Assembly: GCA_001630475.1 (NCBI GenBank) | Contig: KV419413.1 | Span: 327,320-391,319, forward strand | Direction of reading: 5' to 3' | DNA: 64,000 nucleotides | Source: Sistotremastrum niveocremeum HHB9708 | Lineage: Eukaryota > Basidiomycota > Agaricomycetes > Sistotremastrales > Sistotremastraceae | Shown here: piece by piece, positions 1 to 64,000 of the stretch | Numbering within the stretch: the stretch's first letter is position 1 | How the letters are laid out: the number at the start of each line of letters is the position of its first letter | Notes under the pieces: model-generated | The model's input: the letters and a program-made list of their open reading frames with translations, nothing else | The model's database searches: none | What the model was told of the DNA's origin: nothing | Translations under genes and position numbers: made by a program

Positions 1-816
1 ACCGAGGTCACTGTGGAGGATCCTGAGAGAAGCCATGCGGGGAGGGGGCGTCGGCATTTCGAAGAAGGGTTCGTCATCTAAACCGGAACCGTCGTCAAAG
101 TCGGGACCGACGTCTTCCAAATCGAGCCCATGATCATCCAAATTGATAGGTTCAGTGTCGACGTAGAGCTGGAGTGCTTCTAATGAGCGAAGTTGAGTCA
201 GGAGACGTCGCATAGTAGGCCATTCGCTGGCGGACCATCTCGACAGATACAATCCACGGATGGAGATCAAGTTAGGGCACGAACGCAGCAATTCGATCGC
301 CCGGCCGGTCTCGTACATGAAGGCTCCTTCCACATGAAATGTCCCGACTAGGTGGCCGTATGGAATTTGAACATCGCAGTATGAGGAGAAAGGCACGGGA
401 GTAGAAAAGGGGGGATCCTGATGAGTTCTGACAGAGATATGATCGTATAAGATGGGAAGGCCAACAATCGCCCATCTACGGCAGGTGAGGACGATCGCAA
501 GTTCGGTTCTGCCTTTCCAAAGATACCGGGATCTTTTTTCAGCATCTTTCTTGCGTGCGGGTAACGATCGCTGAATTCTTTAGTCTCCTGTCATTCCAAA
601 TCTTCGGTTAGAGACCTACGAAGAATCCAAAGACCAGGAATAAGAATGACAGACGCGAGACGAAGGCGTAAAGCAAGGACTTCGTACCGGCCTCCTTTCG
701 ATTGGCACGATGATTGACTGGGAAACGTGCTTTATCATCAGATCTTCCGTCGATGGGTTGCTAGTACAAGCTCTTCGCAGGATCATCCGCAGTATCTCGA
801 CGGGAATTGATTCCAT
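1..816 (-). CDS. F-box protein, partial (3' end off the left edge)
   Basis: Predicted SCF ubiquitin-ligase substrate adaptor, family A of this window. Exon 1 (816-688, 43 codons) encodes an F-box start, MESIPVEILRMILRRAC. Exon 2 begins at 570, after a TCAG acceptor, and stays open to base 1. It carries the family core: TELAIVLTCRRWAIVGLPIL, then LLRSCPNLISIRGLYLSRW, then EALQLYV with an acidic insert. The same blocks lie in the same order in the complete gene at 20197-21500 (SVILTCRAWAAISIPFLYD, MNFCPNIRWIRSLRLYQRD, LQALQLYWEAEP), so this is a close paralogue. The 117 bp intron is long for this locus, and its donor (GTACGAAG) is my best choice among several. Leucine-rich C-terminal repeats probably lie beyond the edge. 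The substrate is unknown. Confidence 0.7.
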
Positions 817-1300
817 AATCTCTCAGTGAACAAACTGTGATTAGGATACAATTTCCGTGCTCAAGTTTTGGCCCAGGCTGACTGAGCTTACGGGGTTGCA
901 GCGTGTTGATTATGAGTTTCAACAAGTTCGAGGGCTCTTCCTGACAGTGTTAAGGACGTGAGGGAAGCTCGAAGAAAAGAGGGGCTCTTGCTAGCGGAGT
1001 TCAAACCCAGGACGCGATCCAAAGAAGACTTCGATCGGGATGATCTTAGTTCATTAGAGGACGGCTCAGTTATCGCGATGTCCGAGGCATCAGGGTATAC
1101 AGATCATTGCTGTCTGGACTATTGCTTGTGACTATTCTGCATCACAACTTGGTGCATGAAAGGAAAGGAAAGCGACAGATGTCACAGATTGATGACGAAT
1201 TACGTACTGTTTAGTATTACATACTCGGAACCATAGGCGAGTCACGAATAAAATGACAATGATCACAGAGGCATCTGAACCACTATACGAGAGACGTAGT
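817..1300. other. Intergenic, nothing recognised
   Basis: This lies between the start of the partial F-box gene and the stop of the next minus-strand gene. I see no open frame with family motifs, no tRNA and no repeat. Confidence 0.5.
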
Positions 1301-2980
1301 TCAATATTGAATCGCGTACATTCCATTATACCCATCGACAAACAGACGCCCATATACCATGTCAATAGCGCAGACAGTGAAATCACTAAACGGAAATTTA
1401 TCCGTCAATTCCTTTGGTCCCAATAGTTGGACCCAGCTAATATTATCGAAGCCTGGAGTTGGATGCATGAAACAAACAGATGGAATGCCTGTTTCATACT
1501 GTCGCAACTGGGTGATAACATGATTATGTCCCCAGAGGCCAGGGACAAGATAAACGCGGAGGCGGTCAGGTTCGGCGGATCCTGGCGGCAACGTCGTCTC
1601 GGACGTCTGGACAAGTGGAAGAGGAGAATTTGTTGTACATGTGATGATAGTTCCTCGAGCCGGCTTTTCCCAGAAAAAGCACTCTAGGATCGATAGGTGA
1701 TGTTGTGCAGGAGCGTATATAGGTATCAGTGAGGCGAACATCAACCCATCAGGGGGTCGATAATGTGTTGTAGGAGGAGGAAGTCGAAGGATAGACCAAG
1801 CCCTACTTTGATCGTGGTGACCGAGCGGCAGAGGCGGAAGGGATGGGGGGATTTTGACGCTAAGGATCAACTGTCGCTTCTTGTATGTCACCTTCATCAT
1901 GATATGAGGGTCCGAATCTATGACATGACCATCAATTAAGTCCAGAAGCTGTGGAATCACGGACGTTAGAAGACATGCAATGGTTACACAAGTCACTCAC
2001 AGGGGTACTTGTGGAGCTACGGTCGTTGGCGAATAACTCAGATATATCTGAGCTATCCAACACCGCAAGGGCACCTGTGTCTTCTTGCCAGTTCACGATG
2101 GATATCGCGGTGCCAAAATCTTTCGCGGAGATAAAGCAGGCCAGATATGGCCCCTTGATAGAAGCCCGAACTCGCCGAATGGAAAGCCCGGGGTATGTCG
2201 GTAGCTTTATCTCTTTCTGTTTGACGACGACAGGAGTCACTGATGCATCTTCGGTATTGAATTCCACTTCAAATATCGACAGAATCCTGAGACCATTAGA
2301 TACATAGGTTTTCTTACTTCAACACAGTGCAGAACTTACATCTTCCATAAAGTCGGATTCGACATGTCCGTATTTAGCAGAGCGAGTACAATGCCCTTAC
2401 GATCTCGCAAAGGCTCCGAGGAACACTCAATGCATGTTCCTTCAACATCGAGTAGGCCCCCATGAGACACAGCGGCAGTATGTGGATGCAAGCTTTGGAA
2501 ATATAGACCATCGAGGCGCTGGAGAATCACCCATTCATTCCCAGGAATGATATGTACTATTCGAGTATCTGGGATGTCACGGTACTGAAACTTTCGAGTG
2601 TTTGTTTGTGCTATCTTCATTACGTGTTTTGGACGAGCAAATTGCGAACTCCAGTTATTTTCGAGTGCAACTGCTTTCAGGGCAAGCTGGTATAGGAGTG
2701 TTGGCGATGCGGTCGATAAGGAAATTCCAGTTGGTGCGGGAAGACGATAGGCATCCACTGCATGGATCCAAACCTGAGCCGAGTCCCTGACGAGGTTTCG
2801 GAATTGATGAGAAGTCTAATGAATTTCAAGCATTTTTTTGCTCAGCGAAACACGTTTCCACCTCCAAAACTTATGAAAGGAACCTACGCGAGATATATGG
2901 ACAATATCTTCCAACGAACAATTGAAAAGAACTGAAAGAAGAAGCTCCGGAGGTAAGCATTGTAAGAGGACCCGAGGCAT
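1301..2980 (-). CDS. F-box protein, 500 residues
   Basis: Predicted SCF substrate adaptor of a second basidiomycete F-box type, not closely like family A. Exons are 2980-2888, 2815-2340, 2286-2001 and 1948-1301; phases agree and give 500 codons plus TGA. The 31-codon first exon was found by matching to exon 2. It holds the F-box LPPELLLSVLFNCSLEDIVH, which splices to TSHQFRNLVRDSAQVW and then the family hallmark DAYRLPAP. The long C-terminal half, with motifs such as HIIPGNEWVILQRLDGLYF and ending NGMYAIQY, is beta-rich and propeller-like, as in many agaricomycete F-box proteins; that fold is inference. Introns are 72, 53 and 52 bp with GT/AG ends. Substrate and regulation are unknown. Confidence 0.75.
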
Positions 2981-4549
2981 TGGAGAACCGTCGCTGTCGT
3001 AATTTCGCCCTCACGAGGAAGGAAGCCAGGACGAAGAAGAGCATCTTTACATAAGCAAACACGATGGATGAGGACCACGGGCACGGGCTATGCAACCAAG
3101 GTAGGCTAGTTTAGTTTCTGTGCCAGCTGTTTCTATTGGGCATGCTGATGACGATGGGACTATTGATCGGAGATTGAAATGAGAACCGTTTCTGGAAATG
3201 GGTCTCCGCAGTTCCGACCGACTTTCTAAACTTAGCATGCCATCTCCTGGATGTGCGCCTACCAAAAAAAAAAATCCCTCTCTGAACAAGATGTATGTTT
3301 CGGTGAAAACTTTGTCTATGGCAACGTGTCAGATCAACGCGATCGTCTACAGAACGTTTTGGGAGGCCGGACGCGGGAAGAGACCTTGGCGGAAAAAAAT
3401 CTCTGGACGAGCTTCATTTGATCCCGCTTCGCAATATGGATGCTTGACGTTACAGCACCTAGCTTCGATGGGCACACTCCACCACAAACAAATAATATTC
3501 TGGTATACTCCGGTGGAAACTTGTTGACATGGGCAGATCCATGTTATTGCTCTTCACCGATCTGGTTCTGTTCAAGGATTCAGTCTGGTCGAAACAGGCG
3601 CTGACCGTACCTTACAATTCTGTGTTGAGGGCGTCTTCTCTTTTCGAATGCTTCGCTGGCTACTTCTTATGTGGCTTATATTCTCTTGCTGTCACTGGCG
3701 ACAACTTCTCACCCTTCTCCACGTCACCGTGACTGCAAGTCGATCAGTACAAGGCCGGCCACGTATCCGGGACAACGCACTGATTGACAATCGTTCGTGA
3801 AGCAAGCTGCTTGTTGTCTTGAGTCGCTTCTTGAAAGATGCATATCTCGTACTGCAACACTGGGTTGAACTTCGATTCGACCCTTCCTCTGATGTTGAAT
3901 GATGATTGTATTTTTCGGTTCTTGCATCCCACGCAGTCTGTCAACGGAAGATGTTAGATTCCATGATGAATGAGTTTGTTCACGGTCTCTCTCAGACGCC
4001 GAAGGTATCAACTCGGAGAAACTGGCTCCTCATCAATCGTGAAAGGGCGCGCAGTCTTCTGCAGTGGCTCGGTTCGGTCCGTTTAAATATGGGGTGAATC
4101 GACTCGAACTCATTGATGTCCACTTGTTTCGCACCGAAAATGATCAGACCCTGCACGTTACCTTTAGACGATGTCAAGGCATGTATCACTCCGGATTACT
4201 ACGAATACAATAGCAGTGATTTTAACACTCACTCCAGTATTTGAGACTGTGCGCACTGCATTTCTTTGCATATTGCGCAGTCGTTGCTTCATAGCCAGTG
4301 CAGCCCACCCTGGTGGGTCTCCTGGAGACCTTCGGCCAAAGGTGCTTCTTTGCCCGAGGCCGCCACGGCATGACATGCCGGAGTCTTAGCGAGGTAAGCG
4401 CCCGTCATTCTTTCTCCACGTGCACCGATATAGCATGATTCGGGACCGATTGCACGGCCTTGCGCTTGCAAGGGTTCCATAATAAAAAGGGGGTGCTCTG
4501 AGACAGTCACCTTCTCATCACGAAGACTTGCTCAAGTCGCCAAACACAC
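2981..4549. other. Intergenic, no convincing gene
   Basis: About 1.6 kb between two divergently transcribed genes. It contains short open frames on both strands (for example an ATG-started 67-codon frame at 3529-3732), but none carries a motif or splice-linked continuation I can support. A run of ten A bases occurs near 3265. The last 60 bp before the transporter start form its leader. Confidence 0.45.
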
Positions 4550-6882
4550 ATGAGCACTACGGACGACGCCCGACCCACACCCCCTGTTCTATCCTCTCAG
4601 AGCGAAATGTCCTCGAATACTCAGTATAAAGCAGTCGACAACACGCCTGCTGGACGGCAAGAGATATCGGAAGAGCGCAAGACGTCTTGGGGGTATCGTT
4701 TGAGGCTTATGGGTGCACTGGCCATCCCTGTTTTCCTGGAGACGTTGGATTACACGGTCGTGGCGACAGCTCAACCTCACATCGCGGTATGTTCGCCCAA
4801 CAATCGTCAATTTATCCTTGTCTGATGTTCGACGTCGACCGCAGTCCGCTTTCAATCGTTTGGACCTTCAGAGGTACTATTGATATTGAACTTTATCCAA
4901 AGCACTGGCTGATGATATGATACAGTTGGATTGGTACTGCGTACCTGCTCACATCGGCCGTCTTCCTTCCCATCTTCGCCTCCCTCTCCGACATATTTGG
5001 ACGACACTGGGCAATGCAGATATCCCTCATATTCTTCATGATCGGCAGTGCTCTCAGTACCGGCGCGCAGAATATGCCCATGATGCTTGCAGGAAGAGGC
5101 ATTGCAGGCATCGGTGCGGCAGGCCTGCTCACTTGCGTCCGAATCATGCTGGCGGATTCGAGGTCGCTGTCAGAGAACACATTCCAGGTGTCCGTCCTGA
5201 TGTTGTTGTATACAGTGGGATACAGCGTGGGGCCTGTCATTGGTGGTTTGTTGACGTCTGTCTCCTTCCGATGGGTCTTCGCTATCAAGTGAGTTTTCAG
5301 TTGAACGTGAAATGATTTTCAGAATTCAATGTATGTCGTCTAGTCTGCCTGCAGCTGCTCTGTCCATGGTCCTCACCTTCGTTCTATTACGAGGTCACGT
5401 AAAAGGACCACAGCCGTCGTCGCGCCAACGCCAACGCCAATTACTTTATCCTGCCACCTCTCATTCATTGCAATCGTATGGCGAGAAGTTCTTGTGTCTT
5501 GATTTCATCGGTGCAACTCTCTTCATCGGGGGCGGCATTCTCCTCCTCCTTGCTTTGACATGGGGATCGACCGTCGCCTGGGACTCAGCTCGTGTCATCG
5601 TCACCTTCATAATCGGCGGTCTCCTCATATTCGCCTGCATCGGATGGGAACTGTTATTGGAACACTACGATGACCCCGAACGAACGAAAGCTATCCCGGG
5701 AAGTCGTTCTGATGGCTCAGGCTTAGGCGTCTTCGAAGCAGAACCTATGCTGCCAATTGAAGTCTTTAAATCCATCGATGTCACGATTTGTCAGCTCGCC
5801 GCATTCACCAGCGGCATGGTGATGCTCGTAGCTTTCTACTTCGTCGCCATCTTCTTCACAGTACGTCGAGTTTGTTCCTTTTCGGCCTTCTGCTTATGTC
5901 TTTCGGCCCTTAGATCGTCGAAGGCAAAAGCGCCACGAACGCTGGTGTTCAATTAATCTATTTCGCTCCCGGTGCTGTAAGTCTACGACGTTGTATTTGG
6001 CTCCAGCTCTTACTCATCCCGTGCAGGGTGGAGGTGTCTTCCTCTCACAATTCCTCATCAGACTCACTCGTCAGCCGAAGCATGCTATCATCCTCGGTAC
6101 ATTCATCACTACCATCGCCCTTGGCCTTATCTCCCGCGCCATTCAAATTAACCAACATGGCCAACTAAACGGGTTCATGGCTATGGCTGGTGCGGGCGTA
6201 GGTCTCACTTTCGGACCAATTGGTATTCACGCCCGCTTCTCTCTTCCTTCGAATCGTGTCGCGGTCGTGGAGGCTCTGAACTTATTTGTAAGTGTCGCTC
6301 AATCTGTATTTCGAGACCATCGCTCATTCTTCCCCATAGTTCCGTACACTGGGTGGAACAGTGGGACTGGCCCAATGCGCAGCCGTGCTCAACTCCCGCG
6401 TTTCCAGTCGTTTGGCCAGTCTCATCGCATCAAGTAACACCTCCATCGACACATCTACTTTGACCTCCGGCTCTGTTGCTTCCATCCAGGTCATAAACTC
6501 CCTTCCTCCCGACGTCAGCAATGCCATCAAAGACGCTTTCAGAGATGGTACACGCTGGGCTTTCATCTCTTTGATTCCGTGGAGCGGCGTCGCATGCATC
6601 GCCGTCCTCTTCTTACGCAATATTCAAACCCCTGAAGAACCTTCAGCTCCCGAACAGGAGAAACAAGTCATCGAGGTGGTTGAGATGGCACCCCAGAGAA
6701 CCGAAGATGGGCAAGTTATCCCGGAAAGTACGAGGACGAGGAACGTTACCCTCCCTCCTCCGCCCAAAAAGAGGATCCATGGTCCCATTTCTTACATTAT
6801 CTACCTTGTACGGAAGAGTCTTTGGGAGAAGGAAGTGGAGAGGATAAAACGAGAGAATGGGTTGACCGATTCGCAAGCTTGA
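4550..6882 (+). CDS. MFS drug/metabolite transporter, DHA2-like (copy 1)
   Basis: Plasma-membrane proton-driven antiporter of the major facilitator superfamily, 14-TM DHA2-like class. Seven exons: 4550-4786, 4845-4873, 4926-5288, 5344-5860, 5914-5976, 6027-6287, 6340-6882; total 670 codons plus stop. Exon 2 is a 29 bp microexon encoding SAFNRLDLQ. Diagnostic motifs are the TM1 signature LETLDYTVVATAQPHIA, the loop 2-3 motif SDIFGRHWAM and the TM4-5 run LAGRGIAGIGAAGLL. Later come NAGVQLIYFAPGAGGGVFLS and MAGAGVGLTFGPIG, then a basic tail. The start is the first ATG after a pyrimidine-rich leader. The gene at 9791 is a tandem paralogue with every intron in the same position and phase. The substrate cannot be read from sequence; toxin, drug or metabolite export is the family norm. 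Confidence 0.9.
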
Positions 6883-8248
6883 TTGGATGCTTCATCCCCG
6901 CGATATCTACTGTCTCTTTCTATGATAATTTCTAGATTATGATGCTGTCACGACATTAATTTTAACGATCAATTGCTTACCCAGTTATTGCCTGAGACTG
7001 CGACTTTCGCGCAGAGCTGTGGGTCTACAAGCTTCTAATTATAGATTAAAAGTCCGATCCTCCCACGAGTCGAAGCCGTAGCTGCCGGACGAATCCGAGT
7101 GCTTCAATCGTTCTCGAGATCATGTCGCCAGGCTCTTCCGCCGACGAGATTTGACGTTTAGCAAGGTCTGTGATTCTGTGTGGTCAGAGCGCCTCGCTCA
7201 TATTTAGTTTCCCGAAAGGCGATCAATAGCAATGCATCAACTGACAAACTGCTTCTGCTTCGAAGTCAACAGATTCTCTACGTCTGGGACACGAGGCATC
7301 AGCCGCACGCACAATTAATCCCGACGTTACAATGCATGGAGCCAGGATAGGATAGGAAATGGAAGGTGGGTTTTCCGCTAATTTTTGAGCAAGGGGTTGG
7401 TTATGATAGGACGTTCTAGTTGCATTGCTTCCGTCAATCGATCGGATTCACCAATTATAGCATTGCCATGATAACCATGGAATGTTCCTGGAATGAGTCT
7501 TTGAAGAACTATATTGCCGACTCATTCCGCCCGCCGCCCAATTCTTCTTACCCTTTGATCCACATGGTGTGTATCCCTGTTGGACACGTTTGAACTGACA
7601 TTCCGCCCTTGAAAGAATGTGAGATGAGTCACACATCAATCACTATTCTAAAAATGACGATTTTTGATATTGGGACCCCCTTCTAACATTGAGTTTCTTT
7701 ATGAGCCCTAAGCGACTAATTCAACCAGGTACGGTAACTTCCCCTGACGTGACGCGAATATTGGCTCTGTGGCGCTTCGGAATGAAAATCCTCAACAAAC
7801 ACCCTAGTCTTGTGACACGATTTGGCTCAACAATAGAAAGACTAGTTATAGCCTTGACGGCCTCATGCTTCTCTGGCAATAACTAACGCAATATTGGGAC
7901 ACGGACCTCCTCATTCGACACGGCTATGCCTCGCCTCAAGCGATTATTCTGGCTGTTAAGTGTACGGATTCGTTGTTCAAAATCTTCAAGGGAGAAAGCC
8001 GAATGTGATGCCCGAATGTCATCCCCGAAGGAGTCCCTGGTGTTCCCTCCCTGTGCGGTGGAATCGGGTCCTCGTTTCCACCTACTATTTCATTTGATCC
8101 GATTGGCACAGACTCAAACGCTGACGACAACTTGGCACTTGGCCCTGGTAATGGAACTTCATGTGCGGCCGCCTGGAATCTGTATAAATGAGCGACACTT
8201 GGCCAGAATCTTCAGTCGTCGGACCCAGTCTACGAACAATTCATAACA
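6883..8248. other. Intergenic; 3' part is the promoter of the secreted-protein gene
   Basis: 1.37 kb between transporter copy 1 and the small secreted protein gene. I see no coding exon or repeat. The final 65 bp hold a TATA box (listed separately). Confidence 0.5.
8183..8188 (+). promoter_or_regulatory. TATA box of the small secreted protein gene
   Basis: TATAAA, 61 bp upstream of the ATG at 8249. It is followed by a compact leader, the usual arrangement for highly expressed fungal genes. Confidence 0.5.
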
Positions 8249-8713
8249 ATGTTCAAGTTCTCCAACCTCTTCGTCCTCTCCGTCGTCCTCTGCGCCTTCG
8301 TGGCTTCCGCCACTCCTCTTGACGCTCGCGCTCCCGAACTCGTCGAGGTCCCCGATGTTCACGTCACCGAGTTCGAAGCTGCAGACGCCATCGAGGTTCT
8401 ATTGGGAGAGTTCGAGAAGAGATCTCCCAACGATGGACTTCACGCACTCGTTGCTCGTGCCAATCCCGACGCTTGCTTCTGTAAAGCGAAGAACTGCGCT
8501 AGCGGATGTAAGTGCACTGCACTGAACTCGTTGACGGCATACAAGTGCTACACCCCGGGATACACTTTCGACTCCGTATACATCTCGGACTCCGCGAACG
8601 CCGGACTCCCCTATAGCGTATACGTGGGAGCCTGTGCCAGCGGAACTCGTATTCCAAAGGAGAACACGTGCTATAACATCTCTCCTGCGACTTCGCTCTT
8701 TTATAAAAGCTAG
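8249..8713 (+). CDS. Small secreted cysteine-rich pro-protein
   Basis: A single-exon 154-residue protein with no family I recognise. Residues 1-21 are a clear signal peptide (MFKFSNLFVLSVVLCAFVAS). An acidic pro-region follows to a dibasic Lys57-Arg58 (FEKRS), a Kex2-type processing site. The remainder has eight cysteines at 76, 78, 83, 87, 89, 100, 129 and 141, five of them clustered in CFCKAKNCASGCKC. Size and layout fit fungal small secreted or effector-like proteins, extracellular and disulphide-stabilised. A possible 3'-UTR intron follows the stop (GTTAGT at 8714 to TTTAG near 8766). The gene sits between two tandem MFS transporters, whether by chance or function. Function unknown. Confidence 0.75.
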   Translation: MFKFSNLFVLSVVLCAFVASATPLDARAPELVEVPDVHVTEFEAADAIEVLLGEFEKRSPNDGLHALVARANPDACFCKAKNCASGCKCTALNSLTAYKCYTPGYTFDSVYISDSANAGLPYSVYVGACASGTRIPKENTCYNISPATSLFYKS

Positions 8714-9790
8714 GTTAGTGATCTTCAAAATTTGACTATCCAGTGCACTCAATACAATCTGTTTAGGCAGAACAACAACTGGCACGCGGAGGTCTTGGAT
8801 TTAGCTAGTACCAATGCCGCGTTACTTGCTGTTCTACTACTTTTGTTCGCGTCTTTTCGTTACGAATGTTTCTGTACCGCCGATATATCATATATGTGAC
8901 GTTCAACAAAATTTGATATTTGAAATAGATCCGATTCATTCGAGCTCTGGTGCACTTCGATTGCAGCTGTGGAGAGGAACTCAGTGGGATCTACAGAGTT
9001 GTCCGAGTCCAAAAGCCAATGTCACGTTCAAGTTGGAACCTCAAGGAGCACAGATCGCGTCGTAACAACGCTTGTAACAACGTCGTCGTAATATTATCTC
9101 CCGTGCCTCGATTTATTCCTCAACTTTTGGAAACTATTTTATCACCTTCATTTACCCCGGGGAGATCCTGTTTCGTGAAATGAGGAGAATTGCTGCGCGT
9201 ACAAGGATATTCAATACTGCTAGTATTGACGGAACAACCGGCGCCTTTCAATGCCGAGCTTGCCGAACAGCATCAGGAAAGTCCGACGACTCGAGCCAGG
9301 CACCCGCAGTTCTGCAAAACGCTGTCGAAGGCCGTCTGGGTTGTCCAAACCTTACTTGAGTCGCTTAAGACGGATGCAATATGGCACGTTCGTCGGGTAC
9401 CTGCACTCTGCTGGTCTCAAGGCTGTCAATCCAGTCGGTAGCCACCTGTCCGTAGGACTCATGCAGACTGGAGGCTGGTTCAGTGATCATTGCTCAGACT
9501 GTCTCTCATTCACATCGACTGGTCCGTCGTCCGTCATGAACTCTTCCTCGTTTTATTTTTATGTAAACCCTGATCCAAATTAGTTTCTAGGCCAATTCCC
9601 TGTGCCTCGCGAGCTGCGGAATACGACATCGAGAATTGTTGGACAAATATCCTGAAACATGCTATAAATGTCGAGCCCCTTTCGCTGCTGCGCTCTTCGC
9701 TGCAATACAACCAAGTCTTCAGAGCTGGAGTTTGGGATCCACCCGTTTGACCTCTGAATTCTCCCCACACTCGACTGACCGTAGGCCTGG
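8714..9790. other. Intergenic, nothing recognised
   Basis: About 1.1 kb between the secreted-protein stop and transporter copy 2. Short open frames exist, but none has motifs or plausible splicing. Confidence 0.5.
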
Positions 9791-12107
9791 ATGGAGCACG
9801 CCACCCCGGTGTCACCTAATTTCGCGGAGAGCTCGAAGACTGAGGCGAAGTCGTATGGGAATCAGGACCAGAGTGCAACAGCAGACCCTTCAAAGGATGC
9901 AAAGTGGAAATTTATGCTACGCCTCGCGTTAGCTCTTGCATTTCCCATTTTCTTGGAAGTGTTGGATTATACCGTTGTGGCTACCGCTCAGCCACATATT
10001 GCCGTACGCTTTCCATCACTGCATCTGAATAGTGTACCTCGCTGACTTCTTCTCGCCTTATGTCTCATAGTCGCAATTCAGTCGTCTTGATTTGCAAAGG
10101 TGAGCATGCGGTGTATCTTGTCGTACATATATTGACACGGGACAACAGTTGGGTCGGAACTATCTATCTTCTCACATCGACCGTATTCCTACCCATCTTT
10201 GCCTCATTCGCCGATATCTTCGGGCGTCATTGGGCTATGCAGTTGTCTCTCATTCTATTCCTTATTGGAAGTGCTCTCAGCACTGCGGCGCAAAATATGG
10301 CAATGGTACTAGCAGGAAGAGGAATAGCAGGCATCGGCGCCGCTGGATTGATCTCTGTCGTCCGAGTCTTGTTCGCCGACTCAAGGTCACTCGACGCCAA
10401 CAACATCCAAGCGACAATCTTTATCATATTATATTGTATCGCTTGGAGTGTAGGACCTACTATCGGTGGTCTTCTGACCTCCGTTTCCTTCCGTTGGGTT
10501 TTTGCGATTAAGTAAGTCTCACCTCTATATCTTAGTGATATACATTGAACTGCAGTCTACTATAGCCTCCCGCCTTGCGTTCTCTCTATGGCACTAGTTT
10601 TCTTCCTTCTACGAGGTCATGTCAAGGGGCCCCAACCTCCCTCTCGCCAACGAGCGCGTCGCTCCCTGGGTCTAATCTCTCCCACCGATTTCACGACCCC
10701 CACATATCGCGAGAAAATCTTGTCATTGGACTTCATCGGCGCGTTCTTGTTCGTCGGAGGGGGCCTCTTGGTGTTACTGGGGCTCACCTGGGGGTCATCC
10801 ACTGTCTGGAGATCTGCGCGAGTCGTTACTTCTTTGACTGTGGGGGGAGTGCTCCTGATTGCTTGCGTCGTATGGGAATGGTTGATTGACCATTATGATG
10901 ATCCGAAGGTGGCAGATCGGGTCACGAGCCATCCGCACTCTTACCTGCTGCGTCTGCTGGAAGTCGAACCGACGTTGCCGATGGAGGTGTTGAGGTCTTT
11001 GGATGTAACGATTTGTCAGTATGCAGCGTTCACTAGCGGTATGGTCATGATGGTCGCGTTCTATTTCGTAGCCATTTTCTTCACTGTGAGCCATTTCATT
11101 CATCAGTCTTTTGAATCAAAATTGAATTTGCGATGAACAGATTGTTGCTGGTCAAAGCGCTGCAAAGGCTGGGGTTCAATTAGTGTACTTTGCCCCTGGA
11201 ATGGTACGCATCTCCCTGGTTTAGCATCAGTTTTGACCCTGAAGAGTTGCTGTTAGGGTGGTGGTGTCTTTTTGGCAATTCCTCTCATTCGACATACTCG
11301 CCAACCGAAATATCCTATCATCCTGGGAGCACTCGTAACCCCTATAGCACTCGGGTTCATCTCCAGGGCCATCAAGATCGATTCCCATGGCCAAATAAAT
11401 GGGTTCATGGCAATGGCGGGTGCTGGGGTCGGATTGACATTTGGCCCCGTGGGAATTCAAGCCAGATTTTCTTTGCCTCCGAGCAGAACCGCCAGCGTCG
11501 AATCTTTGACTCTTTTCGTATGTCCACATTTCTGCAGTACCATTCTTGGCTGACTGGTGTTTGGCAGTTCAGAACGTTCGGAGGGGTAGTCGGTCTGGCT
11601 CAATGCGCTGCTGTTCTCAATGCTCGCGTGACGTCATCGCTCACTAAATTGGGTTTCGACGTACCTTCGGGCGCGTCTCTTTCGTCAGGTTCCGTGGCAT
11701 CTCTTCAACTCATAAATGATCTGCCGCTTGATATCGCGAACGATGTGAGGGAGGCCTTCCGTCAAGGAACTCGTTGGGCCTTCATCTCTCTTATCCCTTG
11801 GACCGGATTGGCTTTCATCACAGCAATTTTCTTGAAGAAAATCTCCGAGTCAGATCGTCAACTACTATCTCCAGGAGGCCATGAAGGCTTGGAGATGACT
11901 CAGACTGGGAGGGAAGAGAGTCAACCGCCGGACGGAACGCAGTTTCTATATCCGCCTAAGCCGAAGTATCAATGGTGGAGTGGATTAGTAGGCCTCGTTG
12001 TCTACATCATCAAGAAAAGGAGATGGGAGAAGCGTTGCCAGGAAATTCGGGCTTCATTGCCTTCCTCTGAGCCTCGCGAACAGCCTTCTGAAATGATAGG
12101 TTCATGA
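9791..12107 (+). CDS. MFS drug/metabolite transporter, DHA2-like (copy 2)
   Basis: Tandem paralogue of the 4550 transporter, 662 codons plus stop. Exons: 9791-10003, 10071-10099, 10149-10511, 10566-11085, 11141-11203, 11257-11517, 11568-12107. Exons 2, 3, 5 and 6 have exactly the same lengths as in copy 1 (29, 363, 63 and 261 bp). The microexon encodes SQFSRLDLQ. Motifs: LEVLDYTVVATAQPHIA in TM1, ADIFGRHWAMQ in loop 2-3, LAGRGIAGIGAAGLI in TM4-5 and MAGAGVGLTFGPVG later. The N-terminal about 45 residues and the C-terminal cytosolic tail differ strongly from copy 1, so regulation or substrate may have diverged. Predicted 14-TM plasma-membrane or vacuolar exporter; substrate unknown. Confidence 0.9.
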
Positions 12108-12481
12108 AAGACTGCTGTATTAATTGCGATTTTATTGTAGTTCTCGCTCCTCCTGCTTCAGAAACACAGGTCCTCACTATGTAGTAATCTTATGTTACCT
12201 CCTACTATACTATTTTGCTCATGAAAATGTCACCTTCAGTGTTTGGCAGGCCACGGTGCCGCAAAAAGAGTTTAAAGACGGCTGGAAATGCGCGCGTGAC
12301 TCGGAGCGCGTCGTGTCACGTGCCCACATCCTTTTCCGCGTCGCCATCATTCCCCTCGTGTCCCTCGGTGAGGCAGCACGATACTAAGGTCTTACGCAAC
12401 AATTCTGTGCTCTGCGACGCGTTCAAAAGTCCCTATATATCACTGAATTTCGACTGTCGAGAGCGTTGAGCCATCGCTGAC
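12108..12481. other. Intergenic; promoter of the BRCT gene
   Basis: 374 bp from the transporter stop to the BRCT-gene ATG. It includes several CGCG-containing motifs around 12290-12320, a TCACGTG at about 12315, an ACGCGT at 12417-12422 and a TATATA at 12434-12439. Confidence 0.5.
12417..12422. promoter_or_regulatory. MCB-like ACGCGT element
   Basis: A palindromic ACGCGT, 60 bp upstream of the BRCT-gene ATG. In yeasts this MluI cell-cycle box binds MBF and drives G1/S expression of replication and repair genes. Its use here is inference from the site and the gene it precedes. Confidence 0.4.
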
Positions 12482-15400
12482 ATGGCGATCTTCGACGACG
12501 TTCTCTTCGCTCTTAGCCCAACATTTGACGAAGCTCGCGCTGAAGAATTGACTGCTATTCTCACTGCCAATGGAGCCATCTCAATCACTATGGCTGCTGC
12601 CACTCACGTCATTAGTCCCACATCAGAGTTCGAGGGACGGATTGCGCTTTCCGCGGAATGTATAATTGTGACGCCGTTTTGGGTGGAAAGGAGTTTGGTT
12701 CTGGGATCAAAACAAGAGTAAGCTCAGTATGCATCTACTAGAATATACGTATAGCTGACCTGTATCCTTGTGCTCAGTCCAGCACTCTACTCGGCAGACC
12801 CCAAGCACATCTTCTCAGGCGTTATCCTAACGACCTCGGCACTTCCCCCTCGAGACAACGAAGTTCTTAGCGCGACTGTGCGTACATTAGGAGGTCAATA
12901 CACTCCTTCTTACACCCGTGCGGTCACCCATCTGCTATGCTTGTCCGACGACTCACCCAAGTATATCTGTGCAATGGAGCACCGCGAGGAGACAAAAGTG
13001 AAGATTGTTGTCCCACACTGGTTTCAAGACAGTGTGGCAGCAGAGATGCGACTCAGCGAAGCTAATTACGAGTGGCCCAACCCGAAGTACCTCTCGATGC
13101 AAGATGGGGATCGAGACCTTTCGAGAAAGGTTATCGAGAAGACGAAGAAGCAGCTTTATACTGGTATCGCTGCGAAGGACCCGATTTCGAACATCCCTAA
13201 AACGATCCCGAATAAAAACGTATGGAAAGACCGGAGCATCACTTTCAGCAAATACTTAGAGCCTACTCTCGACTCGAAAGCCTTGGCCGAATGGAAGTCC
13301 GCGATCGAGCGATCGGGAGGCACCGTCCTCGATAACTATGAGCATTCCGATGTGTTGATCACGACGTATCGGCGAGGTGAAGATTACGTCCTTTTCAAGA
13401 AGTCTGGCAAGACGATCGGCACGATTGTGTGGTTGCTATCCGTGATCCAGACGGGCGTTTACTCGAGTCCGAACGATCAACTACTACATTACCCGGTTCC
13501 CGGACCTCAAGTGGAAGGATTCAACAAGCATGTGAGTTTCGTATTGTTCTATTCTGCGCAATCGCAATTGCTCATTGACTCTCCAGCACATCGCTGTGAC
13601 CAACTATACCGGTGCTACCCGAGACTACTTGAAGAAGCTAGTCGAAGTCATGGGTGGCAGTTACACTGCAACTCTATCCCTCGACAATACTGTCCTCGTT
13701 GCTGCGTAGTGAGTGCTAATCGATGTGTTCTCACCGATCGCGCGACTGAACTCATCCGCGTATTCAGCATTAATGGCGTCAAAACGACTCGTGCGGCCGA
13801 ATGGAACCTTCCTATCGTCAACCATACATGGCTTGAAGACTGTTTCTTGCGATGGAAAGCTATCGAAACCGGATGCGACCTTGGCAAATACAGTAACTTC
13901 CCCGTTGGGATGGATTGGAGTGAGACCTTAGGGAAGCGAGGAGTGGGAGAGATTAAGATCATCGACGAAGTCGAAGCATCAAAACCCATCTCCCGAAAGA
14001 CCGTCGATGTCGAATCTGCCGTTCCCAAATCCATCGAGAAGGCATCCGTGCCTCCTTCTGCTACCCCTACGACCACGACAGAGAATGGGAAGAGCGAGAA
14101 GAGTGCAGCCAATGGAGGAGGGTTCGCCAGGACCGCCAGTACTCGCGAGATACAGGAGGTCGAAGAAGCGCTAAGCGTCCTTCCTCCATCCCCAGCCAAG
14201 AAGGTTTCTTCTCTCCTCTCCAATCTCTCGAGTCCAGCGAAGGGGAAAGCCAATGAAACACTCTACATCGCCGGCTCTACTCCCCTCCGTGACTCGCGGC
14301 AACAGAATCGTGGACTTTCTGCGGCCATCATGGACGATGACGATGAACTCGATGAGCTCATGATCGGAGCGAAAGCAAGCAAGAAGCTCCCGGCGAAGAC
14401 GAAAGAACCCCCACGCGAGCCACCCAAGAAGACGAAGACGAAAGATTGGGATATGGCTACCGGGGCAGACGAGTTCAGCGATACAGACAAACCATGGAAG
14501 AACGCTGGGTCTAGCAAGAAGGGGAGTCCCAAGAAGATCCTGGAGGAAGATGAGGCCGAATACAGGGATGACGAGGACGACACTGAGCTGCCTCAGGAAG
14601 ACGACGAAGACGAAGATGGAGAGGAGGAAGCGCCGCCCAAGCGTAAATCCAGATCACCCGAGAAGAAAGGATCTCGCGTTGCCAGCGGTTCACGTTCTTC
14701 ATCGAAGAAAGCGAGACCCCGAGAACGTTCGGAGTCTCCTCTGCCTTCGAAGACATCGTCGAAGGCGAAGTCGAAATCGAAATCTAAAGCGGTTCCAGGG
14801 TCGTTCCATTATGTCGATGACGACGAGGACGAAACATCGGACGTCCACCTAGTCTCGAAATCTCCTTCGAAGGCTAAACCGAAAGCGGATACAACGAAGC
14901 AGAAGCCTAAGCTCCCATTGAAGCCTATCGATCTCGTATCATCCGAGGAAGACGGATCTGAGCCTGAGAAGAAAGCTTCGAGTGCTTCTTCGGCGGCTCA
15001 TCCCAAGTCTCCTGCACCACCGCCGAAATCCACGAAATCCAAGCCATCCGAGAAAGCATCGGAGAAGGCTCCTGCACCACCTCCAAAAGGTGTCAAACCA
15101 CCTCCGAAGAAGTCGCAGGCTCAACTGCCTATTCACGAAGACTCAATGAGTCCAGTCCCGCCGCCGCCGCCCTCCAATAGTCGCAATCGGACTGATTCCT
15201 CTCCTCCCCCGCCTCGAACATCACAGAAACGCGCATCCAGCCCTTTGACTCAACTCGAAGAAGACGACGATCGTGCGCCGGCAAAGAGACCCAAACCTGG
15301 TCCGAAATCTAGGACTTCTGGTGTAAATGGCCGTCGCAAATCCGAGACAGCGCCCACGGTTGTCTCCGCAAAAGAGAAGCCGACGGCCAGGTCAACGAAG

Positions 15401-16745
15401 AATGTCAGACGGTCCACTGCCACGACTGAAGACGAGGATGATGCAGTCGACGAAGATGAAGCTGAGGAGACCGAAGATCATATAGCGGACGATGAGGACA
15501 AGGATAGTGAAATCGAGCAACACAGCTTCGCGACCGACGGAGGTAGAAGACCGTCAAGAAAGGCAGCAGCGAAGGCGACAACTAAACTGCGGGAGGAGAT
15601 CATGCCTGACGTCATGAATTTCCAGAGAGAAATGAAGCGCGGAAATGTGAAAGGAGGTTGGGAGACAGCAAGCAACAGCACTGTGGCGCAATCGAAGAAA
15701 GAGTCAAAGGTGTCCGTCACGTATAAGAAGCGGAAACGGTTGTCGGGAGGAGATGCTTCAGAATCGGAGCAGGATGAGGAAGACGAAGAGGATAGCCGGA
15801 AAGCGAAGAAGCCCAAAGTGAAAGCGGATAAGGCGAAGGAGGAGATCATGGAAAGCCGTTCAGAAAAGTCGAAGAAAGGGAAGGAGGTCATTCGGTGAGA
15901 ACTATGGTTCATGCCCAGACCTCCTGCTTACTCGATCAATCTATGTAGGGAACCAGCTGAACCTGCGTCTGCGATGGATCCGCGCAAAATTAAAGTCCTG
16001 ACGACGCAAGTGACGCTCACGGATGTTGAGCTGGCGGTGAATTCAAATTCCTCAAAGCTTGAGCTGCATTAAACGTATTCTAGGGATTGAAACGACTGGG
16101 CTCGTCGCTGGCTCAGAAACCGACGACGTGCACTCATCTGATAGTGCGACATATTGGGCGAACTGAGAAATTCTTATGTGCTATGGCAAACGGGCCGTTC
16201 ATTGTCGAGAAGGCTTGGATCACTGACTCGATCAAAGCTGGCTACTTCCTTGGTCAGTCATCAAACTACACATCTGGGAACTGAAACTGATGCGACATAG
16301 AGGAAACTCCATACCTTCTTCAAGATCTTGATAACGAGCGTAAATTTGGATTCGTGCTGAGCGACGCTGTGTATCGAGCCAAACAACACCCTGGAAACCT
16401 CTTTCGTGGACACACGTTTTATTTCACTAAGATGCAGAATGCTGAAGTTCACCCTGATATGCTTCGCAAGATAATAACAGCCCAAGGAGGCCAGGTAAAT
16501 GAGGTTCTCTACTGGAAAGTGATGTCCCTTACTGATCGCACTCTCTGCAGACATCACCGACGAAACCGACTAATCGTTTACTTTCTAACCCCAAGAATCA
16601 TGTCATAGCGGTAGCTGAGGATCGGGATGAATGGATCCATCTCAGCAAAGCCGGCCACGCCATATACATTCCTGAACTGATCATAGCGTCCTCGCTACTG
16701 CAAGAGATAAAATGGGATCAGTTCATCATTGAGGGAAGTGGATGA
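12482..16745 (+). CDS. brc1: Brc1/Rtt107-type six-BRCT genome-stability protein
   Basis: Nuclear scaffold that binds phosphorylated H2A at damaged or stalled replication forks. Exons: 12482-12717, 12778-13531, 13587-13708, 13768-15894, 15949-16036, 16084-16252, 16301-16494, 16551-16745; 1294 residues. About residues 1-430 hold four BRCT-like repeats: AILTANGAISITMAAATHVI, then ATVRTLGGQYTPSYTRAVTH, then AIERSGGTVLDNYEHSDVLI, then VEVMGGSYTATLSLDNTVLV with the tryptophan helix PIVNHTWLEDCF. Residues about 440-1060 are a low-complexity linker of alternating acidic and Lys/Pro/Ser blocks. The C-terminal pair starts KVLTTQVTLTDVELAGLKRL and includes CTHLIVRHIGRTEKFLCAM and EKAWI, the phospho-binding-type BRCT. 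This 4 + linker + 2 layout is that of Brc1 and Rtt107. The exons after the linker are short and easily missed. Confidence 0.8.
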
Positions 16746-17203
16746 TGAACATTGTGCTCGGCGTAATTACATCTAATGGCTTTGGTTTATCTATGTCGTT
16801 GTATCACTATTTTCTTCCCATAGAGCATGGGTGTACTAATTTCCACCTTTCGACCGGAATCAAATTTATTTGGCTTGCGTCACGTTGAGAAGATAAGATT
16901 AGTAAGAAAAGAAACCCGATGAGCGCTTGACCGCACCACCACCACCGACGAATCTGATAGGTCCAGTCTTTTACGACAATATGACTAGGAGCGCCTTGTC
17001 CATTCAAGGCCGTGACGCGTACACGACAGACTAATCTTTGGCCTGAGGGCATACTGTCATTTCGGACCTCAGCAGGAGGTGCTGATCTACCAATGAGTAT
17101 CTAACACGAGTGAAACGTACGTCTCCTTTGATATTCACACTGAACACTCATCGTTGATATGCATTTTAAGATATCGGCACTCTTTAGTGACCAGGATCGA
17201 GCC
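16746..17203. other. Intergenic with one candidate small minus-strand ORF
   Basis: 458 bp between the BRCT gene and the next F-box gene. Apart from the candidate ORF listed separately, nothing is recognised. Confidence 0.4.
16807..17151 (-). CDS. Candidate small membrane protein (uncertain)
   Basis: A minus-strand frame whose translation looks coding rather than random: VCRVRVTALNGQGAPSHIVV, then WTYQIRRWWWCGQ, then a hydrophobic helix ALIGFLFLLIL. The ATG at 17053 opens an 81-codon frame. An upstream ATG at 17151 (MSVQCEYQRR) could join it through a very short intron of about 39 bp ending at GATCAG. That intron is shorter than others here, and the start would lie only 52 bp from the divergent F-box ATG at 17204. 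No family is recognised; it may be a remnant or chance. Confidence 0.25.
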
Positions 17204-18432
17204 ATGATATTCCCCTTGGAAATTTGGAGGTTGATCGTGAGAGAGGCGTGTGCACCATTCGCAGATGAGACCATCGTCCTATCCGTGCCACAATATGTCG
17301 AAGCAGCGGCAAGGTGCGTTGGGTTCTCGTTAAACATCATATACCTAGAGTGAACAGTCTTACCGACAGGGAGGAAGCTCAGGACGACACCCTTAGATCC
17401 AGCACGCTCAGAACTCGGCAGGCACTTGTCTCAACTTCTAGGGCGACCGCCGCTGAAGCTATCCCCTACTTGTTCGACGAGATTGTGATCAGAAATCTAC
17501 GTCATTTTCACAAAATGATTCGTTTACTCAAGACATCCCCTTTCATTCTGCCATCATCAAATCGTCATCCCTCGACGTACGCGGCGTTCGTCAAATCTGC
17601 CATCGTTCGCTGCAGTATCTCTGATGCCTCCCTCCGCGAGATCGTACAACTATGTCCTGGACTCAGGTCAATCCAGGTGCATGATTTGAAGCTTATCGAG
17701 CTTTCAGATTGGAGAGAAGCACAGAGATCTCTCGAAAATCTCCCAGGACTTGTTTCCCTGCAGCTAGGAATATATCGCAACCTGAAGAAACAATTCCGAT
17801 CTGAACCCGCTGTCACGTTGCCCAACATACAGTTCTTTCGGTACGCGGGGGATTCGAATGTTATATCCCACTGGAGTCTTCCAGGCATGCGACATCTCGT
17901 ATCATCATCTTCATTTCTTGGATCGGCAAACACTCCTAGTATCCTAGTCTTCCTAACGAAAGTTGGGGGTCAATTAGAGGGACTACTCGTTGATACAGTC
18001 AAGCCAGCGCATCTAACCATTGATGTCGCTGCTTTATGCCCGCGCTTGTTGTGCTTCACTTGTGCTCCGTTGGAAAGAGAGCACTTCTTTTCGAGCATTG
18101 CACCGCGGCAGCATCCCAACTTGGAGACTTGGATTCTGACAGAGGTGATCATCGATGACCTCGTTCCGGGTGGACTCCTCGACGACTCTTCAGTGCTCCT
18201 TCTCCCATTCTTGGAGTCGATAACAGCCTCCAATTTTCCCAAGCTGAGATCTATTCGCTTTCCTGCTCTTCTCGGGTCTTTGCATCGACTTGAGCAGAAC
18301 CATGCGCTGGCAGGGAGACCATTGCATCCTGCCGTTGGGAGCCTCTCGGCACGTTGGGCTACCGATGGAATCAATGTCATTGTACCCGGCATGAGTTCGC
18401 TGCATGCATCTCTACCATCATCCAGAGAATAG
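17204..18432 (+). CDS. F-box protein, family A, 390 residues
   Basis: Predicted SCF substrate adaptor. Exons 17204-17313 and 17370-18432, 391 codons with stop. Exon 1 encodes the F-box start MIFPLEIWRLIVREACAPF. Exon 2 gives RTRQALVSTSRATAAEAIPY followed by LFDEIVIRN. It then carries leucine-rich-repeat-like segments: LCPGLRSIQVHDLKLIE, SLENLPGLVSLQLGIY and FPKLRSIRFPALLGSL. The two-exon layout, with the intron just after the F-box, matches the genes at 20197-21500 and 1-816. An in-frame upstream ATG at 17159 would add 15 residues; I chose 17204 because it starts the conserved F-box block. The substrate is unknown. Confidence 0.75.
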
Positions 18433-18756
18433 TGCTCTGGGAACATGCAGCCTATGAATCAGAGATACATGGGCGAAACGAAGTGCCCTTACTAATTGGG
18501 CCTGATATTCAAAACATTGACTTTATTGGACATTCTCTCTTATTTGTAGCTTTTCTGGATTTCGGACACTGTCTTACGCCTGAGCTGATGTATAGTAATG
18601 TCAATTCTTGTGATTGAGAGTTCAGGAAAGCATGTGCAACGAGTAAGTGTGCCGGAATTCCGGTACCCGTTAGCCGGCGCTTGGTCGGGTCTTCCACAAT
18701 GGTAAGCCTGAATCTCACCAGGATGTCATCCCCTTTCAGCACTGTTGCGAACCACC
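18433..18756. other. Intergenic, promoter of the isomerase gene
   Basis: 324 bp between same-strand genes. No gene seen. Confidence 0.4.
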
Positions 18757-19998
18757 ATGGCCTCGTACTCTCCGAAATATTTCAAAATATCTTTTGCATC
18801 AGAGGGAGTGCTTTTGGTTGAAATAAATCGGTTGGCCAACCTCTCAGTACAATCTATGACGCCGACTGATGTCTGGCACTGGCAGGCCACCGGCGAATGC
18901 ATTCAGCGAGGAGTAGGGCACCAAATACTCAGCATATTCTCGGAAACTCTAATGCCTTATTTCCATCCTCAGAGCTTGGGAGGAACTTGGCGCGACATTC
19001 CAGAAGATAGGCGAGGATGGGTCAGTGAGGGTGGTTGTGCTAGCTTCAACGAACCCAAGAATATGGAGCGGTGGAATTGACTGTGAGTAGCTGAATCATT
19101 ACTACAACCACGTCCAATGCATTTATACGGTTTCTGCAACTAGTGGCCTCTTTCGCGACGATGACGAAGGACTCAACTGGATCTTTGGACCCGGCTCGCC
19201 ACGCATTGTATTCGAAAAAATATCTGACAGTGAGATGTTATCACCATGATTTTAGGGCCATCATCCTAATGCTTTTTACCCCATTAGAGATTCCAAGCAG
19301 CCATCTCAGCGGTTGAGAACTGTCTCCACCCTGTCATTGCAGCCGTCAACGGAGCAGCTCCCGGACTATCCATTGACATCATGACAGCGGCAGATATTCG
19401 ATACGCATCCTCGGATACACGATTCTCTGTCAAGGCATGTCATCTTTCATACTTGTCCGAATGGTGCCTTACAGGCCTTCAGGAAACCCTACTTGGCATG
19501 GCAGCTGATATTGGTACCCTGGCTCGCTTCCCGAAGGTCGTGGGCAACCAAAGTCTCGCACGCGAATTGGCCTTCACAGGACGTAACTTCACCGCTGAGG
19601 AGGCTCTAAGCATTGGTCTTGTGAGCAAAATCGTCCCAGGTACCCGGGATGACGTCATCAAAGCTGCACTGGAAACCGCAAAACAAATCGCGAAGAATAG
19701 CCCGATCGCGGTGGCTGGTACAAAGCATCTGATGTTGCATGCTCGGGATCATTCGTACGTCGTCAAATTTTACCGCCATTCGGTCCTCAATATTTGGCAC
19801 AGTGTGCAAGAAAACCTTGACTACACTGCTACATGGAATGCAGCTATGCTTATGGGACCTGTAAGCAGAGATCTCTATCTCTACGCAACATGCTAAGAAC
19901 GCTTTTAATAGGACACTTCTATTGCTTACAAAGGATCGAGGAAAGGTGGCCCTCCACCGGTCTTCCCACCCTTAGAAAAGCTGTCTGGGAAGTTGTGA
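18757..19998 (+). CDS. ECH1: Delta(3,5)-Delta(2,4)-dienoyl-CoA isomerase (crotonase superfamily)
   Basis: Isomerises 3,5-dienoyl-CoA to 2,4-dienoyl-CoA in beta-oxidation of unsaturated fatty acids. Exons: 18757-18830, 18886-18912, 18973-19082, 19144-19229, 19288-19434, 19483-19754, 19803-19860, 19912-19998; 286 residues. Matches to the family in order: VLLVEINRPPANAFSEE, VRVVVLASTNPRIWSGGID, PVIAAVNGAAPGLSIDI, AADIRYASSDTRFSVKE and MAADIGTLARFPKVVGN. The catalytic acids of mammalian ECH1 (Asp176, Glu196, Asp204) align with Asp129, Glu149 and Asp157 at identical spacing. Glu149 appears only if the intron 19435-19482 is spliced as GC-AG. The C-terminus LSGKL resembles a weak PTS1, so peroxisomal location is likely but unproven. 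Confidence 0.85.
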
Positions 19999-20196
19999 GA
20001 CCGACGGAGACAATGGACGCTACTCTGGTAGAATCTCCCGCCATTGAGTACCCCAATTAACTAATTTGTAAAAGTATCTGCTGTAACTTCGTTCCCCAAG
20101 CTCTATATAAATCAGTCATGCCGAGTCATTAGCCATCAACCCAAACGCTACACAGAGAGAGGTTTAGTCCTAGACCGTTAAGCAACGCGGGTTGGC

Positions 20197-21500
20197 TTAC
20201 CATATCTTGGAAACCGCGTCTAAAGTGACTTGACTTTCATCGCCTAACATGAGGAATCTGATGTCCTCTTCCTTCCATACTTCCAATATTTTTTTCCACC
20301 AGCGGGGAAGCCTCGGTTTCTGTTCTTGAGCGCCATCTTCTTTCTTGTACACCGTGAAGGACTCAGCGTAAACGTTTTGTAACCTGGGGAAATTCGTTCG
20401 TCGAATGGCTTCCAACGCCGGCTTCCCTCGCTCGGCTTCTTCGCGCCAAGTCCCCAGACACCATAACCTGTATTCGGTGAACGCAAGGCTCCTCAAGGTA
20501 GGGTGGTACGGGAGTAAAAGATGGGGATCGCCTGAAACGAGCGCTGATAGCACCCAAGGTCCAGGAACTGCAAGTTGAGTGAGATGAGGACAGAGCGCGG
20601 AGATGGACAAGACATCCGAATATATGGGTATGCAAGCGATCGACAGGCTTTCTAGATTGAGCCCATGACGAACGAGAAACGTTGACAACATCTCTGCATT
20701 GACTCTTGGCATTAAATGCGTCGCTATGAAGGCTAGATGTCGTAATGAAGGAAGCTCCCATGTTGAGAGCATCTCCGCCCTTTCGACTGTAGAGCCGAGA
20801 TTGGTTCGTAGCAACTTCAGTGAAGGGAGATGTGCTGGAGGTATGGATGCCTCGAAAAGGGGTTCGAGAGCTGGCTGCGGCTCGGCTTCCCAATAGAGCT
20901 GAAGAGCTTGGAGGTGATGCTGCCCACTAAAAGCAGATTGCAGACTGGACCATTTCGGGTCGTCGCGCTGGTATAATCGCAGGCTTCTGATCCACCGGAT
21001 ATTTGGACAGAAATTCATTAGTTGTAACATCTGGTCCGTCTCTATGATGCCATAGAATGTGTCTGCGACGACAGCCTTGACGAGATGTCCATACGTCGAG
21101 CGATTGTCGCCCGAAGGCGAATGGGGCTTGAAAGGGATGCGACGAGGCAGGATCGAGATGAGCTCAGAGAGTAATTTGGCGCGTGACCGCGCTGAGACGA
21201 TTATGAGGTCGTACAGGAATGGGATGCTGATCGCGGCCCATGCCCGACAAGTCAAGATTACGGAACATTTGGTTCGACGGTCGTCACGCAAAGGCTTATA
21301 CTCGTGCGTCCTCTAGAAACGTAGCAAAATTCAGCTTCGTTTGATGAATTGCAGCAGGACAGACGCACCATGCTCTCGAGGGTTTGGACGCCCTCCCAGA
21401 CTGACCTCTCCACCAAGTCTTGAGTCAACGGAGCACACGCTTCTTGAAGAATAGCGTGCCAAATCTCAACAGGGACTCTTTCCATTGCTGAGTATGACAT
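20197..21500 (-). CDS. F-box protein, family A, 415 residues
   Basis: Predicted SCF substrate adaptor and the most complete family A member here. Exon 1 is 21500-21369 (MSYSAMERVPVEIWHAILQE, then ACAPLTQDLVERSVW). Exon 2 is 21312-20197, opening with RTHEYKPLRDDRRTKCSVIL and continuing TCRAWAAISIPFLYD. Repeat-like leucine segments follow: LMNFCPNIRWIRSLRLYQRD, PSLKLLRTNLGS, LPSLRHLAFIATHLM and HPTLRSLAFTEYRLWCLG. The stop is TAA at 20199-20197. It lies downstream of and convergent with the dienoyl-CoA isomerase and matches the left-edge partial gene block by block. No substrate can be predicted. Confidence 0.75.
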
Positions 21501-24500
21501 ATGAGTAGCTTGAAGAATGTTGTACTGGGCACGAAAGACAGCTCGGGCAACCACGGCTGTGGTGACCAAGCTGTTGGCGTCCAAGTTTGAAGGCTATGCC
21601 AGGAAGCCAGCAACACTTTGACGCGTATGGAATGTCGGCAGAGCTACTCCGACGAAGAGCTCAGCGCTCAGCTCCTATAAGGATCCGGATGGCCAGCGAG
21701 CCAACGAGCAGTGATTACGTCCATGAGGATGGCGAGTGCTGGCACAAGCGATAGACGCCCTTTCAGATCGGACTCCGGAAGTGCTCTCATCAAGATAAAC
21801 ATTATAATCTGGATTATAATACGCTCAGCCTTGAGACGGATCCTGTAGAGATTAGCTTTAGCTCTATAGCAACCTCAAAGAACCGCCCCCCAAGCCTCAT
21901 ATTTATGCTTAATGATATATCTAGATCTTGCGTTAAAATTCCGCTTTCACCTTGGCTTTCACTGTGCTTTTCTCGGAAACCCACTCGTAAGAGACAAAAA
22001 TTCATTGGTGTTTATTAGTGAATTTTCAACGTCTCGCAGATTCAGAAACCTGTATGTCACATTACGATACGACTAGATACTCAAGCCAGTGGGTGAGCAG
22101 TGACTGATTGGAGTGTATCACTTCAACGCATCCACACCGAGCCAAAGGACGGGCGTCGAACCATACACCAAAAGATGGTGCACGATCAATTGATGCTGAG
22201 CAGCTGCGAAGGTATGAGAAACAAAGAGCCCCCCGTAATCCGAACGCCGCCTATGAATCCACAAATCTGACCGTCGTTGACAGTGAAATCGCTTGGTCAA
22301 CGAGCTGACAAATTCGCTGGAAAATCCAGTAAGTTCGCGTTCATCGTCATGAGCTTGAATGCACGCACCTGTTTCGTAGACCACAGTGGTAATTGAGATT
22401 TTTTCCAAGCCGAGGTATTCACGCCGAGTATGTAGAAGAAATGGGTTCCTACAAGGCGAGCCCAAGTTAAGCTTTCGCTAGGATAATAAATGGTGAATGA
22501 TGAAGCATTCCTGTATTCCGTTCACCACTCAGAGTAAGCAAAGCATCGGGTAACTATCCGTCATACGTGGCATTTGACGGACGTGTCTCTGCCGTTCCTA
22601 CGAGTGGAGATCGTGGGAGACGGGAAGCTAAACATCCGCTGACCTTGTGCCCCTTCGTAGTTTCGTTATGTCGCCATGAAAGGCACCATTCCTGAGCGTT
22701 ACGAAGCCCTTGATAGTCGAGCCCCATCACAGTACAAACCAGAACGCATCACTGGATCGTTCCCTCGATCAATACCGACGCACTAGCATTGTTGGGACTG
22801 CATTCCTCGAACTGCCGCGAGATCGGCGCCTTACATGGATGCCGTAGAGAAAGCGAAGATGCCATATGGTTCATGATGTGCGCAGGAATCCGACAAAAGA
22901 GCGACAGAGAGATACAGTGCATGACTTGGAAAGCACTTTGAATGTTGCAGCAGAAGAGATTGACTTCCTATTACTGATGAATATTAAATCCCCTTGTTAT
23001 CTCAGGGAAGTGGATCCATCGTTTGGGCGTCGTTCGCAAGTTCTGGGATCGCAAAAGCTGCCGGATGAGTACAGGCCCGCACTCCATTTTCTCACAGATC
23101 GTGATACGTGGGATAATTAGGCGGTTTTATATCGTGTCCGGGGCCTGGTGGATAGAGGGAAAATAAAGCGCTGGTCATGAGAGCCCGACAGTGAAAGGCA
23201 CCAGGGGCGCAACGTCGGTGCATCGTTGGAGCGCAACCCCAGAAGGAATGCATATGTTCTGCTCAGCTTTTTTTTGGAATAAGCGTCAGGATGTTGGTCT
23301 AGATTTTCTGCTAAGGATAGAAAGCGACCCTCAGTCAACTTGAAGCCCAGTCCGAGTTGTTGAGCTGCACTGCAACAGAAGTGCCCACGTGGCTGAATTA
23401 GGTGTGACGGAATCGGTTTCCGGATGAGACACCAGTTTCAACCTTCATCTCAACGTTCAATCGTCCAAGTGCTACTGAAGCCGGCTCGAGAATGCATTTC
23501 CCCCGAATTCTGCTTCTTCCGTAAACCTACGACGTGCCCAGGAGTTTCTTGCATCGCCCCGCGTAGAACATTCCGGTCACATAGAGCATGTGCCATTCAC
23601 TGGCACCCCCACAGTCCGAACCTTTCCCAGGGATCTTAGCCACGACTGTGGCAATGGCATCGACCAAACCACAACTAGACCAAGCTTAAGGCCGCCCCCA
23701 GATGTACCCCTGGATGTCTCGGGACTACCATTCTCAGGATAGATGCTGCATGACGCATTAAATTACGCCCTGTTTTCAAATGAGATATCCTCAGGTTCAG
23801 CGTCCATGTATTGACGGTTATGTCTTTGAATCCAGATTAGGCCCTTTATTTTTTTTCAATTTCCCTTGAATATGTCGGTTTATGCGACCGATTTTCCGTT
23901 CCGGCACCTCTTGAGCTCCCGCTTTTTACAGGAACAGCATAAGGAGGGAGCGTCATGTGGCTGGTCACAAGTATTGATATTCTATCCGATGCTACGGGGC
24001 GCCTCTATCGTTATCTGTCGGCGCCGTCTAGATGTGCTCCAGAACAATACTCGCGAGAACATGGAGCTGTGCCAAGATCACAGGTACCGATAACGATTTT
24101 ACTTGCGAAAGTCCCCGACAGAGGCCTTGGCTTTTGAGGCTTTTTGACAGGATATCGCCTCTTTCTTTTTCTTTTATCTTAACAGAGTCTTTATTCCCGT
24201 TGCATGGCTTTCCTTGCCACATTATCTTTGGGACCACCATGGCGATCTTGAAGGATTACTTATGAACTAGCTCAAGCCTGAAAGGATACAAGATGAACCG
24301 GGTTTAATGACTTCCGTTCCCAGGAGGTGCGACGATTCAGCTTTCATATTAGAAGATCAAGGATCGTTCTAGAGGCACCGATGTTACAATGCGAGAGTTC
24401 GATGATGCGATTGCGCTGCACGGAACATAGGAATAAAACGGGTACCTGGAGAGAACCTGAGAGAGACACGATCGGTACGCCACTGACGCTCGGACACGGC

Positions 24501-24791
24501 CCACCTCGTAGCTGGATTTGTTTCTAAATATGTGGTCCAATGTCACGCCTCTTCACGGCCGAATGAGATGTTAGTGAGCGCCAAGATAGCATTGTGTGGT
24601 TCGCGAATTGATATCTGATCCGCAGGTACACGATAGAATAAAATTTTGGGACTTGAATGAACGTTTCACACCTAGACGAGCATCTCAGAGCCGCCATATA
24701 TTCTATATAAAGGGTTGGCTAGCTGAGCTCCCTTCCTCATCACAACAGCTACTCGTTCTCATTTTAACTCAGCAAACCAACTCTTTCAGAA
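21501..24791. other. Gene-poor stretch of 3.3 kb
   Basis: I examined all frames and found only short frames without domain motifs or consistent splicing. No tRNA, no inverted terminal repeats and no transposase signature were seen. The right end carries the TATA box of the next gene. Confidence 0.45.
24704..24710 (+). promoter_or_regulatory. TATA box of the 24792 gene
   Basis: TATATAA, 82 bp upstream of the ATG at 24792, followed by a C/T-rich leader. This suggests a strongly or conditionally expressed gene. Confidence 0.5.
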
Positions 24792-25493
24792 ATGACTACC
24801 GTCCTCAGTCTCGATGCAGCCTCCGGTAAAACCCTACCCCCTCTTCGCATTTTATGATATACACGATTGACCTCGATAACAGAGATCCAGGCTTATCTCA
24901 AGTCACATGCCCTTCCCGAGGGTGGATATCTTCTCGTCGAGCAAACATCCGACGCTTCCATCCCATTTTCATGGGAAGAATTCCCTCTGCGTGTCAGCCC
25001 CCCCATATATCTTTGAGATCTCCTTCTGACTTCGTTCTTCAGGTTAAAGGTTCTATAGACACGTCCAGCTTGAGCGTTTCCGCAGATGCTCAAGTCTACG
25101 TCCCAATCAAGGGATGGACGACCATTGCTCACATTGCTGGAAGTTTGAAAACCGGTGTCTCCGTCTCGGTCAATGTCCTGATCGCGAAAGGCACTATCAC
25201 CATTAAGATCGAGAACTATCAAGGAGCGGATTGGTTGACCCTCATCCTCGACTTGACTGTCCTCGGCAGTTACAATTTCAGCAAGACTATCCACCTCTTC
25301 AAGGTTCCGTTCGCCACTAATGTTCAATATAATGGTATATCGGCTGGGATTAGCAAGGAATGGCTCGAGCAGCTCCGTTTGTTCTCTCAGCTCGCCCTTG
25401 CTGAGAAGAGCCTTCCCGCTGTATCTACTGTAAGATGTCTCGTCCATCATTCATGAAAGCATGGTACTAATGACCGGCCTACAGGCAGCGTGA
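24792..25493 (+). CDS. Unrecognised 179-residue beta-rich protein
   Basis: Four exons with good GT/AG sites and matching phases: 24792-24825, 24883-24992, 25043-25429, 25485-25493. The protein starts MTTVLSLDAASEIQAYLKSH, with no signal peptide or TM segment. It continues GGYLLVEQTSDASIPFSWEE, then alternating hydrophobic strands (VYVPIKGWTTIAHI, GVSVSVNVLIAKGTITIKIE, TLILDLTVLGSYNFSKTIHL) and a short helical end (EWLEQLRLFSQLALAEKSLP). I read it as a cytosolic beta-sandwich-like fold, which is inference. The last exon adds only two codons plus stop, so the terminal boundary is less certain. No family is recognised and no neighbour suggests a role. Confidence 0.65.
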
Positions 25494-26771
25494 GCCCGCC
25501 TATCTTAACTTTCGGCATAACGTGAACGGTCAACGGCATATATTCGAATTGGAACTATCGTCAAACTTGCGCATTGCCATTTATATGGGTCTTCTTCTTT
25601 GTGTACTTTGGATGTCACGGACCTGTGGCAGTTTCGTTCTCATATGTACTCTCTTTTGTATTGGGGCGATGTAGATATAAAGCTGCAGCATCTTGCTACA
25701 ATACATTGCTCCTTCTGTGTATTTCTTATAACTCGCTGTGATCGCGTCTCTGGGGCTACTCGAGACATCACGATCACCCATAGCTGCACGTCAGCACCGG
25801 CGACCATGATGGTTGGTCGGAATCGAACACGGCATTGCACTAGTCAGTTCTGACCAGTAATTTTGTCGCTTAGATAATAAAACAGATCCAGGCTTCAGGA
25901 ACGAACGAACGGAGTCTTCCGCCAATTTCTCGGGCCTGTAACCTGGAATCCTTTCCATTTGTCGTTTCTCCGCCTTGATACAGTCAACATTTGGTTCCGG
26001 CTCCGCATCTGCAGTGACCGTAAAGCAGCCGAGCTGAAGACTTTCGTTCCTTGAAAACTGACTATCTTCCGGGAACTTACGTTCATGTGAGAATTTAGTT
26101 CATCGGAACGTTTGTTAGGACGCCGGAATTTCTCAAGCTTTGTGCATGAATTTCTCAAAAATCTTCCCCTCCCTCTCCCAGAACCATCATTTCAGCTATA
26201 GAACATACTAAAATCATATCTTTTCTGACACAAACTCATAACGACAAGGCCGACAAAGAAGTCAGAGGCTTGTGGGTGTCTTAATAACTAACCCTGACCG
26301 GCAGATCAGTTCAACGAAAAGCCGTTCCTCGTGATAAGCCGCTCGGAACAAGTCGGGAGTTCAAACTTGAATAGGATGCATATGGCCACTCGGCCTGAAT
26401 GACTGGTGACGGAAACTGAAACTCGCCGGCATCAACGACCAAACGTTCTCGAGAAAGTCCAGATATTGTGAATTTGCATTTTCAATCAATAGAGGTCAGC
26501 TATGTCTCACTCCTCGATGAAAGCGTACTAGGATTTCGAGCGCCCGGACTCGCCGAAGGCTTGTGCGGGCGCTCTCTGTCTGATTTCTAGATTGGGTATG
26601 AGAGAGGTATTGTAGATGTACAGTAGACCGAAATACATAGTGATACCCTATGGTACAAAACAACTAAATCCACAAACTGAAACAATGAACATGTCTACCC
26701 CGAGAGCAAACAAAAATCCACTCAAGGCGTGTAAAAGTGAGTGGGGAAGTGATATCCTTGCTGATCCCGGA
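25494..26771. other. Intergenic with a 9 bp-arm hairpin
   Basis: 1.3 kb between convergent genes. The only structure noticed is an inverted repeat, GAGCGCCCG (26538-26546) and CGGGCGCTC (26566-26574), with a 19-base loop. No coding exon was found. Confidence 0.45.
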
Positions 26772-28857
26772 TTAAGTCCCTACGGCCAGGTTCTTCATAT
26801 TTTCCACAATGCCCTTATAACCCTTCTTTCTCTCCCCGGATTCGCCGAAATCAAACGACCCAGGCATCTGCAATGCCTCTTCTTCTTCCTCATCTAACGG
26901 ATAGTCAGGCGGTGGAGCCTCATCATGAGACTCGTCATCTACACTAGGATGTTGGACATCCACGGTTGGAGGAGGCCCTTCCAAATGGGATCGTTCTTCT
27001 GCAACAGCACTCGCGTCCACATGCTCTCCCTGTTTCTTCAGTTGTTGGGCTTCAGACGGCGGTTCGGACGTATCGGCTTCATGTGCGTCGGGGTGAGTCG
27101 GAAGACGAGCTCGGCCAGGGCCAGGCACCCGGAGATGCGATCCAGGCCCGCCTTTGCGTTTCTCGGCCTCCGGACTATAATCGTCATCCTCATCACTTGT
27201 TAGACCTCTCCCTCCGCTGTCTGCACTGGTAGCGCTAGTGGTATCCCCAGCGACTGAATGATTATCGTTTTTCCATCCACCACTAACACCACTTTTATCC
27301 GATGATGCTGGTGAATTGAGCCGGTGTAGCGCCCGGACTGAGTTAATGGCAGAATTCCAGCGAGCACGAGGGTTGAAGTTTTCACGGAGACCTTGCGAGA
27401 GGTCGTGTTCGGTTGAGGGTTCATGTGTCGTTAACCACTACAAGAGAAAGAACATTTCAATCTCAGCAAATTTGCGAACTAGGAAGGACGTACGGGATCT
27501 TTCGTAGCTTCATCGGCGGTCGGCCGTTTACTTGGATCCACATTCAACAGGCGTTTGATAAAGTCTTTCGCTAGAAGGATCTTCAGGATCTGGATTGTAT
27601 TTGAAATGAAACGATAGCACCGACCTTCGTTTGAGACGTTCTTCCAGTATTGTTCGTGGAATTCGATTTTACCGAGCGTTGTCTCTCGAACAAGCTCCTT
27701 GGCGTCTTCAGAACGGAAGGGCGAGTATCCGCAGAGCAGAACGTATGTTATGATCCTGTAATAGAATAAATCTCGTTTATGAACATTATATGGGCGCAAG
27801 GTCTTACCCGATGGACCACAGATCCACGGCTTTTCCATACCCCTTCTTATTCAAGACCTCTGCGATATATTTTGAGTGCCTCCGAATGTTGAAAGTCGTA
27901 TTACTAACCTGGCGCAACGTATCCGAAACTACCAGCAAGTGCGTGAAGTTGTTCATCTGCTGAATCCAGATGTTTGGCACTGAATGACGTCAGAGACGAA
28001 ATCGTCAGCCAGGATGAGATCGCCGACTCACATTCCAAAGTCAGCAATGACGATATCTGATTCGGTATCGCGTGAACGATAGAGTATATTTTCTGGCCTG
28101 AGGAGACCTAAGGTCACGTAAAGAGACTGGAATAAAGGGCTCTAACTTTAGATCGCGATGGACTATGTCGTGTTGGTGAAGATAGCTGACACCAGCCAAT
28201 ATTGATCTAGAGACTTTAGATGAGTGCTCTCCTGAAGGAGTAACGCAAGCTCTGACGAACCGAACAACGGTGACAGCATCGGATTCGGTGAATTTTCCGC
28301 GTTTCGTGATGCGTTCGAAGAGTTCGCCACCCATCGCAAGTTCAAATGAAAGATAATATTTATGTCTTGATTCGAACCATTCGTAGAATTTGACCTAACG
28401 AATATCGTTATCATCAGTTTTGCCACACAGATGTCATGATAATGAAAGAACGCACGATATTCGGGTGATCTAGCCCTTCCAAGACGTGCATCTCCCCCCA
28501 AACGACCTCCTCATTTCCTTTCACTTTCTTCTTGGGGATCGCCTTCAGTGCCACGTCTTTCTTCGCACCTCCATCTGGCGGTGTCCAAGTGGCCCTGATT
28601 ACTTTGCCAAACGTTCCTTCTCCTAGAACACCGTGTAATTCGTAGGCTCTTTTCTTGTAGAACGATTCTGGTTGTGGGAGTACATGATCTCTGATTGATA
28701 GCTTCTTGAGCATCGCGGACAGAGTACCTGGACGAGTGAGAGGAAGATGAAATGACGAGGCTGTGCGTCCGTTTTTGGGATGTATTCTGTCGCGCGTCGG
28801 ACGCGGCTCATCTTTCACGTGCACGCGACCTTCACTCCGACCACATTTTTCTTGCAT
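26772..28857 (-). CDS. Ca2+/calmodulin-dependent protein kinase (CaMK)
   Basis: Cytosolic Ser/Thr kinase of the CaMK group. Nine exons: 28857-28456, 28394-28261, 28206-28147, 28097-28032, 27979-27909, 27859-27808, 27755-27625, 27570-27494, 27437-26772; 552 residues. It has the glycine loop [12 protein letters not shown]-binding Lys105 in VALK, HRDLKPEN with catalytic Asp197, and ADFGIAK with Asp218. It then has [20 protein letters not shown] and [20 protein letters not shown]. After the kinase domain comes the autoinhibitory and calmodulin-binding-type segment [20 protein letters not shown], then an acidic disordered tail. A minus-strand TATA element (28959-28954) about 100 bp upstream favours the first ATG at 28857. 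The internal ATG at 28713 (MLKKLSIRD) would give 504 residues and is closer to typical family length. Confidence 0.88.
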
Positions 28858-31800
28858 TTGGCTAGTCTTGCCTCTTATTGTGCTGCTGTCGGATGGAGAT
28901 GGGTGGTGGAAGAGACAAAGTGAATATGAAAGCGATTGGGGACTGAGGCGCCATTTATAAGACTGCCTGATGCGCGCATTGGGCTAGGGCGGTAGCCTTG
29001 AGGACGTCCACAGCCCCCGGTGAATCATGGCATTCGAAGGTGAAACAGGATGTATGAACGGTGGCTTGTTGACGTCCCTTTGTTAAGCAGACCAGCCTAG
29101 ATGGACGTTTCATTTGCATTAGGGCTGGCAACACGTCGACAGGGTTAGGCTACATCTCAGCTGATCAGGGTCGATATTCTCTTCCTGAGCGCCTGAGCCT
29201 GATCATTCTCTGCGGTCTCGACGGTTCTCAGACGACTATACACTGGCGACCATTATCTCCGATGTTACCCATTGCAAACCATTCAGTGGCCGCCGCACGC
29301 CCCATACCTCGTTTCTCGCACAGTTTAACCAGAATTGACAACCTTATTGTAACTGCGTCGGCTAGTACGGTTAGGCATCCGACACCGCCAAGGACTGCGG
29401 TCGGCCTGCTCCCCGTTCTCAGCTTCGAGTCTCTCAGCCTCAGGAGCAGATCCCACCTCGGCGTTCTAAAGATAGCTCATCGATACACGCTTTAGGCTTG
29501 GAAAGATGGACTGATGGAGCCACTCGAGTCGAGTCGACCACTTTCTACCAGTGCTCGGTGACAAACGATATAAAGCAAAAATGAAGCATAAATTGCTCCA
29601 GGTATCATGTTGGAAACGATTCCGATGTCATAATATACAATGATGGGAATATTGGTCGTAAAACCCTCGTGAAATCTCTATGCAACAGAAAGGACGGCAT
29701 CTATGTCTGACGCTCAAAGGCGACGAGAATTCCGAGGCTTTCCCCATGCGCTGTTTTCATCGTCAAGGTTTTCGGCGTAGACGTATGCGGGCTAAATATA
29801 TGTCAGTTGCTGTCCTTCAGAAAGAAAGAGAATCAACTGACCAGGGAATCATCAGAATCGTTGAGCGATGAAAAGCTACTTGAGAAACCAGAGTGTTTCT
29901 ACCAAGTTCGTCAGCTTCTTGTCTATGGAGCATTAATGTCAGACTCACCATGATTTTTCTCAGAGCTGATCTAGGTCTCGACGTCGATCTTCTAGCTGGG
30001 CTAGTCTGAAGGAAGAAATTTAATGAGTTTGGATTCCTTGCAACCTGTCGTCAAACGAACCGAAGATGAAGTGACAGTGCTGTAACGGGAGTTTGTCAAC
30101 GACAACATTGTATGATGTTTGTGTGAAGGTGAGGGAAGATGTGTCAGGCTCGAAGGCTTTGAGCAAGGGGTGTAGAAGCAGTGGGCAGTAGACCTCGAAG
30201 TGAATGCGAACTGAAGAACAGCGTCGTCTCATCCCAGCATTATATACCCTACCGACCTTTGAGAAACGAACACTCCTTGCTTCTGGCCCTGACGGAATCG
30301 TGCCATTCCAAAAATTCTCGACTGCGCTAGGTGCCAAGTATCTCTCTGCCTAGCCACCAACTCATCTTGGCATTCACAATGGCTTTCCAAGCCAGCCTGC
30401 CTTCAATATACTGTGGGAAGTCGCTCCACAAATAGTTCTCATTCCCAAGCTCGGATGATCAAACTCACACTCCGCCGTCAAGGCCATCGTGGGAACTTCC
30501 GGATGCGAGGCGAGTACTCTCAAGTTCTCTCACAGCGCTGCAGTTTATTGCCTTTTCTGGGTCCTAATCCTCTCGAAAGGTCTAGATCTAGGGTGGCGTT
30601 GATGGATTGGGAGACCAGAGTCCGTCGAGAGCTCTGCTCGATCGATGATCGGAGACTCCAGAGCGACGCTGCTAAGGAGTTGACGACGGTCCAAGACTTT
30701 CGGTCGCTCTGTAGACTATTCTTGGTTATCTTTGTCGCTGCGGCGACTGATGCTTGCGACTGAGATGGCGTGAGTCCGAGCGCAGCGGGTGAACATGCTT
30801 GTGGTGTCGAGGCCTCCTTTGAATTGTCAGCCGAATTGTGTTGAACTATATGCATAACACCGACGTTTACAGCTCAACCTCCAAGATTCACGCGCACCTC
30901 GCTCCAATGCGCAGCGGTGGTTTTACTTCTATCTGAGAATTTTGGATGTCGAGAGCACAAGCAGGCCAAGCATTACGCATCGAAGGTTTGGTTGACTTTA
31001 GATCGGTCCTTCTTACTCCCAAGTCCAGGTAAGTTTTCACTGGTCAGTTCTCCCATCCTGATCAACTCAGTATACATTATCGTACCCTCATCGTACCACC
31101 CCAGTTTTCCGCTGATCGCCTCTGCCGGTGGTGCCTGGAAGAACCATCACGACTTGTCTGCACAGACGGCCTCCGACACCCATTTTTCCATAATGTACGA
31201 CGGCGGCCTTGTCAATAAACTGTGCATCCGCATCCGCACGCCGTCGGCCGCCATCGACTCCAATCGCATTCGGACGTCGATGTGGTGCCCAAAGCCGTAG
31301 ACCTCCGGCCAATACGTATGGCATCGGTATAGCCTGCATGGCACATTCTTGCTCCGGGGTCATGTTCCTGATCTCGGACCTCAGTCTCATCTCGCTGCTC
31401 CACTATTCTTGTTTTTCACGCCGAAACTCGAATTGAATTTGAAAAGAGAGGGCCGAAGATCGAAATCCCAACTTACGTTTCTCTGTTCTAGAGGGAGGTC
31501 ACAATGGCAGAAAAGACTCCATGGCGATAAGAGTGCTTCATTGCTGCCAAGCACGGACTCTTGAAGTGGCCTAACCGGACTTAGTGTTCATCCCCTTCTA
31601 TCCAAGATTAGGGAACCTTTTTCTCTCGCGTATGCTGCACTTTCCCAATTCGGATGGTCGATCTTGAAGATGCTATGGATTCCTCTTCTCCGGCTTCGGT
31701 ACTGCTTCGTAAGAGATGCGTCCATGCTTCACCAGAGCCTTACGTCTCCATTGAACTTTATCATGAAACCCAACATGGTGGCCGGGTTCACATGAAGATT

Positions 31801-34049
31801 TTATTGACGGCATTTTTCAAGTCACGCATGCAGCGGCGAACTGGCTGTGCGGTAAGATCCGAACCCCTCTACTACTTCCTTGTGCTCTGGGCAACTTCGT
31901 AACCTTCGTGAACGTCGCGCTCGATTATGCTGATTCTGCTTCAGAATCAGCGACACGAACGAAGCAAGGGACGAGAATCTACTAGATGCTTTACGTATGC
32001 TACAACTTCGCCGTCCGTCTAAAATGTTCTATCTGTCTCGGAAACTTCCCGAGAGTATAGGGATACGGCATGAAATGAATGAAAACGTGACCTTGTTCAG
32101 AGCGTTCTGAGTTGCCTGTGCCGACCGTGACTGGTGCCTCCCATACACACTCCTTATTCGACCTACCTAGTTGGATGCTTTACTTCACCGTCTTCACGCT
32201 CATACGATTATGATTATTCATCTATCTCATCCATATCGTAATTCGTGCGAAAAATCCCGGTATACACCTCCAGCTCTCACCCTTCCCTGACTGTTCTGAC
32301 CCTTCTTCTCGTACTTCCATCCCCATCTCTCAATACCCGCAATAAAGGAGCCTTGTCCCCGATCCTTTTCACTGGTCCTTTCCCTGTTGGTATCCTGGCA
32401 TCGAATTTCTTCATGGAGAATATCGCTCGGTGTGCTGGTCTGGTACCAGATACCATGGTTCGTGTGTTTGGTCAAAGTGTTTCCGTCAAGAGCCGTGGGA
32501 GGGGAATGTGGGAATATGAGGTCACCATTGCCGAGAGTGAGAGGATGAGGGAATTTATCGACGAATATGGGAAGTTTATTATTTCAGCCGATATTCGAAG
32601 GGGACAATGCGAGGAGAGCAGCGTGATTACAACTATGGCGGAGTCAACGTATAGTAAATGAATGCAGTAAAGAGCTGTGTAGCTTTGAGTTCGACAATGC
32701 ATCCGAATCGGAGTTTATTTATCGAGTGGTTGAACTTTGTCAACCGCGCTCGGTGATTCATCGACTGTCAAGGGATACCGGGGAATGTTTTGTTAATACA
32801 GTGCTAGTAAGCCGGATCTTGATACTTGCACTATGAGCTGCTGGTCCTGGCTCCGTTAGCGCTCAATCCGTGATGCACTATGATATCTGACAAATTAAAC
32901 TGGCCTCTCGGCAGGCTACTAGCTAAAATCACACGATGCTGTCATGAATGACTCACCGAGGATGGCATTTATATTATCTGGATTTTCTAGAGGCACAGAT
33001 ATTCGAACCCAATACGACCATCGTTACACCGGCATTCACAAACTCACCGTCGGTTTCAGTGACATCCCAGTTATCGAACCAAATCCTTGGTATGACTTGG
33101 GCCACCGATCAAGGCTCATCTTCACTCAACTCATCTGACCAACCGACCCACCGGACACTCCATCCGTCGATTACAACACCGCGAGTCGCCAAGTCTCTCA
33201 GGACAGACTCTATGATCATCTGAGCCATGATACATGATTTCCTCTTCAAGGTGCATGTAAGCATGCCGCCCATTCCCCTTCTTTCGGATCCCAACCTCTA
33301 ATTTTGATATCCCTCGCTAAACATTCAAATTCACATATGCGGCAATTCGAAAATCATTGCCTGCTCGGCTGGTGACAAGACAAGAAGTAGACGCCAGCCT
33401 GACCTAGCGCTTCAATGTGAGCACCATCATTATCTGAGGGTCCTGATCTGAGGGTCTAGGTTCCTGTGATGCACATTGACAGGCACATGAGACTCCTGAG
33501 TCTGAGAATTAGGACAGCGATTTCAGAACAGGATGAAGGAGCCGAAGTCAAGTTGATGAGATGACACGGGATTTCAGGGTATATTCAGGTACTTGGTCAG
33601 TCTTGATGGAAGCTAGCAAAGGCGAAAGAAGAACACTCAGCGCAAACTTGCCGCTGAGAGTAATATAGAACGAACGTTTGAACGTAATGAGCTGACTCCC
33701 TGAACAAACCGCATCACTTCCCTGAAATAAACCATGCGGTTTTTCGGTGTCTGTTTGCTTGTTTGCTAATGCAAGACTCTGATGGGTTCGATGCTGGAAT
33801 GTAACAGACAAGCATTTCAGCCGCGTAATCCACGCAATTGAAAGGCATAGTCGCGTATCTCTTGAGACTGTGACAAACACGAAGCAGGGAGGCCAGTCAG
33901 CAAGAGTCAGGGAATGAGAACGGGTATCATTAGCCGTGGAGATATATGAAACGTGAGATATGTGAATGCGTGAAGTGAAGGAAAACGAATATGCGTGATT
34001 ACGATAGCAAGAGAAACTGCAGGGAGGAGTAGTGAAGGCAAGGCGTTGA
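28858..34049. other. Gene-poor stretch of 5.2 kb
   Basis: Its left 100 bp is the CaMK promoter. Two places look faintly coding but cannot be assembled. At 31654-31850 (+) an ATG frame begins MVDLEDAMDSSSPASVLLRK. At 32413-32661 (+) an ATG frame of 82 codons begins MENIARCAGLVPDTMVRVFG and contains EYEVTIAESERMREFIDEYG. They could be eroded exons. No transposase, reverse transcriptase or tRNA was recognised. Confidence 0.4.
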
Positions 34050-35132
34050 TCAGGACGAATGTCCCAATTTTTGTCGTTCGGCTTGCTCTCTCTGTCGACG
34101 AGCAGTTCGATCTTCCGCGTCTGTGACTATGTCGTTCCATTCGATAAACTTTTCGGAGAGGCTATCAACCTGTACGACGTGTTTGAATTTATCCCAAGAG
34201 CGAAGAACAACAGACGCACCCTAGTGGTATACTTTTCCAACAAAGCTGTCACGCGTCGTTCGATGTCACTAGCGAACTCCATATCCTCCTTGTGATTCGC
34301 AATCAACTTATCCAATCTCTCTTCAAGCTTGGCATATTCTGTTGATAGAAATTAGTCCTGATTTGAACGTCGAGAACATGATGAACGCGCCTCCGAGATC
34401 ACCGGCGCCTGCTACGCCTCTTTGATTGAGAATATCGATTTCTCGTAGGTCCCGATCTGCATCGCGTATTTCAGGCTCTATATCTGCTAATAGAGCTTCG
34501 AATTCCGCCGTGGACATGGCGGAATAAGAAGGCTGAACGACAAGAGGTGTAATGCCTGAGAGCGCGAAGGACGGGTTCAAATATTGGGGATACTGTTCGT
34601 CTGCCCCCCACACTCATCAGCACAGGCTGAAAGGGATTATAAAAGACGCACAATAGTCCATGAACCTATTCAGGGGGTCGTTCCTCAGCAGTAGCTCATT
34701 CATCCTCATCTGAAACTCCTCCGTCTTCCTGACAAGCGTTGCACTCCCTAAAGTACCCTCCTTTTCCTTCCCCTTTTCCAGAGACTCTTTAGATTTCTTC
34801 TTTGAATCGTCCGTCACGCCATAAACGAGTGCTTCGAGATATCGAAGACGTAGTTGAATGGACGCCTCAGGCGGTATCGTAGGAGGAGCTGCATCCGCGT
34901 CTTTTCGTGTAACTTGGGTGAGTGAGACCGGAGTTTGAGCTTCTGATTCGATCTCTAATATCGTCGAATCCATAATCATCGCGCTAGTAGAGCCAGATGC
35001 TGATGCTGATCCAGACAATGGAAATTTGCCAGAGCCAGATGCAGATGCAGGCGGCGAAGTAGGTGGGCTCGTTGATGATCTAAGACGCATATGATGCGCG
35101 TCGCCGAGAAATACGCTTCCTAGTACATTCAT
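34050..35132 (-). CDS. Dynactin p22/p24-like subunit (DCTN3 family)
   Basis: Small subunit of the dynactin shoulder, the cofactor for dynein-driven transport and nuclear positioning. Exons: 35132-34652, 34600-34403, 34338-34220, 34169-34050; 305 residues. The family layout is visible: RLRYLEALVYG early, as in DCTN3 LERWVYG; a helical middle; FMDYYEQYPQYLNPSF; then coiled coil YAKLEERLDKLIANHKEDME and LEKYTTRVDSLSEKFIEWND, like the LSKQFVQWDELL end of DCTN3. The N-terminal about 100 residues are Ser/Pro/Ala-rich and longer than usual. An alternative start at 34979 or 34973 (MIMDSTILEIE) would be nearer family length. The donor at 34402 (GTGATC) is weak but restores frame. The assignment rests on pattern, not a search. 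Confidence 0.65.
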
Positions 35133-35823
35133 TAATATACTCGACGGGGGCTGGCGTTGGGTAGGGTTCCGAGTGCTGCGGTTACGGCGACGAGGCCATG
35201 AACCTGAGAATGCGAGCGAAAATGGTAAGCGCTTTGCGACGAGCGGGAGATGCCGGGATTTCTTGCTCTCGTTCGACGTACTCAGTTTTTGAGTTTTGTA
35301 GGACTGGGACTTATGGAGTATATATGCTGGTCTTTTGTTTCGTCGACGTTCCGTACAATACCGACACCATTGACATAGTGGCAAAACCAAAGTCTCTACA
35401 ACCTGATGCATCGATGTGGATGCACAATTCGGCAAACGGAGCCCAGGTCGCAAGGCGAATTATTGAATTCCATGTTATCAATATTATTGAAGAGTCATTG
35501 GTTACTCCTACTGATCACTCACCAAGGTCGTACTAATGGAAACATGTCAATGATGCGCAGCTCGCATTTTTGGATTTAAGGATTCCTTCCATAAATAGGA
35601 CGGCTGAGATGGTTCATTGCGATGTCTCAAGTAAGTCCTATGTGATCCTTACCGAGTTGAATACACACTTTGTATGTCTTGAATATATTGTGCTCGTTCC
35701 TCGAAAACGGAAAAATATTTCCCACGTGTGCACATCCGGTCACCGCAATTTCTTCCGACTGACCCGTCATCACTTGGTTTCACCACGTCCCCAGCCCTTT
35801 AGTTGGCTCACTCTCCGAGAGTC
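35133..35823. other. Divergent promoter region
   Basis: About 0.7 kb between the dynactin-like gene (minus) and SEC11 (plus). No gene recognised. CATAAATAG near 35590 is the only TATA-like word on the SEC11 side. Confidence 0.4.
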
Positions 35824-36647
35824 ATGTTAGACCAATTTCGCCGACTTGGGTTTAGACATGTGCGTCTCTCATTTTCCCGGAAGCTCTCACTCTGAAGAAG
35901 GCTTGATTCAGGTCTTGCTACAAGTTTTGAATTTTGCCTCGGTTTTGGCGTCGGGACTCGCAATGTGGAAAGGACTGGGATTACTAACTAATACTGAAAG
36001 CCCTATTGTTGTCGTTCTTAGGTGCGTTGACCCCTTGCTGGTTTCAACTCTACGAAAACGGAGTTAATGGGTTATCGATGTTGTAGTGGATCTATGGAAC
36101 CGGCGTTCTATCGAGGGGATCTCTTATTCTTGACCAACCCACCTACATCAGCCTATAAAACTGGGGATATAACTGTCTATAATGCTCCGGGGGGTGCGAT
36201 ACCCATCGTTCATCGTGTACTGGAAACGCATGATCTGGTCATCAAGTGCGTACGCGTCGGCTTCGCACGGTTCGACGATGAGAGCTAATCGGATGACTTG
36301 CTAGGTTGACGGTGGACGATGTTGTGGTTCCACAGCTGTTGTTGACGAAGGGGGATAACAACCAGGAGGATGATATTCAGTTGTATAATGGGTTGGAATA
36401 CCTTGAGCGGAAACACATCGTTGGAAAAGTCAACGGGTGCGTACTTCACTCCCTCTACTCAGCCTATGACTCTAAAGCCCTGATACTCTAGCTTCTTACC
36501 ATACGTTGGCTACGTAACAATAGCAATGGTACGGTCCAACCCCCTCTGTCCAGCGTCGTCTAATATCTCCCCTAGAACGACTTTCCCCAACTCAAGTACG
36601 CTCTCATGGGTATTCTCGGCTTGATGGCCTTAATACAACGAGAATAA
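35824..36647 (+). CDS. SEC11: Signal peptidase complex catalytic subunit SEC11
   Basis: ER membrane serine protease that removes signal peptides during translocation. Six exons: 35824-35859, 35912-36021, 36087-36245, 36305-36436, 36492-36528, 36576-36647; 181 residues, normal for the family. An N-terminal TM anchor ([20 protein letters not shown]) precedes the catalytic box [18 protein letters not shown] with nucleophile Ser51. His91 lies in IPIVHRV, and the acidic residues lie in [10 protein letters not shown] (Asp119 and following). The end [20 protein letters not shown] plus QRE is typical of SEC11. The first exon is only 12 codons and the fifth only 37 bp, so automated models may truncate it. 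Confidence 0.92.
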
Positions 36648-37054
36648 CGCGGCGTTGAACTACACTCCTTTCGAAATTTTCGTCGCGTTCTGTCTAAGTT
36701 ATCTAGTTTTTGTGCCGCTGCTCTCGATTCTCGATTGATCAATGTAAAATTCTTCATCCCACATTTCCCCGCATCTCCCATTGACCTCCGACCAATCTGG
36801 CCGTTATGATGTTAAGCAATAAATCGCTAAATAGTCAAATATCTACTTGAGCTCACCGCATGGGCTGAATAAGCGCCCATGTTGTACCAGCGTCATTCCA
36901 TTACAAGATCCACCCCGGTCAAAACCAACCAACCTCATGATCCGATGAACTAAGCCTCTTCGACTAGGACGTCGCTATCTGTTTCACTGATCTTCCAGTA
37001 CCCTGGACAGGACTGCTGCTTGTCGCTGTAATTTACTCCCTTAATATCTAGGAA
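36648..37054. other. Intergenic, promoter of the E2 gene
   Basis: About 400 bp between same-strand genes. No feature beyond generic promoter sequence. Confidence 0.4.
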
Positions 37055-39066
37055 ATGGTCTTGCGACTCCCACGCACAGGCACGACGACGATATTCTCGA
37101 GCTCGACTTCAAGTTCGGTTAAGATGTCTCAGAAATCGATGCGGATGTTCATACAGGCCCGCTCTTGTGGAAAGAGACACCCTAGCATTCACATCGGAGC
37201 CGCCGCACGAGCGATGCCTAGAGGGGTCAGATGTGAATCGCAGGTGGCATCAACCAGTCTCAGACGAGTCCATACGAGCTCCCCCAGATGGTCACCCCCC
37301 TCCTCCAAAAAGAGCTTACAGACGTTCAAGTCAGCCTCCTTTTCACTTCCCAAGTCTCGAACTAACAACCGAGTCAAGACTCGCAGACATAGGCGAAGGA
37401 ATCACAGAATGCGAAATAATCCGCTGGTCAATCGCTCCAGGTCAAAAGATATCCGCATTTGATCCACTTTGTGAAGTACAATCTGACAAAGCGAGCGTGG
37501 AGATCACGAGCCCTTTCGATGGAGTTTTGAAAGAGGTTATGGTGAAAGAGGGGGAGGTAGCGAAAGTCGGAGCGGGGCTTTGTGTCATTGAAGTTGATGC
37601 TGAAGGAGAAGACGCAGAAGGAGGTGCTAGCGTCGAAGAAGATGTTGTGGATATGGAGGAGATAAAGAAGATCGAAAAGAAGATCGAAAGGTCGTCTATG
37701 CCTACGAGGCCATCTACGCCATCTTCGGCCTCATCTTCATCCCCAGAAGCACGACCTCGACGTCCACATCCCCTCGATCCAAATTATACTCCACCACCAC
37801 CTCCCAAACCTTCGTCTTCGTCCTCCACACCGCCATCCGGGAAATCTGCCAGAGACGTTCTCGCCACACCCTCAGTCCGACATCTAGCACGTCAAAAAGG
37901 CATCGATATTACTCTACTAAGCCCTGGGTCCGGCAAGGGTGGTAGGGTTGAGAAATCGGATATCGAGACGTATCTTGCATCCTCCTCTACGAGCGTAGAA
38001 ACGACGGAAGGAGCGAAGGCTTCACAACCAAGAGAAGAGGGAATGGAAACAGTGGTTGAGTTAGGACGGACGAGATGGGCTATGTGGAGGGCTATGACGA
38101 AGGTACGTATGCTATCAGTCATCTCATACATCTATTCATTGTCTCTTCGTATAGAGTCTCGACATTCCTCACTTTGGGTACGTGTCACATTGAACTTATC
38201 CTGTGCCATCATCCTGACACGCTCATAGATATTCAACCTACCTCGATATCACCTCAATCCACCAGCTTCTGCCGATCTTAAACGTCAACATACCCCCTCA
38301 CTTCCTCCTTTCTTCTCATCCCATCCATTCCTCCCAGAAACCGGTCTCGATATCGCCGTTGTCGATATACGGAGCGAATCCTCCGCCGCCGCCCAGTGTA
38401 GATGAAACAGGAAGATACGCGAAGTTGACATACCTTCCCATCCTTCTGAAGACTCTATCGAAGGCAATGATGGAATGGCCTCTTTTCCGCTCCTCCATCA
38501 CACCCTCACCATCTTCCACCTCAACACCCTCAGCATCGCCGCCAGATGCAAAAGCGAAGCCAACGCTAACAATACGGCCCACAGCCGATATATCACTGGC
38601 CCTGTCCACTCCTACAGGTCTCTACACGCCTACCCTCCTTTCGGCATCCTCCCTTTCAATTTATCAAATAACATCCACCCTCCGCCGATTCCAATCTCTC
38701 GCTCTCTCATCCAAACTTACTCCAGCAGAAATGCCGAAGAAGGGAGGAACGATCAGTGTGAGTAATGTAGGATCTATCGGGAAGGGGGAATTTGCGAGTC
38801 CAGTTCTGGTTGAAGGAGGCGGCGTTGCGATCGTCGCTATTGGGAGGGCGAGATGGGTTAGAGAATGGGATCTGAGCGAAGCGGATGTCTTCGATTTAGG
38901 AGGTGGAGTTGGAGGAATGAAGACGAAGAAGGGCCCGAGATTGATTGTGGGCGTTAGTTGGAGTGCGGATCATAGAGTCGTTGAAGGTGCTGAGATGGCT
39001 GCGTTTGTGGAGTGCTGGAGAGGGTGGGTTGAACATCCTGAGCGATTGATTGGCGATGGTCGATGA
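37055..39066 (+). CDS. DBT: Branched-chain alpha-keto acid dehydrogenase E2 (dihydrolipoyl transacylase)
   Basis: Mitochondrial core of the BCKDH complex; transfers branched acyl groups from lipoate to CoA in Val/Leu/Ile breakdown. Exons: 37055-37329, 37379-38102, 38155-38177, 38229-39066; 619 residues. The presequence contains SLRRVHTSSP, a matrix-processing-type site. The lipoyl domain runs from KLADIGEGITECEIIRW to the lipoyl Lys129 in SDKASVEI. The E3/E1-binding domain is LATPSVRHLARQKGIDITLL. A 23 bp exon joins AMTK to SLDIPHFGYSTYLDIT of the catalytic domain, which ends SWSADHRVVEG. The usual DHRV(V/I)DG has Asp where this has Glu. The true start is uncertain: in-frame ATGs at 37124 and 37214 give shorter presequences. 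Pro/Ser-rich linkers join the domains as usual for E2. Confidence 0.88.
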
Positions 39067-41841
39067 GAGTCATCCACAAAATTGTAATATTCTATTGGTC
39101 CCGTAGGCCGTAGCAGAGTCATGGACTCATCTTCCGCAAAGAGTTTTATTGCTTTCACGCGCTGTGTAGTACTTCGAGTCCACTTCATCTGTACATATAT
39201 ATTCTCAATCAAATGCAGATACTTTCATTGGAACGTATACATATTATTCATAAAGTATCGAATTTCTCCCTAGTTTCTACGAGCCTGAGAACAAGATGAC
39301 GAAGTTACCGTAGAGTGAGCGCTGGATTCGAGTCCATGTCTCAGCTCAATCCCTAAATTGAACTAATCTGCCTAAGCGACCTCAACCGCGCCCGCGACCC
39401 CGCCTTACCATCGCCTAAGCATCCTTACTAGTACCAGCGATGCCGTACCTCATTTTGGAACTATAATTATAGAAATTTCTTTGAAAGGAGTCGCCGGTGA
39501 TCTTCGAACGAGTCTGATCAGCTGAGCGCTTGTCTTCTATGAGATGGGAGAATGCATCCAAGAGGAGCAAAACGGTCATTATACGTTGTCAGAATGATCA
39601 TGCATCATGAATGACCGTTAGTATCCGATGGTGGGGGAGCGTGATCAGCTTCTTCAGCTGGCGGCTTATCTGGCCAGTAGTGCTGTCGATATTCGCGATA
39701 TTGGCCGTCTGATGTCTGATGTCGAGAGAAGCCTGGCGATACCGAGTGTGGCCTTAACCGACGTTCCTTGACCTGACAATGTTTAAGCGAAATATTATCC
39801 GAGCGACAAAGAAACTCCTTGATCGTATCAGATCAAGGGTATTGCAGCCGATGTCACCAGCGATAACGATATCCGTCAAGTGCGATTGAGCGCAATGAAA
39901 ACGATAATTAATGTCGCCAGTAGTCAAGAGATATAGCCGCTATCTCGCCAAAGCCCAGAACTAGAACAAGCACAGCACTACTATGGCTCGAGACTCCGAG
40001 TCCGTTGTGATCGGAAACGTAGAAGAGAAGGAGAGGCACCGGCAGTCGATTTCCACATGGTAAGGACGAGCTTAAGTCACGGCGAGGTGAGGCGGACAAG
40101 GCGGACAATGTAGCCTCGAGCCTCAGGAGAGCGTCTTTGCATTCTTTGATTCGAGACAGTCCTAGACAAGCCGAATGAACCGATACCAAGAAAATTTTAT
40201 ATCCGCCAGAAGAGCCGCACAACGCCATGTGTACTGTATACTCCGGTCAAAACGTCCGATCCTGCATCGGTGTAGATGGTCGTGGCATCAATATGCATCA
40301 ATATTGACTATAGGTTACCGGAGGCAGGGCGCCAATGCGGCCGAAATCGGCAATTTGGGAATTTAGGTGCGATTTCGGCCGATTTAACGACCTGGTGAAA
40401 GATTGGTGGCGAAGAGACATATGGTAGTATGGAGGTCGACGGTGGGGTTGGAAATGGTTAGCTTGGACTCTCGTTGGGGGATCTGCGCATGGGCGTGCGC
40501 GCTAGGAAGTCGCTGGCTATTTCCCCGGGTGTACATGACAGTCCGACGTCAGATCGGTCGAGTTGCAATGAGTAAGCTGAACGCAATCCGTGATAGCGAT
40601 GGAGTTGGGGGCCACCCTTGACGACAGAGGTCCAAGAGGCGTCTTGCGAAAAATTTCGCAAGTTCTCTTTTTGATCTGCAGTTCTTCAACACAGCTGAGA
40701 CACCGCGCAGAGACGCCGTTTCGAGTCCGATGTCATTGGGCCGGCGATCCCATATCGATTGTTTTATCTTGAATGAGTACAATTTTGGGTGTGAGACGCT
40801 CATCGATGAGCCGATCAGAGTCTTCGGAGTCGAATCTATTACTAGCAGAGTCGCTGTGACATTGTCAGTCAGCCACGAGATCATTGATAACCGGCGTGCG
40901 ATGTAGCAGGCGATGCTCACCCTCGATTGCTTGATTATCGATACATCGATTACATTACCGACAACGACGAGTCGGCATAATATTCAGAGTCGCTGGCCAT
41001 GGGAATATCCAAGGGCCGAATTGCCGCCACTTTCTTCTCTTGAATAGGATGTCCCCAAAGCGAACGTTCGAGCTGTCTGAGGGTGTTTCCGACTTTCCGA
41101 GGGTGCCAGCCAAAGTCTCTCTCTTCGTTGTCCAGACGGGGTCGCTAGTTACCGGTTTCTGCGCCCGGGCGCGGACAACTTCCGTTAAAGTACATGACCT
41201 TAAGCAAAGGCATGAGCTGACCACAGGAAGCATAGAGAAGCCATTGCTGGCGCAACTATTGTGAGCCGTGTGGATACTACGTGGCCGCCGTGCTTATCAT
41301 TCGAGCTCCATCCTACTAGCGCTTTGATCAGCTGGATGACTTGTCGAATCGTCTCGACACCACAAGTCGCTAAGTACTGACCTCACTTTGAGACATAGAA
41401 CCCTTGGACTTAACAACCCTTGATCCACATGAGCGCATGGGACCGGCGATGTAAGCTTCCTGCGACCCCTTCTCGAAGTTGCCGCGACTGGATCCAAGGG
41501 CTCGGTCTCGGATCACCAGACTTGTACGGTCCATCCTAAACCATCTGGTCACCGCATCCGAGCACCGAATCTTTGTTCTGTCTCCTTGTAATTCAATCCA
41601 ACTAGATGGGCTGGGCTCCCTGACTTAGCGATGTCGTACCTGATCAGGGGTTCTCCTGACTAGTCGGAGGCCGCTCGACGCTTTGCTATAAAGGCTCCAC
41701 TATACATCCAGTCTTTTCGATCTCCAGCTCCTCCTCGGTCTCTGTCCTATCCTCTATATCGGCGGCCGTCGTATACAAAGCTATCGCTTATAACAACCCT
41801 CTCGCTCTACCAACCCAATTACACCACCCACCCCGTCCACA
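39067..41841. other. Gene-poor stretch with a GC-rich inverted repeat
   Basis: 2.8 kb without a supportable gene. An 11 bp perfect inverted repeat, GGCCGAAATCG (40339-40349) and CGATTTCGGCC (40370-40380), forms a potential hairpin with a 20-base loop. The right end carries the promoter of the 41842 gene. Confidence 0.45.
41687..41692 (+). promoter_or_regulatory. TATA box of the 41842 gene
   Basis: TATAAA about 150 bp before the ATG, followed by a long C/T-rich leader from about 41710 to 41830. This is the form of a strong fungal promoter. Confidence 0.5.
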
Positions 41842-42186
41842 ATGCCTTCATTGTCCACCACTTCGTCAAGGTCTTCAGCCTCTTCTGTATGTCTCACTCT
41901 TACCATGTCTCGATTACGGAAGCTAATCACCACTCATAGTCCTCATCGTCCATGGCACCCTCCAAACACTCGTCCATGACGTCTCTCTTCTCCCTCTCCC
42001 CTCTTATCAAGAAGAAATCTCAGGCCACACCGTCGGCTACCACCGTGAGTCATTTTTCTAGATAACCGATGTTGAACAACCGACTGAGTAACTTTATTGT
42101 TTTAGTCACCGTGGCCCCGACTCGCTGATGATGAGATCCTCGACGATGATAACCTTGCTTGGGTCAAGATCCCCAAGAGACGTTGA
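41842..42186 (+). CDS. DDNLAW-tail small protein 1 (76 residues)
   Basis: Unrecognised Ser-rich small protein. Three exons with clean GT/AG sites and phase-0 junctions: 41842-41886, 41940-42044, 42106-42186. It begins MPSLSTTSSRSSASSSSSSM, has a basic patch (LIKKKSQ), then SPWPRLADDE and the C-terminal signature ILDDDNLAWVKIPKRR. No signal peptide or TM segment; likely soluble and mostly disordered. The D-D-N-L-A-W tail recurs in the genes at 46909 and 48577, also in the last exon, defining a local three-member family. A TATA box and C/T-rich leader suggest high expression. A long C/T-rich 3' UTR follows. Function unknown. Confidence 0.65.
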
Positions 42187-45100
42187 GCCATTCATAGCTC
42201 ACCGACTCTTCCTCATTCATCCCGCTCCCGTCCCGTCGATCTCTCATTTCATGCCTTAATCCCGTCTCATTCCGCTCCTCGCCCTCCTTCACCTCTCATT
42301 CCTGTTCCTCTCCCGTCGGCTCCATCTATCCACCCTCTCATTTGCCTAACACCACCCTGATCCTCTCACATTCATATCGCCCGGCATCTCAACCACGCTC
42401 ATGATCACCTCTACCTTCTATTCTTCCCCGCCCTATATCACCTCGGACACATCAATATGACGAGTACTTGCACTACTATCCTCGTCCTTCTCAATACAGT
42501 CATCATGGTGTACGGTCCGGGAGGAGGTAGAGGGGGGTATCCATCTTAGGATATCATTGCGTTACTTAAGGATTGGTCTGCGGGATGGATTGGGAATCGA
42601 AAACCTCTACTGATCTCGCCTTTTCTTTTGTCGTTGCATTGCATTCTGATTTCCATTATCGGGACATTGCATCTCATCCCTTTTATTCTTCACCGTCATC
42701 TTCATCTTTCCGTTAGGGTCTTAGAGTATGTACATGTACACGCATTTATGTTTCGGTAAATAATACTGCTGTTGGCGAACCTACGCTGCACATATAATTC
42801 GGCTAAGTATCCGGAGCGTAACCACTGAAGGCATGAGACCGTGATGGATGAGATACGAACTCAAGAATACAAAGACTTCGACTACGTATTCCAGACCTCA
42901 CGACGGTCTAATGACTCCAAATACAGACCTTCCTTCGTCCATCCTTTTCGTAAGAAGATACCCAACCACATGATCAGTGAGACTACTCACAACATCCCTC
43001 ACTCCCTCGGCCATACCTTCACCCCACCCCGGTCGCCCCTAACACCTCACGAATCAGACCAAAAAGCTCGCATCCGACTTCGAAGCTAGCAGAGCGCTCC
43101 GTCGTCTATGGTCCTGGCTTGAGCAAGAGGTGAGCTGATGATTTCTCGAACGAGCCGTCTGAAGCCGAATCTGGAACGTCGAGTCTCGCGCTGATTTCGG
43201 GGTGCTTGCTTGATATTCCAGGCGCGTGCCAACGTCGATGACAGGAAAGAAGACACAAAAGAAGAACTACTGGACGGACATCTTGTAGCAACGTGCGTCA
43301 AAATTTGGACTCGTTGACTTTCCGAGACAACAGAATGCCAGGATGATGTTCGTAAGCTCGAGCTCCCTGGGCGTCGATCATGAGCGCTTCCCGCTAATCA
43401 ACAAAGTGATAATTGATGATTGATCCACTCTTCTTCCTCAATGCAGGGCTCTCAGACTGCCAAAAAAAGGTGGGAGAACGGCTTGCTCATGGGCCACCAG
43501 CTCAGGAACAGGAACATCACCAGTGGCGTTGACAGGGCTTTCGATCTACGATCAGAGAGCTGATCAGAGCTAGGCAAGAAGGTTGGAGAGGAAGCGTCGT
43601 TGACAGATTTGACAGCTGGTGCAGGCACCAAGAAGGCTCGGAAATTGCGTCAGCTTACTCCGAGCTCTGAAACCGGAGAAAAACTTTTCAGACTCCGCTG
43701 AGCCGGATGACGGATGCTTCCATAGCCGGGGGGCCGAAACGGCCGAACCAATGTCTTCGTTTCGTCCGTCCTCGTTGTCTTCTCGAAAAACAACACTCAA
43801 AGTTTTCTAGATGTCTCGGTACATGCGAATGGAGATATCGTGCGATACATTATTATCAAAAGATTGCCCGGGGTTCAATGATCACGACACGGCGGAATCA
43901 ATTCGCGTATGCAGGTTATCATTTGATCCATTTAGCAGCATCCAGGAACGAATTTGAGATTAGCGGCGCGCGATTTGCTTTACGCGACACAAACACGCCA
44001 GGGTCGACAAAGGCACATCCAGCTTCATATTTGAATCCGAAGCTACACCCTGGCCCCAGCAGAGTGGGTTATAGAGATCAGCAAAGTGTAATAGACTTTC
44101 CTAGGCGAAAGTTGAGTATTGAAAATAAGAAATGGCTCAGGCACGTCCGGGGGTGCCGTCACTACGGCGGTTGAATGATCCTTCCTGACGCTGACTGAGG
44201 TTTGCAACCCTTAATGAAGATAGGATGAAGAGTTCAAGACAACATATTGTCGAATTCCTGAGCATGAGAACAGCATGGTTCACAGCATGAGAACAGACAG
44301 GGAAACGTTTGACGCGGTGAAAATGAGGCCACTGCGCAGGTAAGGGAACGTTTGAGAGGACGGGCGGACGAACTCGCTCCGGACAGGTTTGCAACTTTGC
44401 AAACAAGAGCAATTGGTGTGAACATTGGCGAGTTGATAAGTGATTGTGCAGGGGCTTTTCGAGATTCTTCTCAGACCTGAGGTGCCGAACAGACAACGAC
44501 AGATGGAGAATAGCATAGAAAGTCCAAGGGGATTCAACGGGTTCAATGTATACAAAGCTTGATCGTGAAATCGACAAAAGGCGACCACTTTTCGGCAGCC
44601 GAGATTCCTGGGAACCAAGATCCATTTGGTAGATGGCTGTGAGGGTCGACATTGAGTGCAGCACAGGCAATTGAGCGAGGATCAAGGTACGAGATCTAAA
44701 CCTGAGCTCCATCTACCTGAAGGACACTAGCGTGGGAGGCGATGAATCAATGATAATAGAAGTGATGCCGAGCGAATGGAAGAAGGGACTCAGGTGATCG
44801 TGATGTATGACGCAGAGAGGGGGAAAGCGATGTATTTCGTGGGAGAGAGCGACCCACTCACGATGATTTGGTTCCTTTTTATAAGTTTTCTTCGATAATG
44901 ATGGTTATGTTTACTTCCTGGGGTTCACTCAATCATTACTAGCGTTGTTCATGAAGTGGTTAGACTGCGGCCACATTCGCGGTTCCGTCAAGGATCCCCG
45001 AGGGAACGTTGCAATTTTCCCAGGATGTGCTGACAAACCAAGTTGAGAATCTTCATAAGCACGAAAATATTCGAGGGCCCTCCAGAGCCGCTTAGCATAA

Positions 45101-46908
45101 GACGAGGTGAAGGCGTCAGTCGGGCAGGCGTCGTACGGATCGAGGACTGATGCGGCCACAAGTATCTGGCGCGTGGCGCGCTATTTTGGACGGTCCTAAT
45201 ACGAAAAGCGTGGCATGAACTCTCTGTTTGGGGATCGCTTTCCCAGCTCTGAACAAAATTGCAAAACGATCAGTTCAAGCTGCTCTGGGTTCTTCCGGAG
45301 AGCAGAGAATGAGACAATTCGAAGTTGCACGGGTCAAATGAGAAGACAGTGTCGGCGAGTCGGTTCGTGCGGAGTTTGTAGCGAAGACTCGACTCGGATA
45401 CAACACCACGAAAGTCGTGAGAATACGTCGAGGTGGCAAATAAATCACGTGAGAGTATCGATGCAGTGTGATCCGATGCCCTGGGGGTTGTCTTCCAGTG
45501 AAAGGCCCCATTGCGAACGAGCTACGATCTCGCAGGAGACAGTGCAAGATGCACCAGGGTCTAAAGGGCGGTACGTATGGATGTCTCACTTGATTTTCGT
45601 GATGATTACAGCATGAAACGTACCAGAACAGTCGAGCAGGTGGATGTGCGCCATCACAATATAAGGTGGGTGACCTCATAATGCACTTTAGTATCAGTCT
45701 TCCCAGTTTCGAGATGACCGCGGCGGGCGAGACGCTGATGCTGCGAGAGCATGGAGCAGAAGTTTTATTTCTTTGCGGGAAATGAAGTCGGCCGGTACGG
45801 TGTGCGTAATAATGTCATTGAACTTGAAGAGCACGTGAATGGAGAATTTGGATCTGACCTAAATGCTGTGCCAGGTTGTGGGCGCTTGCGGGGAAATACG
45901 GGACGAACTGGCTCTGCATTGACCTTAGCGCAGGTTTCGTAGGTTGTAGGACGACGTACGGCGACTGATGGACTGGCCAACTGCTGAAGTCTAACCCGAG
46001 TCTGTCGAAGACCGAGGGCTCGGTTGCGCAGACGTCGGCGAATCCTGGATCAGTGCAGGGGCGTAACCACCTCTTCTCCAAAAGTGACAGGCAATTTGTG
46101 GGGAAGAAAGGTATAGATGGGCTGATAAAACGTCAGCGTGACGGTATGAGCAATTGGCGGCCTAAACACGAGGTACCTAGCAAGATGCCAGCGTGAGTGC
46201 AAGTTCGAAGGAAAAGGATACTGAAACAGCGGGGTCGGATATCGGATAAAACACTTCTCTTGAAGTGCCTTTCACCGGTGCTTGCCTCGCGCTTTCCCAT
46301 CTCCAGAGATTTGCGGGTTTATCTATGAAGAAGAAGTCTGTTCCACTGCCTTCAGTCTTAGGATCAGCGCGGTGCCCTGAAGCCTGATGAAAGGCGAACT
46401 CCCAGCGCCTTCATTTCGGTCGGCATTCTGGTGGCCTTCAGGATGGATATTCCACCCAGCGGCAAGGGAAATTAAAGTGGAACGACAGACAGGAGCCAAT
46501 GCCTTCGTGCGCAGTCGCAAACTTTCACGTATAAAAATACTTCTTACTTGGCTTGCTGGGCGGGACGCCATTTTACCAGAATGGTTACATATGAAGCAAC
46601 GGCGTCTCCTAATTCTGGCCCTTGGACATAGTCCCCTGGAACGGCGCCGTGTTGTAACGAACGGATTCTGGACTTCTTCCTGAGGCCCTAGATGTGATCA
46701 AGGACGTGATCCCCCCGGAGTCGGAACATCGAGGATGACCTACGGCTTCCTCCACCCTTGAAGGCTATATATACGTCTTTAGGAACGTCCACACCCTTCA
46801 ACAGGCTTTCCACCCCGCTTTTTCTTCTGCGCAAGACCTGCTCTCGAGCTTTCACTAGCCCGACATCAACGATAATCGCCACCTCCTTATCGACAAACTT
46901 TCGGAATA
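42187..46908. other. Gene-poor stretch of 4.7 kb
   Basis: The first about 500 bp look like the 3' UTR of the upstream gene. The rest has only motif-free short frames, the longest 191 codons on minus at 44712-44137. No transposon protein, tRNA or satellite was seen. The right end holds the TATA box of the next gene. Confidence 0.45.
46766..46773 (+). promoter_or_regulatory. TATA box of the 46909 gene
   Basis: TATATATA, 136 bp upstream of the ATG, followed by a C/T-rich leader. The spacing is close to that of the 41842 paralogue. Confidence 0.5.
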
Positions 46909-47557
46909 ATGACCTCTCCTGCGACATCTCCTATGGTCTCCCCGACTGAGTCCCCTTCTATGTCACCTATCCAACGCTCTCCATCTCGCGCAGAGTCTTC
47001 TAATTCGGAGGTAAGGTTCCGAGCCTTCTTCAAGATGCGATGCGGTTTATTCATCGTGCGACTCAGGCCGGCTCCATCGTGAGTCTTCGGCGGTCGTTGA
47101 GCCGCGCATTACCTCTCAACGTTGGTGCATTCCTTGGCATATCATTGTCTGGTCCCTTGATTAATCGAGCGATTATAGAAGCTTCAAACGGCATTGCGAC
47201 CTCGGAGACACACATTCGATCCATCTCAGACTGAGCCTTACGAACAAGTACGCCTTTCTACCTTCTCCACAATCAACTTTCCTCGCTTACCTTGAGCGCG
47301 CGCTAGCAAATTGCCACTCTCACACAAGCACCTCCAACACCTCACAAGAAGGCTCCTACTCGTCGATCTACCTTGGGCGGAGATCGTAATCCTCCTTCCT
47401 ACAAGACCGTCCCGGTGAGCCATTATGAACATCCAAGATTTATCCGTTATCTTATCTGGGGAAACAGCCCGTCACGAACATGCGACCTTTGTTGGAAGAG
47501 CATGAATTCATCGATGAGGATAACATGGCTTGGGGAAAACCTACCAGCCCTTGGTAG
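46909..47557 (+). CDS. DDNLAW-tail small protein 2 (about 105 residues)
   Basis: Second member of the local family. Model: exons 46909-47010, 47230-47247, 47307-47414, 47468-47557. It starts MTSPATSPMVSPTESPSMSP with a Ser-Pro-rich run, then a basic middle (APPTPHKKAPTRRSTLGGDR) and ends EFIDEDNMAWGKPTSPW. The tail aligns with LDDDNLAWVKIP of the 41842 protein. The first intron (219 bp) is unusually long and may hide a further small exon; the last two exons are well supported by splice sites and frame. The Ser-Pro repeats could be kinase targets (inference). Function unknown. It faces the third member at 48050-48577 tail to tail. Confidence 0.55.
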
Positions 47558-48049
47558 ACGCTCATGGTTTTGACGCTGCCGGAGCGGGATGTGGAGTGCT
47601 GTGTACGATAGAGAAGCATTCTGAGTTGACGCTTATCATGAGTTTACGATCTTATGAGTTTTATGTATACCCTTGGCAAGACATTATATCTCCATAGGTA
47701 TTACTGCCTAGATGCCGATTTTGTTCAGTCGTTCGGGAATCAATAGGTTCTTCTGAGTCGGTCACTGGTCCAAGCATATCGATTTAATACGCAACACACC
47801 ATAAGAATGTCAAGGTATATGGTCAAATTTCTAAAGCGCTACGACGAAGACAATGACATAATGATATTACATGATCATCGCTAACAGATAGTGGAGAATA
47901 GATAGTGGATATCGTAGAAGATAAGAATGATAGGCAAGTTCGTGGTCCGGGTATCGAAAGATCTGGGTACGTAGTATCTCATCACGAGGAAGAGAAATAA
48001 GCGAATGCTCAAGCAACTCTCCACCGAAGTGGAGAGACCAAGTTCGTCA
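47558..48049. other. Intergenic between convergent paralogues
   Basis: 492 bp of probable 3' UTRs between the converging DDNLAW genes. No other feature. Confidence 0.45.
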
Positions 48050-48577
48050 TCATGACGAATGGGATGCCCGTCTTGATTTTCTGGGTATTCTCACCCAGGC
48101 CAGGTTATCATCATCAAGACAATCATCCGAATCATCACCGTCATGCGCAGCGGACACGGTTCGTCCTCTCAAAGGTAAATGTGGTGCAGAGGAAGACGTG
48201 ACTGCGGCCGAAGCTCGCAGAGCCTGGGCAAGATCGCTCGCGGAGAGGGGTGCTGCGAAAGGAAGATTGGCGGAATAAGGAGGGGGAGGGGTGCGACAAT
48301 CGTACTCTCCTGAGAAATCGTGCAAGGAGTCGAAGGTCGTCTGATGAAATAGGAGTGTGAGAAAGAGGTCGATCGAGTGAACGACTCATTTGCGCGCTTA
48401 CCTCAGTAACTGACGGTTGGGCCTCTCGATGATGTCTACGGCTGCCGCTGGAGCCGAGGATTCCGTGAGAACGCTGGGACCAGGGGTAAGTCTGGAAGTT
48501 CAACACTCGATGTTTGGGAGACTCACTTGTAAGATGGAGGAGACGATGGAAGAACGGGATGGGGATGGGGCACGCAT
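48050..48577 (-). CDS. DDNLAW-tail small protein 3 (143 residues)
   Basis: Third member of the local family. Exons 48577-48527, 48491-48402 and 48340-48050, all phase 0. It starts MRAPSPSRSSIVSSILQTYP, passes through SRRHHREAQPSVTETTFDSL and the proline stretch RTPPPPYSANLPF, and ends SDDCLDDDNLAWVRIPRKSR plus a short basic Ser tail. LDDDNLAWV(K/R)IP is identical to the 41842 protein except for one K/R change. No signal peptide or TM segment. A TATAAG element on the minus strand near 48710 and a C/A-rich leader precede it. Likely soluble and largely disordered. Function unknown. Confidence 0.65.
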
Positions 48578-49709
48578 TGTGATGGAGTTGTTAGGAAGGA
48601 TGTCGCTGATGCTTTGCGGTGTCTGTGGACGATGAAGCTCTTTTAACTTCGAGGATTGGCGAACACAGTTGATGGGGACATGATAATGCCATCAAAGAGC
48701 AGTTCTTATAGTAACGAAAGACCTCGGCTGCCGCTATGGTGCGGGGTGAAATCGCCAGACGAAGGAGTCACGGGTCATGGACAGACATCAGTTCGGTCAT
48801 AGTTCCGCTAAGTTGAGGCATTAGTTCGTGGATCTTATCCGTATGAGTCCAAGCGGCCTCGAACGTACCTCGACTAGCCGCCCTTCATTATGAAAGAAGA
48901 TTTATCATCTTAACCGCCTCTAGATATGGTCGATGTTCTGGATAAGGTAACCGATTCTTTGGTTTGGTGTGGGAGTCGTAGTACTGCTTTTGTCGATGAT
49001 GCAAGCGAGGGCGGCCGACCAGGGCTGAAGCTTGGAAAAAGAATCATGCCTACTGGTGCGTTCGGTCACCAATATTCGAGAGCCCCTTGGTTGGACCGAT
49101 ACCCCAATCGCAAGATCAATGGCGTCTGGACTGTAACTGTTCCAACGGCGGCCGTAGACGCTTGATGTATCAACGGGACCAGTGTCGACAAAACATCGCG
49201 TAGTTATTGTCTTGTACTAGTTTGCAGTTTGTATCTCGAACTGTTGGGGGACAGTGGAACAATCAGCGTGGACATCAGAATGCAACGCCGAGAGAACGGG
49301 AGACGCACCGGCTGCGTCTGATGACTACCAGGCACTTGTCCAACGACGGATATGGTTCCGGTCTTCGTGCGGACTGCTACGGCCCCTCCGGTTGAGCGGA
49401 CGGAGCCACGGATCACTGTCGCAGATGGGTCGCTCGTTTTCGAGGTCGAAGATATGGAGACGGGATCAAAGCCGACACTGCCTGGAGTGTGACATTCCGG
49501 CCATGTCAAAGAGTAATCTAATCGCTGGAGATAGCTTGATGCGCAAAGGGGGGTATCAAGCCATGTAAACGTCGTACAATCGAATTGGTAGTCAGCACCA
49601 ATGTGGCCGGAGTCGAGAGAATGGAGCATCCGACTGGCGGGCTCGCAATTTCGGCCTCTTCGAGGCTTGGAAATCGATCATATTTACTGAAAGTCTTGAC
49701 ACCTCATCG
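48578..49709. other. Intergenic, nothing recognised
   Basis: 1.1 kb upstream of the tRNA. It holds open frames on both strands, such as 141 codons on minus ending at 49204, without motifs or splice support. Confidence 0.4.
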
Positions 49710-49815
49710 GCCCGAATGGCTCAGTTGGCTAGAGCGCAGGTCTCATATGGCAGCGTATGAGGGAGCGTCCGCTCCTGATATCCTGAGGTCGCAAGTTCGA
49801 GCCTTGCTTCGGGCA
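49710..49815 (+). tRNA. trnM-CAU: tRNA-Met (CAT), elongator, with intron
   Basis: Acceptor stem GCCCGAA (49710-49716) pairs with TTCGGGC (49808-49814), with discriminator A at 49815. The D-arm box is TGGCTCAGTTGGCTAGAGC. The T-arm GCAAG-TTCGAGC-CTTGC is perfect. The anticodon stem CAGG pairs with CCTG around loop CTCATA-A, so the anticodon is CAT. A 32-base intron (49748-49779) follows position 37 and contains GTATGAG, which can pair with the anticodon loop, the usual shape of a nuclear pre-tRNA. TTCGA in the T-loop marks it as elongator rather than initiator. Spliced length is 74 bases. Confidence 0.93.
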
Positions 49816-50652
49816 CTTCTTTTGCTCCTTTTTCATTCCCCACTCTACCGATATTCCTTTAACCCACATTCTTCATGATCAAGCGTGCAGGGACGCTCGG
49901 TGCCTGTTGCTTGATTCGAGCAGTGAATGAGCAGAGCACCATCGGTTATCCTTGGGGCTGTTTCGTGTGGTCAACCTTTTTTTAGCAGTCCGTTGCCGTT
50001 CCCATCCCGACCGGTGTCCCGCGAGCTCTGCGACAAATTGAAGAATCCAACAATGTGCCTTGTCTCCTGCTCATTGATTGACAATATTGAATCTATAAAT
50101 GAACGATCTACATTCTTCCAAGCGCTTACTTCCTCGGTGGGCCGAAGACAGGAACACGATCAATCGGAACGGTGGGTTTGACGCGGTTTTGATGATCGAA
50201 ATTGTACTAGACTGAACCCAACCAAGAACATCGATGTCTTCCTGAGATCAGATGTCGTCGGTCCGCAGAGGGATCTGGCAATCTGAATTGTTTCACCGGA
50301 GCGGGTGCCATGCTGATTCTGAGGATAGTAGTTAGACCAGGTCCGTCGCAGAGCTTCTGAAAATTCTGATGTCTTTTATTGCAGAACCTTTGACGTTTCA
50401 ATTCAGGTGCCGTACACCCTCGGTAGACCAAGAATAGAAATGATACTAGCACTATTGCAGAGTCCAAGTCCGGCTTTGTACAAGCATTTGAGAAGTACCG
50501 TTGGTGACCAACATATTAGCCACGTCCCATCGAATCTTGAGCGAGCAGCCTTCAATTTCTCGATCTTCCTCGAGCACATGGGTACCGATCCACGTGCCAT
50601 CTTAACCCCCGTCGGGTAACTTCTAAGCCTTCGTCACTCGGCCACGCACACC
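49816..50652. other. Intergenic, nothing recognised
   Basis: 0.84 kb between the tRNA and the minus-strand gene. It starts with a T-rich run (CTTCTTTTGCTCCTTTTT at about 49816) that would serve as RNA polymerase III terminator. Confidence 0.45.
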
Positions 50653-51585
50653 TCAGGCATCCGACGCATCACCTTGTACGAATGGGAGATTCTCGGCGGC
50701 ACTCTTGAATATTTGAGCACCTCGAGGAGGCATGCGGCTCTCAGTAGGAATATGTGAATCGGACGGAGCCCGTCTCGCACGTTTGGCTCTTGAGTGACGT
50801 TGACTGGAAACGGCCCTCCATGCGGGTTGGGCTCCCCATGATTGAGCTGCCGGAGCACCCCAGGCATCCCACGCACTGGCATCAGGTTCTGGTGGAGGAG
50901 GAACTGAAGGGGGATAGGGGACGTTCGTTACTCCGATCGACTGGTTCAACGCATCGAGTTGACGGGTCATGAACTCAAATTTTCGATCGAGGCTTGCCAT
51001 CCTTGCTTCCACCACATCTATAACAGAGTTCAAAAGGTCTCGCTCGCTATCTGAACATTGATACGACTTACCGAGGCGGGTACTTCTCGTACTCTCAAGG
51101 TGTTGAATTTCTTTCAACGACTGCTCTGCGGTTAGCTGTGCGCTCTGTGATGCGGCCTGCAATTCACGCAGCGCTATGAGTGTCTCCTGTTCACCGACTT
51201 GGAAAGCATTCGAGGATGGGGATGGGGCTGAGCTCTTGAAAGAAGCCTGCAATTTTCCCGTACTGTTCTGATCGAATAAAATGGGGATTACTGGGCGCAA
51301 ACAGCTGTGAAACCAACAATAGTCTTCAAAAAGTAATGACGTACCGTGCACTAAGAACGCGCCTACAAGAATTCCCAAAAGCAAGACATTGCTTTGCGGT
51401 ACGTCTATATCCTTCCATGTGATTGTTACTAGAGGATTTGTGAGCTCTTTGAGGACGACTGTTGGTATCTAGATATATAGAAGGTGCGAAGACTCACAAT
51501 TTGGGATTATAATGGAACATAGATATCCGAATGCAATAGAGAACACTATGAGGATGCTCCGTTCAGCATCGACTGAAAATGGCAT
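50653..51585 (-). CDS. Two-TM coiled-coil protein with MPPRG tail, copy 1 (261 residues)
   Basis: No known family recognised. Exons 51585-51498, 51458-51345, 51290-51072, 51017-50653. Two N-terminal hydrophobic helices (ILIVFSIAFGYLCSIIIP and NVLLLGILVGAFLV) are separated by the polar stretch TWKDIDVPQS. A predicted coiled coil follows (ETLIALRELQAASQSAQLTA and VEARMASLDRKFEFMTRQLD), then a Pro-rich segment, a basic patch (RHSRAKRARR) and the tail SRMPPRGAQIFKSAAENLPF ending GDASDA. The gene at 52051-52862 has the same plan and 24 of 28 tail residues identical. The third intron (51071-51018, 54 bp) is a multiple of three and open in frame, so retention would add 18 residues. Membrane anchor with long cytosolic domain is inference. 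Confidence 0.65.
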
Positions 51586-52050
51586 GCTGAGGTCTTGTTG
51601 GACATTTCGTCATGCGCATGATGGTAGCGAGGGTTAGGGTATGGGGTTGCGTGAGAAAATGCACATGCCAACCGGCGAACAAAATGTTTCCCGGACCAAG
51701 TGCTGGAAATCCTCTACAGTACATGGGCGGCGGAGGGTTTTGTGACTATAAAAATGAAAATTTGATACACAGAATCGAACTCTAACAGGGGTACTCGTAT
51801 GTTCATGATCATGTCCCCGCAAAAAATAAAATTGCGAGTGTTCTATCAAAATAACTTTGCTGTCAGGGGACGCTACATTTCTGTGGAAGGTAAAGTGTGT
51901 ACAACGGTGTATATAATCGAAATATTTTTCTTCGACGGAAGGAAAAATTCTGCCTGAACACTATCAGGCTATCGATATCGGGGCTCTGCCGAAGGAGACG
52001 CGTCCGCCGTTCTGCGACAGTCTCTCAGATTTCTGAGTTCTGCTCTATCT
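51586..52050. other. Intergenic between the tandem two-TM genes
   Basis: 465 bp, A/T-rich, holding the promoter of copy 1. No further feature. Confidence 0.45.
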
Positions 52051-52862
52051 TCAAGCATCTGATGCATCTCCGTTAAGAAACGGTAGATTTTCAGCTGTGC
52101 TTTTGAAGATCTGTTCCCCTCGTGGTGGCATCCGACTTTGAATAGGAACAGGGGACCGAAGTCCAAAAAGGCCGCCCGGTCGTTCTGACGGTGGTATCTG
52201 TTCCTGGGCACTCCGGGGCCAACCATCAGGAGGTGAATCTGCAGGAGGAGAAGGTGGAGGATGGCCGTAGGGTCTTTGATTGAGGAACTGCTCGAATTGA
52301 TCGAAATTATCGGAAAGTACGCGATACTTTCGGTTTAGTTCTTCTTCGGCGTTTTCAATTCGTTTCAGTATTTCTTGTTCGGTTGCCTGTAACTTGAACA
52401 TCACATTATCTCCTCGTTCTCCTTGACTTGGTTGGCCCCGCTCTATGCTGAAGGCAGCATCAACGGTTCCGTGCGGTATTTCCGATGGAATGTTCTGATT
52501 TCGTCTGATGGCTTTCCTTGATGAACGTGTGCAATTGTAGCTTGTCCCTCCCGTAGCTCCAGCAAACGACTGGGAAAAAAGTGTAGGAACGGCTAAAGTT
52601 TCGTTAGTTGTGATTAAATTTTGAACGGCAGATTATTGAAGGCGTACCATAGACCGCAAATGCACCCACAGTTACTCCAAATAGAATGGCGGTACTTTGC
52701 GGTATATCAAGTTCGATCCATGTAATAGACACTATCGGAGGAGAGCCAGATGATCGACAGCATTATACTGGGATGACAAGTCTTACACCCGGGGAGAAGA
52801 GCAGCCAGGATAAACCCTATGACCATGGATGATCCGACAAGAGAAGCATGTTCAACATCCAT
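52051..52862 (-). CDS. Two-TM coiled-coil protein with MPPRG tail, copy 2 (233 residues)
   Basis: Tandem paralogue of the 50653-51585 gene. Exons 52862-52787, 52731-52648, 52592-52051. It starts MDVEHASLVGSSMVIGFILA, the first hydrophobic helix. Then comes the shared block ITWIELDIPQS and second helix TAILFGVTVGAFAVY, a coiled coil (QEILKRIENAEEELNRKYRV), a Pro-rich region and the tail SRMPPRGEQIFKSTAENLPF, ending GDASDA. Both copies have the same two N-terminal introns, but copy 2 lacks the third. Middle regions are poorly conserved, so selection seems to act on the membrane block and the tail. Function unknown; not near any recognised pathway gene. Confidence 0.65.
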
Positions 52863-53099
52863 CCAGCTACAGGATCAGAGAGTTGAGTCGTTGGGTACAG
52901 GCTGAGTACGGCTCCGAAGACCATCTTGCAGGAGAGGCGTGGCCTACTACCGGATTGCGGAAGCTTTCTCACGCGCGCCCAGGAAGATTGAGGCTTGGAC
53001 TCTCGATGTTGGAGAGGATGCTGGGGACGCACAATAGATGGGTATACATGAGTTCTACGAAGTTACAACGAATAAATCGGATGCTAAACTATAATGACA

Positions 53100-55158
53100 T
53101 TACTTGTAATAGAACGGTTGCTCATCTGCCAACTCCAGCTGGTGACGCCCCGTGCACCACAGGTACGGTAGCCGTCTTGGATCAACGTGGTTAATTACCA
53201 GTGAGCCCACTTCTTTCGTTAAGTATACGTGGCGTCCTTCAGATAGCTTCCGTTTGGACTCTTTAGCCATCCAGAGTTCGTCTCGCCTATCCCGTTTCAA
53301 TATGACAAATGACAAATGTCGGACCATGAATCCGCGCAACCTTCTTCTGTGGACCAGGGCGTGAACAACTCCTTGATTTGGGCGCTGCGGTTCAGGAAGT
53401 TTGAGGGCTTTTAGAGATGGGCATAGTACGGAAGTCTCGTTGTTCTCGACCTTGATCTCAAGGGTGGGAGTAAGCGCCCTGAGTATCGAGCTGGAGGAAC
53501 CTGGCCCTGTTATCTCAAGTTCCTCTAGGGCAGTGCAATGCCTGAAAAACTCTTTCCAGCATTCTGAATCACGAGAGTCTTCTTCTTCATCAGCAACGAC
53601 CTCACATACGAAGCTGACCAACTGAGGGAGAATAAAATATTGAGAGAGCGCTCGAATCGTAGCGCCGAAGCCTGTGGCCCACGATATATACTCATCTGCC
53701 AGCATTTCTCCATCATCTTCAGGCGGACTTAGGCCGATAAAGATCCCACGCGGGGAGGGTGACTTGGATGTATCGCCGGATGAGAGACTGATGATGATGT
53801 CGTCAAAGTCATCTATGCTCATGGCAAGATGGCGATATGAGGAGAATACGGCCGGCGCATTATGAGAGATATGATGAAGATAAAAGAGCATATCGAGATC
53901 CTTGTAGATCGAACCCGTCGTCCGAGGAGCAACCGCAATTTTCAGCTCTTTGAGAGAGGGAAAATCGACTATTGAGAAAAACAGATCCAACGCGTCGATC
54001 TCCCATTCTTCGAGGATGAGACTTCGAAGTTTGTGGACTTTGAATGAGGAGTGAGAATGGCGGAGTTCCATAGATGAATGTTCGAATTTTCGCGTAAATT
54101 GTAGTGTTTCAAGTTCGAGCGATTCTTTCAAGATAAGAAAGATAGCAGAAATGGGGAGTCGGTCTTCATCGGTTGTGAGTTGCGTGCCAGAATAATGAAT
54201 CCTCAGGGCGGTCAGCCTGGAAAATACCGCGTCGGGAGAGAGTACGCCTGCCACGTTGAAAAGTGACAGGCTGCGAAGACGAGGCGCGTGTCGTTGGAAC
54301 AGATCAGCATCTAAAACAATTTGATCTTGTTCAGCAAACGCCATAGATAGACTTTGCATGTTGGGAAGGGCTTGAGACAGTAATGTCTGGGCACCAAAGT
54401 GCCGACCACCAAGATTAGAGAAGTCTGCTTGGAAACTAGACATGTTGCGGATTATTGGAAAGAGCAAGAGTGTCCTTCTCGCTGAACGCTCAGGGACTGT
54501 GTCACCCCAGGTAACGCTCAGAGGTGCACCAGAGCTTCGAGAGATGAAGATTTCGAGGACGGCTAATGGCCAGTCCATGTTGATAATTTTCCATAAGCTG
54601 GGGGTGTTAACCGCAGTTTGTTGCCAATGGAAGCATCTAGATCAGAAATCAGATTTACATGGAAGCAAGGCCGAAAACTGTTTTCAACTACACGTGAGTG
54701 AGGTCGAGTAGACGCTTGAATGGATATTTCAGATTATCAAAAGTTTCATCTTCAACAGACCCTGTCGTCCTTCCTTCAGTCTCTCCTGGCAACGTGGGCA
54801 ACGACGTGGGCGCAGCGAGTTTGAATATTTCAACCAACAATTCGTTCGGTATTCGAAAGATAGGGCATCCCTGATTGGAGTATCTCCATAGATGAGCGAT
54901 TCGAATGTCTAGGGTCGTATCGATGTTCCTTTTGATGCTTTGCAGGGCTTCCACGGCTTTTTTGACATGTTCCTGCTCCTCCAACGACTGCTTCGCACCC
55001 AGCGGCGCAGACACGCAGGAACTGTATCTGAGTGAGTAGCGATAGAAGTAGGATCGCTGAGAAGCCTACATTTGTTCTTCCATCCGGGCCGCGATGGCTA
55101 TCAGCTGACTCTCTGTTTTCTCCAAAGCCGAAACCGACTCGGAGTCCACCTCTGACAT
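53100..55158 (-). CDS. F-box protein, family B copy 1 (651 residues)
   Basis: Predicted SCF substrate adaptor. Exons 55158-55070, 55021-54692 and 54636-53100. The N-terminus MSEVDSESVSALEKTESQLI and the stretch to VKKAVEALQSIKRNID form a coiled coil. The F-box follows: PIFRIPNELLVEIFKLAAP, then FKRLLDLTHVCFHWQQTAVN and TPSLWKIIN, the typical agaricomycete form. The C-terminal about 480 residues are leucine-rich-repeat-like (LRSLSLFNVAGVLSPDAVFS, LRSLILEEWEIDALDLFFSI, ALEELEITGPGSS). The gene at 57748-59844 is a paralogue: its middle exon is exactly the same length (330 bp) and intron phases agree. It lies 238 bp downstream of the two-TM copy 2 start, on the same strand. Substrate unknown. Confidence 0.8.
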
Positions 55159-55560
55159 CGCTGACAGCGGTGTCGTTGGAGGGGCGCCATCGGAATTGGT
55201 TGTGAGTCAGTGGTACTGATGTCCTCCGTTTCAGATAGCTGCGTTTCAACCTTGCATGAGCTCAATGCCAACTTCTGTGGGGTCAGAGAGAAAAATCGTA
55301 GGTAAATTGCCGCCCAAGCTGAGCGCTAGCGCTGATGTCAGCGTCAAAGCTGGCTAAACAACGATAAACAAGCCAACTGTGAAGGAAGTCATATCCTCGA
55401 CTAAGTCGCACCAGTCATGCCTAATATGCAAAGTATTCGCTAGCCCTCTGACAATCTTCGTGGTTGACAATCGGGCACCCCTATTATATCAGATCACCGT
55501 GACCAGCTGCGCGCCCCGGAAGACGTTATCTGGCATGATTTCCGTCAGCTTAAGCAGCTC

Positions 55561-55790
55561 TGTGCAGACGAACCAGGGGCCAAAAGCCCCCGGGTAAGCC
55601 CCACCAGGCATGGCACAAAGTCACGCCCCCTGGGGTTTTCGTACATGGCGCGGTGCCCAAAAACCCCAGCCACAGGGGCCAGAACCTGGGGCTCTGAGCA
55701 ACCGAAAATGTCCGGAAAGCCCCAGGGATATATTATAAGATTAGGGTGCCGTCATAGCAGAAACCCCAGCCAGTGGGGTTTTGTATCATT
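55561..55790 (+). repeat. Diverged copy of the CCCCAG/CTGGGG repeat
   Basis: It starts CTGTGCAGACGAACCAGGGG, close to the terminus CACTGTGCGGACGATCCAGG of the 63888 copy, so it lies in the same orientation. The body has repeated CCCCAG and CTGGGG words and a hairpin AACCCCA-GCCAG-TGGGGTT at about 55763-55780. It shares the 17-mer AAACCCCAGCCAGTGGG with 57052-57068. The right boundary is approximate. It encodes nothing and probably represents an old insertion of the same non-autonomous element. Confidence 0.55.
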
Positions 55791-55818
55791 GTAGCGGTAG
55801 CTTTAGATACGTTACAGA

Positions 55819-56454
55819 ATGACTTTGATCTTATCCCACTGGGCATTTCCAACATGGACTGAAGGGCATCACAAATTATATTACGGTCATACTGCCCGTC
55901 TCACACCCCTCGATGAATCCTACTTCGTCGTCTGCATGTCGACCCTCTATGCTGATCCTACAACTTCGACTTCCTCGTCGCCGTCCGCATTTGAATGGAT
56001 CCCACCCGAAGCATCCCGTCGCTTTCTTCGCCATTGCTGTCTCATCGTTGAAGATTCTCGTGGGATACTCTTCTCTGCGTCGAAAGCTCTCAGTATTGAA
56101 CCGTATTTGTGCGCATATATGGTACTCACAGAGCCGACCACCATCATGAAGAACTCCGCGATGCCATCTCCAACTAGATCTTCTCATAAGTCTTCTTACA
56201 ATGTTTTGCATCAATTATTCGCTTACGTGAATACGAAGAGGAGACTCGCCTCAATAGCTCGACCTTTCACTTTGCCATCTTCATATCCCATCTATTACCC
56301 AAGCCTCAACTCGTCCATATCGGCCACTTTCTATCTTCGCGTCATGTTCCGGTGCATATTCCGGTGCAGGCCGACAGCGGTCTTGCTGCTACTAGTCGAG
56401 TCGCGTCTCGATCGCTGTTCACGAAGACCTGATGCAAGAGCGAGAGTGAAGTGA
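55819..56454 (+). CDS. Uncertain 211-codon ORF
   Basis: An ATG-started intronless frame. A TATATTATAAG word about 80-90 bp upstream lies inside the repeat. The translation includes FEWIPPEASRRFLRHCCLIV and LCAYMVLTEPTTIM, then a C-terminal Arg-rich stretch. I recognise no domain, signal peptide or clean TM helix. Most other genes here have introns, and an antisense frame is also open, so this may be a chance ORF or an eroded gene between repeats. Confidence 0.25.
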   Translation: MTLILSHWAFPTWTEGHHKLYYGHTARLTPLDESYFVVCMSTLYADPTTSTSSSPSAFEWIPPEASRRFLRHCCLIVEDSRGILFSASKALSIEPYLCAYMVLTEPTTIMKNSAMPSPTRSSHKSSYNVLHQLFAYVNTKRRLASIARPFTLPSSYPIYYPSLNSSISATFYLRVMFRCIFRCRPTAVLLLLVESRLDRCSRRPDARARVK

Positions 56455-56949
56455 GTCCTGAGAAGGAGGAACATCCTCACCTTCTAAGCCTCCAATGATA
56501 ATAATCGCCTTCAAATGAGCAGTGAGTAGTCGCGCGGTAAGCATGGGTGATCAGATGCATACCGCGTATTCCTGCTTGTCGCCTCTGGCATCCGTGATTT
56601 GTCTGGTTTCCGTTTGGGCGGTTTGGGGTGCATCAACGTCGATTTGATGATGGACCTATGTGACGCGGCCTATACAGGGTTTAGACAGTGTGGGTGAGGT
56701 GCGCATCGTCGTCGAGAGGAAGGAGCACAGGGAATAAGCGCCGGCGGACTCTGGCGCTTCGAACGATCGCGTCTGGCTGAGCGGAGTTTAGACTTGGCCG
56801 CAACTAATCTCCAAGTGTATATTTCCAAAGGTGCGTGTATTGAATTTGGGAATCCACCAGAGCCTAAGAAATTGGTGGTTCTGAGCCATGTTTTCGCACA
56901 CAAACTACATGTAGGAAGTTAATACTGTGGTAGCACTATGTACATAAAC

Positions 56950-57191
56950 TATGAGACTATATAAAAATGACGGGACGGAAAACCCCAGCTGGAGTGCACA
57001 TCCCCTGGGGCTTTTCAATTGAGTCCTCAGGCTCGCAATCGCCATGGCAAAAAACCCCAGCCAGTGGGATGTCGATGTCCCGCCAAATTTGTTCCGGAAA
57101 TGGCAGTGACATCGAAGCACCGGCCATTGGGGCTTCTATCCCCGAAGCCCCAGTTTCGGTTGCTTTCGGCCCCTGGATCGTCCGCACAGTG
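56950..57191 (-). repeat. CCCCAG/CTGGGG repeat, inverted copy 1
   Basis: 57079-57191 is identical, base for base, to the reverse complement of 63888-64000 (113 bp). Identity stops abruptly at 57191, marking the terminus CACTGTGCGGACGATCCAGG read on the minus strand. Further left it continues with GGCTGGGGTTTTTTGCCATG and a last CTGGGG near 56990; the 56950 end is approximate. It contains the stem GGGGCTTC-TATCCCC-GAAGCCCC. The identity implies recent transposition or duplication. No target-site duplication could be recognised with confidence. Confidence 0.75.
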
Positions 57192-57747
57192 CAGGCTCAT
57201 CCCAACCCATCAAGACCACGAGCTACGCCACTTGCTCCCAGGATCTCTCGTTTTGAGTAAGGAATGTGCGTCTCTCCAGTCCAGTAACTGTCAAGCCAAC
57301 CGAAAAGTTTTAGGCTTTTAGCCTAGTCATACGAGACCTTGGTGCCGAACCTGCTATAAGTCTATAACGAAAGCATATCCGATAGCACAGAACAAAAAGC
57401 TGAAGCATTCCGCCTCTCTATCACGTCCAAGGGCTCTCAAGATATGCCGTTACGAGGATATGGCGCCACGATCTTGCCACGATCTGACGAACGCCCCTGG
57501 AATGAGGCTTTACAATGTCCACGGAAGGGTCGCTATTAAACACGCTCAATATGACTATTTCTATGAATGACTTTGAAGAGAGGTTTTCAGGATCCGCAAT
57601 GAATCCTATGGAGGGGCAAGGAATTTTCTTATGTATTGATTTTACATATACTCTGGGTACGAATTTACTAGTAATAAATCGCTGCATCAACAGCAAGAAT
57701 CAGAGACACTGTCAAGAAATGCAAGACGGAAACTAGGCTCAGGACAA

Positions 57748-59844
57748 CTAATATATCGTTTCTTCGTCCTTCAATGTATGCCGATGACGCCCCGTGACGA
57801 AGTCGTCCGGTGAATAATTTTGAACAAGGCGGGTTATCGTACCCACTTCTTTCGCTACGAACGCATGCTGTTTCACAAAATCTTCCTCGCTGGGTGGCTC
57901 ATATAGCCATAGGTCAGCTTCCGCGATTTCGGAAAGCCACTGGCAATGTCGCCCATCCCGATTTGGGCAGACGAATATGAGATGTTCGACCTTGCATCCG
58001 CGCAGCCTTCGTCTTCGGAACATAGAGTGAACGATCCCGTCGTCTTCGGACTCGGGTTGGGGAAGCTTGACCGTACGTAGAGTAGGGCATAGTACCGGGT
58101 CTTCCTCATCTTCAACGCTGGGAGTGAGAGCTGTCAGCAATGATTTTGATGTCCCTAAGCCTGTAATCTCGAGTTCTTGCAAAGAGGTGAAGTGTTTCAA
58201 ACACTCCCTCCAGGATTCCGGACTGGGCGGCAATGCGTTGTCGCTGAAATCGACCTTATAAACAAAGGTGACCACCTGAGGGAGAACAAAATAGTGCTGC
58301 AGCGCCAGAAGAGTGGCGGCGAGTCCAAGAGCCAATGTTGGATATTCAAATTGTTCTTCGAACATTTCGTCGAAGATTTCGGATGCGGGTACTCCCATAA
58401 AGATTGCACGCGGAGAATGGGTAGGGGATGCATCGTCAAATGAAAGACTGTAAACGATACAGTCCTGCTCCAGATGCATGGCGAGATGGCGACCAGATGA
58501 GAGAAACTCTCGAATATTATGAGATACACGATGAAGATAAGAGAGTGGATCGAAGGCTTCCTCGAGGGGACCTGGAGGTGAAACCACGGAGACTTTGAGT
58601 TCTGTTATACCAGGCATATCAACTATGGAGAAGAAGATATCTGCGGCGGTGCCCTCCCATCCACCGAGAATAACGGTTCGGAGTTTGTCGACTTTGAATG
58701 AGGTCTGAGAATGACGGAGATCCATAGTTGAATCGTCGACATCTCTCGAGAATTGAAAAATTTCAAGGTTAGGAGTTTGTTGCAATAGGAGAAAGATTGC
58801 AGATAATGAGAGTGTCTGTTCGGGATTTGCCGGATGGCTGGCATAGTGTATTCTCAGGGTCCTAAGCCCAGAGAAAACACGGTGAGAGAGCGCACCTGCC
58901 ACATGAAAAAGTGACAGGCTGCGAAGTTTATCAGCAACTTCTTGAAACAGCATGTCAGGCATGACTGTTGTTTGCCTTCTGGGGCAGAAGATAACCAGAG
59001 TTTGCATATTCGGAAGAGCATGAGACAGCAATTGCTTGGCGATAGAGGCCTGGTCATGTGAAGGGTCAAAGGCAGGGAATCTCGCTTGGAGAGTAGAGGT
59101 TCTGAGAAGAATCGAATCGAGAAAGGACTTCTTGTTGAAATGATAGCTCGTGATCCTGTCGTCCAAAGTAACCCGGAAGAGGGCGTCGGCGCAGCGAGTG
59201 CGAAAGACTTCAGAAACCGAAAGCGGCCAGGCCATGCTGATGTATCGCCATAGGCAAGGCATGTTTATCGCAACGTGACGCCAATGAAAACATCTGAATC
59301 ATTGTGGTTAGATGGACGTGGAGGAGGAACGGGAGGATGAGATCTACACATGTGTGAGGTTGACCAAATACTTGAAGGAATACGATTCTTTGGAAGAGGA
59401 TGCAGCGCCATATGGATGCAGGACATCTTCTACGTCCTGTTCGGACAGCGCGATAGCCGCATACTGGAGAATTTCTACCAGTAATTCATTGGGAAGCCGA
59501 GAGATGGGGCGTCTCTGATTTGAGTGTCGCCAAAGACGAACGATTCGAGAGTTCAAAGTGGATTCACATTTGGTCTTGGCGTGCTGCAGGGCTTCCAAGG
59601 CGTTGCTGAGCTGTTCTTGCTTGGCCACCGATTGAGTCAGATCTGACGGCTCGGTCACAAGGAACGTTAATGAAGATCTACATTCGAACGATCATGAGTG
59701 TCAATGGTAAGCGAAGGAAGAGATGCTGCAGAACTACATTTTTTCCTCTATTTGAGCTGCGACAGACTTCAAGTCAGCCTCGCTTTTCTCACTGGATTCG
59801 GCGTCTATCGTGCAGTCCTGCTGCGTGGTTTGAGGGACTGCCAT
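57748..59844 (-). CDS. F-box protein, family B copy 2 (660 residues)
   Basis: Paralogue of the 53100-55158 gene. Exons 59844-59738, 59677-59348 (330 bp, as in copy 1) and 59293-57748. It starts MAVPQTTQQDCTIDAESSEK, then a coiled coil (SVAKQEQLSNALEALQHAKT). The F-box is PISRLPNELLVEILQYAAI, then FKYLVNLTHVCFHWRHVAIN and MPCLWRYIS. The C-terminal repeat region (LRSLSLFHVAGALSHRVFSG, LRTVILGGWEGTAADIFFSI, SLQELEITGLGTS) follows copy 1 segment by segment but is well diverged, so the duplication is old compared with the identical repeats that flank it. The substrate is unknown. Confidence 0.8.
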
Positions 59845-60499
59845 CGCAGCGTGTGGCACTGTCAATGATGAGCCTTTTTTCTTCAGCAAAGTGAGCTCAG
59901 ATCTTTTGTGGGTAGCGTTGGTCTCTTGATAACATGAAAGAGAGAACTCGCTGAGACTCAAGGAAAAAGGAACAAGTGACCAAGCATGCGCAAACAAGGA
60001 GGTAGACCGACCGGTATCTCCATCGGAACCACGTGCACGGCACCAAATCATGACCACAAAGCGAAAGAAAATATATTTTCTCGGCACAGAATGCGAGACA
60101 TTTGAACGCATTTCGTAACTTCAATATGGAGAGAAATATTCGACTCTCATTGCCTTGGAAGGGAGCTCAGCGATCCGGCGAACACTTCACAGCTGCCGAA
60201 TGCCGACAACTCTCGGCAGCGCTTGCTATGCTGCCCGACCGCTAAAAATCAAGACATTGCTGCTGAGCAGCACGAGGTATCCGAGGATCCTCCTTTGAGC
60301 GGGCAGTGTGTAATTCGGCCCCAGCGACTATCAAGTCAACTTACAAGTCTTTCCGCTTAGTCACACGAAGTCTCGGTACCGAACCAGGGAACCTGCTATA
60401 TAGTAGCAGATCAGTTCAAAATCGTCAGCGATCTAAACCTCCGCGATCCTACAACAAGTCAAAGGTATTGAACCGTCCTAAATATTCCATCCAAGCGAC
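59845..60499. other. Divergent promoter region
   Basis: 655 bp between the F-box copy 2 gene (minus) and the kinase-like gene (plus). A TATATA at 60397-60402 lies 98 bp upstream of the kinase ATG. No other feature. Confidence 0.45.
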
Positions 60500-61697
60500 A
60501 TGGCATCACAATCTGCGCATGATCTCACGAACGCCGCTGGAATGAAGGGTCTTCTGCAGGAGACGGAATCTTTTGTCTCCGACGAAGTTGTTCGCCTGGC
60601 AGGAGGATCCGGAAACTTCACATATAGGGCTCTCCTTAAGAAACCTTATAATGGCCATAGAACGGTCGTCATAAAACATGCCGAAGGATTTTCGCCTTTC
60701 AATCCTACCTTCTTGCTTCCCGTTGAAAGACAGGTCAGTGCATCCTACCCCAGCTTCATTAGTATAACTGAGGTCTTTCCAGGATTACGAAGTGCACGCG
60801 CTCAGGACCATGCGGACCCTATTGAGCCCGGAAAGTCTTATCAAAGTCCCCGAAGTCTTCCATTACGACTCCGCTAATCGCTTAATTATCATGAGCGATT
60901 GTGGCGAGAATTCTCAGAGGTTGAAAGACCTTTTGATCAATACCAACCCATCTATCGAATTATCGACCACGATCGGTACTCTCTTGGGACAATTTTTGGG
61001 TACGCTTCATCGAGACGGCAACACAGAGCAGTATCGAACCACCAAAGAATTCCTCTCCACGAGTACTCTCGCTCGCAACATCTCTACAATCATCACAAAT
61101 GGAGTCCTCATACCTACTCTCATCCCTTCGGAAGACGATGAGGTTTTCATTCGTCCGCCGATCGAGCTCACCGACTCCCAAATCACTGATCTTCGGTCCG
61201 CTGCAGCCGAAATGTCCCAGCTCGTGATGAACAGTAATGATCACATACTCATGGGGGACTTCTGGCCAGGAAATATGATAGTCAAATTGGAAAACCAGAA
61301 CGGACAGGAAGTCCCAACGATCTGGGTGGTCGACTGGGAGTTGACCAAGACCGGTTCGGCCGGGTTCGAGCTTGGCCAGATGTGCGCTGAGTTCTTCCAA
61401 GCAGCTCATTTCTACCCTGCTTCCGCAGCATCAGCACACGCCATGCTCAATGCTTTCGTCGACTCATATAAGCAGATCCGCCACGTCGATGCAGCCACCG
61501 TCCGACTGGCTTCTATGCATTTGGGGGCGCATCTGGTGGCATGGAGCCCACGTGTTGATTGGGGCAACGAGGCCGATACTCGCGCTGCAGCCGTTCACGG
61601 CGTCGATTTCTTGCTTCAGGGATACGCGAATAATGAGGAATGGCTTCGAAAGTCAGTTTTAGGGCGATGGTATAGTGATAGCAGCAATCCTTCTTAG
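60500..61697 (+). CDS. Aminoglycoside-phosphotransferase-fold kinase-like protein (382 residues)
   Basis: Predicted small-molecule kinase of the APH/choline-kinase-like fold, common in fungi; substrate unknown. Exons 60500-60733 and 60783-61697. The N-lobe has LAGGSGNFTYRALLK and RTVVIKHAEGF, with the likely ATP-contact lysine in VIKH. A hydrophobic IIMSDCG lies in the hinge, followed by TIGTLLGQFLGTLHRDGN. The catalytic loop reads HILMGDFWPGNMIVKLE, with Asp237 and Asn242 of the Brenner-type motif HGDxxxxN present but Met at the His position. The metal-binding Asp262 is in WVVDWELTKTG. It lies between divergent and convergent neighbours, and its stop is only 57 bp from the methyltransferase stop. 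Overall layout resembles methylthioribose-kinase-like proteins. Confidence 0.75.
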
Positions 61698-61753
61698 TTA
61701 TCCTGTACGTAACGATACACATTATCCAACCTAGTCATTGAGAAAATAGCCCC

Positions 61754-63688
61754 TTATTCTGCGACCCTGAGCTCTACTACCGAGACATGTCGTCTGACGG
61801 TGTATACGTCAACGAGATGAAGTCCGGCTTTCCCGGCAAGGAATAAATATTGATCGATATTTCTACACCCAAGATGTTAATACAGAAATGAAGGAAAAAG
61901 CCGGAGAGCTCACCTATCCATTGCATTTCCCAAAAGAATCATCTCCATGTGTTGATGGGAAACATAGGAGTTCGCCACCCCATAATTTGACAAGAGAGGT
62001 GCAGGAGCAACACCCTGATTGAATGGGTGAGACGGATTTGAGACGGTACTCATCGACTCCTCGGTATCGTGCTGTATAGTGGGATAGCTAACCAACGCCT
62101 CAATTAGAACAAGTCGAGACGCAGGTGACATAGCATTTCGAGTCTGAGAGTAGAGTATTAACAATGTGGCTGGGCTTACTCGCAGCACGACTCACATTCT
62201 GAAGGATTGTGATGACTTTCGAATCCTCCCAGTCATGAAGAACGTTTGACAAGATGTACAAGGAGGCACTACAGCTCGGCAATCAGTTCAGCCCAAAACA
62301 GAAGTGTGGTATGGATTTCAATTTACCCTGTGACTGGCTGCTTGACGAAAAAATCATGAGGTAAGAGAGAGATCCTAGACTTCTGATCCGCACTCAGACA
62401 AGAGCGAGCTATGATCTACACGAAATTTGAGTAATCCCGTACTCGACGTTCAGTCCCTCGAAGAGACTTACCTTCTCTCCTTCGGTGCAGACTTCGGGAC
62501 GGTCTTGGTTCTGGAAATGTGCATATTTGAGGACTTGCATTATTTGCATGCACAAGTGACCTATTCCAGACCCTAACTGTAGACCGTGATTTACGGATAA
62601 ACTATGTTGAGTAAACAGATCGGACGAACCTCGACGATCACGGACTCAGGATGATCGAATCTTGACCATGGAAAGTCCCACAAAAGACCTTTTCCTCCGC
62701 CGTTCATTAGGGAATTTGCGCGCATTCCGTGGGCGAATAATTTGAGACGGTCTTCATTCCCCGGCGAATTGAGAAAATGCCAGTAATCAGACTTGGAAGG
62801 ATTGCGTCCGTTAATTCCGTTCCTGGGTTGCGGGTGTTCGGTGAATGCCTCGGCAAACGGCGAATCGAGACTGTCAATAGAGTTCCCTGCGACGGGATCG
62901 GCCAGAACCGTCGAAAACTTGATTGAAGCCTTCAAAGAGACATCGGACCTGAGATGTGCCAGTTATTTTATTATTCCGCGATTTTAACAATATTTGGTCT
63001 ACTTACCATAGTTCAACAAAGCCTTTAGTCAATTCTCCTTCGAGAAGCGTCGCCGAAAGCCGATTGTTAGAGAAGTGATCGGGGGCGACCTCTTCGAATA
63101 TATGGTGGGAGCATAGATATCGCATAGTGATCGCTGTTTAATATCGTCAATTCTGAACAGAACCCTTGAAAACACGAACACACCGATCTTTGCGGCGGAG
63201 AGGCCAGTTTCATGCGCTATATGTTCAATATGAACGCCACGACTGGAAGAAAGCCCTCCCTCTAGTCTCGCTATGATATCGGCAACGCCAACTTTAGTTA
63301 CGAAACTGAGAGCTGCTGGACGATGATACTTGACGAATTTTTTGTGAGGACAGAACCCCATAGGTGAGTGATATAATAACTCACTAGTAGCGTATCGGTC
63401 ATAACTCTTTCCTGAGGGTTCTGAACTACTGCCTTGCCATCAAATGTCAGATCGAAAGCTCAGTCGAGAAACAAGAGAGGGACATACCGCCATCATTCCG
63501 AGGGCTCCTAGCAAGGTCTTCCGTGCATCCCAATACGATCGAGGGGGTGTAGTCGTGTCCCAAGGATGAGCTTCGGTAGCAGATAGATTTGGTTCCGGGA
63601 CGTTAGCAGCAGCAAGCTCATACTGCAGTGTCCGAGTCGAGTTGGTGATTAGGAACAACAGTGAGTCTATGACCGAAGAAGATTCCAT
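61754..63688 (-). CDS. SAM-dependent O-methyltransferase (481 residues)
   Basis: Class I plant/fungal-type O-methyltransferase that methylates a hydroxyl of a small metabolite. Ten exons: 63688-63488, 63432-63385, 63328-63184, 63133-63007, 62948-62630, 62576-62472, 62415-62327, 62268-62196, 62143-61914, 61862-61754. The N-terminal dimerisation and winged-helix part includes FVTKVGVADIIARL and HIAHETGLSAAKI, then MRYLCSHHIFEEVAPDHFSN. The SAM site is SVIVELGSGIGHL. Later come DRPEVCTEGEK, LLPHDFFVKQPVTG and VLHDWEDSKVITILQN, where His356 is the likely catalytic base. The end is AGKAGLHLVDVYTVRR. The exon 2 acceptor (CAAG) and the 89 bp seventh exon are the least certain. Such enzymes often act in secondary metabolism, but no synthase gene is in view. 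Confidence 0.85.
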
Positions 63689-63887
63689 AGTAGTAATGGC
63701 GCTCGGAAATTGTTTATGGACGAGGATGAGAGATGAAAGCAGGGGGTTGACAAGTCACTCCTACAAAACCAGACAGAACCCATCCCTTATATACGAGCCA
63801 GCTGATACGATTACCCTCGTTCAAACAATGAAAACTTTGGTATTGATAATGACGGAAGTCACGGAACCAATCACTCGCAACAGAAGA

Positions 63888-64000
63888 CACTGTGCGGACG
63901 ATCCAGGGGCCGAAAGCAACCGAAACTGGGGCTTCGGGGATAGAAGCCCCAATGGCCGGTGCTTCGATGTCACTGCCATTTCCGGAACAAATTTGGCGGG
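63888..64000 (+). repeat. CCCCAG/CTGGGG repeat, inverted copy 2 (runs off the right edge)
   Basis: It begins CACTGTGCGGACGATCCAGG at 63888 and is a perfect reverse complement of 57079-57191 up to the window edge. Its far end is outside the window. It sits 200 bp upstream of the methyltransferase start, so it may affect that promoter. Confidence 0.75.

What the first reader, a model, noticed from the sequence alone, without database searches (positions are those of the whole stretch)
41842..48577. A local family of three small Ser/Pro-rich proteins with a D-D-N-L/M-A-W C-terminal signature
Three intron-containing small genes (41842-42186 +, 46909-47557 +, 48050-48577 -) encode otherwise unalike, mostly disordered proteins of 76, about 105 and 143 residues. 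Their last exons end in ILDDDNLAWVKIPKRR, FIDEDNMAWGKPTSPW and CLDDDNLAWVRIPRKSR. Each has a TATA-type promoter and leader. An acidic-plus-Trp tail kept while the rest drifts looks like a short linear motif docking a partner. I know of no named family with this tail. They lie within 6.7 kb in otherwise gene-poor DNA.
Basis: partly seen in the sequence, partly recalled or inferred. Interest (0 to 1): 0.75.

Follow-up and report, generated by a model that had tools for sequence, protein, structure and literature searches.

The report
Four small fungal proteins sharing tail
A fungus carries a local family of four (not three) small, probably floppy proteins whose bodies have almost nothing in common but whose last dozen residues are kept, which suggests that the tail is a plug for a common partner that is still unknown.

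Summary
Three spliced genes end in D-[DE]-D-N-[LM]-A-W; in the 34.7 Mb genome that coding pattern occurs 3 times, all in this 6 kb. A tail scan found a fourth gene on the minus strand at 30108-29714, 79 aa, ending NLDDENSAWGKPRNSRRL. All four have a TATA box 133-155 bases before the ATG; all 11 modelled introns are phase 0. Gene 1 equals an annotated Sistotremastrum niveocremeum protein. Tails beat 2000 of 2000 shuffles in all six pairs; bodies do so at best marginally. Pfam has no match for any of the four. Three capped protein searches, made before gene 4 was known, returned only those two Sistotremastrum proteins. Most likely these are lineage-restricted disordered adaptors or inhibitors sharing a C-terminal docking motif in two subtypes (AWV[KR]IP, AWGKP). 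The partner is unknown. An Atg8-type core fits 2 of 4 tails; [PL]PxY ubiquitin-ligase-type sites occur in 3 of 4 proteins.

The parts
41842..42186 (+). Gene 1, 76 aa; exons 41842-41886, 41940-42044, 42106-42186; both introns phase 0; Ser 28%
   Evidence: protein identical to annotated S. niveocremeum SISNIDRAFT_487152 (P0001)
42136..42183 (+). Gene 1 tail ILDDDNLAWVKIPKRR, subtype AWV[KR]IP
41687..41692 (+). TATA box (TATAAA) of gene 1, 155 bases before the ATG
46909..47557 (+). Gene 2, 140 aa; exons 46909-47010, 47067-47120, 47179-47247, 47307-47414, 47468-47557; all four introns phase 0; holds PPSY (residues 104-107)
   Evidence: 139 of 140 residues as in S. suecicum SISSUDRAFT_518418 (P0002)
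47507..47554 (+). Gene 2 tail FIDEDNMAWGKPTSPW, subtype AWGKP
46766..46773 (+). TATA box (TATATATA) of gene 2, 143 bases before the ATG
48050..48577 (-). Gene 3, 143 aa; exons 48577-48527, 48491-48402, 48340-48050; both introns phase 0; holds PPPY (residues 66-69). No annotated protein found
   Evidence: not among the hits, which would miss a very different gene model
48053..48121 (-). Gene 3 tail CLDDDNLAWVRIPRKSRRASHSS, subtype AWV[KR]IP
48705..48710 (-). TATA-like box (TATAAG) of gene 3, 133 bases before the ATG
   Evidence: not matched by the stricter pattern
29714..30108 (-).
   Evidence: model made by me, no annotated protein behind it
29717..29770 (-). Gene 4 tail NLDDENSAWGKPRNSRRL, subtype AWGKP
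   Evidence: tail score 36.7; best of 30 shuffled windows 33.7, next 28.0
30240..30246 (-). TATA box (TATATAA) of gene 4, 138 bases before the ATG

Best explanation
The locus holds a lineage-restricted family of at least four old paralogous genes for small, probably disordered and intracellular proteins, each with its own TATA promoter. The last exon encodes a C-terminal docking motif, D-[DE]-[DE]-N-x-A-W-[VG]-[KR]-(I)-P, followed by basic residues in three of four. The tail most likely binds one shared partner or two related ones, given the subtypes AWV[KR]IP (genes 1 and 3) and AWGKP (genes 2 and 4). The variable Ser/Pro-rich bodies bring different regulatory elements to that partner: [PL]PxY sites in genes 2, 3 and 4, and RRx[ST] (recalled PKA-type consensus) sites in genes 2, 3 and 4. 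They would act as small adaptors or competitive inhibitors. Shown: genes, tail, promoter layout, similarity of the tails beyond shuffles, silent codon change between genes 1 and 3. Inferred: common descent of the whole genes, docking, shared partner, regulated expression, adaptor or inhibitor role.
For: The exact tail pattern occurs 3 times in 34.7 Mb, all here; the relaxed pattern gives the four tails plus one match without family resemblance. Tails beat all 2000 shuffles in each of six pairs, while bodies were reached by 85, 1815, 1831, 245, 44 and 1648 of 2000 shuffles (pairs 1-2, 1-3, 2-3, 1-4, 2-4, 3-4). In 11 tail codons genes 1 and 3 have 4 identical, 5 silently different, 2 replaced. 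TATA[AT][AG] lies 133-155 bases upstream in 4 of 4 genes, against 70 of 2379 ATGs of both window strands. All 11 introns are phase 0. Gene 1 is annotated in S. niveocremeum and gene 2's product is 139 of 140 identical in S. suecicum. The structure model shows no fold. [PL]PxY occurs in 3 of 4 proteins, with shuffle rates of 6.6%, 4.3% and 2.0%.
Against: No partner, expression or interaction data. pLDDT was low in a three-row alignment, which would also be low for a folded orphan. Gene 1 has neither [PL]PxY nor RRx[ST], so body modules are not a family rule; LPxY was added after PPxY alone gave 2 of 4. Gene 2 against the others shows more replaced than silent tail codons (2 silent, 5 replaced with gene 1; 1 silent, 6 replaced with gene 3), so constraint is clear only for genes 1 and 3 and for the core positions. 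Exon choices for genes 3 and 4 are mine, and keeping the frame favours phase 0. The TATA background is all ATGs, not real genes, and its range was set after I had seen genes 1 and 2. The two species may simply be close, so 139 of 140 identity says little about selection.
Confidence: 0.6

Rival explanations
1. A special case of the best explanation: the proteins are adaptors or substrates of a Nedd4/Rsp5-type ubiquitin ligase, with [PL]PxY sites engaging WW domains and the tail holding the target.
For: PPSY in gene 2, PPPY in gene 3, LPAY in gene 4; per-protein shuffle rates 6.6%, 4.3% and 2.0%. PPXY proteins bind WW domains of Rsp5 (start of the abstract of PMC2171029, listing); LPxY as a variant is recalled.
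Against: None in gene 1, which has no Tyr (sequence). With PPxY alone only 2 of 4 proteins qualify, and LPxY was included afterwards. No ligase or interaction was examined.
Confidence: 0.18
2. The tail is an Atg8-interacting motif (AIM/LIR), and the proteins are small autophagy receptors or regulators.
For: Genes 1 and 3 have W-V-[KR]-I after an acidic run, which fits the core W/F/Y-x-x-L/V/I with acidic residues nearby (passages of PMC8666691; sites).
Against: Tails of genes 2 and 4 have W-G-K-P, with Pro where the hydrophobic residue is required, although D-x-x-N-x-A-W is kept in all four. The kept Asn and Ala are not part of that core.
Confidence: 0.1
3. The tail is a minimal acidic-hydrophobic transactivation-like or coactivator-docking peptide.
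For: Acidic residues, then Leu/Met and Trp in three tails, then Val/Ile in two. The comparison with acidic activation domains is recalled, not tested.
Against: No DNA-binding domain or other Pfam family in any of the four. Gene 4 has Ser at the Leu/Met place. Such domains tolerate sequence change (recalled), whereas D, N, A and W are fixed here.
Confidence: 0.08
4. The tail is only leftover identity from recent local duplication, without function.
For: All copies lie within 19 kb on one contig, and small DNA matches remain between genes 1 and 2 and 1 and 3 (33 and 37 bases at 78-79%).
Against: The compared stretches of genes 1-3 with their flanks otherwise share only one 20-base match (genes 1 and 3), and genes 2 and 3 share none at E up to 1. 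Tail codons of genes 1 and 3 differ at 5 silent sites.
Confidence: 0.08
5. Artefact of gene modelling or chance resemblance of C-termini.
For: Genes 3 and 4 have no database protein behind them (gene 3; gene 4 not searched).
Against: Genes 1 and 2 are matched by independent annotation; four tails in one 19 kb stretch of a 34.7 Mb genome.
Confidence: 0.02

Closest known systems
PPxY-bearing Rsp5/Nedd4 adaptors such as Sna3 and the ART arrestins
   Same: [PL]PxY in genes 2, 3 and 4
   Different: No arrestin or other Pfam family; none in gene 1. That Sna3 is a small membrane protein is recalled
Atg8-interacting motif (AIM/LIR) proteins
   Same: Acidic stretch then Trp; W-x-x-I in the tails of genes 1 and 3
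   Different: W-x-x-P in the tails of genes 2 and 4; fixed Asn and Ala that the AIM core does not ask for
Small disordered regulators with one conserved short motif, such as endosulfine/Igo or the Sml1/Spd1 ribonucleotide reductase inhibitors (recalled)
   Same: Size, likely disorder, one conserved short motif, possible kinase sites
   Different: No Pfam match at E up to 1 for any of the four; the tail sequence differs (recalled)
Annotated orphans SISNIDRAFT_487152 and SISSUDRAFT_518418
   Same: They are gene 1 and the S. suecicum counterpart of gene 2
   Different: Listed in the database only as hypothetical proteins; neither locus tag is in any held paper

Membership tests
Local DxxNxAW-tail family (proposed here) | C-terminal D-[DE]-[DE]-N-x-A-W | tested here: met
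   4 of 4 genes; 1 further match in the genome without family resemblance
Local DxxNxAW-tail family (proposed here) | TATA box 130-165 bases before the ATG and phase-0 introns only | tested here: met
   4 of 4 genes (gene 3 with the variant TATAAG); 11 of 11 introns
Local DxxNxAW-tail family (proposed here) | Second motif T-x-P-W | tested here: inconclusive
   Present in genes 1-3, reached by 0 of 1000 shuffles; gene 4, found later, has TSPA and no second Trp
Atg8-interacting motif (AIM/LIR) | W/F/Y-x-x-L/I/V in the tail | tested here: not met
   Met by tails of genes 1 and 3 (WVKI, WVRI), not by genes 2 and 4 (WGKP) (definition). Cores outside the tail exist in all four (WPRL; YKTV; FDSL; YSTV and FSSL)
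Atg8-interacting motif (AIM/LIR) | Binding to Atg8 | not testable with these tools
   needs a binding assay
PY-motif adaptors of Nedd4/Rsp5 ligases | PPxY or LPxY in every member | tested here: not met
   PPxY in 2 of 4, PPxY or LPxY in 3 of 4 proteins
PY-motif adaptors of Nedd4/Rsp5 ligases | Binding to WW domains | not testable with these tools
   needs a binding assay
Endosulfine/Igo | Match to the curated Pfam profile | tested here: not met
   no Pfam family at E up to 1 for any of the four proteins (genes 1 and 3; corrected gene 2 and gene 4)

The most novel reading that the evidence does not exclude
The tail is an undescribed class of C-terminal short linear motif (acidic-N-x-A-W-basic, two subtypes) with a dedicated partner. 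The genus has built a local set of at least four disordered proteins around it by keeping the plug and letting the bodies diverge beyond recognition, several bodies carrying a ubiquitin-ligase-type [PL]PxY site. A second neighbouring pair of open frames with the same 'kept tail, lost body' pattern hints that this is a recurring way of making new genes at this locus.
Probability: 0.3. Interest if true: 0.65.

Novelty: new member of a known kind. Interest (0 to 1): 0.45.

Why it matters
If right, four proteins that share little more than a dozen residues give a clean natural experiment: whatever the tail binds can be sought with one short peptide, and the bodies show what can be varied freely. 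It also shows how gene families can be invisible to full-length homology searches when only a terminal motif is kept.

Tried and rejected
Protein searches: gene 1 alone (E up to 0.01), the first three-protein alignment (E up to 10) and a joined query of three tails plus a piece of gene 3 (E up to 10) gave only P0001 and P0002. Searches used a faulty gene 2 (one Gln dropped, 18-residue exon missing, 121 aa instead of 140); searches use the corrected one. The script cut gene 3 two bases short (142 instead of 143 aa).

Near matches to the tail elsewhere: of the 27 near-hit loci fetched, 16 were read and none resembled the family; all 76 matched strings were translated. The match at C1:629708 is in a short open stretch of its own frame; I take it for chance from its surroundings, not from proof.

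Whole-gene searches of the own genome with P0002 (gene 2) and gene 3 found gene 1's tail (from gene 3) and otherwise no further relatives at E below 0.08; weak rows on C4, C23, C53 and C28 (E 0.08 to 2) were not followed up. The structure model was too poor for a fold search. The solved-structure search with gene 1 gave one Ser-rich match (E 0.56), not meaningful. Paper searches: the tail DDDNLAW as text, 0 papers; the two locus tags, 0 papers; listings (8 of 13 shown; 5 of 23 shown) had no title on this family. Body similarity of genes 1-2 (85 of 2000 shuffles) and 2-4 (44 of 2000) is only marginal. The C20 contig length, meant to confirm the species, could not be read.
Full report
What is there. 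The window belongs to a 34.7 Mb genome in 111 contigs. Gene 1's spliced protein is identical over all 76 residues to an annotated hypothetical protein of Sistotremastrum niveocremeum HHB9708 (P0001), so the window is most likely from that species or a very close one. The contig-length check meant to confirm this did not complete. Gene 2's spliced protein differs at one residue of 140 from an annotated S. suecicum protein (P0002). Gene 3 (143 aa) reads cleanly from the window but was not among the hits of the searches that used its words; a very different annotated model of it would have been missed.

More than chance. The degenerate coding pattern for D-[DE]-D-N-[FLIMV]-A-W has three matches in the genome, all three in these genes, and none when read backwards. 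With uniform base use about 0.03 would be expected (my arithmetic from 31 bits and twice 34.7 Mb). Allowing two mismatches gives 76 matches against 24 for the backward pattern. Translated, 5 of 76 read [DE][DE][DE]NxAW: the four tails of this window, and DDDNHAW at C1:629708. The latter lies in a short open stretch 26 codons before a stop, with surroundings unlike the family, and I take it for chance.

A fourth gene. Scoring all six frames of the window with the three tails ranked the three known tails first and then NLDDENSAWGKP at 29770 on the minus strand, score 36.7. The best scores of 30 shuffled windows were 33.7, 28.0 and lower. The DNA around it reads as a small gene of the same build: TATA box, ATG at 30108, four short exons with GT-AG introns, and the tail in the last exon just before the stop. 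After adding its tail to the profile, the next best place in the window scored 30.2 against a shuffle median of 29.3, so I find no fifth member in the window. More diverged members elsewhere in the genome are not excluded, because the searches for them did not complete.

Shared build. All four genes have TATA[AT][AG] between 133 and 155 bases before the ATG; of 2379 ATGs on both strands of the window (those in the first 200 bases left out) 70 (2.9%) have one at 130-165. The range was set after seeing genes 1 and 2, gene 3's box is the variant TATAAG that a stricter pattern missed, and the background is all ATGs, not real genes; all three overstate the contrast. All 11 modelled introns are phase 0; for genes 3 and 4 the exons are my own choice. 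Tails are alike beyond 2000 of 2000 shuffles in all six pairs. Bodies are not: 85, 1815, 1831, 245, 44 and 1648 of 2000 shuffles score as high for pairs 1-2, 1-3, 2-3, 1-4, 2-4 and 3-4. Within 11 tail codons, genes 1 and 3 have 4 identical, 5 silently different and 2 replaced; genes 1 and 2 have 4, 2 and 5; genes 2 and 3 have 4, 1 and 6. The core D-x-x-N-x-A-W is kept at the protein level, while its surroundings fall into two subtypes: AWV[KR]IP (genes 1, 3) and AWGKP (genes 2, 4).

Other elements. PPSY is in gene 2, PPPY in gene 3 and LPAY in gene 4; gene 1 has no such site and no Tyr. Shuffles of the single proteins give [PL]PxY in 6.6%, 4.3% and 2.0%. LPxY was added to the test only after PPxY alone had given two of four. 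RRx[ST] sites are in genes 2, 3 and 4, none in gene 1. T-x-P-W occurs in genes 1, 2 and 3, at different places, and none of 1000 shuffles gave an equally rare shared pattern. Gene 4, found afterwards, has TSPA and only one Trp, so I do not make T-x-P-W a family feature. AlphaFold2 on gene 2's orthologue with two relatives gave mean pLDDT 57, pTM 0.13, no residue at 70 or more, and a four-residue helix in the tail. This agrees with disorder but, with three rows, does not prove it.

How it probably works. The simplest reading is a shared plug on variable bodies: the tail docks each protein on one partner or on two related ones, and each body adds its own regulatory sites. TATA promoters suggest regulated expression (inference from general knowledge). 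I cannot name the partner. The AIM/LIR reading was tested against the core W/F/Y-x-x-L/V/I (passages of PMC8666691) and fits 2 of 4 tails, so it cannot explain what all four keep. The ubiquitin-ligase reading fits 3 of 4 proteins and concerns the bodies, not the tail; it is a possible special case of the best explanation.

Known or new. Pfam has no match at E up to 1 for any of the four (genes 1 and 3; corrected gene 2 and gene 4). The three permitted protein searches gave only the two Sistotremastrum proteins. These searches need several exact five-residue words, see annotated proteins of limited length only, and did not include gene 4, so 'restricted to Sistotremastrum' means 'not seen elsewhere by these searches'. 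The tail DDDNLAW as text and the two locus tags are in none of the held papers. It is a new family of a known kind: lineage-restricted small disordered proteins sharing a short motif.

Verdict. The docking reading is plausible but unproven. Interest is moderate, 0.45, because the tail is real, rare and easy to test, while function and reach remain unknown.

Noticed in passing
window 50653-51468 (-) and 52051-52632 (-): Two neighbouring open frames share a C-terminal stretch (26 of 34 residues identical, S-x-[IV]-P-x-x-SRMPPRGxQIFKSxAENLPFxxGDASDA) while the rest hardly aligns: a second local pair with the same kept-tail pattern.
   Followed up: partly
window 49710-49815 (+): tRNA gene found by Rfam (53.8 bits) but not by ARAGORN with bacterial settings, perhaps because of an intron; by eye the anticodon reads CAT (Met).
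   Followed up: no
window 37032-39066 (+): Two adjoining open frames with lipoyl, E3-binding and 2-oxoacid dehydrogenase acyltransferase domains, probably one gene for a pyruvate-dehydrogenase-complex-type component (E2 or protein X).
   Followed up: no
window 12755-15898 (+): Open frame of 1047 aa with BRCT matches near its N-terminus.
   Followed up: no
window 41842-48577, genes 1-3 (residues 50-53, 137-140, 18-21): Shared T-x-P-W outside the main tail core, at a different place in each protein, 0 of 1000 shuffles; absent from gene 4.
   Followed up: partly
window 29714-48577, all four genes: All 11 modelled introns are phase 0, so an internal exon could be skipped without a frame shift; alternative splicing was not tested.
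   Followed up: no
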